This document shows, in pieces, positions 1 to 64,000 of a stretch of DNA of 64,000 nt (positions are counted from its first letter, which is position 1; each line of letters starts with the position of its first letter). Made by a program: the position numbers and the translations under genes. Under the pieces are notes generated by a model. That model saw only the letters and a list, made by a program, of their open reading frames with translations, made no database searches and was not told the DNA's origin. The stretch is from Antedon mediterranea (taxonomy: Eukaryota > Echinodermata > Crinoidea > Comatulida > Antedonidae), in contig NC_092675.1 in the NCBI RefSeq assembly GCF_964355755.1, positions 28,668,912 to 28,732,911 on the forward strand, written 5' to 3'.

Positions 1-704
1 TCCCATAATTGTTGGCTTTTTATTTTCATAGTAGTTTTGGTTTTACATGTATGATATTGTTTAATTTTACAACAGACTTCGTCATATTTCTATAAAATAA
101 AGGCATACTGCCTAAGTTAGCATGCTCTTCTAAATTCAACTGCGTTATATTAACTGTATATTCAATAGGTTGGTAAAACTTTGGAATGCATTTCCATTTA
201 CCTGGATCTGGGCTTAAGAGTCTCTTAACCCAGGTTAGTTTGAAAGATTCTATCACCGAAGTAAGATCTGGCATATTCAAACCACCTTCTTCCACATTTC
301 TAATTAATGTTGTTTGTTTAATTTTTTCTTTTTTATTTCCCCAAAGGAAGTCATATAACAGTGTTTCTATTTTTGCAATTATTTCCTTAGGCACCTCAAT
401 CCTTGATATTGCTAGTGTTTTTATAATAGTAATTTTACCAAAAAAACTTAGGTTAAGTCTTTTCCATAATTTTAATACATTTTCTAAGTTAGTAATTTTT
501 TTCTCCCTATTTCTGTATTCACATAATTGTTTATCATAACCTACATGTATTCCTAGAAATTGTACTGGTTCACTGGACCATACAATATTGAATGGTTTTG
601 ACATATCATTTTTGTTTGAACCAATCCACATACCATTTGTCTTATTTTTATTTAGTTTTAATCCTGACACTCTACAGAATAGATCAATTTCATCAAAAAA
701 ATAT
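1..704 (-). mobile_element. L1-like LINE fragment, reverse transcriptase C-terminal part
   Basis: The minus strand reads open from about 745 to 26 and continues off the left edge. The protein shows the block after the RT catalytic core that L1-type LINEs share: VSGLKLNKNKT, then QFLGIHVG, then a WKRLNLSFFGKITIIKT stretch, then FLWGNKKEKI and EEGGLNMPDL. The catalytic YADD core itself is not in this piece. The upstream part is cut at about 705-742, where a second LINE ends. This is a 5'-interrupted dead copy, not a host gene. The L1 assignment rests on motif style only. Confidence 0.8.
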
Positions 705-2212
705 TGACTTATTGTTTGTTTAAACTTTAGTACTAATTTTTTCAATTCAATTCAATAGACATTTATTTACAAAATCTGAATACATACAGAAGGAAAACAA
801 GAAACAGGATTGTACAGAATTATAAAAGTATATCAGAAAATGAAGGCAAGAGCCCTAAAAGATGTTTGTAACATATCATAATTCTTTATTCACCAAAAGG
901 CAAAACGGTATAAACAAATAGCTTTCGCTAGTCAATGTTTTACACCTGATTAACAAATATTATACTGTTCAGTGCAAACGATTTTGATAATATAATTATA
1001 CAATAATGTGAAAAAAAACCACAATAATGACAAAAAGAAAGAGGTGGGCCAGCATTAATCAGTATCTCGATAATAGTAGTTCAGTTATATTTTTTACGAA
1101 ATTAATTTTTCATGTATTATTTTTTATGTCGAGTGATAAATTATCCCAAAATTTTGTGCCAGTAAACGAAATTCTAAATTGACCTGCCATAGTACGGGCT
1201 TTTGGGATAGATAGGTTTTTACCTTGTTTAAATCAGGGAGTTGTTGTTGTTATTAGATGGAGTAACAACAAATTTATCAACTGATCTACAGCCAATAAGC
1301 GACGAGCGGTATACAGGAACCTCAAAGGATTATGCAGTCAACTGGCACTAATTTCCTGCCTTTTGTTTGGAGTCTACTTTGCCGACGATGCCAGGCCCTC
1401 TATCGCCGGGATTCGTCCATTTTGAGTAAAGACTTTCGATGCATTCCTGACAAACAAACATTGTAGGCATGCGCAGATGATTCCTTCTTCGTCTGTAGCT
1501 TTACAATTTGTTTACGTCATTAGAGAATTCTGCAATATATATTTTACAAAAAACCGCTTTAAATTCCGACCTTTCGTTAAAAAGTTACGATAATTCAAAA
1601 TGTACGTTCATCTGTTTGTTTGTAGACCTTCTTTCGTGATTTTCAGAGACTTTTGGTAAGTTTTAAAGTTAATATTTGATATTTTCCGCACGTTTCTCCA
1701 TTTTAACACCAGCGCTAATATTTAAAAGAGTATGTCTTCTATCATTCTCTTGATATCTTATTTTCTTACAGTTTCTTACATAATCGTAATTTTGGTTAAA
1801 ATACAACATGTTTTTATAGGTGTGGGCATGTTGTCAGTAGTGATAAACGCCAGCGTGTAATCTGGGTAATTAACACCCTCCGATCGTATGTTTGTTGGCG
1901 GCTGGAATCGCCGATTCTGGTGATGCACTAGGTACACCACCAGGGCCTAGGCCTAGCCAGGGAGATGGTCTAATAACAAATCCCTGGCCTAGCCCTCTCC
2001 CATAAATAGGCCTAGGCCCCTGCACGTATGCTAGGCGGGGAATTACCTATATAACTAAGCATAGCCTATAGAATAGGCCTATATAATTATAGGATGTCCA
2101 CTATAAATAATAATTAATATTAATACAACTCTATGACTATGTATGAATGTACTGACTGTAATTTATTTTGTTGTCTTCCTGTTATTCATTATAGGAATTT
2201 GTACTGTAATAA

Positions 2213-2607
2213 TGGAAATACAGGCTATTTGTCGTTTATGTGGGCGAGAGACTGCTGCATCTGACTCAAGACGTCTAATTTTGAAATCTGATTATTCAGA
2301 TTTAATCCAGCGTGCACTACAAGTAGATGTGAACACGGATATTCTCCCACCATACAGTTGTAACAACTGTAGAGTAAAACTTGACACATGGAAGAAGAAT
2401 ATGCGCTCTAAAAAGAAGGATGTAAAAATTGGAATAAACCTTGCTGATTTTGATTCCAGTGAAAAACAGACAGAAGAATCTTTTTTCTGTGAGGCAGCAG
2501 TAGTTGCATTGCATCTCAAATGGGATGCATTCTTTGGAAAGGAGAAGACAAACACATGTTTACAAACATTGTTATTTGTACATGATTGTACATGTATTTA
2601 TTTTTAA
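2213..2607 (+). CDS. ZAD-like zinc finger protein carried by the nested transposon
   Basis: Small ORF, open from 2143, probably starting at the methionine at 2213 or spliced from an upstream exon. It begins with CRLCGRET and about 40 residues later has LPPYSCNNCRVKLDTWKK, so the spacing C-x2-C...C-x2-C and the LP..C..C...L pattern match the ZAD treble-clef domain, best known at the N-terminus of arthropod C2H2 factors. A basic stretch follows (KKNMRSKKKDVKI). No C2H2 fingers follow. It lies wholly between the TIRs of the 1235-3780 element, so I read it as a transposon passenger or DNA-binding accessory protein. The fold assignment is an inference from cysteine spacing. Confidence 0.55.
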
Positions 2608-3239
2608 ATATGTATTTAATACAAAGAATTAAAAAATGACTCAGTATATCGATTATTTTTATTTACAGTATATCATTCATTAAAAGCCTTGGTTACATTT
2701 AGATATACAGTACTGTACAGTACTTGATTTTTTCTTCTGCACTGTAGCCTCTTTCTTCTTTGTCTGTGCAGGGAGTTCCCTGGTCTGTGCAGGAACATCT
2801 TTGTCTAGAATTGAAAAAAAAAACAATTAACATAACTCCCTGGTCATACATTTAATCAGGCGTTGTCAATTTAACTCCCGGCATTTGTTAACAAATGAAA
2901 AATACATAAATCTTCCCAATTGTCAGTAGTGACAGCCCAGGTCATAATTAATAAATGGAAATAATACTGCATCATCAGAAAGTTGTTTTTATTGGGGTAG
3001 GCCTAGCCCCTAGTTGACCGTCCCTCCCTTCCTTCCTGATGAAATATTAAAGTTCAATGAATAAATACCTGTAAAAAAAAGGCAACGTAAAAGGCCTCCT
3101 TTCTTTCCTAGAGATTCTAGCTAGGAACGGTAGGCTGCAGTAGTATCAAATATTGAATAGGCTACACCAGTATACTAACCTGTTTTTTGAGTAGTAGTAC
3201 TACTACTAGGTCGCTTAACACTAGGCCTACTTGAGCCAG

Positions 3240-3498
3240 GCCTATGCCCAATATTATTAACGTCGTGTTGTGTTGACAGCATTGCTCACAAACCCATTTG
3301 CCAGCTGGAACTTCAGAAGATGTGAGCAGTGAGCTTCACACATTCAAAATGGAACCATTCATTAGGACATGCTTTTCCTTCACAAGCGATCATTTGATCG
3401 TCAGAACTTTCCCCACATGGGCAATACATTGGCACATTTTCATTTAGATCAACATCTTCTAAATCGCTATCATCTAAATCGGAAAAGTCTACGTACAT
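3240..3498 (-). pseudogene. PHD-finger protein of the nested transposon, frameshifted
   Basis: Starts MYVDFSDLDDSDLEDVDLNE (acidic), then YCPCGESSDDQMIACEG, then CPNEWFHFECVKL, which is an ING-type PHD finger. The frame stops at 3313-3315. The missing last zinc-binding part, PAGKWVCEQC, is encoded immediately downstream in the next frame (about 3260-3290), so one base has been lost or gained inside the finger. A possible lysine-rich continuation exon (KKKEATVQKKKSS) lies at about 2690-2806 after a TTCTAG acceptor. The ORF lies inside the 1235-3780 element and converges on the ZAD ORF. PHD fingers of this type bind histone H3 tails; the role here is unknown. Confidence 0.6.
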
Positions 3499-3611
3499 CG
3501 GTATAGAAGTCGTCAGTTGTCATTGTGTGTCGCGATTGTATCATCTGGCTTTCTGAAACACCATGACGATGTGTGACGTAGGCCAGAGTTATTCAAGCGA
3601 AGCGAAGCAAC

Positions 3612-3655
3612 TATGACTTTTCTGCGCATGCGCGTGTCATTGATTACGTCAGGGA
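3612..3655. promoter_or_regulatory. NRF1-like and CRE-like sites upstream of the PHD ORF
   Basis: GCGCATGCGCG at about 3620-3634 matches the NRF1 palindrome and TTACGTCA at about 3643-3650 matches a CRE. They sit about 120-150 bp upstream of the PHD start on the minus strand. A similar pair, GCATGCGCA and TTACGTCA, lies near the other end of the element (about 1466-1522). Each internal gene may therefore have its own promoter. Sequence match only. Confidence 0.35.
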
Positions 3656-5025
3656 AAATTGTTTATTTGATGAGCAACTGTTTATCGGGGATTAAGTCTT
3701 ATCTATTTTACTTCCTGTCGGAAAAGTAGACTGATCAAAAGAACATACTATGATGTTACTCCATCTAATAACAACTCCCTGTTTAAATCTAGTAGTTCGT
3801 AAATGATCAACTGTACTAAAATAATAACTGATTTGATGTGCAGAGTTTCTATTATATAAATCAAAAACAAATTAAGTACACATAATTCGTATAGTTTATG
3901 AACATCTAGAATATTAAGTTGCTTAAATATCGGAGATGACGAAAAATCAGAAAAAGTTATACACCGCATACACATTTTTTGAATGACACAAATAGGTTGT
4001 AAATATGTTTTATACGTGCTACCCCAAACTTCTATGCCATAAGTGATACTTGGTTGTATAATCATTTTATATAATAAGATTAATATATCTGTGGGTACAA
4101 CATATCTTAGCTTAAATAAAATGCCTGCCTTCTTTCTAATATTGTTTTTAACATCGTTAATATGACTATTCCAAATTAAATGTTTATCAATCTTAACACC
4201 AACAAACTTTACTTCTTCTGCTTCATTAAGTTGTTTATGTTTTACGTATATATTACCGTTAGTAGAAACATTTTTATTCCTGTTACAGAATACAATATAA
4301 TTTGTTTTACCAACGTTAATAGTTAATTTGTTTGCATTGCACCATTCAATGACATGTTGAAAATTATAATTAATTATAGAGAGATCAATATTATTGCCAG
4401 AGAAATCATGAAATAAATTAGTATCATCTGCAAACAGCCTAAATTCAAAACAATTAGTAGAATGAGAAATATCATTTATGTAGATCAGAAACAGGGTTGG
4501 ACCCAATACTGATCCTTGTGGGACTCCACATGAGATTGGGAGTTTATCAGAACTAATTTGGTCAGCAGCCACATATTGAAATCTTCCTTTTAAATAGTCG
4601 GTTAACCAATATAATGGTTGATGACCTCTTATTCCATAGTGTTGTAGTTTAGATATTAATATTTCATGATTAATCGTGTCGAATGCTTTCATAAAGTCTA
4701 TAAATATGCCAATAGAATTATTTCCATCATCGAATTGTTGTAGAAGATGGTTAACTAAATTTATAAGTGACAATTTTGTGCTGTATTTTTCTCTAAACCC
4801 GTATTGATGCTGATGAAATATATTAAACTTTTCAAAGAAATATATAAGTCTATTATTTACAATTTTTTCGAGAATTTTGCTAAGAATTGGTAAAATTGAT
4901 ATGGGTCGATAATGTCCAGGATTATCCTTGGAACCTTTCTTAAATAAGGGAATGACTCTGGCTGTTTTAAATGAATCTGGGAATTTACCTTGAGAAAACG
5001 ATAAATTAACAAGGCCAACAGCCAT

Positions 5026-5723
5026 TAAGTCGCGTGCTACAATGCATAGTGATACCGGACCGACAGACAGACCCACAGACAGACCGACAGACAGACAGAC
5101 AGAGAGACCGACCGACCGACATAGTGAACTATACTGACCGAAATTACTGAACATGTTTAAAAATGTTGAAATGTTTAAAAACATTTATTTTTTTTAATTT
5201 ACACGTGCGTAGCCTGTCACTTTCGACGTGCTCGTATAACGTAATTTCGAGTTGAAAAGTAAGTCAAGAAAACAGAAATCGGGCAAAAAGAGTGCGCAAT
5301 AACATTTAACGCGCAGTGCGCGCGCAAAAATATGCGCACTCATGGCAATTTTGTAAACGCTTAAAATTGCCTGAAATGTACTCTTATTTCATCGAAAATA
5401 AATTTTGAAAATGTTAAGCGCGCGTACGCATGCGTTACATGCGCTACGCACGTAATTGTATTGCCATATGATGATATTTTATGCCCTGAAATTTATGAGT
5501 ACCAAATTTTATTTAATTGTGATTCATGGTTGTGAAGATATGATTACAAACGTGATTTCGTTAAATCGTGCGTAGACCGCGTAATTTTTTATTGCGCACC
5601 GTGAAAACATAACCACATTGATTCCTGGCCATAAGGAATATACTGTGAAAAATTGACCTAGCTAGATTAAACTGATATCAAGATAAGGTCAGAAAGCGAT
5701 AAAACGCATAGTGATACCGGACC

Positions 5724-5758
<35 letters not shown>

Positions 5759-5848
5759 CGACAGACAGACCGACAGACAGACCGACAGACAGACCGACAG
5801 ACCGACCGACTGACATAGTGAACTATAGAGTCGCTTCCACGCGACTAA
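5026..5848. mobile_element. Element with AGTCGCGTG hairpin ends and GACA/GACC arrays
   Basis: The left boundary AGTCGCGTGCTAC (5026) and right boundary GAGTCGCTTCCACGCGACT (about 5830-5848) are hairpin-like. Just inside each end is the same module: GCATAGTGATACCGGACC, then a GACA/GACC tetranucleotide array (5057-5122 and 5722-5815), then ACATAGTGAACTATA. The middle is rich in CpG-containing words such as TGCGTTACATGCGC. A short relative lies at 30556-30636. No coding capacity. Class unknown. It separates the LINE RT from whatever lay upstream. Confidence 0.6.
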
Positions 5849-5962
5849 AAATGTAAGCTAATGGTATGGCAATGTACAAACGCGTTACGTCGTGCACTGT
5901 GTATCGAAGTACGCTATACAGCAAAAGGGTACGAATAATGTTGGCGATCTATTGTTTGTATG

Positions 5963-6717
5963 GGGTGTCTAGAAAACTGAGATCTAGAAAACTCAGATCT
6001 CAGATATATCTGAGTTTTCTAGATCTAGAAAACTCAGATATCTGAGTTTTCTAGATCTAGAAAACTCGGATATCAATATCTGACTTTTCTAGTTCCAGAA
6101 TGGAACTAGAAAACTCAGATCATCATTTGATTGGTTGGTAGGTCATTTGGATCGTTCCATTATTAATCAGCAGGTAGGTCATTTGAAATACTAGAGTATT
6201 GTTAAAACTGATTATTGTATACTAATATTGTAACATGTAGAAGCGGCCTACGGCTTAAATCATAAAGAAAATACAGTGCACGTTACCGTTAAAATGTAGG
6301 CTTAAAAATTAGGTATGTACGAGTTGGTGTGGGTACGAGTTGGTTGAGGTACGAGTTAGCCAAGTTGGGAATAGGGTACGAGTTATTTTGGGTACGAGTT
6401 GACCACTTCTAGCCTAGTAGGGCCAGGCCTACTCTTTGCAATACATCGCATTTTAAAATGTGTATACTGTTACAATAATTATTATTATTAATAAGAAAAC
6501 GTATAATACTGTAGTATTTCAAACAAGCTTCCCTCTATTAATAATGGATCGACCCATTTGATGATCTGAGTTTTGGTTCCATTTTGGAACTAGAAAACTC
6601 AGATCTTGATATCTGAGTTTCCTAGATCTAGAAAAGTCAGATCTGAGTTTTCTAGAGCTAGAAAACTCAGATATATCTGAGATCTGAGTTTTCTAGATCT
6701 GAATTTTCTAGACAGCC
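5963..6717. mobile_element. Mutator-like foldback element with 9-bp target duplication
   Basis: The 755-bp element is flanked by identical GTTTGTATG at 5954-5962 and 6718-6726. The ends are inverted: GGGTGTCTAGAAAA on the left and GGCTGTCTAGAAAA on the right arm's complement. Both arms (about 5963-6170 and 6540-6717) are built of repeated CTAGAAAACTCAGATCT units that are themselves palindromic, so each arm can form several nested hairpins. A 9-bp duplication, GG termini and long arms fit MuDR-type non-autonomous elements. No transposase is present. The centre holds a GGTACGAGTTGG array. Confidence 0.7.
6317..6405. repeat. Short tandem array of GGTACGAGTT units
   Basis: Five copies of (G)GTACGAGTT(GG/A) at 13-30 bp spacing inside the Mutator-like foldback element. 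Non-coding. Confidence 0.6.
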
Positions 6718-6726
6718 GTTTGTATG

Positions 6727-7065
6727 TTCGATTTTTTAATTTACGATTAACCCTCTGTACCGTCGGGTGCCTAAAATGTACGTTTCACTGTAGGCTCGCC
6801 TACTGTAGCCCACATTATTAAACAAAAATGTGCCATTTTCGTTTAGCCAACATCTTATTATAGCTAAATTATTACATTTCCAATGTCCTGTATATCATGA
6901 ACTGCTCATTGTAAATCGAAAGTCCAGATGGTACGCACGAATATTATACATCTGGGAAATATTCCCCGACGGAAAATGGTCTACGCTTGCGGACACATTC
7001 CCCTCCAAATAAAATAACCACTTTTTTTAGGCCTCTAGGCTTAATATTTTTATAAGTATAAGTGT
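6727..7065. other. Repeat-island sequence without recognisable gene
   Basis: Between the foldback element and the 110-bp array. It contains a 60-codon open frame with no recognisable domain and a TAGGCC word. I see no gene. Confidence 0.5.
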
Positions 7066-7760
7066 AATTTTTGAAGACCTGCAGCTCCAGTTTTCAAAAT
7101 TTTCTTAGCTCAGCCCCAAATATAGAGCTGGTCATTCATATTTCAAAGTACAATACAGTCAGTGCACTGTCTGGGGACCTAGAGCTCTTTTTTTTTCAAT
7201 TTTGTTTTTATATCTCAGTCCCAACCATGGTACGGCTGGTTCTGGAGACTTACCGGTATATTTTGTATAATAAGTCCAATTTCCGGAACCTACCAACTCT
7301 AGCTCCACCCCAACCATGGTGGACTGGTCCTGTAGACCTATAATTTAGTTTCATATTTCAATGTTTGGCAGGGACCTAGCAGCTCTATTTTTCACAATTT
7401 CCTTAGCTCCACAATCCATGGCGGGCTAGTCCTGTATAGACTTATAATTTCGTTTCATTTATCAATAGGGCCTCTTTCCAGGGACCTGGCAGTTCTATTT
7501 TTCACAATTTTCTTAGCAGCTCAACCCTAATGGTAGGGCTGGTCCTTACTTATATATTTTGTTTCCTTTTTCGAAATACTATCCAATTTCTAGATTCCTA
7601 ACAATTCTATTTTTCTAAATGTTCTTAGCTCCATCCCAACCTCGGTTGGCTGGTTCTCTGTAGACTTGTAATTTCGTTTCATATATCAATGTATAATTGC
7701 AATTTCCGGGGACTTAGCAACTCTATTTTTCAAAATGTTCTTACCGATCAGCCCATGGGT
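7066..7760. repeat. Diverged tandem array, unit about 110 bp
   Basis: About six diverged copies. Each contains GGGACCTAGCAGCTCTATTT or a variant, then TTTTCTTAGCTC, then CAACCATGGT..GGCTGGTCCTG, then TATAATTTCGTTTCAT. Units are clear at about 7075, 7180, 7290, 7370, 7480 and 7590. Non-coding; open frames across it are chance. Confidence 0.7.
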
Positions 7761-8690
7761 GGTAGTCTCGCGCATTTGCAATTTTCGCACCTCTAGACAG
7801 TAAACAGTCCCTGCGATTAACAATATACTTCTTGGCCCATGGGTAGATTTTACGTTCGTGTATATTTTCTATTATAGGCATATTGAACTTTAAAAACTTC
7901 ATTTTTAAAATTGAAAGAATGTATTTACACAGTCATCGCAACGGACTTTTTCACACAGTATTTTATTTATGTACCATAAAAAATGGAAAAGGTTGGATAC
8001 CCTAAATCTTATTAAAACGGCCTCAAATTAGCTATAACGCGTTGCCTGGACTCTCACCCCTTGGCGTCCCCCAGGCCCCCAGCCTAGTGATGCTTGCTTC
8101 ACTTACATAGCCCCCCCCCCCCCCCTCCCCCCACCATGGGGTAACATAAACATGTAAATTATATTTTGTGGAGATACATGGTTTTAACAACATTAGCCTA
8201 CATATGATATTATATGAGTGTCACGAACTCCTCTTACGTATGTTTCCGAGCGGTTGAAAATATTAGGAACTCCCTTGTGACATAAAAGTATACACACAAA
8301 ATCCACAAAGATGTAAAATAACTCAAAAGCTTTAATTTCAATCAACTTCAGCTTTCAACAATCCAGTAAGCACTTTAAACAACAGCTTCACAATAACTTT
8401 TACAATCGAATATCCAACAACCTTACAATAGTTTTACATCCCTTTATATACAAGATGTTCCTATCCTTCTAGATCATTCTTTATACTTCTTATTCTATTG
8501 GATTACAGTTTCTATTAATAGCATACTGGAATGTTCCTGATTGTTCTTATAATAATTATACATGGTTTCTTAAATCAAAACATCTTATTCTAGAATGTTC
8601 TTGTAGATACTAAGTAACTGTATCTGTTATGAATGGTAATTTATTACAATGAGAGAGAACTTGTTCACGTCCGTCTCTCATGACATCCAA
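7761..8690. other. Unassigned repeat-like sequence
   Basis: Holds a C-run at about 8109-8130 and an A-rich stretch from 8215 to 8685 that begins TGTCACGAACTCC and ends CTCATGACA. That resembles an LTR boundary but has no target duplication. No gene seen. Confidence 0.4.
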
Positions 8691-8728
8691 TGACTTATTG
8701 TTTGTTTAAACTTTAGTGCTAATTTTTT
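8691..8728. repeat. 38-bp copy of 705-742
   Basis: This stretch begins TGACTTATTGTTTGTTTAAA and is identical to 705-742 except for one A/G difference. The left copy abuts the 3' end of the CR1-like LINE at 743. It may be a long target-site duplication bounding the 743-8690 insertion island. Confidence 0.6.
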
Positions 8729-9083
8729 AAACAGTGAACAAGTATTATGTCCCCTTAAATACATGGCTTCACTAACGACAAAGTCACTACAATTTGATCA
8801 TCTCCAGTTTTAGACAATGACTAAATTTGGCATAATCCAGTGAAGAGAAAATTCCAGTTGAAAAATTATAGTTTAAAAAATCCAGTTGGAATTAACCGGT
8901 TCGAATTTAAATTGGTTACTTGTTTACCGGTACAAAACTGATTTTAATTGATATTTTAAAATTACCATTTGATTTTCATTGGCGTCAACAATCAGTTAAA
9001 ACCAGTTTACCTTTAATTTTGTATTTAGGCCTACAGGTGTCCGAAGGGAATTGATTTGATTTTTACTTTTACTTTGTTAACAG

Positions 9084-11289
9084 ATATTTGGATAGCAACA
9101 AAATTAGTAATTTATCAGCTGATATATTTCATGGATTGGAAAATTTGCAAAAGTTGTAAGTTTGTTGATGATCATCATAGTTGATAGTACTAAATTATTG
9201 TAATAATTGTGAAATTTCTAATGTAAGTTCAAATTAAAACAAATATTTTTCTCCTGGGAATGATTTTTGTTCTTAATTGTTAACAGATATTTAGAAAACA
9301 ACTCTATAACTACCATAGAGTATGGTGCATTTACTCCATTTGCTTCATCACTTTTATTTCTGTAAGTACATCATTTTTATGTTATTATATAGATATATTA
9401 TTATAGATAAAAATACATACGTTTTTTTTCAATTACCACGTTGTCATGATTAATCAACTAATATTTAGTTTCACTCAAAGGAAATATTGCAGTCATTCAC
9501 CAGTATTTATAAGCAGTGAGTGCAACTATTGTGAATATTATTGATAACGTAGCTGGCATGAACAATACTATTTTCACATTTGCATACATAACTGTGAACT
9601 CATCATAGTACTTAAAAAGTAGGAAAATAAACTACAGTAATAAAAACATCAGTAAATCATTTACTTTACTTTAGACCCAGGATAATTTAAAATTGTCAAA
9701 TGAACACATTTATTATTAATATCATCAAACAGGAACCTGACATACAACAACTTGAAAGATTATGAAGACAAGACTTTTAAAGAGTTGGTAAATTTAACAC
9801 ATTTGTGAGTATTTCTAATTTAGGCCTATTTGACGTTCAAGTGTTCATACAACATAAAAAGAAAAAAATATATACGCAATATGCATTATCCTTTGAAAGA
9901 TAAAGATTGTCTTCGATGAAGTTCGGTATAAGTTCTTTATGTGATAAAAGAAATGCTAAATTTTGAGGAAAGTATAGACGATTTTCGTGCTACGGAAGCC
10001 ATCTTGCAACCAAGCGTAAAAAAAAATAACATAGCATTGGATTTCAGGATACAATTTAATTTAAAAATCGTAAGAAAAGAACTGTAAAACTGTAAAAGAT
10101 TTGCCTATGTCACTGTATGATGGAAAACAATTAGACAATTATGTTTTCATCGCTTAAAATCCATCGAAAAAACACCACAGTGTAAGCATAGGCGTTGCAA
10201 TCGTCTATATTGGAATTCATTTATACATATAAATATTTAAATAGAATGCGATACACAATGAAACAAATATATACTATAATATACTATATCCTTTTTTACA
10301 GCTATTCAGATTTTTTCCATCTTTGCTGTGTTGTTGGCAACATTGATGTCTGTGAGCCAACTGATGCTTTTGCGTCATGTCAAGATCTACTGAAAAGAAA
10401 ATCGCTTCGGGCGTTGATGCTGGTCATTGGCATATCCTCCATTATTGGCAATGCACTTGTTCTCATATCAAGGTGTTGCTGCAATAAAGAGAAAACCGTT
10501 GATTCCATGCTGATCACCAGTCTTGCCATCTCTGATCTATTTATGGCAGTGTATCTGCTAATTATTGCAGGGGCTGATATTCACTATAGAGATAGATACT
10601 CAGAAGTTCTAGAATATTGGAAAAGTAGTTTCACTTGCAGTTTTGCAGGTGCTATTTCTACTCTTTCCAGCGAATGTTCCGTGTTTACATTGATGGTTAT
10701 GAGCGTTGACCGCGCTGTAAACATTGTCACTCCTTTCAGCACTAGACGTCTCAGTCGTAAGACCTGTAAAATAGTCATCGTCATTGCTTGGGTTGTTATT
10801 GCTGCTATCAGTTTCCTTCCGGTAGCTGCAAATAAACTCAGCTTTATAAACCTGCCTTACTTCGGAGAGAACTATTACGGTAAACAGAGTGTCTGCCTTC
10901 CGTTACCGCTAACTCGAAGCCACTTACCAGGCTGGGAGTACGCCACTGCTATCTTCATTGCATTTAACGGTTTCGGTTTCTTGGTCATGGTCATCAGTTA
11001 TCTCACAATATTTTTTTCTGTTAAACGGTCAGCAGTGACTGTTAACAGAAGGAGAAGACTTGCAGAACAGTTGCGAATTGCACGGAAACTAGTGTTTATA
11101 ATTGGTACAGATTTTTGTTGCTGGTTTCCCATCATTTTGATGGGAATTTGCTCGGAAACTAAACATTGGGATATCCCGGCAGAAATGTATGTTTGGACAG
11201 CCACCTTCATTTTACCGATTAACTCGGCAGTTAATCCGTATCTGTACACAATCGTCTATACATGTTCAAGCGACAAAACTAAACGCTAA
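9084..11289 (+). CDS. Relaxin-receptor-like LRR GPCR (RXFP/LGR family), 3' part
   Basis: Exons at 9084-9155, 9287-9361 and 9733-9804 each encode one leucine-rich repeat (L-Y-L-D-S-N-K-I.., L-Y-L-E-N-N-S-I.., L-N-L-T-Y-N-N-L..). They are 72, 75 and 72 nt, all joined in the same phase, as in LGR genes. The last exon, 10302-11289, encodes a cysteine hinge (CEPTDAFASC) and seven membrane segments. Matches to the RXFP pattern include GNALVLI (TM1), ITSLAISDLFMAVYLLIIAG (TM2), MSVDRAV in place of DRY, ENYYGKQSVCLPLP in loop 2, FIIGTDFCCWFPI (TM6) and INSAVNPYLY (TM7). The C-tail is very short. Only three LRRs and no LDLa module are visible; earlier exons must lie beyond the repeat island or are lost. 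The subfamily call within LGR type C is moderately sure. Confidence 0.85.
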
Positions 11290-11394
11290 AGCTTGGTCAG
11301 TGGAGGTTATATTATTATTATTATATTTTTAATTCACATTTTTATTATATACTTATATCTGCTTGAATATTTTATTCTAGTTCTTACTTTTTTA

Positions 11395-11525
11395 AATGTT
11401 ATTTCAAAATTAATACAGTATTTCATCAAATAGATTATAAAAATGTACAGTAAATTTTTCAATGTTATTTCAAAATAATACAGTATTTCATCAAATAGGT
11501 TATATAAAATGTACAGTAAATTTTT
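11395..11525. repeat. 65-bp tandem duplication
   Basis: 11395-11459 and 11461-11525 are near-identical; both contain CAGTATTTCATCAAATAG and ATGTACAGTAAATTTTT. Probably in the receptor gene's 3' UTR or just beyond it. Confidence 0.8.
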
Positions 11526-11578
11526 ATACCCTTAAATAATATTGATTAGAATCTGCTTTAAGCCTAATTAAATATCAT

Positions 11579-11728
11579 CAGTGGCGTATCACAGAGGTAT
11601 GAGGCACTTCTAAGTGGCCTCGGGCGTTTTTAGCCCTTTCGGCATATTTTAATACCTGTTTTTTTGTTTGTCTGGGTACTGTCCATGGGCCCCATAAGCT
11701 CCGGGGGCTCACATCCGTTACGCCACTG
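11579..11728. mobile_element. hAT-type MITE
   Basis: A 150-bp element with inverted ends CAGTGGCGTA / TACGCCACTG, flanked by the identical 8-bp AATATCAT at 11571-11578 and 11729-11736. The 8-bp duplication and CA(G)-type ends fit the hAT superfamily. No coding capacity. Confidence 0.85.
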
Positions 11729-11739
11729 AATATCATCAA

Positions 11740-12400
11740 GGCTAGAATGAACAAATTTAAAGAGGAAGGTCGAAATGGTTCCAATCGTTATGTAACGAAT
11801 AAACAAAGATTAGTGAAATTATTTTCACTTTTCACTATTTTTTTTCTTTTAAATTGATCAACCCCACCCACGATATTACAGTTGTACAGTATTCGATTTT
11901 GTTTTAATTCTATTGAATACGTGTGATCATTGTATGTAACATAAGACATGCATATTTACACTGATATTTTTCAAGATTCACACTTCAACAGAAATACAAA
12001 CTATAATTGATAACACATCTGACGTGTGTGTGAATTCAGACCAAGGCATCTTGAATGAATAAAAGTCTATGCGGAAAAAAATTGATATAAATTAATTTGC
12101 ATAATATAAAATTAATTTGTATGCATTGTATCTTTAAAATTATGCTGATTAGTGATCGTAAACGATAAGCACTAAATAGTCACGCTCTTCGTATGAAATA
12201 CTATAGAATTATAAAGATTGAAAATTATCGATGGCCAAAAATTATGTTTATCGGAATGCTAAAACTTAATTGTGAATTTAAAGAATTAAAGTGTAAGTTT
12301 CTATCTTGATAGGCCTAAACGATATTCTCTTGAAGTGTAATTGTGAATTCAAAAATATTTTCACCACTCTTTCAAATTACAAAGAAGTCTAATTTCCAAT
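11740..12400. other. AT-rich intergenic sequence
   Basis: No gene, structured repeat or regulatory site that I can support. Confidence 0.5.
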
Positions 12401-12404
12401 TTCT

Positions 12405-13026
12405 GAAATGTTAAGAAAACTTAACTCTATAATGATAGATGAATGGAAAATTGAATTACAACAAAAATCAAGTCTCCACATCTATAAAACATTAATATCA
12501 AAACCTGAACTTGAAAACTAATTAATTTATAAAACTAATTTTGAAGGTGCTGCATTAAAATTTAAAGTTCGTTCAAATACTCTACCTTTAAATGATAGAA
12601 CTGCAAATTGGAATATTGATAATTATAAAAAATGTAAATTATGCGGTACAAATTCGGACGAATACATCCATCATTTCATCCTTAATTGTCCAGCTTTAAA
12701 TAATATACATAATCAGGAATTATTTAATTTATATGTGGATATGTATAGAAATGGCAGCAAAGATATGTTTGATACATTTTATACTTCTCATGAAAATTAC
12801 AAATTTAAATATATTTTGGGATACTCAGATAATTTAGTTGATGAAAAGTGTGAAAATATTTTGGATAGTTTTTGTAAAAGATACCTAAGTAGAGCATAGT
12901 TATTTTTGCCGTTATACTTTTCTCTATGTAATTTATTAAATGTTATATTGTTATTGTGAAGGATGCACCTTTGTACTAAGTGTGCCACCGATCTAAAGGT
13001 GTGATTCCGAATAAATAAATAAATCA
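12405..13026 (+). mobile_element. 3' end of a LINE with cysteine-motif C-terminus
   Basis: The plus strand translates as a LINE ORF2 tail: MIDEWKIELQQKSSL, an in-frame stop near 12520, then KVRSNTLPLNDRTANW, then KKCKLCGTNSDEYIHHFILN with the C-x2-C...H-x-x-H...C pattern typical of the C-terminal zinc knuckle of LINEs, ending YLSRA at the stop near 12899. The 3' UTR ends in an AATAAATAAATAAATC tail at about 13008-13026. 5'-truncated and inactive. The clade is uncertain. Confidence 0.75.
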
Positions 13027-14780
13027 CGTTTTTAAATATTATTATTTAGTGCTTAAAAGTACGTACATTTGTGTATTGTATTGTAGGCCTATTCAGTAGG
13101 CCTATTCTTTATTTTTCCCACAAAATTCATAACAATTTAGTTGGTGATAAGCTTTGATTACCTTAATCTATACCTCATCACCATTTGTCAATCATATGTT
13201 TGTTTTTCTTTGACATTAAACGGATTATTATGTAAATAAAAAAGAATTTTTGAATACTTGAATTATAATATTGCACTTTAAAAAACCAATATTTGTTATA
13301 GTTGTTTAAAATATTGTATTTAGGTAGGCCTATTTATTTTAGAAATTGTCTTTTTAAACTATTTTATAGCCACTGTTTAAGTAACTATCCGTGCTTATGT
13401 CAATTACAAATTTGTTTATTTATTAGGCCTAAATTTGTTGTATTTTCACTCCTTTTATCGTACAATGTACATATATCTTTTTGTCTTTGTATTGTTATTT
13501 TACTGTTTTAGTAAGCTTAAAAAAGTTTTTATACATGTTTTTTACCTTGTATTTTCTATAAAAAAAACAGGACCATATATAAAACAGGTGCTACATCTAA
13601 ACCTGATGTTTTTATCCTGTATAAATACATTTTAAACACAAAAAAAAAATGTGACTTATGATTCATAATATTACAATTGTTATATTAATTATGAATGGAT
13701 AATGGATTGTTTACAAAGGTTTTGGCATTTCTGGTGTGAACATCTATATCTGTTAAATGCAATGTTTGTGATATCTTATTGCTAAATGTATGTGTTATGT
13801 TGTTATTTATTGTATTTTACATCACTTACACTTAGGCCTAAAGATGTATTCAATTGTCCTCAAAAAACATAGAACATCAAGCTTTATTCATTTTCGTTGA
13901 AAAAAAATGAATTGAAAAAAATAAAACGGTTAGTGTTAACAAAAAAACATTTTCTGGAAGAGTTTTACTTTAAATTTGTAGTTTTTCATGTCTATTATTT
14001 GGCGTTTAAAATGGCGTATTCAACAAAATATTTTTTTTTAGGGGAACAATATATCTTTAAGCAGGTGTACACTTTTATCTTGTCATTTTTATGCGACTTC
14101 ATAGATAAATAGGCCTATATATATTGTTACATTATACCTATTTGTGGATATTGGTATTGTACACTAAAACATACTCAGATTCCAGTGTTTTAATGATGTA
14201 TACATTTACACATATAGGCCTACTATATTTTATCTAGATTTATCTTACCGTAAATTATTAAATATCCATGTGGCACGTGCAAATTATTTGGTTGAGCTTT
14301 TTTTTAATTAGCATTCTCTAATTGAATATTTGAGGAAATTCAGCATTTAAAAAAAAATTCAGGATCAACAGGAGGCGTGTCTAGATATGCGCGTAGTCTG
14401 GATTCCAGACGGAGTTTTGAATAACAAAAGGAACGTACAACATCAATCAATAGATTTAATATTAATTTCAAATTTAAATAACATTTCAACTTTAAATATA
14501 GTTTTCAAACAAAAATATCATAAAAAGTGACAGTCGTGTGAATAAAACTCGCTTTTAATTTGCAAAATGTTGTTGGCACGATTAAACTTAGTTGTCACTA
14601 GAACGCAATGAAGTAGACGTAAAGCCTGTGATTGGTCAAATCACTTGCGTCTTAGTGGGACGTATTTAATATTTGCGATGTTATGGCCCAGCAATTAGAA
14701 CACTAAATCAAAGGGAGATTGAGTTTATTGTATATGTTTGGATCAGACAATTAGTGACAATTTAAAATATAACTTCTTAA
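13027..14780. other. AT-rich intergenic sequence
   Basis: Long T- and A-rich stretches give chance hydrophobic ORFs (for example 13302-13635 and 13897-14112) with no homology that I recognise. At 14575-14670 there is a fragment with CACTAGAACGCAA and GTGATTGGTCAAATCACTTG that resembles the hairpin MITE family found near 33.4 kb. No gene seen. Confidence 0.5.
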
Positions 14781-14785
14781 TACAG

Positions 14786-15010
14786 TAGAACCCCTTTTGG
14801 ACACGCCTATTCAGGAGACACCACCCTTGATTGGGACACGCCTATTCAGGGACACCACCCTTGATTGGGACACCACCCTTGATTGGGACACGCCAATCAG
14901 GGGACACCACCCTTACTTGGGACACGCCTATTCAGGGGACACCACTCTCTAGTTGGACACGCCTATTCAGGGGACACCACTCTCTAGTTGGACACGCCTA
15001 TTCAGGCTTC
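14786..15010. repeat. GGACACGCCTATTCAGG minisatellite in a pogo-like repeat
   Basis: Starts TACAGTAGAACCCCTTTTGG and then repeats GGACACGCCTATTCAGGGGA followed by CACCACCCTTGATTG, unit about 35-37 bp, six or so copies. The CAGTAGAACC start next to TA resembles a pogo/Tigger-type terminus. The repeat makes a false 63-codon ORF. Confidence 0.75.
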
Positions 15011-15640
15011 ACCCTCCCATGAAACAAATGAGGAAAAATATGTTTTAACACTATAGTCAACCCACCTTCAGTAGACAACTCTATTAAAGTGACACTTTGT
15101 TGTGTCTCAAACGAGTCCCCTACTTTTACCACTGTAGTAAGATTTTCAGATTTGTAACTACACCAAATGATGTTACAATTGTTTTGTTACACACTATGCA
15201 TTCGAGTAGTGTTATAAAAGTTTGTTATTTAGCAGCAATCTGTTCACTTTAGTTGTTATATTCATACTAAAAAAAAAATTAATGGTATAATTATGCCTAC
15301 ATTCCCTTCTCAACAATGACAATAAGGAGAAAAAAGTCATGGTTCTGATGTAAAATATTATATAGAAAGTAAATACAACAAAACCGGAATAATATAATAA
15401 ATATAAACAAATAAATATATTGAAATTGTAGGTCATCATCCCTGATACTAGATAGCGTATGTATTCAATTGTAAACATAAAATCTAAGCCTTTTGATACA
15501 GATGCATTTAGTCTTTAATAAAGATGTCCTATAATGCCTTTTATATATTCACAATCTATGTATTAAACAAACATCATTATTGAGCACCTTTAAGTCACTA
15601 CTCAAAAATCAAATTATCTGATATTTTTGGCAGGGCCATG
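15011..15640. other. AT-rich intergenic sequence
   Basis: No gene or structured repeat that I can support; 88-codon minus frame at 15212-15478 is low-complexity and has no recognisable domain. Confidence 0.4.
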
Positions 15641-15677
15641 TTGGAATGGCGCTATATTAAACGATTGATTGATTGAT
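15641..15677 (+). mobile_element. SINE/LINE 3' tail with (GATT)n
   Basis: GGAATGGCGCTATATTAAAC followed by GATTGATTGATTGAT. It is similar to the GGCGCTATATAAATCC tail of the SINE at 37.6-37.9 kb. Confidence 0.45.
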
Positions 15678-15983
15678 GCTCAGGTTATTGTTATTATTGG
15701 TATAATATTGTAAACAGTCTTGAGAGCATACAATATCGCCACATTATTGGTATTGATAGCAATAGCAATTATTATTAGTCGGGCACTTTCATTTTATATA
15801 AATTAATGTGACATTGGATTATTTTCAAACACACAACATGTACCGTGGTTATCGCTGCGACATCACACCAAATATGGGAAGAAACTTGCCATCTTCTTAC
15901 AAATATTTTACTGTTAAAAATTTGGTATCAATGGCGGACTAGTAACAGGCTTACAGATTTTGTGCACACATATTGCTAACTCC

Positions 15984-16092
15984 AGCGTCCCCCGAAACCC
16001 ACCTAACCACACCCTGCAAACCCACCCCACCAGCACAACCCACCCCACCCCCGCAAGACAACCCCACCCCCGCAACCCACCCACTTCCCATC
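15984..16092 (-). other. G-rich tract in the FAF1 3' UTR, potential G-quadruplexes
   Basis: The plus strand is almost purely C/A here; the FAF1-sense strand therefore carries many G3-G5 runs (for example GGGGGTGGGGTGGG) within about 110 nt, starting about 30 nt after the FAF1 stop. If the 3' UTR extends here, it could fold into G-quadruplexes in the mRNA. Seen in sequence; folding is inferred. Confidence 0.5.
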
Positions 16093-16119
16093 CTAACAAT
16101 TCTTAGGTATATACAAGGG

Positions 16120-19100
16120 TCATTCTGCATCGTGTCGTTCCTCAACAAACAATGTCTCTTGTGGATATAACCCACATTCTTCAAAAGTCTTAGCACCATC
16201 TAATGAAGTAACCTGGAAGAAAAAAAAAACAAACATCTTAGTTTTGCTTAATTATGATACAGTACATACATAAATACTGTTTTTTTCTTTACATATACAA
16301 AATATCACCAGAATAATATTATCTCATTGGTAAAAATGATCGTTAATGTGTTTTGCTGTTAATGATTTGTTTTGGGTATCGTGTATAGTAAACAATGAAT
16401 ATGCTATGTGCTTTCTAGACGTGGCAAAATGAGGAAAACCACATTTTTTATCTTTAGGCTCTGTCTACACTATCAAACTTTATGTGACAAAAGAAAATGT
16501 GATTTGCCCATATATGGACATTATGACATCATATCACTACCATATTTAAGCATATCACTACCATATTTGGGCACATCACAAACTAGTTTGATAGGTTTAG
16601 GTGTAAGAGGGGAACTTACATCTCTTTTTGGCCATGTAGTTAGTAGTTTATATTCTTCTGTACGATAACCTTTTGAACCAATGAAGTAAAACAAAGTCTC
16701 TAGCGCATGATTGCCATAAAATCTACGGATTAGGGTCTCTCCATTAGGTAGCCTCATTCTGAGCGTGCTCACACCATCTTTAATATCGGCGGGTGGTTCT
16801 TCCGATACTTGTTGTTCTAGGGATAATCTCATTGCCTAAGAAAAAATTGGATTATTTTTTAATTGACAACCAGATAATGCAGACAATATCGAACTCAAAA
16901 GACAATTTATCCTAATGAAATAACGATAAATATATTATAAGGACTGGATGATTAACTCACCATGGAAAGAGATCACATGATATGACTGAAGCAGTCAGCC
17001 AATTAGCAAAACACCAATTACACACATTTTTCAATATTTAAAATATATTTTTATGAATGTCAACTACTTACCTCTTCATTTTGTTCACGTTCTTTTCGTT
17101 CTCTATCCTCTCGTTGTTGTTTCTCTCGTTCTTCTCTTTCTGTCCTTTCTTTTTCTTCTGCCTTTGCTCGATCGGCTATAAGCGATTCTTGATAGGCTGC
17201 ATCTTGTTCTTGTCTAAGTCGTTCAGCTTCGAAACGCTCAGACTGTAAAGTGAAAATTAAAAGAAACTTTGCTTTGCAGACCCTGCTAGTTTTAAAAGAT
17301 TGGAGACAATTTCAAAAGCCGGCGAGCAGTCTTAAAGTAACAAGTAAACTGAAATTGCATTTTCTCAACAAATACTTGTCCAAAAAACTTTCATTTTTAT
17401 ACAAGAGACAAGACTTATAAGTTGTGATTTGTAATTTTAAAACATAATTGTTATGCATGAAATTGCTGACATTTTAAAATTGTACACATGCATGATTATG
17501 TATAACTTACATCTTCTGCCATAGATACAGATCTTTGATGATTGAATACATCAACAGAATGTATCAACGCTGTCATCATTTCATCTAACGATGTGTTTCC
17601 TGAAATATTAAAAATAGTTAATATCAATTTATTTATTTATGCTAATGAGGTGCCTTTTGCCAAACATTGACGCAATATTAATTTTTTTTATTATTATTAT
17701 TACAAATTCTGCGGTTTGTTTTTAAAAGTACCCTCTATAGTTTTGTGTGTTTTTTCGATTTGTATAGTGTCCTCTATAGTTGTGCAATTTTCGATTTGTA
17801 TACTGCCCCCTAAATTTTTATGTTATTCAGTTTTCAGGAACAAAAACATATAAAACAGAACAGTGGTGCAGTACCCTCAGGATTGCCATGAGTGTAAAGC
17901 ACTATCAAATTGGCTCTCCATATAAAAAATGTCGTGTATTTTTTCCAATTTGCATGTTTTGCTTTCCTCATTGCTCCTAATATTTCAAGTTTCCAAGTTA
18001 GGACTTCTGAATTTTTTTTTTTATATAATGAAAATATGAAATATCTGCCCTGCTCCTCACCCTGTGATATTGAAAATACTTCTGCATTTGACCTAGACTT
18101 CATAACAATGAGAATGATAGGGAACTGGTCGTCTTGTATATTGCGTACTGTTGATGCTGCCATGCTGCCAAAGTGTTCTGTACACATATTTAATAACCTG
18201 CACATAATAAAGAACATTACTAATAAATCATTGTAAAAATGTTAAAGTGTAAATCAGCACATATTACAAACACTTTTGATAACAAAGTTTTAAGCTACAG
18301 TAAAGATATCATAAGAACTAGACTTGTATGAAGGCAGCTGTATTAAAGAAATTGGTTAAAAACATTTTTTTTATATTTTATGTGGCCAAGGATTATCAGT
18401 AATAAATTAATCACTGTTCTATCAGATAGGTGGGGATATTTTATGAAGTGACCAGTTCACCGGGGTAACCCCTTACTCGTCTTGAATGATGAACTGGGCT
18501 CTTCAACTGTGTACACTGGACCTACGGTTTATAGTTCGTATCCAAGATATCTAATAACATGCACATGATAAAGAACACAAACCAATAAATAAGGAAGCAG
18601 TTAGCCTCGAACCCATGCCAATATTGTTGGCTCTTTAGGTACGGTAAACGGCGCCCCTGCCTTAACCGCGCTGCCATTTCGACTCGCTCCTCATGTATTA
18701 AAAACAATGTTGAGACGTATAATGAACAATCCTTCATGGTAATACCAAAGGATAGAATATTCAATAATAAACATGCACTTTATAATAAGCACTGACCTTG
18801 CTTTGTTTATGTCCAGCGTTAAATCCCATGCCCAGGTCACAAAATGATGGCTAAGATAAGACACGATGCTTTCTGAACATAACAATTGACTACAAAATAC
18901 ATTAACCTGTACACTACGATCATGATGCAGGTATATTGCTAAAGGTTTCCTCTGTAAAATAGATAAAAAATAAAAGAAATGTCAGCGACCTGTCAACCGA
19001 GCAAGTATACTTCAAGAAAAAAAAATGTGTGAGAAATTGATTTTGAGAATAGGTTGAGAAATCATCTTGTATCATCGAGGCATTTGCTGGCATTGACTAC

Positions 19101-22100
19101 TTTTAAAGATGTATTGTTTCCAAAAAAACATGAAAAAAGAAGATCAATAAAAAAGAATTTGAATAGGCCATTTCGCAATTTTAATCAAGTTAATCACTTC
19201 TGTAGAATAAAAACTACAAAAGATTTCAGTTATAAAAACACAAAATAAACATTAATTAAACCAAAACCAATTTTTTTAATTACAGTTTTTTTCAGGTGCA
19301 TAATTTTTTTCCGATCCAATTTTTTTTTTTTTCAAAGTTAATAACTATTATGTGACATTAAAATGGCATGTTGAACAAAAACATTTAAACAAATTATTTT
19401 TTCAGAGGTGTTTGACAAGAATATATTAACCAAACTTTAACTTTACTCACATCAACTAATTGTGGTTTAAAAGCTTCCTTTGTGGCATCATCTAATGAAC
19501 CTAAAAAGAAGAATGGATGGGTTTGCCCGTAACGTTCCTCAAATTCTTGTGTAAAAAAAGTTAGTGCTTCAGTGGGATCATCAATTCCTGATGGTACTGA
19601 AAATCAAAACAAATAAATAAAATCAACAATAGTCAATAATTATATAACAATAATATATTAACATTAATTTATAAACAATAATCAATAAACATTGTTGTAA
19701 ATCACAATCATCTAAAATTTAACGTAAAGCTTTAGTTTTTATCAAAATGTAATCATTTAATAATGAGAGAGTGATAAATATGAAGAACTCATGCTCATGC
19801 AACCAAACCATTTAAAAAAAATGCAAAAGCTATCATAATATTGATGTGCAGATAAATGTTAATTAGTTTGTCATTTTTGGTGCATCTCTCCATCTCTGCT
19901 ACCAGCAACAAAATAATAATAATAAAAATTACCGTAATAATAACAGAAATTTATATAGCGCAAATTAAAAAATGAAATCAAAGGCGCTGTGTGCAAATAA
20001 AGCAAGGTCAATACAAACTCTGAAAAAGGTGTGTTGATTAACATTTGCCAGAAATCACTTAAATTATAGGACAAATTAGCATTACTTACATAAAGGTTTA
20101 AATTTATGAGATTGGCCATTATTGTCATCACCAAAAAACTGTGCATCATCGTCTAAATCAAGAGTATCTGTTGCATCTTCAAACTCATCACTATCTGTGA
20201 CAACATCTTCATCATCTTCTGATTTCTTTAAAAAAAAAAAGATTATAATATTTACAATTAACAGCTGATTCTATTTTTTAGTCATAAAAAAGCATTAAAA
20301 GCTCTGTCTACACTATCAAAACTTATGGACAACAAAATGCCCATATATGGACATGATGATGTCATATCACTACCATATTTGTCACAGTAGTTTGATAGTG
20401 CAGACAGAGCTTAAAACATTACAATAAAACAACTTTAAAGCTAGTACACAATGCAAGAATGCGACGTATCCATGCAAAGTGTCGTAAGAACATGACACAT
20501 CTTACCAGTAGGGACCGGACACCGTTTTCTGCTTTGCATATGTTGCAAGAGGGGGGTGGGAAATTGATAGTATTTTCTTAAGCTCTGTCTACACTATCAA
20601 ACTTTATGTGATGCGCCCATATATGGACATGGTAATGTCATATCATATAAGCATATCGCTACCATATTTGGGCACATCACTTTTTTGTAAAACTAGTTTG
20701 ATAGTGTAGACAAAGTTTTACGTTTTGTTTTGTATTATTTATTTATACTGGGAGACCGCTTCAGTCAAAGACTGGTGTTCCAGAGAGCCCAGATTATGAT
20801 CAGTGGCTGTGATGTACTAGTACACCAGGGTAACCCACTACTTGTCACGAAAGATGTATTTTACACTGGACCTACGGTTTATAGATATTATATAATTATA
20901 ATACTTACATGTGGTTTTGTATGGTTTTCCTGTTTTCGACAAAATGTTAACCTATGATTTGGAAAGTTAAAATTGCAGTCAGCTAATGTCAACTGAAAAA
21001 AAAAGAAAATAAAAATAAATTTTATATAGTTTGAATTGAATAAAAATGTACTTGGTAAAAGTAACCCTGGACACGCATTCCTTTCTGAGTATGCCACAAA
21101 TTATATTTTCTGAATAAATCATTTTTATTGGTTATCCGCACTTGGCGGATAACCCCTTGTTATTGTCAGGATCTTTTTTTTTTTTTTTTTTTTCTATGTT
21201 CTTCTTTCTTTCCCAGAATTTTGTTGCTAGTGTATCTCTAAATCTTCTCAACATAACATTGTATAACTTTATCAGAAGATTGACCTCTATCTGAAGATGT
21301 CGTAATAAGGTTTTCGGTCTCGTCCGAGTTGCGCAGCATAAGTTACGCGCGATTTTATGAATTTCAATGATTGATCATAGATTAAAAACCAAAAGTCATT
21401 TTGTATTGACACTTGGTGAAAATTTAAGTCATATGAAGGGAAACTTTCTATGGATTAAAAATGGCATGTTTCACAGAAAGTTACGCGCGCACGCTCGTTT
21501 AAAATTTCAAAATGCGAAAAATCAACTTCTAATCAACTTTCTACACGTTTCATGTCATTTTGAGCGTTTCAAAAATTCCCACGGCCGCGCATTTTTTTTA
21601 CGCGTGCGTGCGCATGTAGCGCAAAAAACATCTATTTTTGCCTGATTTTTGTTTTTTCAGCCTTTTTTAGTAATTTTACCAACTTTCAAACAATTTTCAC
21701 TTAAAATCACGTCATACGAGCACATAGAATTGGACAATTTGCGTGCGTTTTTTATGAAAAAGTTAAAAAATTTGTGAAAATTATGCCTTTCTTAAAACAG
21801 TCATAGATTGTAAACTACGTGGTGAACTTTTTTAAAATTACATATTCTGGAAGTTGATGAGTTGTAGATATCGAATCATGCATCGATATGGCTAACCGGA
21901 CATTGTGACATCATCGTATGGCCACTCGAATATGAAATATAGGATTTTTGTCTCTTTCGTCATAGCTCGTCACATTGAATAGAGCGCATCTCCTTTATTC
22001 GTATTCCAATTCCCTCAATTTTTTTATTATTGTCTAGGTCAATCGATTATCTTTTGCATGATTCACCATTTTTAAAATTGTGATGACGTCATCATGTTCA

Positions 22101-25100
22101 AAAGCGTTAATAACTTTGGTCACTTATTTTCACCTATTCTGCACTGTATGTAGTACGTATACAGGATATAGTGTATACTGTATATACTTAGACGGGACAC
22201 AAAATAGAGAGCACACTGAAATTGTTTCAATGGCATAATCGTTTTTCTTTGCGCAATATTCTAACGTATGATGTGCCGTGGCCTTTGCGCTGCGGATAAC
22301 CTAACTCGTCCGAAGTGACGAGTTCAAATCTAGTTTGGATTTCATTTTGTTTTTTTTTGTTTTTTCGTTCTACTGAAACTTGAAAGTTTATCAATTTGAT
22401 CTCTAGTGTGTACAGTTAAGGACTGGTGCCGTTCCACTGTACCACGCTGAGAAAGAGTTATTAATCAATCGCATTTGAACAATGCCATGGAAGCCCCAGT
22501 GGTCTAATGGTTAGGACATCTGCATATCAAGCAGAAGGTTCCGGGTTCGAATCTCGGTTGGGGCAGCTTTTCTCATTCTCACACATTTCCTTATATTTAT
22601 CATTGCTAAATGATCAACTAATATTCAGTATATCAACAGACGGTTTAAAATCTGTTCTATAATAATATATATTTACAAATCGATGAATAAAGTTTGTCAG
22701 TCAGTGAGTGTTTCAATTTTCTGACAATGTAATGTGTATAAAAAGTCACTAAAATACCGTGTCATCTCCATTGGCTTGTGGCCAATCTAACCAATTTTGA
22801 TGTCGAACTGCTACAGATGTTAATGTGTGAACATCTATTTTAACTTCTCTTATAGTCTTGTTAGCTGGATAAGAAACTTGCCGTTCTTCTCCTGTGTCTT
22901 TGTCTACAATCACTAATTCAAATCTCTGTAGAACTTCAATTTGTTCCCTGAAAGCAAAATTGTATCTCTCAGTAAGCATGAAAAAGTGTATAAATAATAA
23001 AGTTATACATTGTTTACCCGGAGAATAAACATTAATAGAGTAGGTCTGCGGTACACCACACATTTCTATAACTTACACAGTACACGGTAGATTTCGTAGT
23101 ATAAAATCATGGGCCTATAAAAATGTATAGGTCTATGATAAAATTATAAATCTCTTATCTAATTTGTAAACTTGTTACCTGTCTCTACAGCAAAACATTA
23201 CATAAAAATAAACAACATTATGGACAGTGTATCACAGAGAATAGTAATAAATATACTTTCTTCAAAACAATTTTAAAATATTTTTAAATTCTGAAAAGAA
23301 ATACAAATTTTAATTTTATTATTGAAGAATTATAAAGTAAATTCATATTTACTGTACGTGATTTGATTCCTCTTTAGCCAATAAAAAGTACATGGCAACA
23401 ACTTATTTTAAATTTATGACATATGGAAAAGCTATCAGATTACTATCCAATAAGCATAAAGAAAGGTGACATAATATTCTATTTATCCAATAAAGAGATT
23501 CAAAATTCTATGACATAATCATAAGTTATAAAACAACCAATCAAACTGCTTACAATTGTATGACATAATGGGACAATTATAAATCAACAAATCACTGAGC
23601 AATCGATATATGCAAATTTCTATACAGTATTCGTTTGTTGCAAATTTATTTATCATAAAAACTACAGGTCCATAAAACAACAAAACAATATCAAAATATC
23701 TCAATTTATCTCTATAATCAAAAGCCTCAAATAGAGATAACAAACACACCACAAACCCAGTTAAAGTTATAGCCAATCAGCAATCAAATGAACCCAACAA
23801 CTAAAGGTGTATAGCCAATCAAATGCATGCATGATTACATCATTATTATTTAAATAGAATCAAACAATCCAACTTGGCAGTTACAGTTAAATTAATAACA
23901 ATACATTCTTAATTGATCCAAGCACTCAAAATGTAATCTTTTTTTGTAAATACCAAACCTGGTTTAGATTTAAATCTTTTGTTAATGTGTTTTTGATAAT
24001 CTCATAAAGGAATATAATAGTTACTGCAGAAAAATGCAACCAGCATTATTTGTGTCAGATATATATCTGTACCTATGATGTCATACACTATTTATAGACA
24101 ACACTCAACTAACACACCCACATAAACCTGCCATTGATTAAGCTTTCAGTAAAATAATATAAAGCATTACAGAAAATAATTGTTGTAGTTACAAAGTTAA
24201 TGAAAAAGCCTACACTAGATTTGTGATGTACAGTAACACAATAGAGTGGGTATAATGCACCTATCAGTATCACATAGAATGCCTAGGTTTTATTTAATAA
24301 AGTGCATTATGAACTAGAGAATAAAAGCTATCTAGCCATTATTTGGTGACCTTGGAATATTAAGTTAGTTTTACTATTTTTAGTTGGGTAACAAAACATT
24401 ATTATGTTCACCCTCACAAAACATTGGATTTTTAGAATCTTAGGATTCCTATTTTAAAGCAATACTTTGCTATGGAATAAAATACTTAAATATTTGGTAT
24501 AGATAATTAAAAAGTTAAATTTCTGAATACATTACAGTAATAAACTTACTCGTCATTTTGGTTTTCTTCTATAGAGTCAGTTTCTGGTATATCTGGTGTT
24601 AGCAAGTATAATTTGTTATACAGTGGTAAGTGAAGACTTGATAAAAGATCCTATTAAAAATAAAAATATGTATTATAAATGACATTGACAGGTCATAGGT
24701 CAATTGATTATACCTTGTTTAGTGCTATAGGATAATGATGTTTTGTTATCATTCCTTTTGTCATTTATATTTGTCTATTATTATTAACCAGAAGATGAAT
24801 AGATAAAGTTATATGAGTGTGTCACCAAATACTAGGTCAAGGAATACAAAAGGACAATAGAACCTTTGTTTTACGTTCCCTGAATTTACGTACGCTTAAT
24901 AAAATGACCGCTCATTTTTATTAATTTATTACATAAATAGTGTATTATTATACAGCCATGACTATTTATACATTCCCTTTACAGAGCAGCGACTGTTTTT
25001 ATTGATTAAAAATACAAGAACATTTATTTTTTATTTATAACATTTTATTTAAACATCACACAGCCGGCATACAATTTCCTAGTTAGGCTTCACAACTAGG

Positions 25101-28100
25101 CTTCACATCTAGCTAGGCCTAGCCTGGCCTATATTAGTCTAGTCCTAGCTAGTAAACACTGCATGCTTAAAAAGAGTTGGCGACCATGGCAGCCTTTTTA
25201 GCTACAATTTAAGTATTTGGGGTCAAATTATGGTCAACCTGGATTTTATAAATCCCATATTTTACGTACGTATTTCGGTACGTATAATGAAGGTTTTACT
25301 GTAGATTTGAGCGGCATTTACAAAACTGAGTAAAATTTTGATTAGAATTGTTTGTGTTGAAGAGAATAATATAAGTGTTTTATTCTTCAAGTACATACAG
25401 TCAACATTTCCATTTCCTGAACATAAATCATAAAAAATTCAAAATCTAACTTCATCAGTTCCTTTTCCCATAAACCACATGATATTGATAATTGTTTACT
25501 GAGAAGTTTCCCTCAAATTACTGCAACAAACTCCCATAGGAAAAACCATTTTTAAGAAGTACAGTTAAAAAAAAGATGTTTTTGGTTTGGTAGAATTTCC
25601 ATAATTAAATTACAAAATGAGGAAGTCAGTATATTTCCAACTTTGTAGCAGAATTAAGTGAAGAAATGTTACAGTGTAATATAAACATTAAAACAGTATT
25701 AGACAATATACTCACGTTATCTTTTGCTATAATTCTACCCGCTCCCCAGCCTCGTACATCCATCAGTAATATTGGTATATTTAGTTCTTCATTCAACAGT
25801 TTTTTAATTGTTGCTGTAATGACAAAAACAAACATTTAGTTATTTTCAACAAGATTGTGGTTGTTGACAAATCAAATACTGTTATGAATGTTATTGTTAT
25901 TAATATCAACTTCTTAATATTATTTTTTTTTGCTAGTATCATATTTATTTATTTGTTCTCATATTTTTTATTTTCTTTTTCAATTGTATGTGGAAGGGGA
26001 AAAAGCAGTTAGCTTTCCCAATTTATATTGTAACAATTATATATTATTATGTATCTTCTTTAGCAAAATTAAATGTGAATAAATGAATGAATGAAAATAG
26101 TAAAACACTGAATTCTCTTTATGTATGTGTTTTTTTCTCTTTATGTGAAGTTACACTTGTTTTATTTTATCTGAATGAAAGTGATATAATATTAAGTTCA
26201 TTATTAGTATTCAACAGTTATTTAACTGCTGCTGAAATAACAGAAAGTTATTTTGAACAACTTCAGGAGTGGTTGACAGAATCTTGACAGATCAAATAGA
26301 TTAAATGTATTTAATATGTGTACTGTCTCTTTGGAGTTACCCTTGTTTTATTTTAGCTGATTGTGGTATTTGTTTAGTTATTTAACTGTTGCTATAATAA
26401 TAAAAATGTTTTTAACAACTGTGGTTATCTTTTAAACAAATATAGTTTATATTATAAAATATTTCAATCACTTTTATTTTATTAGAGTTCTTAATTTTAA
26501 AAATGTTAATTTTTAAAAGCAAACTACAGGTTGTCAAAAGCATTATACCTTGAACACAAAGTACAATGGAATACAGTTATTAATAAGCAGAATTGAGTTG
26601 ACCTTCACTACTAACAAACTGTAGATAACATACAAGAAGCATAATGCATTGTAATGCAATATCCTTCCTGTCTGTGTGTGATATATAAAAGCCTTGTTTT
26701 GTTTTTACTAACAACAGCAGTAACAAATTCTGAATTTTCTGAATGAATAACTATAAATCAACGTTCTGCAAACCATAGTGGGGCTGAGGTGAGGACTATT
26801 TTGGTGGTTTGGCCACGGCTAGGTACTGGATTAAACCCGGATTTTAGGCCGCATAATATAAAAGTTATGCATTTATATAACTAACTCTGGGATAAAATCC
26901 ACCTTCAAATCTGAAGTAATGTAAATTATGCCATAATTTATTATCTAAGGTTTTAAATAAGTACTGGTATTTGGTATTTTAATATTATTATTTAATTTAT
27001 TGGGTTTTTATTTATTGTTTCGCTGTAAGAAAACAATAACAAATATAAAAATGAAAAAGAAATATACGTTTTGAACTCAAGCAATCACAATCCTAAAAGT
27101 TCACAACAAAAACAGTGCCATCCGAGTATAATAAAATAATATCATATATTTACATACAGTACTGTACAGACACAAGAAATTAACCCCGTTTTCATTAGAA
27201 TTCCATTTTAAAATTTGAAGCAATCAAAGAAAAATTATTATTTGATTTATTTATGCTAAGAAATATTTTGAAAACTAATAAAAAGCCTTGTACACTTACA
27301 ATACTACAGTACTGGTCAGAGTACTTTCAACATTCCCACTCGTTTTTTCCTGCTGTTTTTCTGGAGTGTTTGTGGACCCATCGCTGAATTGTTGATTGAC
27401 ATTTACTATTTCTAAAATAAATTACTAGTTTTTCACGCTAATAACGTGATACACGAACGACAAGACTTCAGGATAAACTGCTAGCCGAAAAGCCGTTTAT
27501 GCATGGATTGTGACCTTAATGTATTACTCGAGGATATCGACGCTCGGTCAATACGAGAGTAATGTTGAAAGTCCTCTGACCAGTACTGTATATAATATTT
27601 GATAAGATTTACTTTCAAAGAGTTGTGTAGTAGCAATAGTTTTAAACACCATAAGATGTGTGAATAACTTACAAACTGCCATGGAGTCTTCAACTCTTAA
27701 ATGAATTCTTCTGTCTCTGTACTCCACATCAAATTGAAGTCGTCTGATCCTAGTAGAGGGCGGTGAATCAAAAGCTGCTGATGTACATGCGCCGTTGTTG
27801 GGTGGCGAGAAACTTGTTGTAGGAACCCTAAAATAATATTTACATTTAGTCTTTTTAAAACCTATTTATTCATTTAAACTTTTCAAAACACTGAACTGAA
27901 TTTCCATAAAATTAACTTTCCAAAAGCTGTACAAACCCTGACAAATTTATTTTACAAAACTTACTTGACTACTGATGGAGTCAGGTCTATCATTTCAGTG
28001 TCCGGGACATCTTGACCATGACCGTCGGGCACCAGTACACTATTAACGGCTTGTTGTAGGTTCCAGTCCGACTGTTCTAAGTGTGCTAAAGATTCTTCAA

Positions 28101-29306
28101 AATCGCTTATTCCAGTACAAGCCTAGATATTATATAACAACACAAATACTGAAATGTGCAAGCAATCATGTAATTAATACCAGGGTTGGCATTTATCAAT
28201 ATTTGCTTATATTTTTGCTTAAGCTGAAATATTTAAGAAGTGCTTAAGCAATAACTTAAGCAATATTTATCAAACCATCTTAGCAGAAAAATTGTCTTAG
28301 GTAAATTTTACTATGCTCAGCAACCCTTGGCAGCCGATACAGTTTTCTAAAATTAACTGCTGGTTAGTAAAATTGGTCGTACATGTCCCGAAATATAGTT
28401 TGGTTTTGAGTTTCCAAAGATTTTGGTACTGTATTGGGACAGTATTACTATTTTTATATTGTATTATTATTAAAAATTATAAATAGTAATACAGTCAACT
28501 CTCCCAATACCGGACACCTTTGGGCCGGCCAAATAAGTCTGGTTTTCCGGAAAGTCTGGTATTCGGAATGTGTTTTTAATGGTAAATATAAATTTGGGAC
28601 CTTTTGGTCCTCAAAAAAAGTCTGGTATTGGGAGAGTTTCTGGTTTTCAGAGAGTCCGGTATTGGGAGAGTTGACTGTATAATAATAATTTGTTATTCTG
28701 CAAAATGAGTATGGTACGCTGATGAAATGAATGACATTTTCTAGGTTGATATTATCACTATTCTTTCAAAACCTTGTATCTCTATTTTTCTGACATTGTT
28801 GGTTGGGTTATTATTGTACCCTACCCCTAGGCCTATAGGGCCTAGCTAGGTGTTATTTTTTTATTTTTAGTAGGGTATTTACTATTATTAGTACCGTTAG
28901 TAGTTTAGCCTAGGCCTAACTAGTTAGGCCAAGCTAGTTACCTTAGTACTGAACACAATTGTATTTGACACATCCTAAATATAGTGAATTTATATACAGT
29001 TTATACCACCACAAGACCACCAACTAGGCCTAGGCCTAGTCTAGTCTAGCCCCCACGGATAAATCGGTAAGGGCAGTTCAGGACGTTATGTCTGTTTTTG
29101 TTTGTCATCATGATACCAGTCAATTTACCTGGCAATATATTTACATATACACCAACAAAACTTTATAATAAAACGTTAAACGATTATTCATATGTTACTT
29201 TATTGATCTATCTGCTTTATATTTATGTATAAATGGATAATTCCCAATTTACACTGCTTCTTTTTACCTGAAAATCAGCTAGAATTTCATCCCTGTTCGT
29301 CGCCAT
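16120..29306 (-). CDS. FAF1: FAS-associated factor 1 (UBA-UAS-UBX p97 adaptor), complete
   Basis: Coding exons, 5' to 3' on the minus strand: 29306-29268, 28122-27965, 27827-27673, 25813-25716, 24650-24550, 22947-22758, 20992-20909, 20225-20090, 19596-19451, 18951-18797, 18197-18061, 17599-17511, 17242-17072, 16835-16620, 16212-16120. They sum to 1968 nt (655 aa; human FAF1 is 650). Start MATNRDEILADFQ matches the family N-terminus. Domain order: UBA (1-50), ubiquitin-like 1 (FDVEYRDRRIHLRVED, about 85-180), ubiquitin-like 2 (VRHQNWLDWPQ, about 185-275), acidic linker (SDEFEDATDT), UAS thioredoxin-like domain (YGQTHPFFFLGS; IVSYLSHHFVTWAWDLT; DDQFPIILIV, 321-466), charged coiled coil (497-553), UBX (570-652). 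FAF1 recruits p97/VCP and ubiquitylated clients. Oddity: the UBX p97-binding loop reads W-P-K rather than F-P-R. Exon boundaries were read by eye. Confidence 0.95.
16456..16600. mobile_element. CTCTGTCTACACTATCAAAC hairpin MITE (copy 1)
   Basis: Starts CTCTGTCTACACTATCAAAC and ends AAACTAGTTTGATAG. It sits in FAF1 intron 14, only about 20 nt from the splice donor of exon 14. The right terminus is eroded. Confidence 0.8.
18430..18540. repeat. Dispersed repeat ending TACACTGGACCTACGGTTTA
   Basis: Shares GGTAACCC(C)(A/T)TACT(C/T)GTC and ACACTGGACCTACGGTTTAT with 20800-20884; both lie in FAF1 introns. Family unknown. Confidence 0.55.
18545..18592 (-). pseudogene. Decayed copy of the FAF1 exon 11 acceptor region
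   Basis: CTAATAACATGCACATGATAAAGAACA resembles the true acceptor region of exon 11 at 18190-18230 (TTAATAACCTGCACATAATA...). The AG acceptor is destroyed here (ATGCAC to CATGTG). Short, so chance cannot be ruled out. Confidence 0.3.
19938..19998 (-). mobile_element. SINE remnant
   Basis: AATTTATATAGCGCAAATT and AAAGGCGCTGTGTGC match parts of the SINE body and tail seen at 37.6-37.9 kb. Heavily truncated. Confidence 0.35.
20299..20416. mobile_element. CTCTGTCTACACTATCAAAC hairpin MITE (copy 2)
   Basis: Inverted ends AAGCTCTGTCTACACTATCA and the complement GATAGTGCAGACAGAGCTT; internal deletion leaves about 118 bp. FAF1 intron. Confidence 0.85.
20580..20718. mobile_element. CTCTGTCTACACTATCAAAC hairpin MITE (copy 3)
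   Basis: Starts AAGCTCTGTCTACACTATCA, carries CCCATATATGGACATG and ends AGTTTGATAGTGTAGACAAA. FAF1 intron 7, about 170 bp from copy 2. Confidence 0.85.
20800..20884. repeat. Second copy of the TACACTGGACCTACGGTTTA repeat
   Basis: Partner of 18430-18540 (shared CAGGGTAACCC and ACACTGGACCTACGGTTTAT). Confidence 0.55.
21129..22305. mobile_element. 1.2 kb repeat element with CGGATAACC ends
   Basis: The left end is a hairpin, GGTTATCCGCACTTGGCGGATAACCC as two arms, followed by CTTGTTATTGTCAGGATC and a T-run (21172-21194). The right end reads TTTGCGCTGCGGATAACCT. The interior has many CpG-rich words (GTTACGCGCG). It fills FAF1 intron 6 with no coding capacity. Class not assigned. Confidence 0.5.
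22493..22565 (+). tRNA. tRNA gene or tRNA-like gene, anticodon AUC
   Basis: A full cloverleaf can be drawn: acceptor GCCCCAG with TTGGGGC, D arm within TGGTCTAATGGTTAGGAC (A box TGGTCTAATGG), anticodon stem TCTGC/GCAGA around the loop ATATCAA, and T arm with B box GGTTCGAATCT. The discriminator is A and a T4 terminator follows two bases later. By standard numbering the anticodon is ATC (reads GAU, Asp), yet tRNA-Asp normally carries GUC and the body is closer to Glu/Gln types. It is antisense to FAF1, in an intron. It may be a functional tRNA, a mis-anticodon pseudogene or a SINE founder. Confidence 0.7.
24853..25304. mobile_element. Pogo-like TIR element in a FAF1 intron
   Basis: The left end, ACAATAGAACCTTTGTTTTACG..., is complementary to the right end, whose complement reads ACAGTAAAACCTTCATTATACG...; both lead into TTTACGTACG. 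Length about 450 bp, TA-rich flanks. The AGAACC/AAAACC terminus resembles the CAGT(A/C)GAACC family elsewhere in the window. It also contains a TAGGCCTAGCC cluster. Non-coding. Confidence 0.5.
26150..26430 (-). pseudogene. Two decayed copies of the FAF1 exon 4 acceptor region
   Basis: 26213-26310 (ATTCAACAGTTATTTAACTG, then GGTTGACAGA...CAAATAG) and 26378-26430 (GTTATTTAACTGTTGCTATA) resemble the true exon 4 5' border at 25790-25880 (ATTCAACAGTTTTTTAATTG, then GTTGACAAATCAAATA). Frames are not maintained. I infer local tandem duplication followed by decay. Confidence 0.4.
28491..28678. mobile_element. Pogo-like MITE with perfect TIRs
   Basis: CAGTCAACTCTCCCAATACC...and its exact complement end at 28678, each flanked by TA. 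About 188 bp, with internal CCGGACACCTTTGGGCCGG and related words. TA duplication plus CAG-type ends fit pogo/Tigger MITEs. FAF1 intron 1. Confidence 0.8.
28690..29260. other. FAF1 intron 1 proximal part with TAGGCCTA clusters
   Basis: Contains several palindromic GGCCTA-rich stretches at about 28820-28855, 28910-28935 and 29020-29050. No exon seen. Confidence 0.5.
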
Positions 29307-29326
29307 TTTGTGATATGCGCATGCGT
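29296..29326 (-). promoter_or_regulatory. YY1-like and NRF1-like sites at the FAF1 start
   Basis: On the minus strand the start codon lies in ACAAAATGGCGACG, a YY1-type AAAATGGCG motif, and a few bases upstream ATACGCATGCGCATAT resembles an NRF1 palindrome. This pair is typical of housekeeping promoters with very short 5' UTRs. Sequence match only. Confidence 0.4.
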
Positions 29327-30844
29327 ATACAGAATTATGACAGCAGTTATTAAATCCATTGTGTTTTTTGTGTGGGTACAAAATGTGATGACGTAACCTT
29401 CTAAAAAATTATATTCGTCATAATCTGGCCCTCTGTTGTTTATTTCATTTTGGCCTGTTCAGACTTGAAGATAATGAACTGCTATTTTCGGAAGTACAGT
29501 TTAGAACTTAACAATAGCAAGAAATCAAACATATATAAATGGAACTAACGTCGTTCTGGTATCTGATTCAGTGTAGTTTTGAGCTGTCAACACAAAACAT
29601 TATTTTTGTCTGCTGTCAATAGTACATTTGAATTTAGTGGATTGAATTTATTCAGAGCAGCCTGATTTCTAGTCTGTACCCTATTACTATTATAAGCCTA
29701 GCCTATACTATTTTATATCTCAATTTACGCAGATTATGGAATTAGAATGAGATCGCTTCAAATCGGCTACCGTGAGGTAAGTCTTATAATATTGTTAAAT
29801 CTAGACAATTGTTGTTAATATACAATCATAAATAAATCAATAAATAACATGGGCTATGGGCCAAAGCCCGCTGTCATAATACTTGTAGGCCTACTGGTGG
29901 TATGATACTTCCGCGTGATTTTAATTACGGGAAAATACCACCACATGAAACAAGTCTGCGCTTGCGTGATCCTTCCTTCATTCGCGAACGCACGTACGTA
30001 CCTCCTCCTTTACGTTGCTCGTGTCTTCTGAATAACGTGAATTCGTTCAGCAATTGATAAAATCTTACGGCGTCTGACGATAATTATGGCAGTTGATGAC
30101 AGATCCAGGCTGTGTAGGGAGGGGGTGGTGGGTACGAGGGTCAAGAATACGAGAGGAGGACACGCCAAGTCTTTTTTTCCCCAATGTTTACTTCAAAACA
30201 ATTGCGGCACATTTAGAAAGACCGCGCACACAGGAAAAACATAGGCCTAATCTAATAATAATGGAAATTTGTAAGGCGCAAGCATCCGTCTAAAAAAAAG
30301 ACGCCCACTGCGCTAACTTTTTAATCATATTTGTTTAGTCTAATGCTTACGTAAAACGGTAAACGGAAAAATTGACCAGATATGATGCCTCCACTGAGCA
30401 TAGCTCACAGCGCCCGACCGGAACTGATGTTTTACTCCAATTGCCTCGTCCTTCGGATGGAATGTGAAGCCATCGGTCACGTGTACACATAGTGCACGTT
30501 AAAGAACTTGGTTGGCCTACACTATTCGAAATAAAAACAAGGCCATATACATGGCTGAAGTCGCGTGCTCAAGTTAGTGTTTACCGACCAACCGACCGAC
30601 CGAAATCGGGCTGTAGAGTCGCGTTGCACGCGACTAAAAAATGCAAGGGATCGTCTCCAGTGTGGTAGGCGCTGCACTGCTGGCTGTCATGGGTCCGTGG
30701 AGGGCCAGTTAAGTTTCCAGTTAAGCTTGAGGAGTCAGACCAAAAATAAATACATTTTATTTCTTTATTTTTTATTGGAGGCTTTTGATGCTCCTTGTTG
30801 TTAAGGAAACGCTACTTTACTGAGTTCGGATGATTGGCAGCACC
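29307..30844. promoter_or_regulatory. Shared divergent interval between FAF1 and the CDKN2-like gene
   Basis: A 1.5 kb head-to-head interval. It contains a splice-donor-like CCGTGAGGTAAGT at about 29771-29783, possibly ending a non-coding first exon of the plus-strand gene, and a short hairpin-ended element at 30556-30636. No coding exon seen. Confidence 0.5.
30556..30636. mobile_element. Short relative of the AGTCGCGTG hairpin element
   Basis: Starts AGTCGCGTGCTCAAG, carries ACCGACCAACCGACCGACCG, and ends GTAGAGTCGCGTTGCACGCG ACT. It is an 80-bp version of the element at 5026-5848. Confidence 0.6.
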
Positions 30845-32388
30845 ATGGAAAATCCACAGGAAAACCCCAATCCATTAACAATTGCTGTGGTTTCTGGAGA
30901 TTTAAATGAAGTAAGATCTCTATTGCAAGCGGGATTTCCAGTGAATTCAAAGAATAAGTACCGACACACGGCTTTACAGGTAGTTTGTATTGTAGAATTA
31001 CGCCGTCATAACAATTTCAAGAAACTTGCGTTTAATGTATTTTATGGTTATTGGAGAAATTCTTCAAGTCAAACCAATGCTTAGCCCCTCTCTCTCAGCG
31101 CTTCAGATTATTAATTTTATCTGTAAATTTTGGATCAAATAGGCTACATACCATAAACGTTGTACGAGTCCCAGTTATTTCTGCGACCAGAAGAAGTCCG
31201 GCGGCCAACATGCGCGCGCCCTTTCTGTGTGTTTTTAAATGAGGATAAAGGTCTGTACTAATTCAATCAATCTAACATTTATTTTTTAACATTCACCTAG
31301 GCCGTGTCGATTTCTAATTTTAAAATGGTGCAACTTCTACTTGAACACGGAGCAAATCCGAACCTTCGTGAACCAGTTACGGGATGCATTCCGCTTCACG
31401 ATGCCGCGAGATCAGGTGCTACGACTACATTGGAATTGCTGCTGGAATACGGAGCAGATGCGAACAAACAAGACGAAGCCGGAAGAGATACTCCTGCACA
31501 CATAGCAGCAAGGAAAGGACATTTAGAGGTGAGCTAAATTAGCCGATTATTATCATCACTTGATCTATATATGAAAATCAAGATTGACAAAAACGATAGG
31601 GTAAATAAATCGAACCGGTAACAGTACAAATCATGTTGTTTATGCACCACCTGCAAACAATATTATTTGAGCAGACTGGTGGTGAACCATCAGTGTGCAC
31701 ACTTTGAATGTTGGTGTGGGTGGGTGGGTTAATCGCGATTGGGCCCCACAGATCTTTCCCATCAGGGAATTTGTTCTCATTTGGAGAGAGACATTTTTGC
31801 GGCTACAAAGTAGCTGTCGGTCGATATGCATAGTCGTTCTTCCGGCCTATCAAGATCTGCTCTCTCCCGATTTTTTGGTAAAGACGTAGCAAATCTAAGC
31901 AATCCGCGTGAAAGCTTGAAAGTTGACCATAGCAACTGTGGCGAATTCACTGATTAAAGTCGCAACGCAAGGGTGTTGACCAATGACAAGCGAGAGTTCA
32001 AATAATCCATCGCTAGTGATTGGTCTCTCACTTACGTTGCGTTACGTCTTGCGTTGCGTCTCTAGTGGGAACCAAGCATTATAAGCTGACGCTTTAGATT
32101 GCGCGAACAAGTGGAAAATCGGCTTTAGGTTTGCAGCTGTCTTTACCATGGTTGTCAAGTGCGCTTCAACAGTGTCTGACTGCCAATTTGGCTATAAAAT
32201 TATTCATCTATTTTCAGGCATTCAAGATGTTATGTCACCGAACTGATATGACCATCAGAAACCATAATGGTCAAACACCATTGTCAATTGCTGACCAACA
32301 CAACGAGTTAAGAAACTGGATAAAAGAAAACACTGATCTCGGACATGTGTCATTGAAATTAAACAAAATAGACCTAAATATGACGTAA
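30845..32388 (+). CDS. INK4-type cyclin-dependent kinase inhibitor (ankyrin repeats)
   Basis: Three exons, 30845-30979, 31301-31528 and 32218-32388, all phase 0, giving 177 aa (human p18/CDKN2C is 168). I chose the start with Kozak context CACCATGG; an in-frame ATG lies at 30830. Five ankyrin repeats are visible: NPLTIAVVSGDLNEVRSLLQ, the irregular second repeat VSISNFKMVQLLLEHGANPN that marks the INK4 family, IPLHDAARSGATTTLELLLE, PAHIAARKGHLEAFKML and a weaker fifth. The first intron falls right after T-A-L-Q, the position where vertebrate INK4 genes are split. INK4 proteins bind CDK4/6 and block cyclin D kinase. FAF1 lies head-to-head, as for human CDKN2C. Poly(A) signal AATAAA at 32561. 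Orthology to a single vertebrate INK4 cannot be set by eye. Confidence 0.85.
31957..32080. mobile_element. GTTCCCACTAG hairpin MITE (copy A, partial)
   Basis: CGCAACGCAAGG...GTTGACCAATGACAAGCGA...GATTGGTC...CTCTAGTGGGAACCAAGC. The left arm is shortened. It lies in intron 2 of the CDKN2-like gene. Confidence 0.65.
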
Positions 32389-33367
32389 GGACTAGAACTG
32401 TAGAATTAGTATAGGCATCAATATGATTCAGGCAATAACTGTATATATTTACGAAGTTTACCCGAATACTTCTTGTCCTCTCCCGGAATTTATTTAGAGA
32501 ACGTGATTTTAATATTTTTGTTGATTCTATTTTATATTTTAATCTAATAATGAATTATTCAATAAAATAACATATATTTAAGATATTTTTTTTCTACTTT
32601 ATAAAATAGAATAGTAATATTATTCGCAAATTTAACTTCTTTCTTTACTCGTCCATTGCTTTAAATAAGTAACTGTGTTTGTCTGGGAATCTTTTATATT
32701 CTTTTGAAGATGTTTTATTATATAGTATGTTTTAAATTTATATAAAAATGAAATGCATTTATTCGACTGTTTTCACTCATAATAATAGATATAAGTATTA
32801 ATAATAGAGCACTAATTGTATTTATAATAGAACATCATAAATCATGTATCACAATTATTATATTACTGCAGTAGGCCTATTAAGTACTGCAACATGTTTA
32901 ATAAAAGCCTATATGTACAGCTTAAGATTTTGCTTTAATAATTTCATTATTTTCCGCCAGGCCTATATCTATAACCCGGAAAGGTTGTAAAATGTATTAT
33001 TTTCTGGTAAGTTTTCTAAAATCACAAAATGAACAGTTAGTGTATACAAAGTTGGGATTCCCAACATTTTTCACTGCTTTGATTGTTGTTCGATTACCGG
33101 TTCTACATTCAGTATAAATCCTTTTAGAATTTTACCAAAGCGGTTAAGTCATGCAGAAACCTTTATAATCATAATAATAACTTCTGATTCTGATTATAAC
33201 ATATCTAGAAGCAAGTAGTATTCAAACATTGTAAAACGCATAAAGCCAAAAACCATAAAAAATGTTTAGATAATCCTGACGAAGTGTCCCAGCAAGGGTT
33301 TTTAAAGATCGTTTAAGATCGCATTCAAATTACCGGTTTATGCCGAGAAGGATTTACAGTTACTAAA
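32389..33367. other. 3' flank of the CDKN2-like gene
   Basis: The first 180 bp is the likely 3' UTR, with AATAAA at 32561-32566. The rest is AT-rich with no gene seen. Confidence 0.5.
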
Positions 33368-33682
33368 GCGTGGTTCCCACTAGCGACGCAACACAAGGAC
33401 GTAACGCAAAGCAAGTGAATCACAGTGATGGCTTATTCGCTTGTGATTGCTAACTGTCTATAACTTCGCTTGTCATTGGTCAAAACGCTTGCGTTGCGTT
33501 TACGTCCTTGCGTTACGTTCTAGTGGGAACCAAGCTTGATCACAAGGACGTACGCGCACCGCAAGGAATTTGACCAATCACAACGCATGAATCGCAAAGT
33601 GTCGCTAATGATTGGTCAACTCACTTTCATTGCGCCTCCTCTACGTCATTTCATTTCGTGTGGAAGTGGGAACCAAGCTTTA
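33368..33682. mobile_element. GTTCCCACTAG hairpin MITEs (copies B and C in tandem)
   Basis: 33368-33537 begins GGTTCCCACTAGCGACGCAAC and ends CTAGTGGGAACCAAGC. Its two arms mirror each other through CAAGGACGTAACGCAA and TTGACCAATGACAAGCGA-type words, so the whole copy folds back. 33540-33682 is a second copy joined to it, more diverged. Confidence 0.75.
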
Positions 33683-33847
33683 AGCTCTGTCTACACTATC
33701 AAACTTTATGTGTCAAAAAATGTGACATGCCCATGTATGGACATGATGTCACATGTCATATCACTACCATATTTAAGCATAGCACTACTATATATGGGCA
33801 CATCACATTTTTTTGACACATAAAGTTTGATAATGTAGACAAGGCTT
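33683..33847. mobile_element. CTCTGTCTACACTATCAAAC hairpin MITE (copy 4)
   Basis: Starts AAGCTCTGTCTACACTATCA and ends AAAGTTTGATAATGTAGACA. It directly follows the GTTCCCACTAG pair. Confidence 0.85.
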
Positions 33848-34304
33848 TACTCTGATCGGGTTTGACGTAGGTCTAACCACCAACAGTAAGAATACGTAAA
33901 TATAGACACAAATTCAACGTAGAATGATCTAAAATATCAAAGATTTATTCACTATCAATAATAATAGGATAAATATTCATACATTAAAATTTACATTGTG
34001 GACATTTTGGTCTATTTGCGAATAATATACGGTATATATACGTACTAAATAAAACGTATAGGCCTATAGGAAGACATTATATTTTATATAAAAAAAATCG
34101 GTCACCACAGATTTTGGTTCTATGCTGACACCTTTTTGTACAGTAATCACAAAAACAATTGAAGATTGACTTATAAATAATATTAGCTGATTGTTATCAA
34201 AGTAAACTGATATTACTACTTGTCCTATCAAACACAATTTTACTGTTTGTGCGTATAAGTATGGCTATGTTTGGAATAGCACACTGGCGTTAATCTTATT
34301 CTTC

Positions 34305-34580
34305 TGACTAGAGACGCAACACAAAGACACATAAACGCAACGTAAGTGAGTTGACCAATCACAAGCGATGGATTAGTGGAGCTGTCGCTTGTCATTGGTC
34401 AACTCGCGTAAACGCAACGCAAGCGTGCTGACCACTCACAAGCGACAGTTCGAATAATCTATCGCTTGCAATTGGTCAACTCACTTACGTTGCGTAACAT
34501 CCTTGTGTTGCCTCTCTTGTGGGAACCAAGCATTACGTTGCGTTTACGTCCTTGTGTTACGTCCTAGTTGGAAACAAGCT
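34305..34580. mobile_element. GTTCCCACTAG hairpin MITE cluster (copy D)
   Basis: Arms AGAGACGCAACACAAAGACA and CTTGTGTTACGTCCTAGTTGG with internal alternating TGACCAATCACAAGCGA and TCGCTTG(T/C)(C/A)ATTGGTCAA. It looks like two overlapping copies. Confidence 0.65.
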
Positions 34581-34584
34581 TTAG

Positions 34585-36285
34585 AATACCTTCATGCCAC
34601 AAGGCGAATTTATTCGCGCAAATCGAAATAATTGACTTATTCATACATAATGTATGACGTAATGACAATACACATTCGTTTTTCCGATGCGGAAAACAAA
34701 TTCGCAACCAATCGAGAAGTCGAAGATTCACGAAAATAGACTCGTCTGGTGGAAAATTGCACTTCTTAAAACATAGTCAAAAGAATTACATTACTTTTAA
34801 ATTTCTGTTTTAATTTTATCAGGGAAGTTAATTAACGATCAACAATTTAGATTTGTTTTCAATCGTCACCTAAAATAGGGAATTGGCAGAAAACTAAATC
34901 CCAGTGAGACATTTAATTAGAAAACATTGCATAAATGTAAATTAAAATTAATAGGAAACCTCTATAATATTAATAGGATACATTTACGATTTGTAGAAAA
35001 AATTAATCATGTTTCAAAATAGATTTCAAAGAATATTAGCTAAGTAAATTTATCAAGAGCAAAGTTTTATCATTTTATGGACATGGGAAAAAGTGTGATA
35101 AAAACATTAAGCCTACTTATGTGAGTGCCATGTTAGGATATCAAAACAAAATGGGTACTCCTTTCCTTTACAAAGATTTTAACAACATCGCACACAAAAT
35201 ATCATTGTCGAGTTGCACTTAAGTTAAACTTAATCGAATCATAACGTAATTTGGTGATTATAATTTTTAATTTACCCTATCCGCATACCCAATGGTATCC
35301 TATACAAACTCCTTCATAGTGTTCAATTAGAAGATAAAAGATACATTTACAATAACTTGTAAAAATAGCACCAATATAAAATATGTACAATGTATTCATA
35401 CAAAAATGTGCACTGAACAACATTACCCTCTCTCTCCCACACACACTATCTTAATATACATGATTTATATACATTATTCAGTGGTTCCTTTCAGCATAAT
35501 TTGCATAATTTGATCCACCAGGTGGTTATATTGAGGGGGTTTACTTGCATAATCAAATAGGCATCGAATAAGCCTAACACATTAAGTATAATACTAAAAC
35601 TTATTATTTGGTAAATAATATAAGGAATGAGATACCTAACTTCATGCAGATTAGTCATAATTAATTGCTATATGTTAAGAACTAATTTTCAACAAGTTAG
35701 GGAGTGAGTTAGTGACATGCTAACACAGGGGTAGCACCATGTCATCCAAGTGTAAACCAGTTCACTACATGTAAATATGTAAAATTATTTAAAAAAAATA
35801 ACCATCTAAATTTTCCAATTATGTAGTAATCTGCAATTTATTTTGAATATTGCTATTAATTCATTTGGAAGTAAACATTTTATTACATAATTATTTAATT
35901 GTATAGAAATATTGATTCGTATTTCATACATGGTGCCTCAGACATTTACAGTAGGGACTTTTACCATGTGGAATAGCACCACATCAACTAAGGTCACAAC
36001 GTTATACATTGACAACATGAATGTCCACTTAATGGAAAGTTTGAAATATCCATGGACATGTACCAGTTGAATACGACCCGTAGTACACGTTCACACAAAT
36101 TCTAAATGTCCAACAGCACAGACATAATCTTCAAAGTTTCAGCACCATAATTTTTACAAAACCAATTCCAACGTTGTGAGTACAATACTCCTCCTATATT
36201 GGTGTTTTACACCTGGCAAGATATTAAACCAGCAAAACTGGTTTTTAATTATCTTAATAAATTAAAATCCATAGAATATATTAAT
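34585..36285. other. Intergenic sequence
   Basis: 34590-34760 contains an inverted-repeat fragment (GCGAATTTATTCGCGCAAAT...) related to 38310-38462. The rest is AT-rich with no gene seen. Confidence 0.5.
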
Positions 36286-36289
36286 TTTT

Positions 36290-36725
36290 GTAATTATCCA
36301 AAACTGGACATCTTTGGACCGGTCCCTAATACCAGACAACTTTGGGCTGGTCCAACAACATTAGACACATTTATGCCGGTCCAACAATGACAGACAAAGT
36401 TGGTGTGGTCCAACAATGACAGACAAAGTTGGGCTGGTCCAACAACATCAGACAAATTTAGGCTGGTCCAACAATACCAGACAATGTTGGACTGGTCCAA
36501 CAATACCAGACAAATTTGGGCTGGTCCAACAATACCAGTTAACATTGGGCCACAACAATAGACAACTTAAGACAAGTCCAACAATCCAGTGGTCCCTCAT
36601 AGCAGAAATCTTTAGGCTGGTCCAACAATACCAGTTAACGTTGTTCTGGTTCTATAACAACAGACAACTTAAGACCGGTCCCACAATCCAGACATCTTTG
36701 GGCTGGTCCTACAATTTACCAAAAG
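36290..36725. repeat. TTTGGGCTGGTCCAACAATA minisatellite
   Basis: About 12 copies of a 30-32 bp unit, TTTGGGCTGGTCCAACAATA followed by CCAGACAA, diverging towards both ends. It ends about 125 bp past the RIC1 stop, so it may be in the RIC1 3' UTR. The unit resembles the inside of the pogo-like MITE at 28.5 kb. Open frames on both strands are repeat artefacts. Confidence 0.8.
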
Positions 36726-36849
36726 TTAATTGACAGGATTAGATTCTGCAGTAGAAAAAAAAAACATCCGATATAGCATGATTTTGTTTTCTTGGCATCT
36801 GAATATTTTACTGTATAATTCTTTTCAATAAGAATGAAAATACAGATGG

Positions 36850-39800
36850 CTATGAAATGGCACAAGAACCGGCTTCTGTCTCTGTTGGCAGATCTTCTCT
36901 TGTTGGTGTCTTCACTGCCTCATCTTCAGACTCACTGAGGTTAACACTCTGACGCTTGATTTCCATAGGAGATAGTGAGGTTTCTGACGACGTAGATGCT
37001 CTTGTGGATGCTGGAGTGTTAGGAGGGCTTGGTTGCTGTTCAATTATCATTGACAGAGCTTGAGCCTGGGGCTGAATGGCTTCAAGGACTGGCTTATAGG
37101 AAGGGCTGTCAACAACAAAAAAAGAATATTGTTCTATTATAAAAAACCATACTAATTACTTTATCATCATATTATTTATTTCACCTTAAAAAACTGAATG
37201 CAAAGTAAACATTTCTATTTCTGACAGAACACAGCTCCGGTAATAAGGTACTCCTAATAGTATGGTTTCCTATCTGAAAGGGTTGTGCGGTAATAATAAT
37301 ATTACAAGAAATATTCACTGCAACGCAAGACCGGCATTCCATGATCATAATTATATTTCTTCGTCTTTCTGTGTGAGAGCATGACATTTTGCGATTAATT
37401 GCAATGTTGTGCAGTCAAGTGTATCAATTAAACAGTATATCATACAGGATTTTATATTGTTTCATCAGACCCTTTTATACATGCAGGTTATATTCTGGTG
37501 AAGACAGTTTAATGTGACACGATTCCTGTATGTATACAGCTGGTACACTAGTGAGAAAGGGCTTAAGTTTTAAACATTCAACAATTATCATCAGCCTAAC
37601 CTGATTAAAATAATAATAATATCCTGGATTTATATAGCGCCTAATATTGTTAAACCTCTAAGCGCTGATTGAACATTATTACCCCAGTCATTTTTTAGAT
37701 CAACCACGTATGGAAACATATTCCCATAATGCAGCTAGTAATCAGCGCAAAGTTATGTCTTGATCTAACCGGGTACCCATTTATACACCTGGGTGGAGAG
37801 AGGCAAACGAAAGTAAAGTATCTTGCCTAAGGATACAATTAATTTGGCAGAGTTGGATTCGAACAGTGATCTCACGATCAGTAGTCCAACGTCCAACACA
37901 CTGCGCCACACACCCTTAAATTAAAATGAAGCACTTTCTGCAAATAATTGTTCACATATTTACCATTCAGTAGTAGCCCAGAGTTCTAGAAAAGAGAAGC
38001 CCTCCCTCATCCTGCCAAGAACATCCAGGGGAGAGTCAAGAAGACTTGCAGAGTTGATAACTTGTGAGACAGCTGATAGGTCACGTAGGATGATACCAAT
38101 AACAAATGCCCATTCCAAACAGTTGGCATCCAAGAAAATACTAAATAGATGTCTGCAATATAGTGGAGAAGAATAAACAAAAATACAGTATAATAAAAAT
38201 GTTAGCCCTACAAGAGAAAAAAAGTGTCATCGTAAATTGTCATCGTTAATTATGTGACAAAATGAAACCTAAGAAAGGATTGTAAAACACCAAAGCATTA
38301 ACCCAACTTTCCACTAGGAGAATTTGTTAGCGCAAATCGAAAGCATCAGCTTTTACGCATGCTTAGAGAGGTACTTGGAAGATGGAAACATGAATACGCA
38401 CGCTTATTAACTGATGCTTTTGATTAGCGAGAACAAATTGTCTAGTGGAAAATCGGCTTTAAGAATGTCCGGTTTAATAGCTTACCTGAGTTCCTTAAGT
38501 GATTGTGGTGGTCCAAGAGTGACCATTTCAAGTGATAACTTCTCAATCTCCTGAAGATTATGGTTGCTACTCCACATGGTGTCATCAAGGTTGTCGCAAT
38601 CACCAAAGGTCGACGCACTCTCTTCACCAGTTCCAAGTGTACTTGTGTCATCTGACCCTACAAACAAACATTGTATTATTTCCATATTTATATCAGTCAT
38701 ATTTCTATTGAGCCTCTAAAGGCCAATTTACAGAGACAAGCAGTAATGGTAATAAAAATATAGAATGTCTACAGTATGTTATGATCATTTACACACAATG
38801 CTGAGCGGACGGGCGGTTTCCGCTCAGGATAGATACAGAAACCAGATGTGGGACATGTGATATATATGTGTATATACAATCAACTCTCCTAATACCAAAC
38901 TCTCTGAAAACCAGAAACTTCTCAAAATAACAGACTTTTCTTGCGCAGTGCAAAAAGTTGTCAAAAATTTGTTTTGCCAAAGAGTATATTAAAAAACTTA
39001 AAATATAATGGTGTTACCTCGATAAGACATATGCTGCAGAATAGCTTCCTCTGTCTTTGCATCACTAATAACGCTGTCCGACAGACTTTGAGGGCGTGTC
39101 AGTTTACTTTTGGTTATTCCACTTGATGATGGGGAGGGAATGCTAGATTTGGCCAGGGGTGAAGTATCATTTGATAATCCGTTTGTGATTAACGACGAAC
39201 TTTGGGAAGATGACCTAGAAAAAGACCTTGATATAGAACCTGCAATAAAGATTTTTTTAAATACAATACAGTACTGCAGTTATAAATATACCTTTTTTTT
39301 TTTTTTAAGTCATGTGCATCATTAGACAGAATTGAACCTCTTGAGGTCAATCTGTTTAATGACATATGTGTCATTTTTTCTGAAGAAGTTGTCCGAGCAG
39401 GACAGCAAAACTGTCAAGCAGGTTAGTTTCATTAATTTTTTTTTTTTCGAAAAGAATTACTATTTCGTGAATATCTAAAACAAGAGGTTTAATCACATAC
39501 AATATGAATTCTACAATTTAAACCAATAAAGGTATTATGTAGCATTAAAAAAAATAAAACTAAGCATTCCCCGAGTACCAAGGGAAGTGTTCTACTGTAT
39601 AAGAAAACAAAAAAACATTTTCCCCCAAGATTTGTGTTTAAATTGGGGTTAGGACGGGTGCAATTCAACATGGTTGATCCGATAGGTAAGATATTTAAAT
39701 TTAACTTACCAGATTTAAATGAGTTTGAAACAGGAGATACTGTGAAAGATGAAGTTGGCATAGGCCATTTGAAATCACGATGAAGACATTGCAAGGCATG

Positions 39801-42800
39801 GACCATATCATCAATCTTAGCGGCTCGCATCCTTTCAAGAAACAAGACCATGTTAATTTAAATAAATGCAGGTGCAAGATATACCAGTCATAAAATAAAT
39901 TCTTATTTGGTGGTTGGTTCACATAGTAAGTCATGGTATTGATTCAGAACCAAAAAGGTCTAATATTGTTAACACGACAAATAAAATATTTTAACATTCT
40001 GTAATTTTAACAAACTTATGAATCACATTTGCATGCCTGAAAATATATTCTAAAAAACAATCATCATGACATTTAAAAAAAAAACCAATTTTTTTGGAAA
40101 TGAAAAAAAAAAAACATTTTTCAAACATGAACCAGGTTTATGGACAGGCTGATTTAAATATCTTCTACAAAACAGTCATAACATTTTTCAAATATAAACC
40201 AGGTGTATGGACAGGCTACATTTTCATTCACTTTTAATTCAGGCAAATTAAAAGCATCGGTAAAAAAACATCAAAATATACTTAGTTTGTTACCTTTCTT
40301 TGGCGAGCCATTTCCCTAACTTAAAATCCAGGTAAGCACAAAACATTCCCAGGTCTCTTATTCGACATCCTGTAAGTAGTTTGCGAGCATGTCTGCATAG
40401 AATTAGATCTATGTAGTAATCCTCTGCTGAACTTTCATTACTGTTTAGTCTTTTTGAGACACTGGATCTAAACAAATAATTATAAATGGTCAATAACATA
40501 ATAATACATTACAATTGTTTGTAACTACTGTGGAGTAGCTTTGTATCAGGGTGTTGAGTAATTGGTCAGATGTTTTGCCTTACTCTGACGTAATTTGTAC
40601 TTTAGTATGTTGAGCAAGTAATTCTCAGGTTGGAATACATAATTATACATAACTTGTATTAAGGTCTGTCTACACTATCAAACTAGTTTGACAAAAAAAA
40701 GTGCGATGTGCCCAAATATGGTAGTGAGATGACATCATCATGTCCATATATATATTATATATATATTATGTTGCCATGAGAAAAACCAATTTTAAATCTT
40801 TCGTTGACGAACTATTTGACAATAAAGTTATCTTGTATCTTGTATGGGCACATCGCATCACAATATACATTTTTTGTCATATAAAGTTTGATCCTGTAGA
40901 CAAGCTTTAAACTTGATGCATTGGCTATTGAAATCAATAAATCCTGATTTGAAAGAAGAGACCTTCCCTTCAAATGAATTCTAATGATCGAGTATAGTCA
41001 AACTATTTAAATTTATTATACAAGTATGATACTAACTTTTTATCAGCTGCAGCATCTGGTGTTTTATCCAATGTTTTCGGTCCACCACCACTAACGCTCC
41101 GCGTCCTAGGTAACGTCTTGTGGAATTTAAAACCAGGCATAGCTGGATCTTTTGGCGTTAATGGAGGATTGGTAAGTGGGTATACATTTGGGTTAGATAA
41201 TGGAAGTGGAGATCGTAGCTCATCTTCTTCATCCCCAGGTCCAATTGTTCGTAAGAAACGTTGTAAGTCACGACAAAGTCCCCATTCTCTTTGTTCTAAT
41301 GAAACATCAAATAACTGTGTTGCATACTACATAAGGAAAAAATACATAAAGGAGTCATGTTAAAATTGTATGTGAAAAATGTTTTATTTACCATAAAATA
41401 TAATAACCTTTGTTATCAATTTTTTTTCTTTTGATAAAAAAGAATGTATGTAATAATTTTAAGCGTTCAATCTTAATTGCATATATATATATCATTAAAA
41501 CAACTTACTTGTCGACTTATTTTGATTGTTTCTAAATTCTGTAAAATGATGAGGTAGGAAGCAGCTGTCTGCAACAACCCTGAAGTAAGGCACTCCTGTT
41601 CAATATAAAAAAGTTAATAACAGGAAAATTGTGTGTAAATAAAATAGATTCAAGAATGTTCTTCTACTTTGCAAATAGACAATCCAGCTATAAAGTCTAA
41701 AAATCATTCTATGAATATGTTTTGAGCATTACTAAAGCTCTGTTTACACTATCAAACTTTATGTGACCAAAAAATGTGGTGTGCCCATATATTTTTGTCA
41801 AAGTAGTTTGTTAGTGTAGACAGAACTTAACATCGGAAAAGGATAATGATGATCTAAATTATAGTGATAATAATACTGTACCTGGAACAAATCCCTGGGA
41901 TTTCCCACAGTGTTAAATAAATACGGCCATAAAGCAATCTCTGTCTTTCTTGAACAATGTACAACAGTCTGTAGATATTCAGGAAATTCCTGTATAAAGG
42001 CCACGACCCTTGGTAACATAGCATCTGAGGAAATGAATATACATTTTATATATACTGTACACTGCATTTCTCGTTAACATTTTGCACCATGTAATGGTCA
42101 ATTATTATAAATACAGCTTAACGTACCTGGTATAGGTTCCGATGCTGTAGCCTCTTCTTCCAGCACCTCATGAAGCATAAGTTCCAATACATGTGGGAAG
42201 TATGGTAACGATGTACAACTCCTGGCGATATCAAGTGCATGGATTCCAAGGCTAATTTAACACAAACCAAAATGAAAATCATTAAAGCGAAATTTTATAT
42301 CTATTCCTATAATAATAATAAATATACGTTATTAATGTTTTATAAATACAATACAAGACCACATTTTGAAACAAACAAAAATGTACTTACTTTCTTCTAA
42401 GTAATTGCCGTAGTATGAAGTGAAGATAAATCTGAGTCTAAATATAAAAAAATATAATCATTATTAACAATAACAAAAATAAATATTTATACCTAAACCA
42501 CAATAAGTAAATCTGAAAAAAGTTTGTACATATTTCAGAATTACAACATAATGAAACTGGTATACAAAACTACTGCTATATATAACCCTGTAAATTTCCA
42601 TGCTCGAATGTAATCCCACCCCTAATTTAGGCTAAATCCATTAGACAGCATACTTAACATACTGCCAATCCATTATTAATGAATTTAGAGTATACAGTAA
42701 TCCCAACCACTCATTTGCATCACATTTTGTATCATCATAAATATAACTTATCAACAACAAACTCTAAAGCTCTGTCTACACTATCAAACTTTAAGTGACA

Positions 42801-45800
42801 AAAAATGTGATGTGCCCATATAACATGATAATGTCATATAACTATTATATTTGGGAATATCAATACCATATTAGGGCCATCCCACTTTGTTTATCAAACT
42901 AGTTTGTTAGTGTAGACAGAGCTACCACATACTGTGCGTTCTAATGTAGAGAATGGTATACTTGATGGCTGGAAGGACTTCAAGTGATTGCTAAGCGTGT
43001 CAAAGTTCAAGGTGTCATTAGCTGCTCCCAGCACAACAGCATCTTCAAAAAGAATGGCTAGCAACAAAATAATATTAAATGTTATTGAATTATTAAACTG
43101 AAAACTTTTAAAGTTGGAAATAGTTTCAGCACAAGTATTGTACAAGTAAAATTGAATAGATGTTGAATAAAGGAAACATTTAAATATTATGATAATAATA
43201 ATTATCTTTCATCCCATTAGGACATAGGGCCTACTCTTACTGAAAGATACTCTAGATTTATTTAAGTGCATACAAGCCAGATCTATACAATGGACTCCCA
43301 ATTTTAAGTCCTTTTTTTATGACTGTCTTAACTGCTCGGCCATTCTCTACCATATTACAGAATAATGCACTGTATTATAAAATAAATGTATTGCATTAAG
43401 CTTACCAAGAGGATATATTTTCAAATGGAATGAGAGCATGATGCGTTTAGAAAGAAAGCCATGGCGTTTCTCATCACCCTCAGGATACAATGGAAGCCAC
43501 ACCTGATGATGACAAAAGAAATATCATAATTAAATCAATAACATAGTGGAGCTGTAGCTTGGTGCTTGCCTTCTAATCCCAAGATCCAGGGTTCAATCCT
43601 GACTAAGTGCCAGGGTTGTAAACTGAGACGACTCTTTCAAATCCACTCCCTAAGTCTCAGACTTAGATTATAAACACGATTAATTATAAAATAGTTTATC
43701 CATCCTGTAATTTGAGAGTTGAGAGTTTGTGCGTGTTAGATGCGTATGAAATACAAAAAAACATATTTCAAGGAGAGTGTTACACACTCACTTATTTTGA
43801 TGATTACACTCTTTGTATGTTTTTTATACTATATTAAAAAAATACCTATTACATATTTTTATGTGACAAAAAAATGTGATATGCCCATATATGGACATGA
43901 TAATGCCATATCACTACCATATTTTGGAATATCACTACCATATTAGGGCACATAATTAGCTCAATTAATCAACGATATGTACCTTCATTCCTGTCGCACC
44001 ACATCCAAGCCAAAGAGATTCTGTCAAATGAGGCTTTTTATGGCAAACGCCTGAAACAGCCCACAAGTTCTCCACATTAGAGGCAAGTACAATTGGAGCA
44101 CAAAATGGCATCTGAAAAAAGTACATAAAAATGATTAAAGTCAAAGCATAGTGAACAATATGTCAATATACAGTCGAACCCTCTTAAGGGGACACCTTCA
44201 GTTTTAGTGGAGTTCTTTGGATACATTTTTGGGTGATGTATGTTTTTCAACATATTTACCTCGTTCCGTTTCTTAACTGTTGAGTCGCTGGTAATCACTT
44301 TACCACGATCTCTATGCAGCATTAGCACACGGCCAGCAACATTGATAATTAAACTTTCTGCTTCTCTCGCATGATTATTACTTTTTTCTACAAAAAAAGA
44401 TTTTAAATTCATTTACGACTTTTTAAAATATTTCATTATAGAAAAACAAACAGCTGAAATTTCAGGCAATGAAGGACGTTTTAGGTGGTTAAGCTCTGTC
44501 TACACTATCAAACTTTATGTGTCAAAAAATGTGATGATGTTATATCACTACCATATTTGGGCATATGTAGTTTGATAGTGTAGACATACCTTTAGTTTCT
44601 TGCTTGGTTACGGTAAGACTAATTAAATTATTCACCAATGAAGTTTGCTTTTGTTTATTAAATCCTCTCATGTGTTTTTTTATGATTATTTTTATTCATT
44701 GCATTATTTTTAAAGGACGAAATAAATGAAACAATCACTTCAGAAGATATTAATGATAAGAAAAAACCATGTACTGTGTAATCTATTCAATTACATGTCT
44801 TCATAACTTTTTCCTATTTCTTAAAGGTTTACTTACGTATTTCTGACCTGAGAGAAGTTAATGTTATACAAGTAAGAGACGTTGGATGAGGAACAAAGTT
44901 GGCCAATGACAGGTCTTGTATACGAGTGATAGACGCAGTAGGATCTAAAAATGACATTCAAATTAACTTGTCAGTAATGGACATTTATGCTTAAGTCAAG
45001 ACAGTGCTTAAATGAAAAACTCAAGCTTGTTTATCAGACCAGTTCTTTTTATCTTAAGGAATGGACCTTGTCCTTTTCATCCAAGAGATAAGTTTTAAAA
45101 ATAGGTTATTTTGAAAATTGACTAAAAGCTCTTTCTACACCATCAAACTTTGTGTGACACAATGATGTCATATTACTAACATAATTGGGCACATCACACT
45201 TTTTTGATAGTGTAGACAAAGATTTACGGCCTCTACAATTAGAAGGGAAATAGGTATTATATATCACAACATTCAAATAAATAGTGCCCTAATGGGTTCC
45301 AAAACATTTCTTATAATTCTAATGAAAATATTTTTTTAAATGTGTATCTGTTTCATACTTGGAGTATTGAAAAATAAATACCGTCCCGGGTATAATTCCA
45401 CTTTGGGTTTAATCCCACCCCCTACCTTATGTCTTATTTCACAAACAGGCATATCTCCGGGTATAATCCCAGTATTGACATGACCTAGATGTAGGCCTCT
45501 CTCTAACCAGTTCAGATGAGCTTTTACAAGAAATGCTTACCAATAATTTTTTTCCTTAACCAGGGTTTCCCCGGGTATAGTTCCACCCCCCCACCCCCAA
45601 AGTCGGCTCAATTTTGTGTTGTAGGTAGGTGTGATTATACTAACGGTATTTTTAAGAGATAGTTGAGAGCGAAATGCGTAAAACCTCTTACTTGGTTGTG
45701 TGCCTTGCCGGTCAATTTGGTACAATGATATATGGTAATCAGCACAGAAGATTACTAGTAAGTCTTTAAATACATTTAACAGCAATACTTGAGATGGTAC

Positions 45801-48800
45801 TTTAATGGATGTTGCAAATGCATTGTCTAGATTACAAACTCTTGGGTACATACGAATCTGTCAAAATAAACTTGCTTTATTAAACTTTAAATTTAGTACA
45901 GTATTTATATAACACGTAAATAGATTCTCGCCATTTGATTGGGCTGATAAAAAGTGCCTGATCAATCGCTTGGTGTATTATTTTTACCAGCTAAAGCCTG
46001 ATTAACAACAGCGAGAGCGCGGTGAATAGCTATCTGAATGAAATGACAAATCTACTTAGATGCTATATAAAACAAATAATGAATGTTTTTATATTTGTGC
46101 TATGGTGCAAATAATTTCATTGGTTATCTTTCAACTCTTGAAATTGTATAAATATTATCACTATAATATTAATAACAACTTGCTGTGTATATTGAAGACA
46201 TCTTTTGCTTAGCTTGGCCATATTGAATTTTTTTAATTCAACATTTTTGACATTTGGTCCAAATCCTGAGCTTTTTTTAGCAATTATTTTATTAATAATT
46301 TACCTCGTCTCTTTCATCATAATGATTGAAACACGCCAAGACGATGAAATCACGCCACCAGGTTAGACCACCCGTTACAGTCATGTCGTTCTCTTGTGAG
46401 ACATTGCCAAACAGCTTCCATCGTTTTGTAAAAAGAGCACAGTGAGCTAACCCATTCTTGCCAGCAACGGTCACACAGTGACCCGACCTGTCCACCGCAG
46501 CAAACTACAATAAAATGTTGTGGAGTAAATGTAAACAAAATTAAATGTCAACAAGATTGAAACAATTGAAGTAAATGTCAAAATATTAAAATGATTGAAT
46601 TAAATGTCAACAAGATTGAAGTAAATGTCAACAAGATTGAAGTAAATGTCAACAAGATTGAATTAAATGTCAACAAGATTGAAGTAAATGTTAACAAGAT
46701 TGAAGTAAATGTCAAGATTGAAGTAAATGTCAACAAGATTAAAGTAAATGTCAACAAGATTAAAGTAAATGTCAACAAGATTGAAGTAAATGTCAAAAGA
46801 TTAAAGTAAATGTCAACAAGATTAAAGTAAATGGCAACAAGATTGAAGTAAATGCCAACAAGATTGAAGTAAATGTCAACAAGATTAAAGTAAATGTCAA
46901 AAGATTGAAGTAAATGTCAAAAGATTAAACCGATTAAAGTAAATGTCAACAAGATTGAAGTAAATGTCAACAAGATTGAAGTAAATGTCAACAAGATTGA
47001 AGTAAATGTCAACAAGATTGAAGTAAATGTCAACAAGATTGAAGTAAATGTCAACAAGATTGAAGTAAATGTCAACAAGATTGAAGTAAATGTCAACAAG
47101 ATTGAAGTAAATGTCAACAAGATTGAAGTAAATGTCAACAAGATTGAAGTAAATGTATTATTATTTATTGAAGGTCCCAAATGATCAGCAATTGCTGGAT
47201 GGATCACCCTCATTAAATATGGTTAAAATAAATAAAAATTTTTTAAAATGTCAACAAGATTGAAGTATATGTCAAAAGATTGAAGGAAATGTCAACACGA
47301 TTGAAGTAAATGTCAAAAGATTGAAGTAAATGTCAACACGATTGAAGTAAATGTCAACACGATTGAAGTAAATGTCAACAAGATTGAAGTAAATGTCAAC
47401 ACGATTGAAGTAAATGTCAACACGATTGAAGTAAATGTCAACACGATTGAAGTAAATGTCAACACGATTGAACTAAATGTCAACAAGATTGAAGTAAATG
47501 TCAAGATTGAAGTAAATGTCAACAAGATTAAAGTAAATGTCAACAAGATTAAAGTAAATGTCAACAAGATTGAAGTAAATGTCAACAAGATTGAAGTGAA
47601 TATCAAAAGTTTTAAGTAAATATCAAAAGTTTTAAGTAAATGTCAACAAGATTAAAGTAAATGTCAACAAGACTAAAGTAAATGTCAACAAGATTGAAGT
47701 GAATGCCAAAAGATTGAAGTAAATGTCAACAAGATTGAAGTAAATGTCAACAAGATTGAAATGATTGAAGTAAATGTCAACAAGATTAAAATGATTGAAA
47801 AAAAAATTTAACAATTGTAAATGTTAACAGAATTGAAGTAAATGTCAACATACCTTTAATGGTGAATTACTTGTTAAGTAACTGTAAGGTACCGGTACCA
47901 CTTGCCACTGTTTATTGCCTATTAATTTGTTTGGTCCTTCAGTTTGGGAAGCTAAAATTGAAAGTATAGTACATTTATTATCTTTTCTTATTTTATAGTA
48001 ACTTATTATTTTATTATTGTACATACACTTTATTTTAATTCATTAATTTCCAATATATCACTGTAAAGTTTGAAGATTCTTTCATGCCAGTCAATTATAT
48101 TATATTGATTTAGTTTATACGATTAAAAGACAACAATCTTAGAAACGTAGACACATTTGTCAGAACTTTGCTTTGTTGTGCCTGAACACGCGGTATTTTC
48201 TCCTACAGCCTTACCTAAGGATCTAATCTGAGCATCATGCCTGACAGGACTCCTGCCAGCGGCTGTGTCGGTATTGCTTGTCTTCAGTATTGTATCACCC
48301 GTATTTAAATAAAGTTTATCTTCTCCTTGCAGAAACAGATGTTCGTGGTTTGACTGAAAACAAAATATCAAGTGGAATATTGTATTGAAAAATATGTACA
48401 CAACTTTAACGCATAGGTTAGGCCACACTCTTTGTCATTTTAGAAGTCATATGCACTATAAAAAATAACAAACTTCCATAGTTGATGTAAAACCTATTTA
48501 ACATATTATAGTGAACTCCCCAAAAATGGAGCCTAAGAAAATTGAAAACTATGCCGAAACAACAATTTTTATAAGGCCTAAAAATATCCCAAATTTATTT
48601 ATAATATTGAAAATGCATTTAGCCAGCTTACAGACCAATTTACACAGATCTGCGGTAACGGTAATAAAATTATAGAATCTATGTTGTTCCTTGTGACCAT
48701 TTACACGGCACGGAGCAGACGGGCGTTTTCCTCTCAGGATAGATACAAATTCTATGGGGGACAAGCTATGCGGTTTTCCGCTTACCGTTACCACTCGTCT

Positions 48801-51800
48801 GTATAAATTTGGGCAACTTAAGGAGTATCAACTGTAAAAGCAAACATATACCGTAAAAGCAAACATATACATTGAGAGTATCTTTTACATAGAGATTTTA
48901 GTATGACTTACATACCATACATGGATTTGTAGTGAGGGCGCTTTTAACAAATAATAGTTGAATAAGATGAGTGGTTGGTTTGGGACAATCCTGGTTATTA
49001 TCCATAGACATTGTGTGTCTTGGAACACCGTTTACCATCCATAACCTATAGCCCTCCATACTCCAATCCTGATATACAAAAGAAAGAATAGTATAGTTGT
49101 ATAAAGTGTACATTAATCTTTCTTTGTGAATAAATGAATGTGTGAATGGATGGAATGACACAAGAGTTGAACTAGCGTATTTATTTGAAACGACCAACTT
49201 TGAATGAACGCCTCCCTCGAATAAACAGTGCACCCCGCCACATGCATATAATATACATATTGATAATATTGTATTACAACACATTTCTATTTGTAGTAGA
49301 ATTTATTGACATGATCTACAATTTACCAAGCATTTTGATACAATTTTTTTACTGTATTTTATCAGTTCTCAATGTTAATTGTGTTGTATTTGTTCATATC
49401 CAGGGGGTATTTATTTGATTATACAAGTTACCATATAAGTTACCATATTACACCCAAATAAATGCCCCTTAAAAACCCTCCTAAACAATAAACACCCCCC
49501 ACCCACAAAAACCCTCCTGAACAATAATGCACTGGGCGTTTATTCAAATAAATACGGTAATTAATTGATTGTAATCTAACTTACCATAGCTTTTACTTGA
49601 AAAGGATTTTTTTTACAACACTGTGGTGACATTCTAGAAAAAGCAATTAGTTGGTTTTTATGACTAGGAATATCCACCATTAAGCGTTCTGTGGCAATGA
49701 TATCATAGAGCCAGCCAGTAAACAGTGTCTAGTATTTTTTCAACTCAGATATGAAACTCAACAGAATATTTTATTTCCTATTTTAGTAAATACAGTATGT
49801 TAATGTTAAATTTTCTTGACATTTGATTGACCTAACCAAAGCAATAAGAAATGTTCAATAAATACCCATATTCTCCTCCAACTGTGCACAGTAGTTTAGC
49901 TCCAAAGGTACTCCACATGGATAGGCCACCTTGTTTCCATGACAATGCAAGGGCACATCCATCAGGAGTCCACCTCATCATGGACACAGGACCGAGAGCT
50001 TGACATCCTTCTGTAAAAACAATGTAAATCAGATTGTAATATTAAAAGTAATTCATAAACAATAACCAAAAGACCAAAAGAGAGAAAACAGCATGGATGG
50101 CAAACATCAAAAAAGAAACAGAAACTTTTCAAACGGACAGAACTATACACATGCTTGCTCAAAAATGTGACGAACACAAGTGAGACGCACAATTTCTAAC
50201 GAGATGATGATGATAACAAATTAGGCGAGTAAGAGACCAAGCGGTTAAGACAGTGAAACATCAGTAGTATATCTTTTGAGATAAGGAGTGGGTGCTAGTT
50301 CACATACATTCACTCATCACAACTGGGTCCTTTGGGAGAACAGTCTTCGACTGAAGAGGTCAATCGGTATAATAAGAATTTCTTTGAAAAGAATAGCTGA
50401 TTTCATGTAAAAGGATAGTTGATTTCAACAATAATATTAGTTATTATTTAAAGCACAGGTTGTTACTGGTTTTAAACAAGTTTAATAAAATAATCATAAT
50501 TACCTGGATAATCATTTGTTGACAATATAATATGATGTGATAATAGCATTCCTCCTGTTATTTCATCTACTGTATAAACTATACCTTGTCCACTAAAAGA
50601 TGATTAAATGATTAAGCATAGCCATATACAGTAAGCAACAAATTTAAATACTGCTGAACGTGTTTACTGCTTTCTGTTTGATTTTAAATAGGAAATCATT
50701 ATTCTATTATATTATATATTCTAACAACATTTTTTAATGAAAATAAATTTATAATATAGAACTATTAGAACTCACTTTTTACGTCCAAATGCTAGTAACT
50801 TGTACCTATGATTAATTGCAACAGATGTGATATCCTTCATTTCAGGTGCCCACACTGCGTGCACATGCTGATAATAAAGAAACAAGGTATATTAAAACAT
50901 TGTAATACATTAGAGCCTCTTCTTTGGGACACCTCTCTGTTTAGAAGACACCTCATATCTCCCAAAGACTTGTAATAAGACTTTGTAGAGCATCTTGTGT
51001 ATATGTTTGTCTTGTGAACCTCTGAGGGTCCCTAATGATCAGAAATTGCTGGATGGATCACCCTCATTAAATATGGTCAACAACAAAAAATGTAAACATT
51101 AAAATAGTTATTTAATACCAGTCATTGTTACCTTAAGTTGCACTATAATAATTTAATTTTAAAACATAGAAAACTTTCAAACTGGTAAACACTTATACTT
51201 ACATTTGGTTCATAACGTTGAGAGTCTGATGAAATAAAAGCTGCTCTTCCATCTGACAAAACAACAGCTAGGCCGCCCAGCAGATTACTGAATTCCATGT
51301 GGGTGAAATGAAGGCCTGGTATCTCAAGCACGATTTCTAAAGGAAGTGATCATTCACAAATTTAATGTTTACTATAAAAGTAGGTCTAAACATTTTACTT
51401 TATTAATATAATGGGTTTTGGTGTGGAATAACTTGCAAGTACTGTACTGCTAATAAACAACATAAAATAATTCATACCTCTTGATTGTTGTAGGTCTACT
51501 GAGAAAGGTATACCATGTATTGATATATCACTGCGTTCATTTGCATGCCCCTCCCACCTGAAACGTTTCAATAGACCACCCCCAGTTGCCACCAATAACT
51601 CATCTCTTAAGCAACATAATCTAAGAATGAAAAAGAATATCTTGTAACTTAATCACTTATACAAAAACAACATTTTTGAAGGAATTTAAAAGTATGTAAA
51701 ACTATTATGGAACATCATATGAAGTTTTATAGTAAGGAAAGATAAAAGTACAAAAATAAAAGTACATTTATGTATTTATTTATGTACAAACATTCAATAA

Positions 51801-53347
51801 AAAATCAATGAAATTGACAGTACTATGAATATAAACAATCGTTTTTAAAAGGAAATATTTTGTAACAACCTTTGACTCCCCTACCTGGTTATATCTCCTG
51901 GTATATGTACTGTGTAGTTGTATGACAGACTGAGAGATGGTACAGGCACAGTATCTGCAGCTGTTGTCTCTACTCTGTAATGACTTGTACTAGAGTGAAT
52001 AAAAAAAATATTATTTTTCAATAACAAATCCACCCTGTGTTAATGGTTTACTCCATAAATTTGATTATTTAGATTCCAAAACACACACACACACACAATA
52101 AACGGACCGATAACACCATTCACAATAACAATGATAACATTGGAAATTTATGAATTTTAAACATTTATAATTAGTAGATATTCCATGTTTGTATTTTATA
52201 TAATCTATATTTTGTGGGTGATATCTTAAAGTGTCACAGATAAGATTTATATCATTACCTTAAGCTTGGGGAAACACAAAAGAATTGTCGCATGAATTAT
52301 TTTATTTTATTTATCATGATACAGAATGTAAATTGTGACCTGGGCTAACTCTCTTAATGATTGTATGCAAACCTTTTGTATCAACATATTGTAATTTAAA
52401 GCATAAACTTACTTCTTATGTTTACTGCTATATAAATATGTATCATCAACGTTTACTTTAAAAAACATAAGATGGCCACCAGTGGTCTAAAAAAAAAGAT
52501 ATCAAAATATTGATTGTTGTTATTGTTGTTTACAAAAAGAATGTTTATTTTCTGCCCTGTTTATAGTGGTTTTATACTTACGGAAATTGTTAAGTAACTT
52601 GAATCTGGTCGCCATAATGCAGATTTATTTGTACCTAGCACAACCACGGCGTCATCTGCCCTTCTGTAGCTTGTAATTAAAACACAAGGCTGCAAATTAA
52701 ATCAATCACATTTTATAATGTACAATATCTGGAATATAAAATCTTTAATCTTTTTTTTTAACTTGATTGAAAAGAGAACAACGTTATGAAAAATAACTAA
52801 AACGCAAAATAATAGCGGACTCAAAAAAAAGAATCCAGTTTTCTGAGGCTTGATCTTAAAAGGATCTGCTGGTATGAAAATGGAAAGTAATAATATAATA
52901 CTAAATAGGATTACCTCATCCATTCATTTAAAAAAAAGATCAATTCAGTCATAAAAAATAATATATTCATTCAAAATGAGGACAAAATAAAGTAATCATT
53001 ATTATATCATGTATGTATGTCTAGCTAGCTAGTTTATTATTAGTTCTACATGGATCCAGGTCAACTACCCTAGCTAGGCCTAGGACCCATGTACAACATA
53101 GCCTACAGTAATTAAACAAGGGCGGGCGAGAAGAAGTTTTATCCCTCGCGAGAGTTGATTGATTGGTGGGTACCTTCCACGTAGGCTGTGTGTGTATCAC
53201 ACTTACATTACAATGCCAAATGTAGACGGTTTGTGTGGTGACAACGGCAAATAATTGCCTTTCTCTGTTGCTACAAACTTCAACTAGTTTTTCATCCCCT
53301 CCCGTTGGAACATCTAGATACTTCGGCCAACCAACAGGAAAATACAT
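36850..53347 (-). CDS. RIC1: RIC1, Rab6A guanine-nucleotide exchange factor subunit, complete
   Basis: 31 exons on the minus strand: 53347-53207, 52689-52582, 52486-52413, 51989-51885, 51620-51478, 51336-51203, 50867-50776, 50592-50504, 50010-49866, 49633-49585, 49068-48916, 48353-48215, 47951-47854, 46504-46304, 45857-45692, 44944-44837, 44387-44260, 44111-43983, 43502-43406, 43057-42933, 42437-42391, 42251-42127, 42024-41882, 41595-41509, 41326-41037, 40467-40294, 39831-39710, 39239-39018, 38657-38486, 38152-37964, 37105-36850. Sum 4251 nt, 1416 aa (human 1423). Start MYFPVGWPK is the family N-terminus. An N-terminal WD-like propeller ([26 protein letters not shown]) is followed by the RIC1 domain (about 700-960: [55 protein letters not shown]), then a serine-rich tail. 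With RGP1 it activates Rab6A at the Golgi. Confidence 0.95.
37608..37915 (-). mobile_element. tRNA-derived SINE
   Basis: Reading the minus strand, the head GTGTGGCGCAGTGTGTTGG (A box) with GTTCGAATCC (B box, 37864-37855) is tRNA-like. A body of about 200 bp follows (CACCCAGGTGTATAAATGGG), then the tail GGCGCTATATAAATCCAGGA and ATTATTATT. It lies in the last RIC1 intron. Confidence 0.8.
38310..38462. mobile_element. Hairpin MITE with TTTCCACTAG ends
   Basis: Left arm CTTTCCACTAGGAGAATTTG...AAAGCATCAG; right arm CTGATGCTTTTGATTAGCGA...ATTGTCTAGTGGAAAATCGG. Symmetric fold-back of about 150 bp in a RIC1 intron. Confidence 0.65.
38713..38850. mobile_element. CCAATTTACA MITE, truncated copy
   Basis: GGCCAATTTACAGAGACAAG, GTAATGGTAATAAAAATATAG, then GCTCAGGATAGATACAGA. 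It matches the fuller copy at 48622-48812. The right TIR is missing. Confidence 0.6.
40662..40912. mobile_element. CTCTGTCTACACTATCAAAC hairpin MITE (copy 5) with an internal insert
   Basis: Opposite orientation to most copies. Ends GTCTGTCTACACTATCAAAC and GTTTGATCCTGTAGACAAGC. About 100 bp containing TATATATATTATATATATAT and TTGACAATAAAGTTATCTTG are inserted in the middle. Confidence 0.75.
41734..41830. mobile_element. CTCTGTCTACACTATCAAAC hairpin MITE (copy 6, short)
   Basis: AAGCTCTGTTTACACTATCA...AGTTTGTTAGTGTAGACAGA; internally deleted to about 97 bp. RIC1 intron 23 region. Confidence 0.8.
42769..42925. mobile_element. CTCTGTCTACACTATCAAAC hairpin MITE (copy 7)
   Basis: Complete ends. 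Its right end is only about 8 nt from the RIC1 exon 20 splice donor (exon ends at 42933). Confidence 0.85.
43855..43955. mobile_element. CTCTGTCTACACTATCAAAC hairpin MITE (copy 8, core only)
   Basis: Core words TTATGTGACAAAAAAATGTG, GCCCATATATGGACATG and TCACTACCATATT are present; both terminal 20-mers are lost. Confidence 0.6.
44490..44594. mobile_element. CTCTGTCTACACTATCAAAC hairpin MITE (copy 9, short)
   Basis: AAGCTCTGTCTACACTATCA...GTAGTTTGATAGTGTAGACA in a RIC1 intron. Confidence 0.8.
45127..45231. mobile_element. CTCTGTCTACACTATCAAAC hairpin MITE (copy 10, short)
   Basis: AAGCTCTTTCTACACCATCA...TTTTTTGATAGTGTAGACAA in a RIC1 intron. Confidence 0.75.
46545..47850. repeat. 21-bp minisatellite GATTGAAGTAAATGTCAACAA
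   Basis: About 1.3 kb of roughly 60 units of 21 bp in RIC1 intron 13, with variant units (GATTAAAG, CACGATTG, AAAAGATTG). It is interrupted at 47150-47240 by non-repeat sequence with TGCTGGATGGATCACCCTC. Because the unit is a multiple of three it makes long open frames on both strands (NKIEVNV and LTFTSIL repeats) that are not genes. Confidence 0.95.
47165..47225. mobile_element. LINE/SINE 3'-end fragment
   Basis: AATGATCAGCAATTGCTGGA followed by TGGATCACCCTCATTAAATATGG; almost the same sequence occurs at 51028-51077. It splits the 21-bp minisatellite. Likely a non-LTR 3' end. Confidence 0.45.
48622..48812. mobile_element. CCAATTTACA MITE, full copy
   Basis: Ends ACCAATTTACACAGATCTGC and, as complement, CCAAATTTATACAGACGAGT; inner arms GGTAACGGTAA / TTACCGTTACC. 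About 190 bp in RIC1 intron 11. Confidence 0.7.
51028..51077. mobile_element. Second copy of the GCTGGATGGATCACCCTC fragment
   Basis: AATGATCAGAAATTGCTGGA, TGGATCACCCTCATTAAATATGG. Preceded at about 50913 by GAGCCTCTTCTTTGGGACAC, resembling the CAGTAGAACCC repeat family. Confidence 0.45.
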
Positions 53348-54049
53348 CTTGAAAGAATTTACCAACTTCGGAAACTACTGTCAAATCGCCATCGTAGACG
53401 AAAAGGTCAACTTTTATTTTGGGAAAAGGTCAAAAGAAATCACTCCGTTAAAAACACATAAATATTTGCCAAAAAAAATATAAAATTCAATTTTGAATTT
53501 ATTATAAATTGAAATTATCATTCATTAAATATTGTATACATTATATTTAATTTTACAAATATTGATTACAAATTTATATATGTTTAGCATACTTCTTTTC
53601 GTATTTTATTATAACCATAATGACTACGGCAAGTTTTGTGTGATTGGTGAAAAGGGTAGAATTGATCTATAAGGGGCTATACCTACCCAATCAGATTGTG
53701 TTTTACAAAAATGGATCATCCCATTTTATAGATAGTGATTTTTACTGTTGCCATTGAGATGATGCCAACTGATTAACAAACCATCTAAAAAAGTGTATAA
53801 CAATCACTTAAAACGAGAAAAGTGAGTTTATTTAATAGTAATCATATTAATTATCGTTATATAAAAGAAAAAGCAAATAATTCAGCTATAAGATCCAAAA
53901 ATATAGCCTAATTTTAATAATTAATAGGCTAGGCCTAGCCTACTATCTATATAGGCCCTCTCTAGGCCTAACTAGGCCTACTCTAGCCTGACTAGCTAGT
54001 AGGCCTACCCAGCATGCACCAGCAGATTGAGTCTGGTGGGGAGAGAGAA

Positions 54050-54955
54050 AGGCCTCCTAACGGCGCTAGTTCCGTTTCGCACCTGTTTTTATTTCGACTT
54101 CCTTTTGACTCCAAATTGTTAAGCAACTTATTGTGAATACCACACCTTAAAATTGGGCCACATAAGTACTTTTATTAAGAATAATCACATAAAAAGTAAC
54201 AAATAAATCCTTAAATTGACGATTTTACAGACATGTTTCTCGCATACCGTTCGCGAATTTAGCATACTCGAAGTTCAATATTTTCGTTTCTATGGCGCGC
54301 CAAAAGAGCAACAACAATAGATGGTTAAAAACTCAGTGGAATGCGTCTTCTTTTATTGCATTTATTATTGAAATACACGTTTAATTTTAATATATTTTGT
54401 CAATAAAAATGCTGTAACATTTTACTGCTAATAATTTGCTGTTTTCAAATAGCAACCAACCCTAGGCCTACGCCTTCCTAAGAGAAAGACTAAGAGGAAT
54501 ATTATTAATACACTACAGTACATGTATGATGATGAATTTGTCGATTTTCATTCCTAAAAGTTCCTGCAAAAACCATGTACAGTATCAACAGTAATATTTT
54601 TGTTGCATTGACATTGACAAAATATAAAATTGAACGTAATTTTCATCAATAAATGCATTAAATATACGTAATTTACTGAGTATTTAGCCCTCTATTATGA
54701 TTGCTCTTTTGGCGCTCCATAGAAACAACAACATTGAACATGGAGTATGCGAAATTCACGAACCGATGTGCGAGAAACACGTCTGTAAATTCATCAATTT
54801 AAAGGATTTATTTTTTACTTTTTGTGTGATCTCCTTCGTAATAGTATTTTTGAGGCCTAATTCTAAGGTGTGGTACTCACGATAAAGTTACTTAACCAAT
54901 TTTGAGTCGAAATAAACGACAGGTGCGAAACGGAACTAGCGCCCTACTAACTAGT
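54050..54955. mobile_element. Element with about 250-bp inverted arms
   Basis: Arms 54050-54315 and 54700-54955 are inverted. The left begins CCTCCTAACGGCGCTAGTTC; the right ends with its complement GAACTAGCGCC...GTTAGGAGG, which carries a 10-bp insert. Matching inner words include GTTTCGCACCTGT / ACAGGTGCGAAAC and TTTCTATGG / CCATAGAAA. No clear target duplication, no ORF. Confidence 0.7.
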
Positions 54956-54965
54956 TAGGAGGAAT

Positions 54966-55833
54966 GTCACACCAAAATCAGTCCGGGCCAAAATCGGTCC
55001 GGCGGACCAGTTTTGGCTGCCAAAATCAGTCCAGGGGACCATTTATGGCTGCCAAAACCTGTCCGGCCGGACCTGGATAAAATCGGTCCGGGCAGTAGGA
55101 CTGTTTTTGGCCGCCAAATATGGTCCGGTCTTACAAATATATGGTGTGCAAAATGAGTCATAATCATTAAAAAAAGGCCATGATTAGTCATTATATTGAA
55201 AACTATGGGGTTTTATTTGTTATTTTAATATTATAAATTAAGCCTGTTTTTTTTATTATCATTATTAGTAGTAACTCATCAATAATTAGTACTAATTGTT
55301 AGGCTTTTTGTATACAATATGTATCTCTGCCTGTTTTTAATCCATTAATCCATCCGTTTCCCCATGATGTTAAAAACAATTTAATTTATTAATTATTTAT
55401 GGTTAATCAATCAATATATCAATTCAATACAATTATTATAAAACAATTATCCAATATTGATTAGGCTGAGGAAGGAAAAAGGCCTCAATCATAAATAAAA
55501 TCTAGCTGGTAATATCAGCGCCTCATACCCGTTCATGCGAGTGTGTGGCAGGCCGAAATATGAGTGAACACCTAAGTCATGTTTTTAGATAATAAAATAC
55601 ATTTATTTATAGTATTTATCCGACAAGATAACTTACTAATATATATCATGGAATATTTTTCTAGCCATAAACAACTTAAAACAGCATCATAGGCCTAGTA
55701 ATTCAATTAAAATCGACAGAAGAAAAGATCGGACCGATTTTGGCAGTGGCGGACTGCTTTTGGCCACAATTTTAGAGCCAAAACTGGTCCGGCCGGACTG
55801 ATTTTGGCCCCGGGCCATATTTATCGTGACAGG
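54966..55833. mobile_element. TGTCAC-ended element with CCGGACC-type subterminal repeats
   Basis: The left end TGTCACACCAAAATCAGTCC and the complement of the right end TGTCACGATAAATATGGCCC both lead into arrays of AAAATC(A/G)GTCCGG and TTTTGGC(T/C)GCC. Interior is AT-rich with no gene. Confidence 0.6.
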
Positions 55834-56247
55834 ACCATCATAAGCTAGGCTAACATTGCAGGTAGGATAGGCCTATGATAACCTAGCTTAGGCCTAGATT
55901 ATGCAGGTTTCATAGTAGGACTTGGTTGAGTCGGGGGATGTATGAAAATGTGTTTTTATTATAGCGATTGGATTTCGTGGTCGTGTTTTATAATTATTTA
56001 TTTACAGTTCCATCAGTAAAGTGTATCAGATCCAACACACTAGTGCGTTCCCTATACGCTGAGCAGATCTACCTCTCTGGCCCTCAAAACCTAAAAAATC
56101 CTTCCCTCTAGATAAAATGAATATGGTAAGGTAAGACGATATTGTGATTATTATTATTAAAGAAAAAATCATCTGGAAATCGGGCCTACAAAATTTTTGT
56201 AAAGTTTATAAGACAAATAATGAATGTACTTTTCCTTTTATAGAAAG

Positions 56248-59200
56248 ATGTCTGAGAAACATTCTTCCGATTTGGCTCGAGACAAAGCAGCTCGTCTTTT
56301 GAAGAAAAGAGGAAGCGCATCATCACTCATGAGCAGTAGTGAGTACGGTGGAAGATATCGGCCAGCAGGGTGAGATAAGCACATACTTTATTTTAATAAA
56401 TAATACACTAATATATAATATTTTATCATCAAATGTCATAACTTTATCCTACTATTAGTCTATGATCTACAGAAAAGTACTTTTATCTGTTGTTTCATTT
56501 TAACCATAAAATGTTGACAGCAATTCAGAATGTCAATACTGCCCTCTATAATGTCTAATCTAAGGCTCTATCTACACTATTAAACAAGTTTGACAAAAAT
56601 AGTTCTGTCTACACTATCAAACTTTAACGTGATGTCCCCATGTCAATGAAATTAATAATTTTGTGTTAAATTTAAAATGTTTTCATAATGAGGGTCATTG
56701 GTGGATCACTTTTTGAACCTTGTTTTTTAGTTGACTACTGTATTTGTATTATCATGGATTTCATGAATAAACATGTATTTTATTAATTCTTCTTAATAAT
56801 AGGTCTATGAGCACTGTATCCTTTATGGACGACCCTAACGAAATCACTCGTGTGGGACATAACATGAAACTTGAGCCGACCTATCAGTTAAATCCCACCA
56901 TAAAATTCCCAGTGAAACAGATAAAAGACATTCTACAAGATGCTCTTGAAGGCTACCTGGGTGAGGAGAAGTATGAGCCTGAGTTGTGTAAACAGATGAC
57001 CAAGACCATATCAGAGGTACTGTATGCTGTTGTTTTTAAAACCTTCCTAACAGCTAACCTTTGACCTGGTTCAAGCAAGCTATCAATAAAAAAATAACTT
57101 AATATTCAATTGATAATGATAGATATTATAAATAGATATATATTTATTTGTCCAATAAATGTTGGAAATTTGCTTTCCAATGAAATACAGAGCTCATAAA
57201 AACAGATACATAAATAAAACAGTAATAATAAATTAAATACAAATGAGTTAAGTGACAAAATTACCGCCATACAACCTGATTAAAAATGAATTTGGATAAA
57301 AAGAATTCCTATATCTTGTCATACGAATACACGGTACACATAATCTTATGCCAGATCTTGATATCATGGATTAAGAGAATGTGTTTTGTCGTAAATAATC
57401 TTAATAACTTTCTTTTGAATTCAGCTGGTATAAATTGTTATATAATTATTATATAATATTAAATTATATTAATAAATATAATTACAATTAAAATAGTACT
57501 ATAGGTTCACTATAGTAAATAATATAAGGTCATTATCAATTATGATATAATTTGTGAAACCTTCGAACTTGTTGCTTCACGCCATATTAGTCATCAATTA
57601 TTCAAAATCACATCGCATTACAATAAAAACAACCAATAGAGTGAATGAGTGTTTAATTTAGCGTGATGACACAAATGGCCCTTTTGCGATTTATAACTCA
57701 TAATCAATGGCGGTGACACTTTAATCCCGATAGAAGATTTAGGGGTTTTCTTTCTTTTTTATTAATGTTATACCTGAGGATGGACTTATACCTGAGGATG
57801 GGCTTAAAAGATTCTATAAAATTCTATAATACTTGTTCCTTGTTAATGATGAGTTACAAATTGATTTCACTATTTTAAATGAAAAAGAGAAATACAATAG
57901 AACATGTTGAACAAGATTGCAAGCTTTTCCCAGCTTCCAAATCTCTGGTATAACTATGTAATGTTATGCATTTTATGTTATGTCTCTGGTATAACTACAC
58001 TATGTAATGTTATGCATTTTATGTTATGTCTCTGGTATAACTATGTAATGTTATGCATTTTATGTTATGTCTCTGGTATAACTACACTATGTAATGTTAT
58101 GCATTTTATGTTATGTCTCTGGTATAACTACAGTATGTAATGTTATGCATTTTATGTTATGTCTCTGGTATAACTACACTATGTAATGTTATGCATTTTA
58201 TGTTATGTCTCTGGTATAACTACACTATGTAATGTTATGCATTTTATGTTATGTCTCTGGTATAACTACACTATGTAATGTTATGCATTTTATGTTATGT
58301 CTCTGGTATAACTACAATATGTAATGTTATGCATTTTATGTTATGTCTCTGGTATAACTACACTATGTAATGTTATGCATTTTATGTTATGTCTCTGGTA
58401 TAACTACACTATGTAATGTTATGCATTTTATGTTATGTCTCTGGTATAACTACAATATGTAATGTTATGCATTTTATGTTATGTCTCTGGTATAACTATG
58501 TAATGTTATGCATTTTATGTTATGTCTCTGGTATAACTACACTATGTAATGTTATGCATTTTATGTTATGTCTCTGGTATAACTATGTAATGTTATGCAT
58601 TTTATGTTATGTCTCTGGTATAACTACACTATGTAATGTTATGCATTTTATGTTATGTCTCTGGTATAACTATGTAATGTTATGCATTTTATGTTATGTC
58701 TCTGGTATAACTATGTAATGTTATGCATTTTATGTTATGTCTCTGGTATAACTACACTATGTAATGTTATGCATTTTATGTTATGTCTCTGGTATAACTA
58801 TGTAATGTTATGCATTTTATGTTATGTCTCTGGTATAACTACACTATGTAATGTTATGCATTTTATGTTATGTCTCTGGTATAACTACACTATGTAATGT
58901 TATGCATTTTATGTTATGTCTCTGGTATAACTACACTATGTAATGTATGCATTTTATGTTATGTCTCTGGTATAACTACCGTAATGTTATGCATTTTATG
59001 TTATGTTATGCATTTTAAACCAATCGCTAGATGGTACATAATTATTATTTGTGAAATAAATATTACAGTATAATAAAAACAAATACTGTATAAATATAAG
59101 TAAACATAATATTTATGGTTGTATAATTGTTCTTATGTTGGTACTTGCAGGTAGTAAAAGCAAGAGTGAAGGACCTACGATTGAAGCGTTATAAGATTAT

Positions 59201-59354
59201 TGTTGTGATTCACATAGGACAGCTCAATGACCAAGGTATGCGAGTGTCAAGCCGCTGTTTGTGGGACGACTCCAATGATAACTTCTCTTCGCATCAATTC
59301 GCAAACAACTCACTTTTTGCTGTAGCGATGGTCTATGGTGTCTACTATGAATAG
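56248..59354 (+). CDS. DYNLT5: Tctex1-domain protein, DYNLT5/TCTEX1D1-like
   Basis: Coding exons 56248-56369, 56803-57016 and 59151-59354; 540 nt, 179 aa, the same length as human DYNLT5 (TCTEX1D1). N-terminal basic part ([17 protein letters not shown], then [11 protein letters not shown]) matches the family. The Tctex1 dynein light-chain domain follows from about residue 65: [70 protein letters not shown] and the terminal [14 protein letters not shown]. Such proteins join dynein complexes, often in cilia. RIC1 is upstream and divergent. The 2.1 kb last intron is half minisatellite. An upstream start ATGAATATG near 56117 is possible but not favoured. Confidence 0.93.
56564..56645. mobile_element. 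CTCTGTCTACACTATCAAAC hairpin MITE (copy 11, rearranged)
   Basis: GGCTCTATCTACACTATTAA then TTCTGTCTACACTATCAAAC: the two ends lie next to each other with the middle lost. First coding intron of the DYNLT5-like gene. Confidence 0.65.
57945..59020. repeat. 41/46-bp minisatellite in the DYNLT5-like gene
   Basis: About 25 units, CTCTGGTATAACTA(CACTA)TGTAATGTTATGCATTTTATGTTATGT in parts. Two length classes differ by CACTA (41 and 46 bp) and alternate irregularly; a few units read CAGTA or CAATA. Copies are nearly identical, so the array is young or homogenised. Repeat ORFs ([20 protein letters not shown]) are artefacts. Confidence 0.95.
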
Positions 59355-61935
59355 TAAGATGGTGTCAGTTTCAAAAGCAGTTAAAAGACATTTGAATTTA
59401 TCTTATTTATTGGAAGAGAAATTACTATTACCCACTTACACTAGTTGACAAACAATCAAGTATGTTTTGTGAGGAGGACCAGGAACCTAACCAAAAAAAA
59501 TTTAGCGTCATGGGTTGATCCAAGGTAGTGCTTGGGGCGCGTGCTCCCCCTTTTGACAGCTGAAATAAATATTCATGTTTGCCCTTCCCTGTTTAAAAAT
59601 TCCTGGAGCCGCCCCAAAATGTGAAATAATTTTGTATGAAAATACTCAAAGGATTGTTTGTATTCTCCCAAAACCAGATTTTTCTTAAGGAACAAAAAGC
59701 CCCAAATTCCTTTTTACCATTAAAAACACATTCCAAATACTTTTCTTAATACTAGACATATTAGGCCAGCCTAAATTGTCCGGAGAGAGAGAGTTGACTG
59801 TATGAATTAATTTTAATTTGCTTCAGCTTCTGCTTTTAGCCATCACTAAACCTTCATTTTACATGTCCACCAACTTCTGACTTTTTTTTATGATCTTTTA
59901 ACAAAACATATTATATTTTAACTTAAAAAAATGTTGTTACAAACATCTCCGTTTTACTTTTTATTTTGTTTTATTTGTCTTACCATAATTATTTGTCCTG
60001 AGGTATCATATAAGTGTGTGTTGTAAATAAGTAAACAAATATTTACAGTATAAAAAAAACAAAATCAAAAATTGTTTTTGCATGTTAGTTAGAAAATCTG
60101 TATTTATCGGGTTTTATTTCAACTCAACTCCTCTTTACATTCTTTTTATAAACCAACTGTAATTTTTTCATTGCTACAGGTTTGTTTTTATAGTTTTAGT
60201 AAAGTACAGTAGAACACCCCCCCCCCCCCCCATTAAGAGGGTCGGGACGCAACAAAGTATTGTAAAGGGTTTGCTGAGTGTAGCGGTGTCCCCAGAATAG
60301 AAGTGTCAATTGAATAGGGATGTCTCAAATGTGGTGTTTTACTGTTTAATTGTTTTGGAATAATTATATAAAAACCATTTTTAGCAAAAGAAATAAGACA
60401 TTTTTAAAGTATCTAATCTTCATGCAAATTTAATGCATGATAATGATATCAATATTTAGTATATTTTGAGGCCAAATATTGTGGTCATTATATTTTCACT
60501 GAAATTACCACATTTTTTTATCTGCTTAATTAATACCTGTCGTTACCATCTGTTTAATTGACATGTTTTTACATTGTAAACGAAGCCAGCTTATAAATTA
60601 TTGATTTTTATCTTTGTCCGATCTAATCCGTAACTTTATCATGCACGCTTATAAAAATTATTTAAATTGTAAATTTTTCAGCAATCCGAAATGGGTAAAC
60701 AGGTTGTATGTATTCTGAATCATGATAAGTATACATAAGTCTGCATATATGTTGAATTAATTTATTGTTATAAATATATTTTTAATACCAGTATATTTTA
60801 CTTTCCAATCATGTATTTTAGTAATTTTTTAACAATTGAATATCAACCAAATGAACAATTCATATATAAAATAAAAATACAATTCAAGAATTTAATAAAA
60901 ATAATAATAAATTATGTTTGTGTATATTAAGTTATGTTTGTGTATATACAGGAAGATTTGATTGTTTTAAAAAATGTAAAAATAATGTGTCACCTTTGAC
61001 CTGGTTTTCCCACAATTGATCATAAATTAGGTGTTATGAATTTTTCAGGTTTGTGTCTCTGACATGTGCACGAACGATTCCGATTTTTTACCACTCTGCC
61101 ATATTCATTACTTGGATCAGTTATTTTGTTAACAATTATTAAATTGTTCGTTTAAAAAAAAATAATGTTATGTATGGTTGTATTGTTACCAGAAGGCTAC
61201 TTGAATAGTATAAGGCAGATAAGCATGACTTCAATTTTCTTTTGTCATTGTTCATTTTTAAATAAAAAGGACTGTTCTTGATTATTATATTGAATTATTA
61301 TAAATTATTTATTGAACATTAAAGTATTATTTTTAGTATTATGGAATAAAAACAATATCATATACCCAGTTCGCAATCTATTTTTTTGGTCCTTTAATTA
61401 TGTATACATTCGTAATCCGTCCAGAAATGTTTTTTATTTGTAAATTATGGTATGATCATAATATTTTTATAAGCATAATTGTTCAATGTAAATCATTTAG
61501 TAATCAATTTATAATAATGTATGAACCTAGTAAATTATTCATAAAATAATATATTATGATATATTTATAATGTTTCTGTATTAAACATAAATTGTATATT
61601 TGGTTGAATTCAGAAATTTAGCTAATATGAAAATAAACAAATCTGTTTCAACTTTTGTGTACATTTCATTCATTTTATTTAACGTACAAAAACAATTATA
61701 ATATTTTAAAATAATCTATTATTTACTCCTCTTCTATATTTTATATTGCAAACCAAAATAAAATTATTTACTATCCTCACAGAACAAACATACATAAGGG
61801 ATTCCAAATAAATCTGAAGTCTGGGTTTTTGGTCAAGAGAAAACAAAATCCTGATATTTGATGGGATTTTTTAACCAATGACCCTGAGAGAATGGTAGCC
61901 GAGCATATTAACCACCAAGCTAGAATTCCACTTCT
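59355..61935. other. 3' flank and intergenic sequence
   Basis: AT-rich. Holds fragments of the CAGTCAACTCTC family (GAGAGAGAGTTGACTGTAT at about 59783-59801), a C-run at 60216-60232 inside a CAGTAGAACAC repeat, and no gene that I can see. Confidence 0.5.
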
Positions 61936-61936
61936 A

Positions 61937-62100
61937 AAGCTCTGTCTATACTATCAAACTTTATGTGACAAAAAATGTGATGTGCCCATATATGGACATG
62001 ATGATGTCATATCACTACCATATATTTGGGAATATCGCTACCATATTTGGGCACATCACACTTTTTTTGTCAAACTAGTTTGATAGTATTAATAGTGCTT
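61937..62100. mobile_element. CTCTGTCTACACTATCAAAC hairpin MITE (copy 12)
   Basis: Nearly full length: AAGCTCTGTCTATACTATCA, GCCCATATATGGACATGATG, TCACTACCATAT, TTGTCAAACTAGTTTGATAG; the right terminus is eroded. Confidence 0.85.
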
Positions 62101-62195
62101 AAAAATACACATTACCTACCCAAATAAAATCAGTATTTATATAGCCTTTAACAAATCGAACAGAATTGAGCACATTTTACAACAGGTTCGTCAGC

Positions 62196-62238
62196 AACTG
62201 GAAGAGAAACAACGTGTGTTCCTCAATGACAAGATGCC
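62196..62238 (+). other. Possible plus-strand exon
   Basis: TTTTACAACAG acceptor-like, then an open stretch VRQQLEEKQRVFLNDKMP and a CCAAGTGAGT donor-like end. It has exon character but no gene to attach it to; it may be a chance match. Confidence 0.2.
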
Positions 62239-62803
62239 AAGTGAGTCGTAAACATAATTTTAATGGTAAAAAATATTGAAATAAATTAAGCTAAAATTAA
62301 CCAAAACCTGACATCAACTTTCCATAGTCACCGTAACAAACCAATTTATATATTGAAACAACATTTGAGTTAATGTGTTCAAGGTGTGTTTAAATCGATA
62401 ATTGTGTATGAATCGATACACTAACTATAGATTATTATAATGTTCTTTGATACGGTTGATTGATTAATACAACAATATTGCCATTTGTGTACGTTTGCAT
62501 TCGATTTATTATTTTTAGTCAATTCCTTCTGGTCCACGTCTTTTTGTTTGTTAACAATAAATCTCCAGTTTGATTGTCAATATTTGTAATATCGTTAGGC
62601 TTAAATAATAATTCATGTGTGTTCTTTATTTCAAAACGCTGGCCAACAAATCATACTCTAGGAAAATTATTTAATTTTGACGTCTGCGTCTCATCCAACT
62701 TTTTTTATTTCGTGAAAGATGTAAATTAACTGTATACCCTGCGATAGAGGCATCCCATATACGGAATAGAACCATACACATTTGATGAATTCCAATAATC
62801 ATA

Positions 62804-62968
62804 AAGCTCTGTCTACACTATCAAACTTTATGTGACAACAAAACGTGACGTGCCCATATATGGACATGATGATGTCATATTCCTACCATATTTGGGCATA
62901 TTATCACCATATTTGGGTACATCACACTTTTTTGTCAAACTAGTTAGATTAGTGTAGCGAGAGCTTTA
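62804..62968. mobile_element. CTCTGTCTACACTATCAAAC hairpin MITE (copy 13)
   Basis: Near full length with both arms. It lies just downstream of the PDZ gene's stop. Confidence 0.85.
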
Positions 62969-63021
62969 TATGAACCTTAGAATGTATTATATAGGCATTC
63001 CGTCAACAAAAATAAATATGT

Positions 63022-63781
63022 TTATTCAAATTCTAAATATTGCATTATATTTTCAGGACCTTGCGTAAGTTCTAACGTTACGTTCACAGATTTCTTGATT
63101 GTCTTCACCACATCACTGTGTGATTTACCCTCCATTGATTCTCCATTTACGCTTATTATTCTATCGCCCACCTACAAAATATAAATATTGTGTTGATTAG
63201 TCGGCATCATAAAAGCTTGAAATTGTCCTGCTCGTCGTGGAGGCTATTAGATGTTAATGAACGATCGCTCTTCGATAATCAGATGTTTATTTTCCATCGC
63301 GTGTGACGTTTATATTCTGTTTTTCATCATAGTTTACCTCCATGGTTGAACACAAGATAAATTTCAATATTTAAAACTTATCTTAGTTTCAATATAATTT
63401 TAATGTACTTTAGCATATAATAAATACAATAATTTGTTTTAATCTACGGTAATCCGTGTCTCCTTTGTTCAATTTAAACAATGAACAGTGTCACTTATGT
63501 GCCGCAATATTTGCAACTTACCATAACTTGTGATGTCTTATATGCCTGACCCCCTTCCATTACACTTGATATAAACACGGGTACAAGCCCCAATGGGCTA
63601 TTTACCCCACCAGCTATAGTAATGCCAAGTCCAGGGCCACCGGTTTTTAGATGGACTGTCCGGAGTTCGTCTTGTTGTTCCGACGTCCCTGACCATCCAG
63701 AACACGACGGCGTTCCATATTCGCTTCCACCGTACAAGGAATCGTCTTCTTCTTCGTCATCATAACTTGTGCTATCGTTTT
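63022..63781 (-). CDS. C-terminal PDZ domain of an MPDZ/PATJ-like scaffold, 3' part
   Basis: Exons 63781-63522 and 63171-63022 on the minus strand; the gene continues off the right edge. It opens with an acidic linker (NDSTSYDDEEEDDSLYGG), then LRTVHLKTGGPGLGITIAGG (carboxylate-binding GLGI loop), SPLGLVPVFISSVMEGGQA, SQVMVGDRIISVNGESMEG and HSDVVKTIKKSVNVTLEL, i.e. one complete PDZ domain. It ends QYLEFE at TAA (63024-63022), and the stop overlaps an AATAAA signal, so this is the true 3' end. SPLG..P.FI and VGDRI..(V)NG resemble the last PDZ domains of MUPP1/PATJ; other multi-PDZ scaffolds are possible. Confidence 0.75.
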
Positions 63782-64000
63782 CTGGAGAGAATAAAGATGA
63801 ATAGGCCTATACCGCGGGTATCTTTTCGTTTATAGGCTATTGTAGAACAAAATGATGAGAAAACTATGTATTTGATTTTTATGTAAATTTGATATAGTGT
63901 TCATTCTAATAATCATTGTCGTTGCCGTTATAAATGACATGAAGTGACCATAGACTAAACCAGGAGGAAGGAGTGAAATGACATTATTAAATTCACTCCC
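63782..64000. other. Intron of the PDZ gene
   Basis: No exon seen; upstream exons must lie beyond the window. Confidence 0.4.

Follow-up and report, generated by a model that had tools for sequence, protein, structure and literature searches.

The window, by which we mean the whole stretch of 64,000 bp that was analysed, spans positions 28668912-28732911 of contig NC_092675.1 (hereafter C6), which accounts for 31.7 Mb of the 354 Mb Antedon mediterranea assembly; a search for mitochondrial COX1 found none. It contains a FAF1 gene and, reading away from it on the opposite strand, a gene for an ankyrin-repeat protein of the INK4 type. The features on which our argument draws are the following (positions are those of the window):

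16135 to 29306, minus strand: FAF1 gene, coding span, exons all in order, with UBA, UBL, UBL, UAS and UBX regions
29268 to 29306, minus strand: FAF1 coding exon 1 (MATNRDEILADFQ), with the ATG at 29306 and a GT donor at its left end, near 29268
29307 to 30829, no strand: gap of 1523 bp between the FAF1 and INK4 start codons, candidate shared promoter
29317 to 29325, no strand: NRF1-type motif GCGCATGCG, upstream of FAF1 and 11 bp from its ATG
29389 to 29396, plus strand: CRE/ATF-type motif TGACGTAA, located within the gap some 80 bp away from the FAF1 ATG
29743 to 29776, plus strand: possible end of a 5' untranslated INK4 exon, from motif only (strong donor GAG/GTAAGT at 29777)
30536 to 30640, no strand: dispersed repeat inside the gap, with similar copies elsewhere
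30830 to 30979, plus strand: first coding exon of INK4, covering ankyrin repeat 1 and the start of repeat 2, ending TALQ in phase 0
31301 to 31528, plus strand: INK4 coding exon 2, the rest of repeat 2 through repeat 4, with the HDAAR motif (genome search and alignment)
32218 to 32388, plus strand: INK4 coding exon 3, running from the end of repeat 4 through repeat 5 to the C-terminus and stop (genome search)
42894 to 53347, minus strand: RIC1, which follows INK4 on the right (verified exons; probably continues to about 36850)
56771 to 57064, plus strand: exon of a Tctex-1 (DYNLT) family gene

FAF1 is a complete and specifically identified gene. With tblastn, its exons fall strictly in order on the minus strand from 28143, which matches human residue 9, to 16135, which matches residue 649; not all of the human FAF1, RIC1 and CDK6 queries were checked letter by letter. 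FAF1 entries lead the PDB matches for the joined exons (E = 7e-110) with other UBX proteins far below, and the domain order typical of FAF1, a UBA domain, two ubiquitin-like domains, UAS and UBX, was found from the exon order and, for UBX, from Pfam. The initial annotation, which had FAF1 reading leftward and an INK4-type gene diverging rightward from it across a gap of about 1.5 kb, was thus accurate in identity, direction and distance. The interval it gave, 29268-32388, encloses the INK4 gene entirely but takes in only exon 1 of FAF1, which extends 13 kb further to the left.

The INK4-type gene was modelled with three exons that join at consensus splice sites without breaking the reading frame, encoding a protein of 182 aa if translation starts at the first ATG and of 177 if it starts at the second, and exon 1 corresponds to a genome-search match at 28699756-28699911 of C6. 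Its first coding intron is in phase 0 and directly follows the Gln of the second repeat (TALQ/AVS), which is the same codon at which we take the first intron of the human INK4 genes to lie (Q50 of p16, Q43 of p18).

Is the ankyrin protein an INK4, or one of the many other proteins built of such repeats? Ankyrin repeats are common, and the phmmer totals were in fact higher for long ankyrin proteins. Those totals, however, are sums over many partial repeat matches in long ankyrins and DARPins, and because a whole-protein ranking of this kind is misleading we dropped it as a guide and turned to the scores of single stretches, to a profile and to a tree. By single stretch, p18 is matched over residues 9-149 in one full-length stretch at ~95 bits, whereas no single stretch of the other proteins shown scores above ~60 bits. 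In direct alignment CDKN2C (p18INK4c), which has five ankyrin repeats, is the closest human INK4, with 63 of 158 aligned residues identical (40%), end to end and with no gap in repeat 2; identity is 39% with p15 and 38% with p16 and p19, and the score of the window protein against p18 (259) exceeds that of p16 against p18 (231). A profile for which only mammalian INK4s were used, not the window protein, gave that protein 114 bits, whereas the best other ankyrin stretch tested in the genome reached 70 and human GABPB1 56. In the tree, which contained few sequences and had long outgroup branches, the protein joins the vertebrate INK4s at 97/93, the vertebrate INK4s being joined among themselves at 98/92, and it is placed as sister to all of them, outside all four human paralogues and not with CDKN2C alone. 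The human p16, p18 and p19 sequences were checked to be those of PDB entries; for p15, mouse p18 and the outgroup ankyrins, not every letter was checked.

Finer features of the protein agree with this placement. Pfam Ank models cover most of it and its alignment matches the five-repeat p18; its second repeat has 25 residues, one fewer than is canonical, and aligns ungapped with p18 and p16. The HDAAR motif, whose Asp and Arg face CDK6 in the p16, p18 and p19 complexes, is kept at the matching place, although the spacing before it is one residue longer than in CDKN2C, like that of p15/p16. The FLDTL that follows HDAAR in INK4s, a common rather than a defining feature, is absent from the window protein, which reads ATTTL, a point against the placement; a solved p18 variant with Phe82 changed to Gln (PDB 1mx4) retains the fold. 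Judged by its sequence, then, the protein is a true INK4, as had first been proposed, with the profile, the tree, the short second repeat and the intron position all in agreement, and the gene groups inside the INK4 family in the tree and not outside it.

It is also, as far as the search could detect, the only INK4 in the genome, since the ankyrin matches drop from 165 bits for the window gene to 46 bits for the next. Contig C2 carries a CDK4/6 gene whose best exons share about 50-80% identity with CDK6 and in which an Arg occupies the position of CDK6 Arg31. Since the window INK4 belongs to the family and retains the contact residues, we infer that it would bind this CDK4/6 and hold cells in G1.

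The two sides of the pair differ in character. To the left of FAF1, elements with long ORFs (reverse-transcriptase elements and one of helicase type; window 3748-5184 among the places) lie crowded, unlike the right side, which is gene-dense. Also in the window are an intact ORF for a 7TM receptor at 10192-11289 (7tm_1, E 1e-30), by eye of the relaxin/LGR receptor type; a zf-AD-like domain at 2137-2607, below the Pfam cut-off, of a kind best known from insects; and two long tandem arrays, one at 46570-47823 with VNKIE repeats on the plus strand and NLVDIYF on the minus strand, the other at 57901-59073 with another protein repeat, of 14 letters. ARAGORN called a tRNA-Asp (anticodon atc) at 22493-22565, by eye within a dispersed repeat, which probably represents an element derived from a tRNA rather than a functional tRNA gene.

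Rightward of INK4 the order is RIC1, the Tctex-1 gene, a PDZ exon, a relative of ZYG11 and a KDM4 demethylase, all of them within about 125 kb counted from where the window's right half begins (RIC1, the ZYG11 relative and KDM4 in window 36850-53347 and C6 28.73-28.76 Mb). We take the human counterparts to be dispersed over three chromosome arms, with ZYG11A/B at 1p32, RIC1 at 9p24, KDM4A at 1p34, KDM4C at 9p24 and KDM4B at 19p13, and we infer that RIC1, the ZYG11 relative and KDM4 form a compact remnant of a linkage group that existed before duplication. Does the rest of the chromosome carry the same signal? Seven marker families had been picked beforehand for having human members on 1p/9p/19p, and six of them were found on C6: NFI (a single match), TTC39 (which also has a locus on C1, with a higher score), the DM genes (three of four), the L27 domain of PATJ/MPDZ type (a single L27_2 match), ELAVL and the EH domain of EPS15 type, the last assigned by eye amid EH matches on other contigs. 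Given that C6 makes up 8.9% of the genome, the probability of this by chance is 3.3e-6, or 1.0e-4 without EPS15, values made somewhat generous by families that have several members per genome. The seventh marker, the JAK-type FERM domain, counts against the linkage: its sole match is not on C6 but at C8:1978371-1978550. The human JAK genes are, we assume, on 1p, 9p and 19p; a subsequent translocation in one of the lineages may account for the match on C8, or it may be a different gene. The single matches for NFI, L27_2 and INK4 fit a genome that did not go through the vertebrate duplications.

Taken together, the position of the window gene in the tree and its linkage to markers of 1p/9p/19p lead us to consider it very likely that the locus is the single INK4 of a non-vertebrate animal, standing in a divergent pair with FAF1 that predates the vertebrate whole-genome duplications. 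The pair itself was compared in two lineages, the Antedon mediterranea genome and human. The suggestion in the initial annotation that the pair is older than vertebrates is therefore supported, both by the INK4 tree and by the shared linkage group. The accessible literature yielded no description of FAF1-INK4 synteny in animals other than vertebrates, although a metazoan microsynteny survey beyond that literature may list the pair. The INK4 inhibitors have been described as conserved across vertebrates (PMC12513967, PMC4192657).

A question arising from so old an arrangement is “What would have kept the two genes together?” The pair may have stayed joined through regulatory DNA common to both starts, or may simply never have been broken, and the former leads to a refinement, compatible with an ancestral pair, in which a bidirectional promoter couples a CDK inhibitor with an apoptosis/protein-quality gene. 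Motifs of NRF1, YY1 and CRE type lie at most 90 bp from the FAF1 start, CpG is at or above expectation across part of the gap, and the donor at 29777 would put the start of INK4 transcription closer to FAF1. Only 0.02 matches to the NRF1-type motif are expected in the window and two places were found. Against the refinement, every motif crowds the FAF1 side, the YY1-type motif, which overlaps the FAF1 ATG, is no rarer in the window than would be expected by chance, and the gap contains repeat sequence. A shared promoter is possible but unproven, and we hold the refinement only tentatively. Somewhat more doubtful still is the larger proposition that a two-way promoter has held FAF1 and INK4 together for more than 500 million years, with a cell-cycle brake and a death/protein-quality factor co-regulated since before the vertebrates. 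The second NRF1-type place, the perfect palindrome GCGCATGCGC at 3624-3633, lies just upstream of a PHD-finger exon (3313-3519, minus strand) and is probably the promoter of that gene.

Two explanations would do away with common ancestry of the pair altogether. FAF1 and an INK4 might have been joined separately in the lineage of the window and in that of vertebrates, which a comparison limited to two lineages leaves some room for; however, the wider linkage group is common to both, the orientation is identical and no mechanism favours two separate joinings, so that we regard an independent origin as highly improbable. Fractionally less credible again is the idea that convergence made a generic ankyrin-repeat protein look like INK4 and that its gene stands beside FAF1 by chance. 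Against this, the profile, tree, short repeat and intron position are concordant, and a chance adjacency in the same orientation would have odds of about 1 in several thousand, even given the right chromosome.

How, then, does the ancestral pair that we favour relate to the human loci? We take human FAF1 and CDKN2C to lie head-to-head at 1p32.3, an arrangement like that of the window in that members of the same two gene families diverge from one another and the first coding intron of the INK4 falls at the matching codon. The window differs from it in having its INK4 as the sole copy, in a second coding intron and in having as neighbour RIC1, a gene of human 9p24. The CDKN2A/CDKN2B locus at 9p21 shares INK4 genes with the window, and relatives of 9p markers are on the window's chromosome (human 9p presumably also has DMRTA1, ELAVL2, MPDZ, NFIB, KDM4C and RIC1), but that locus is without a FAF1 neighbour, its INK4s have four repeats, and the ARF overlap is unique to 9p21. 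In fish, reptiles and human, elavl4-dmrta2-faf1 has been described as a conserved block (PMC7689362), a comparison that shares faf1 with ours but covers vertebrates alone and has INK4 outside its subject.

On the most economical history, one chromosome with the FAF1-INK4 pair, present before vertebrates, would have been duplicated twice, yielding INK4 loci on 1p32 (CDKN2C), 9p21 (CDKN2A/B) and 19p13 (CDKN2D), with FAF1 surviving solely beside CDKN2C on 1p. All four human INK4 genes probably descend from a locus of the window type, because the vertebrate INK4s as a whole form the sister group of the window gene and because relatives of 1p, 9p and 19p genes are gathered on C6. The earlier view that CDKN2C keeps the original INK4 locus consequently needs qualification: CDKN2C did retain the FAF1 neighbour, but the copies on 9p and 19p descend from the same locus. 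The p18/p19 form of INK4 has been thought the older (PMC9876281), and the five repeats of the window INK4 support this view, five being on this evidence the likely original state.

An invertebrate with a single INK4 in the human arrangement, on a chromosome whose marker families are found on human 1p, 9p and 19p, provides an outgroup with which to root the INK4 family, makes the origin of the CDKN2A/B, CDKN2C and CDKN2D loci by genome duplication testable, and identifies the ancestral neighbour of a major tumour-suppressor family. In human, the joint loss of CDKN2C and FAF1 in myeloma attests to their proximity (PMC3996928, PMC5386330); if the two genes do share a promoter, that joint loss would strike an ancient regulatory unit.
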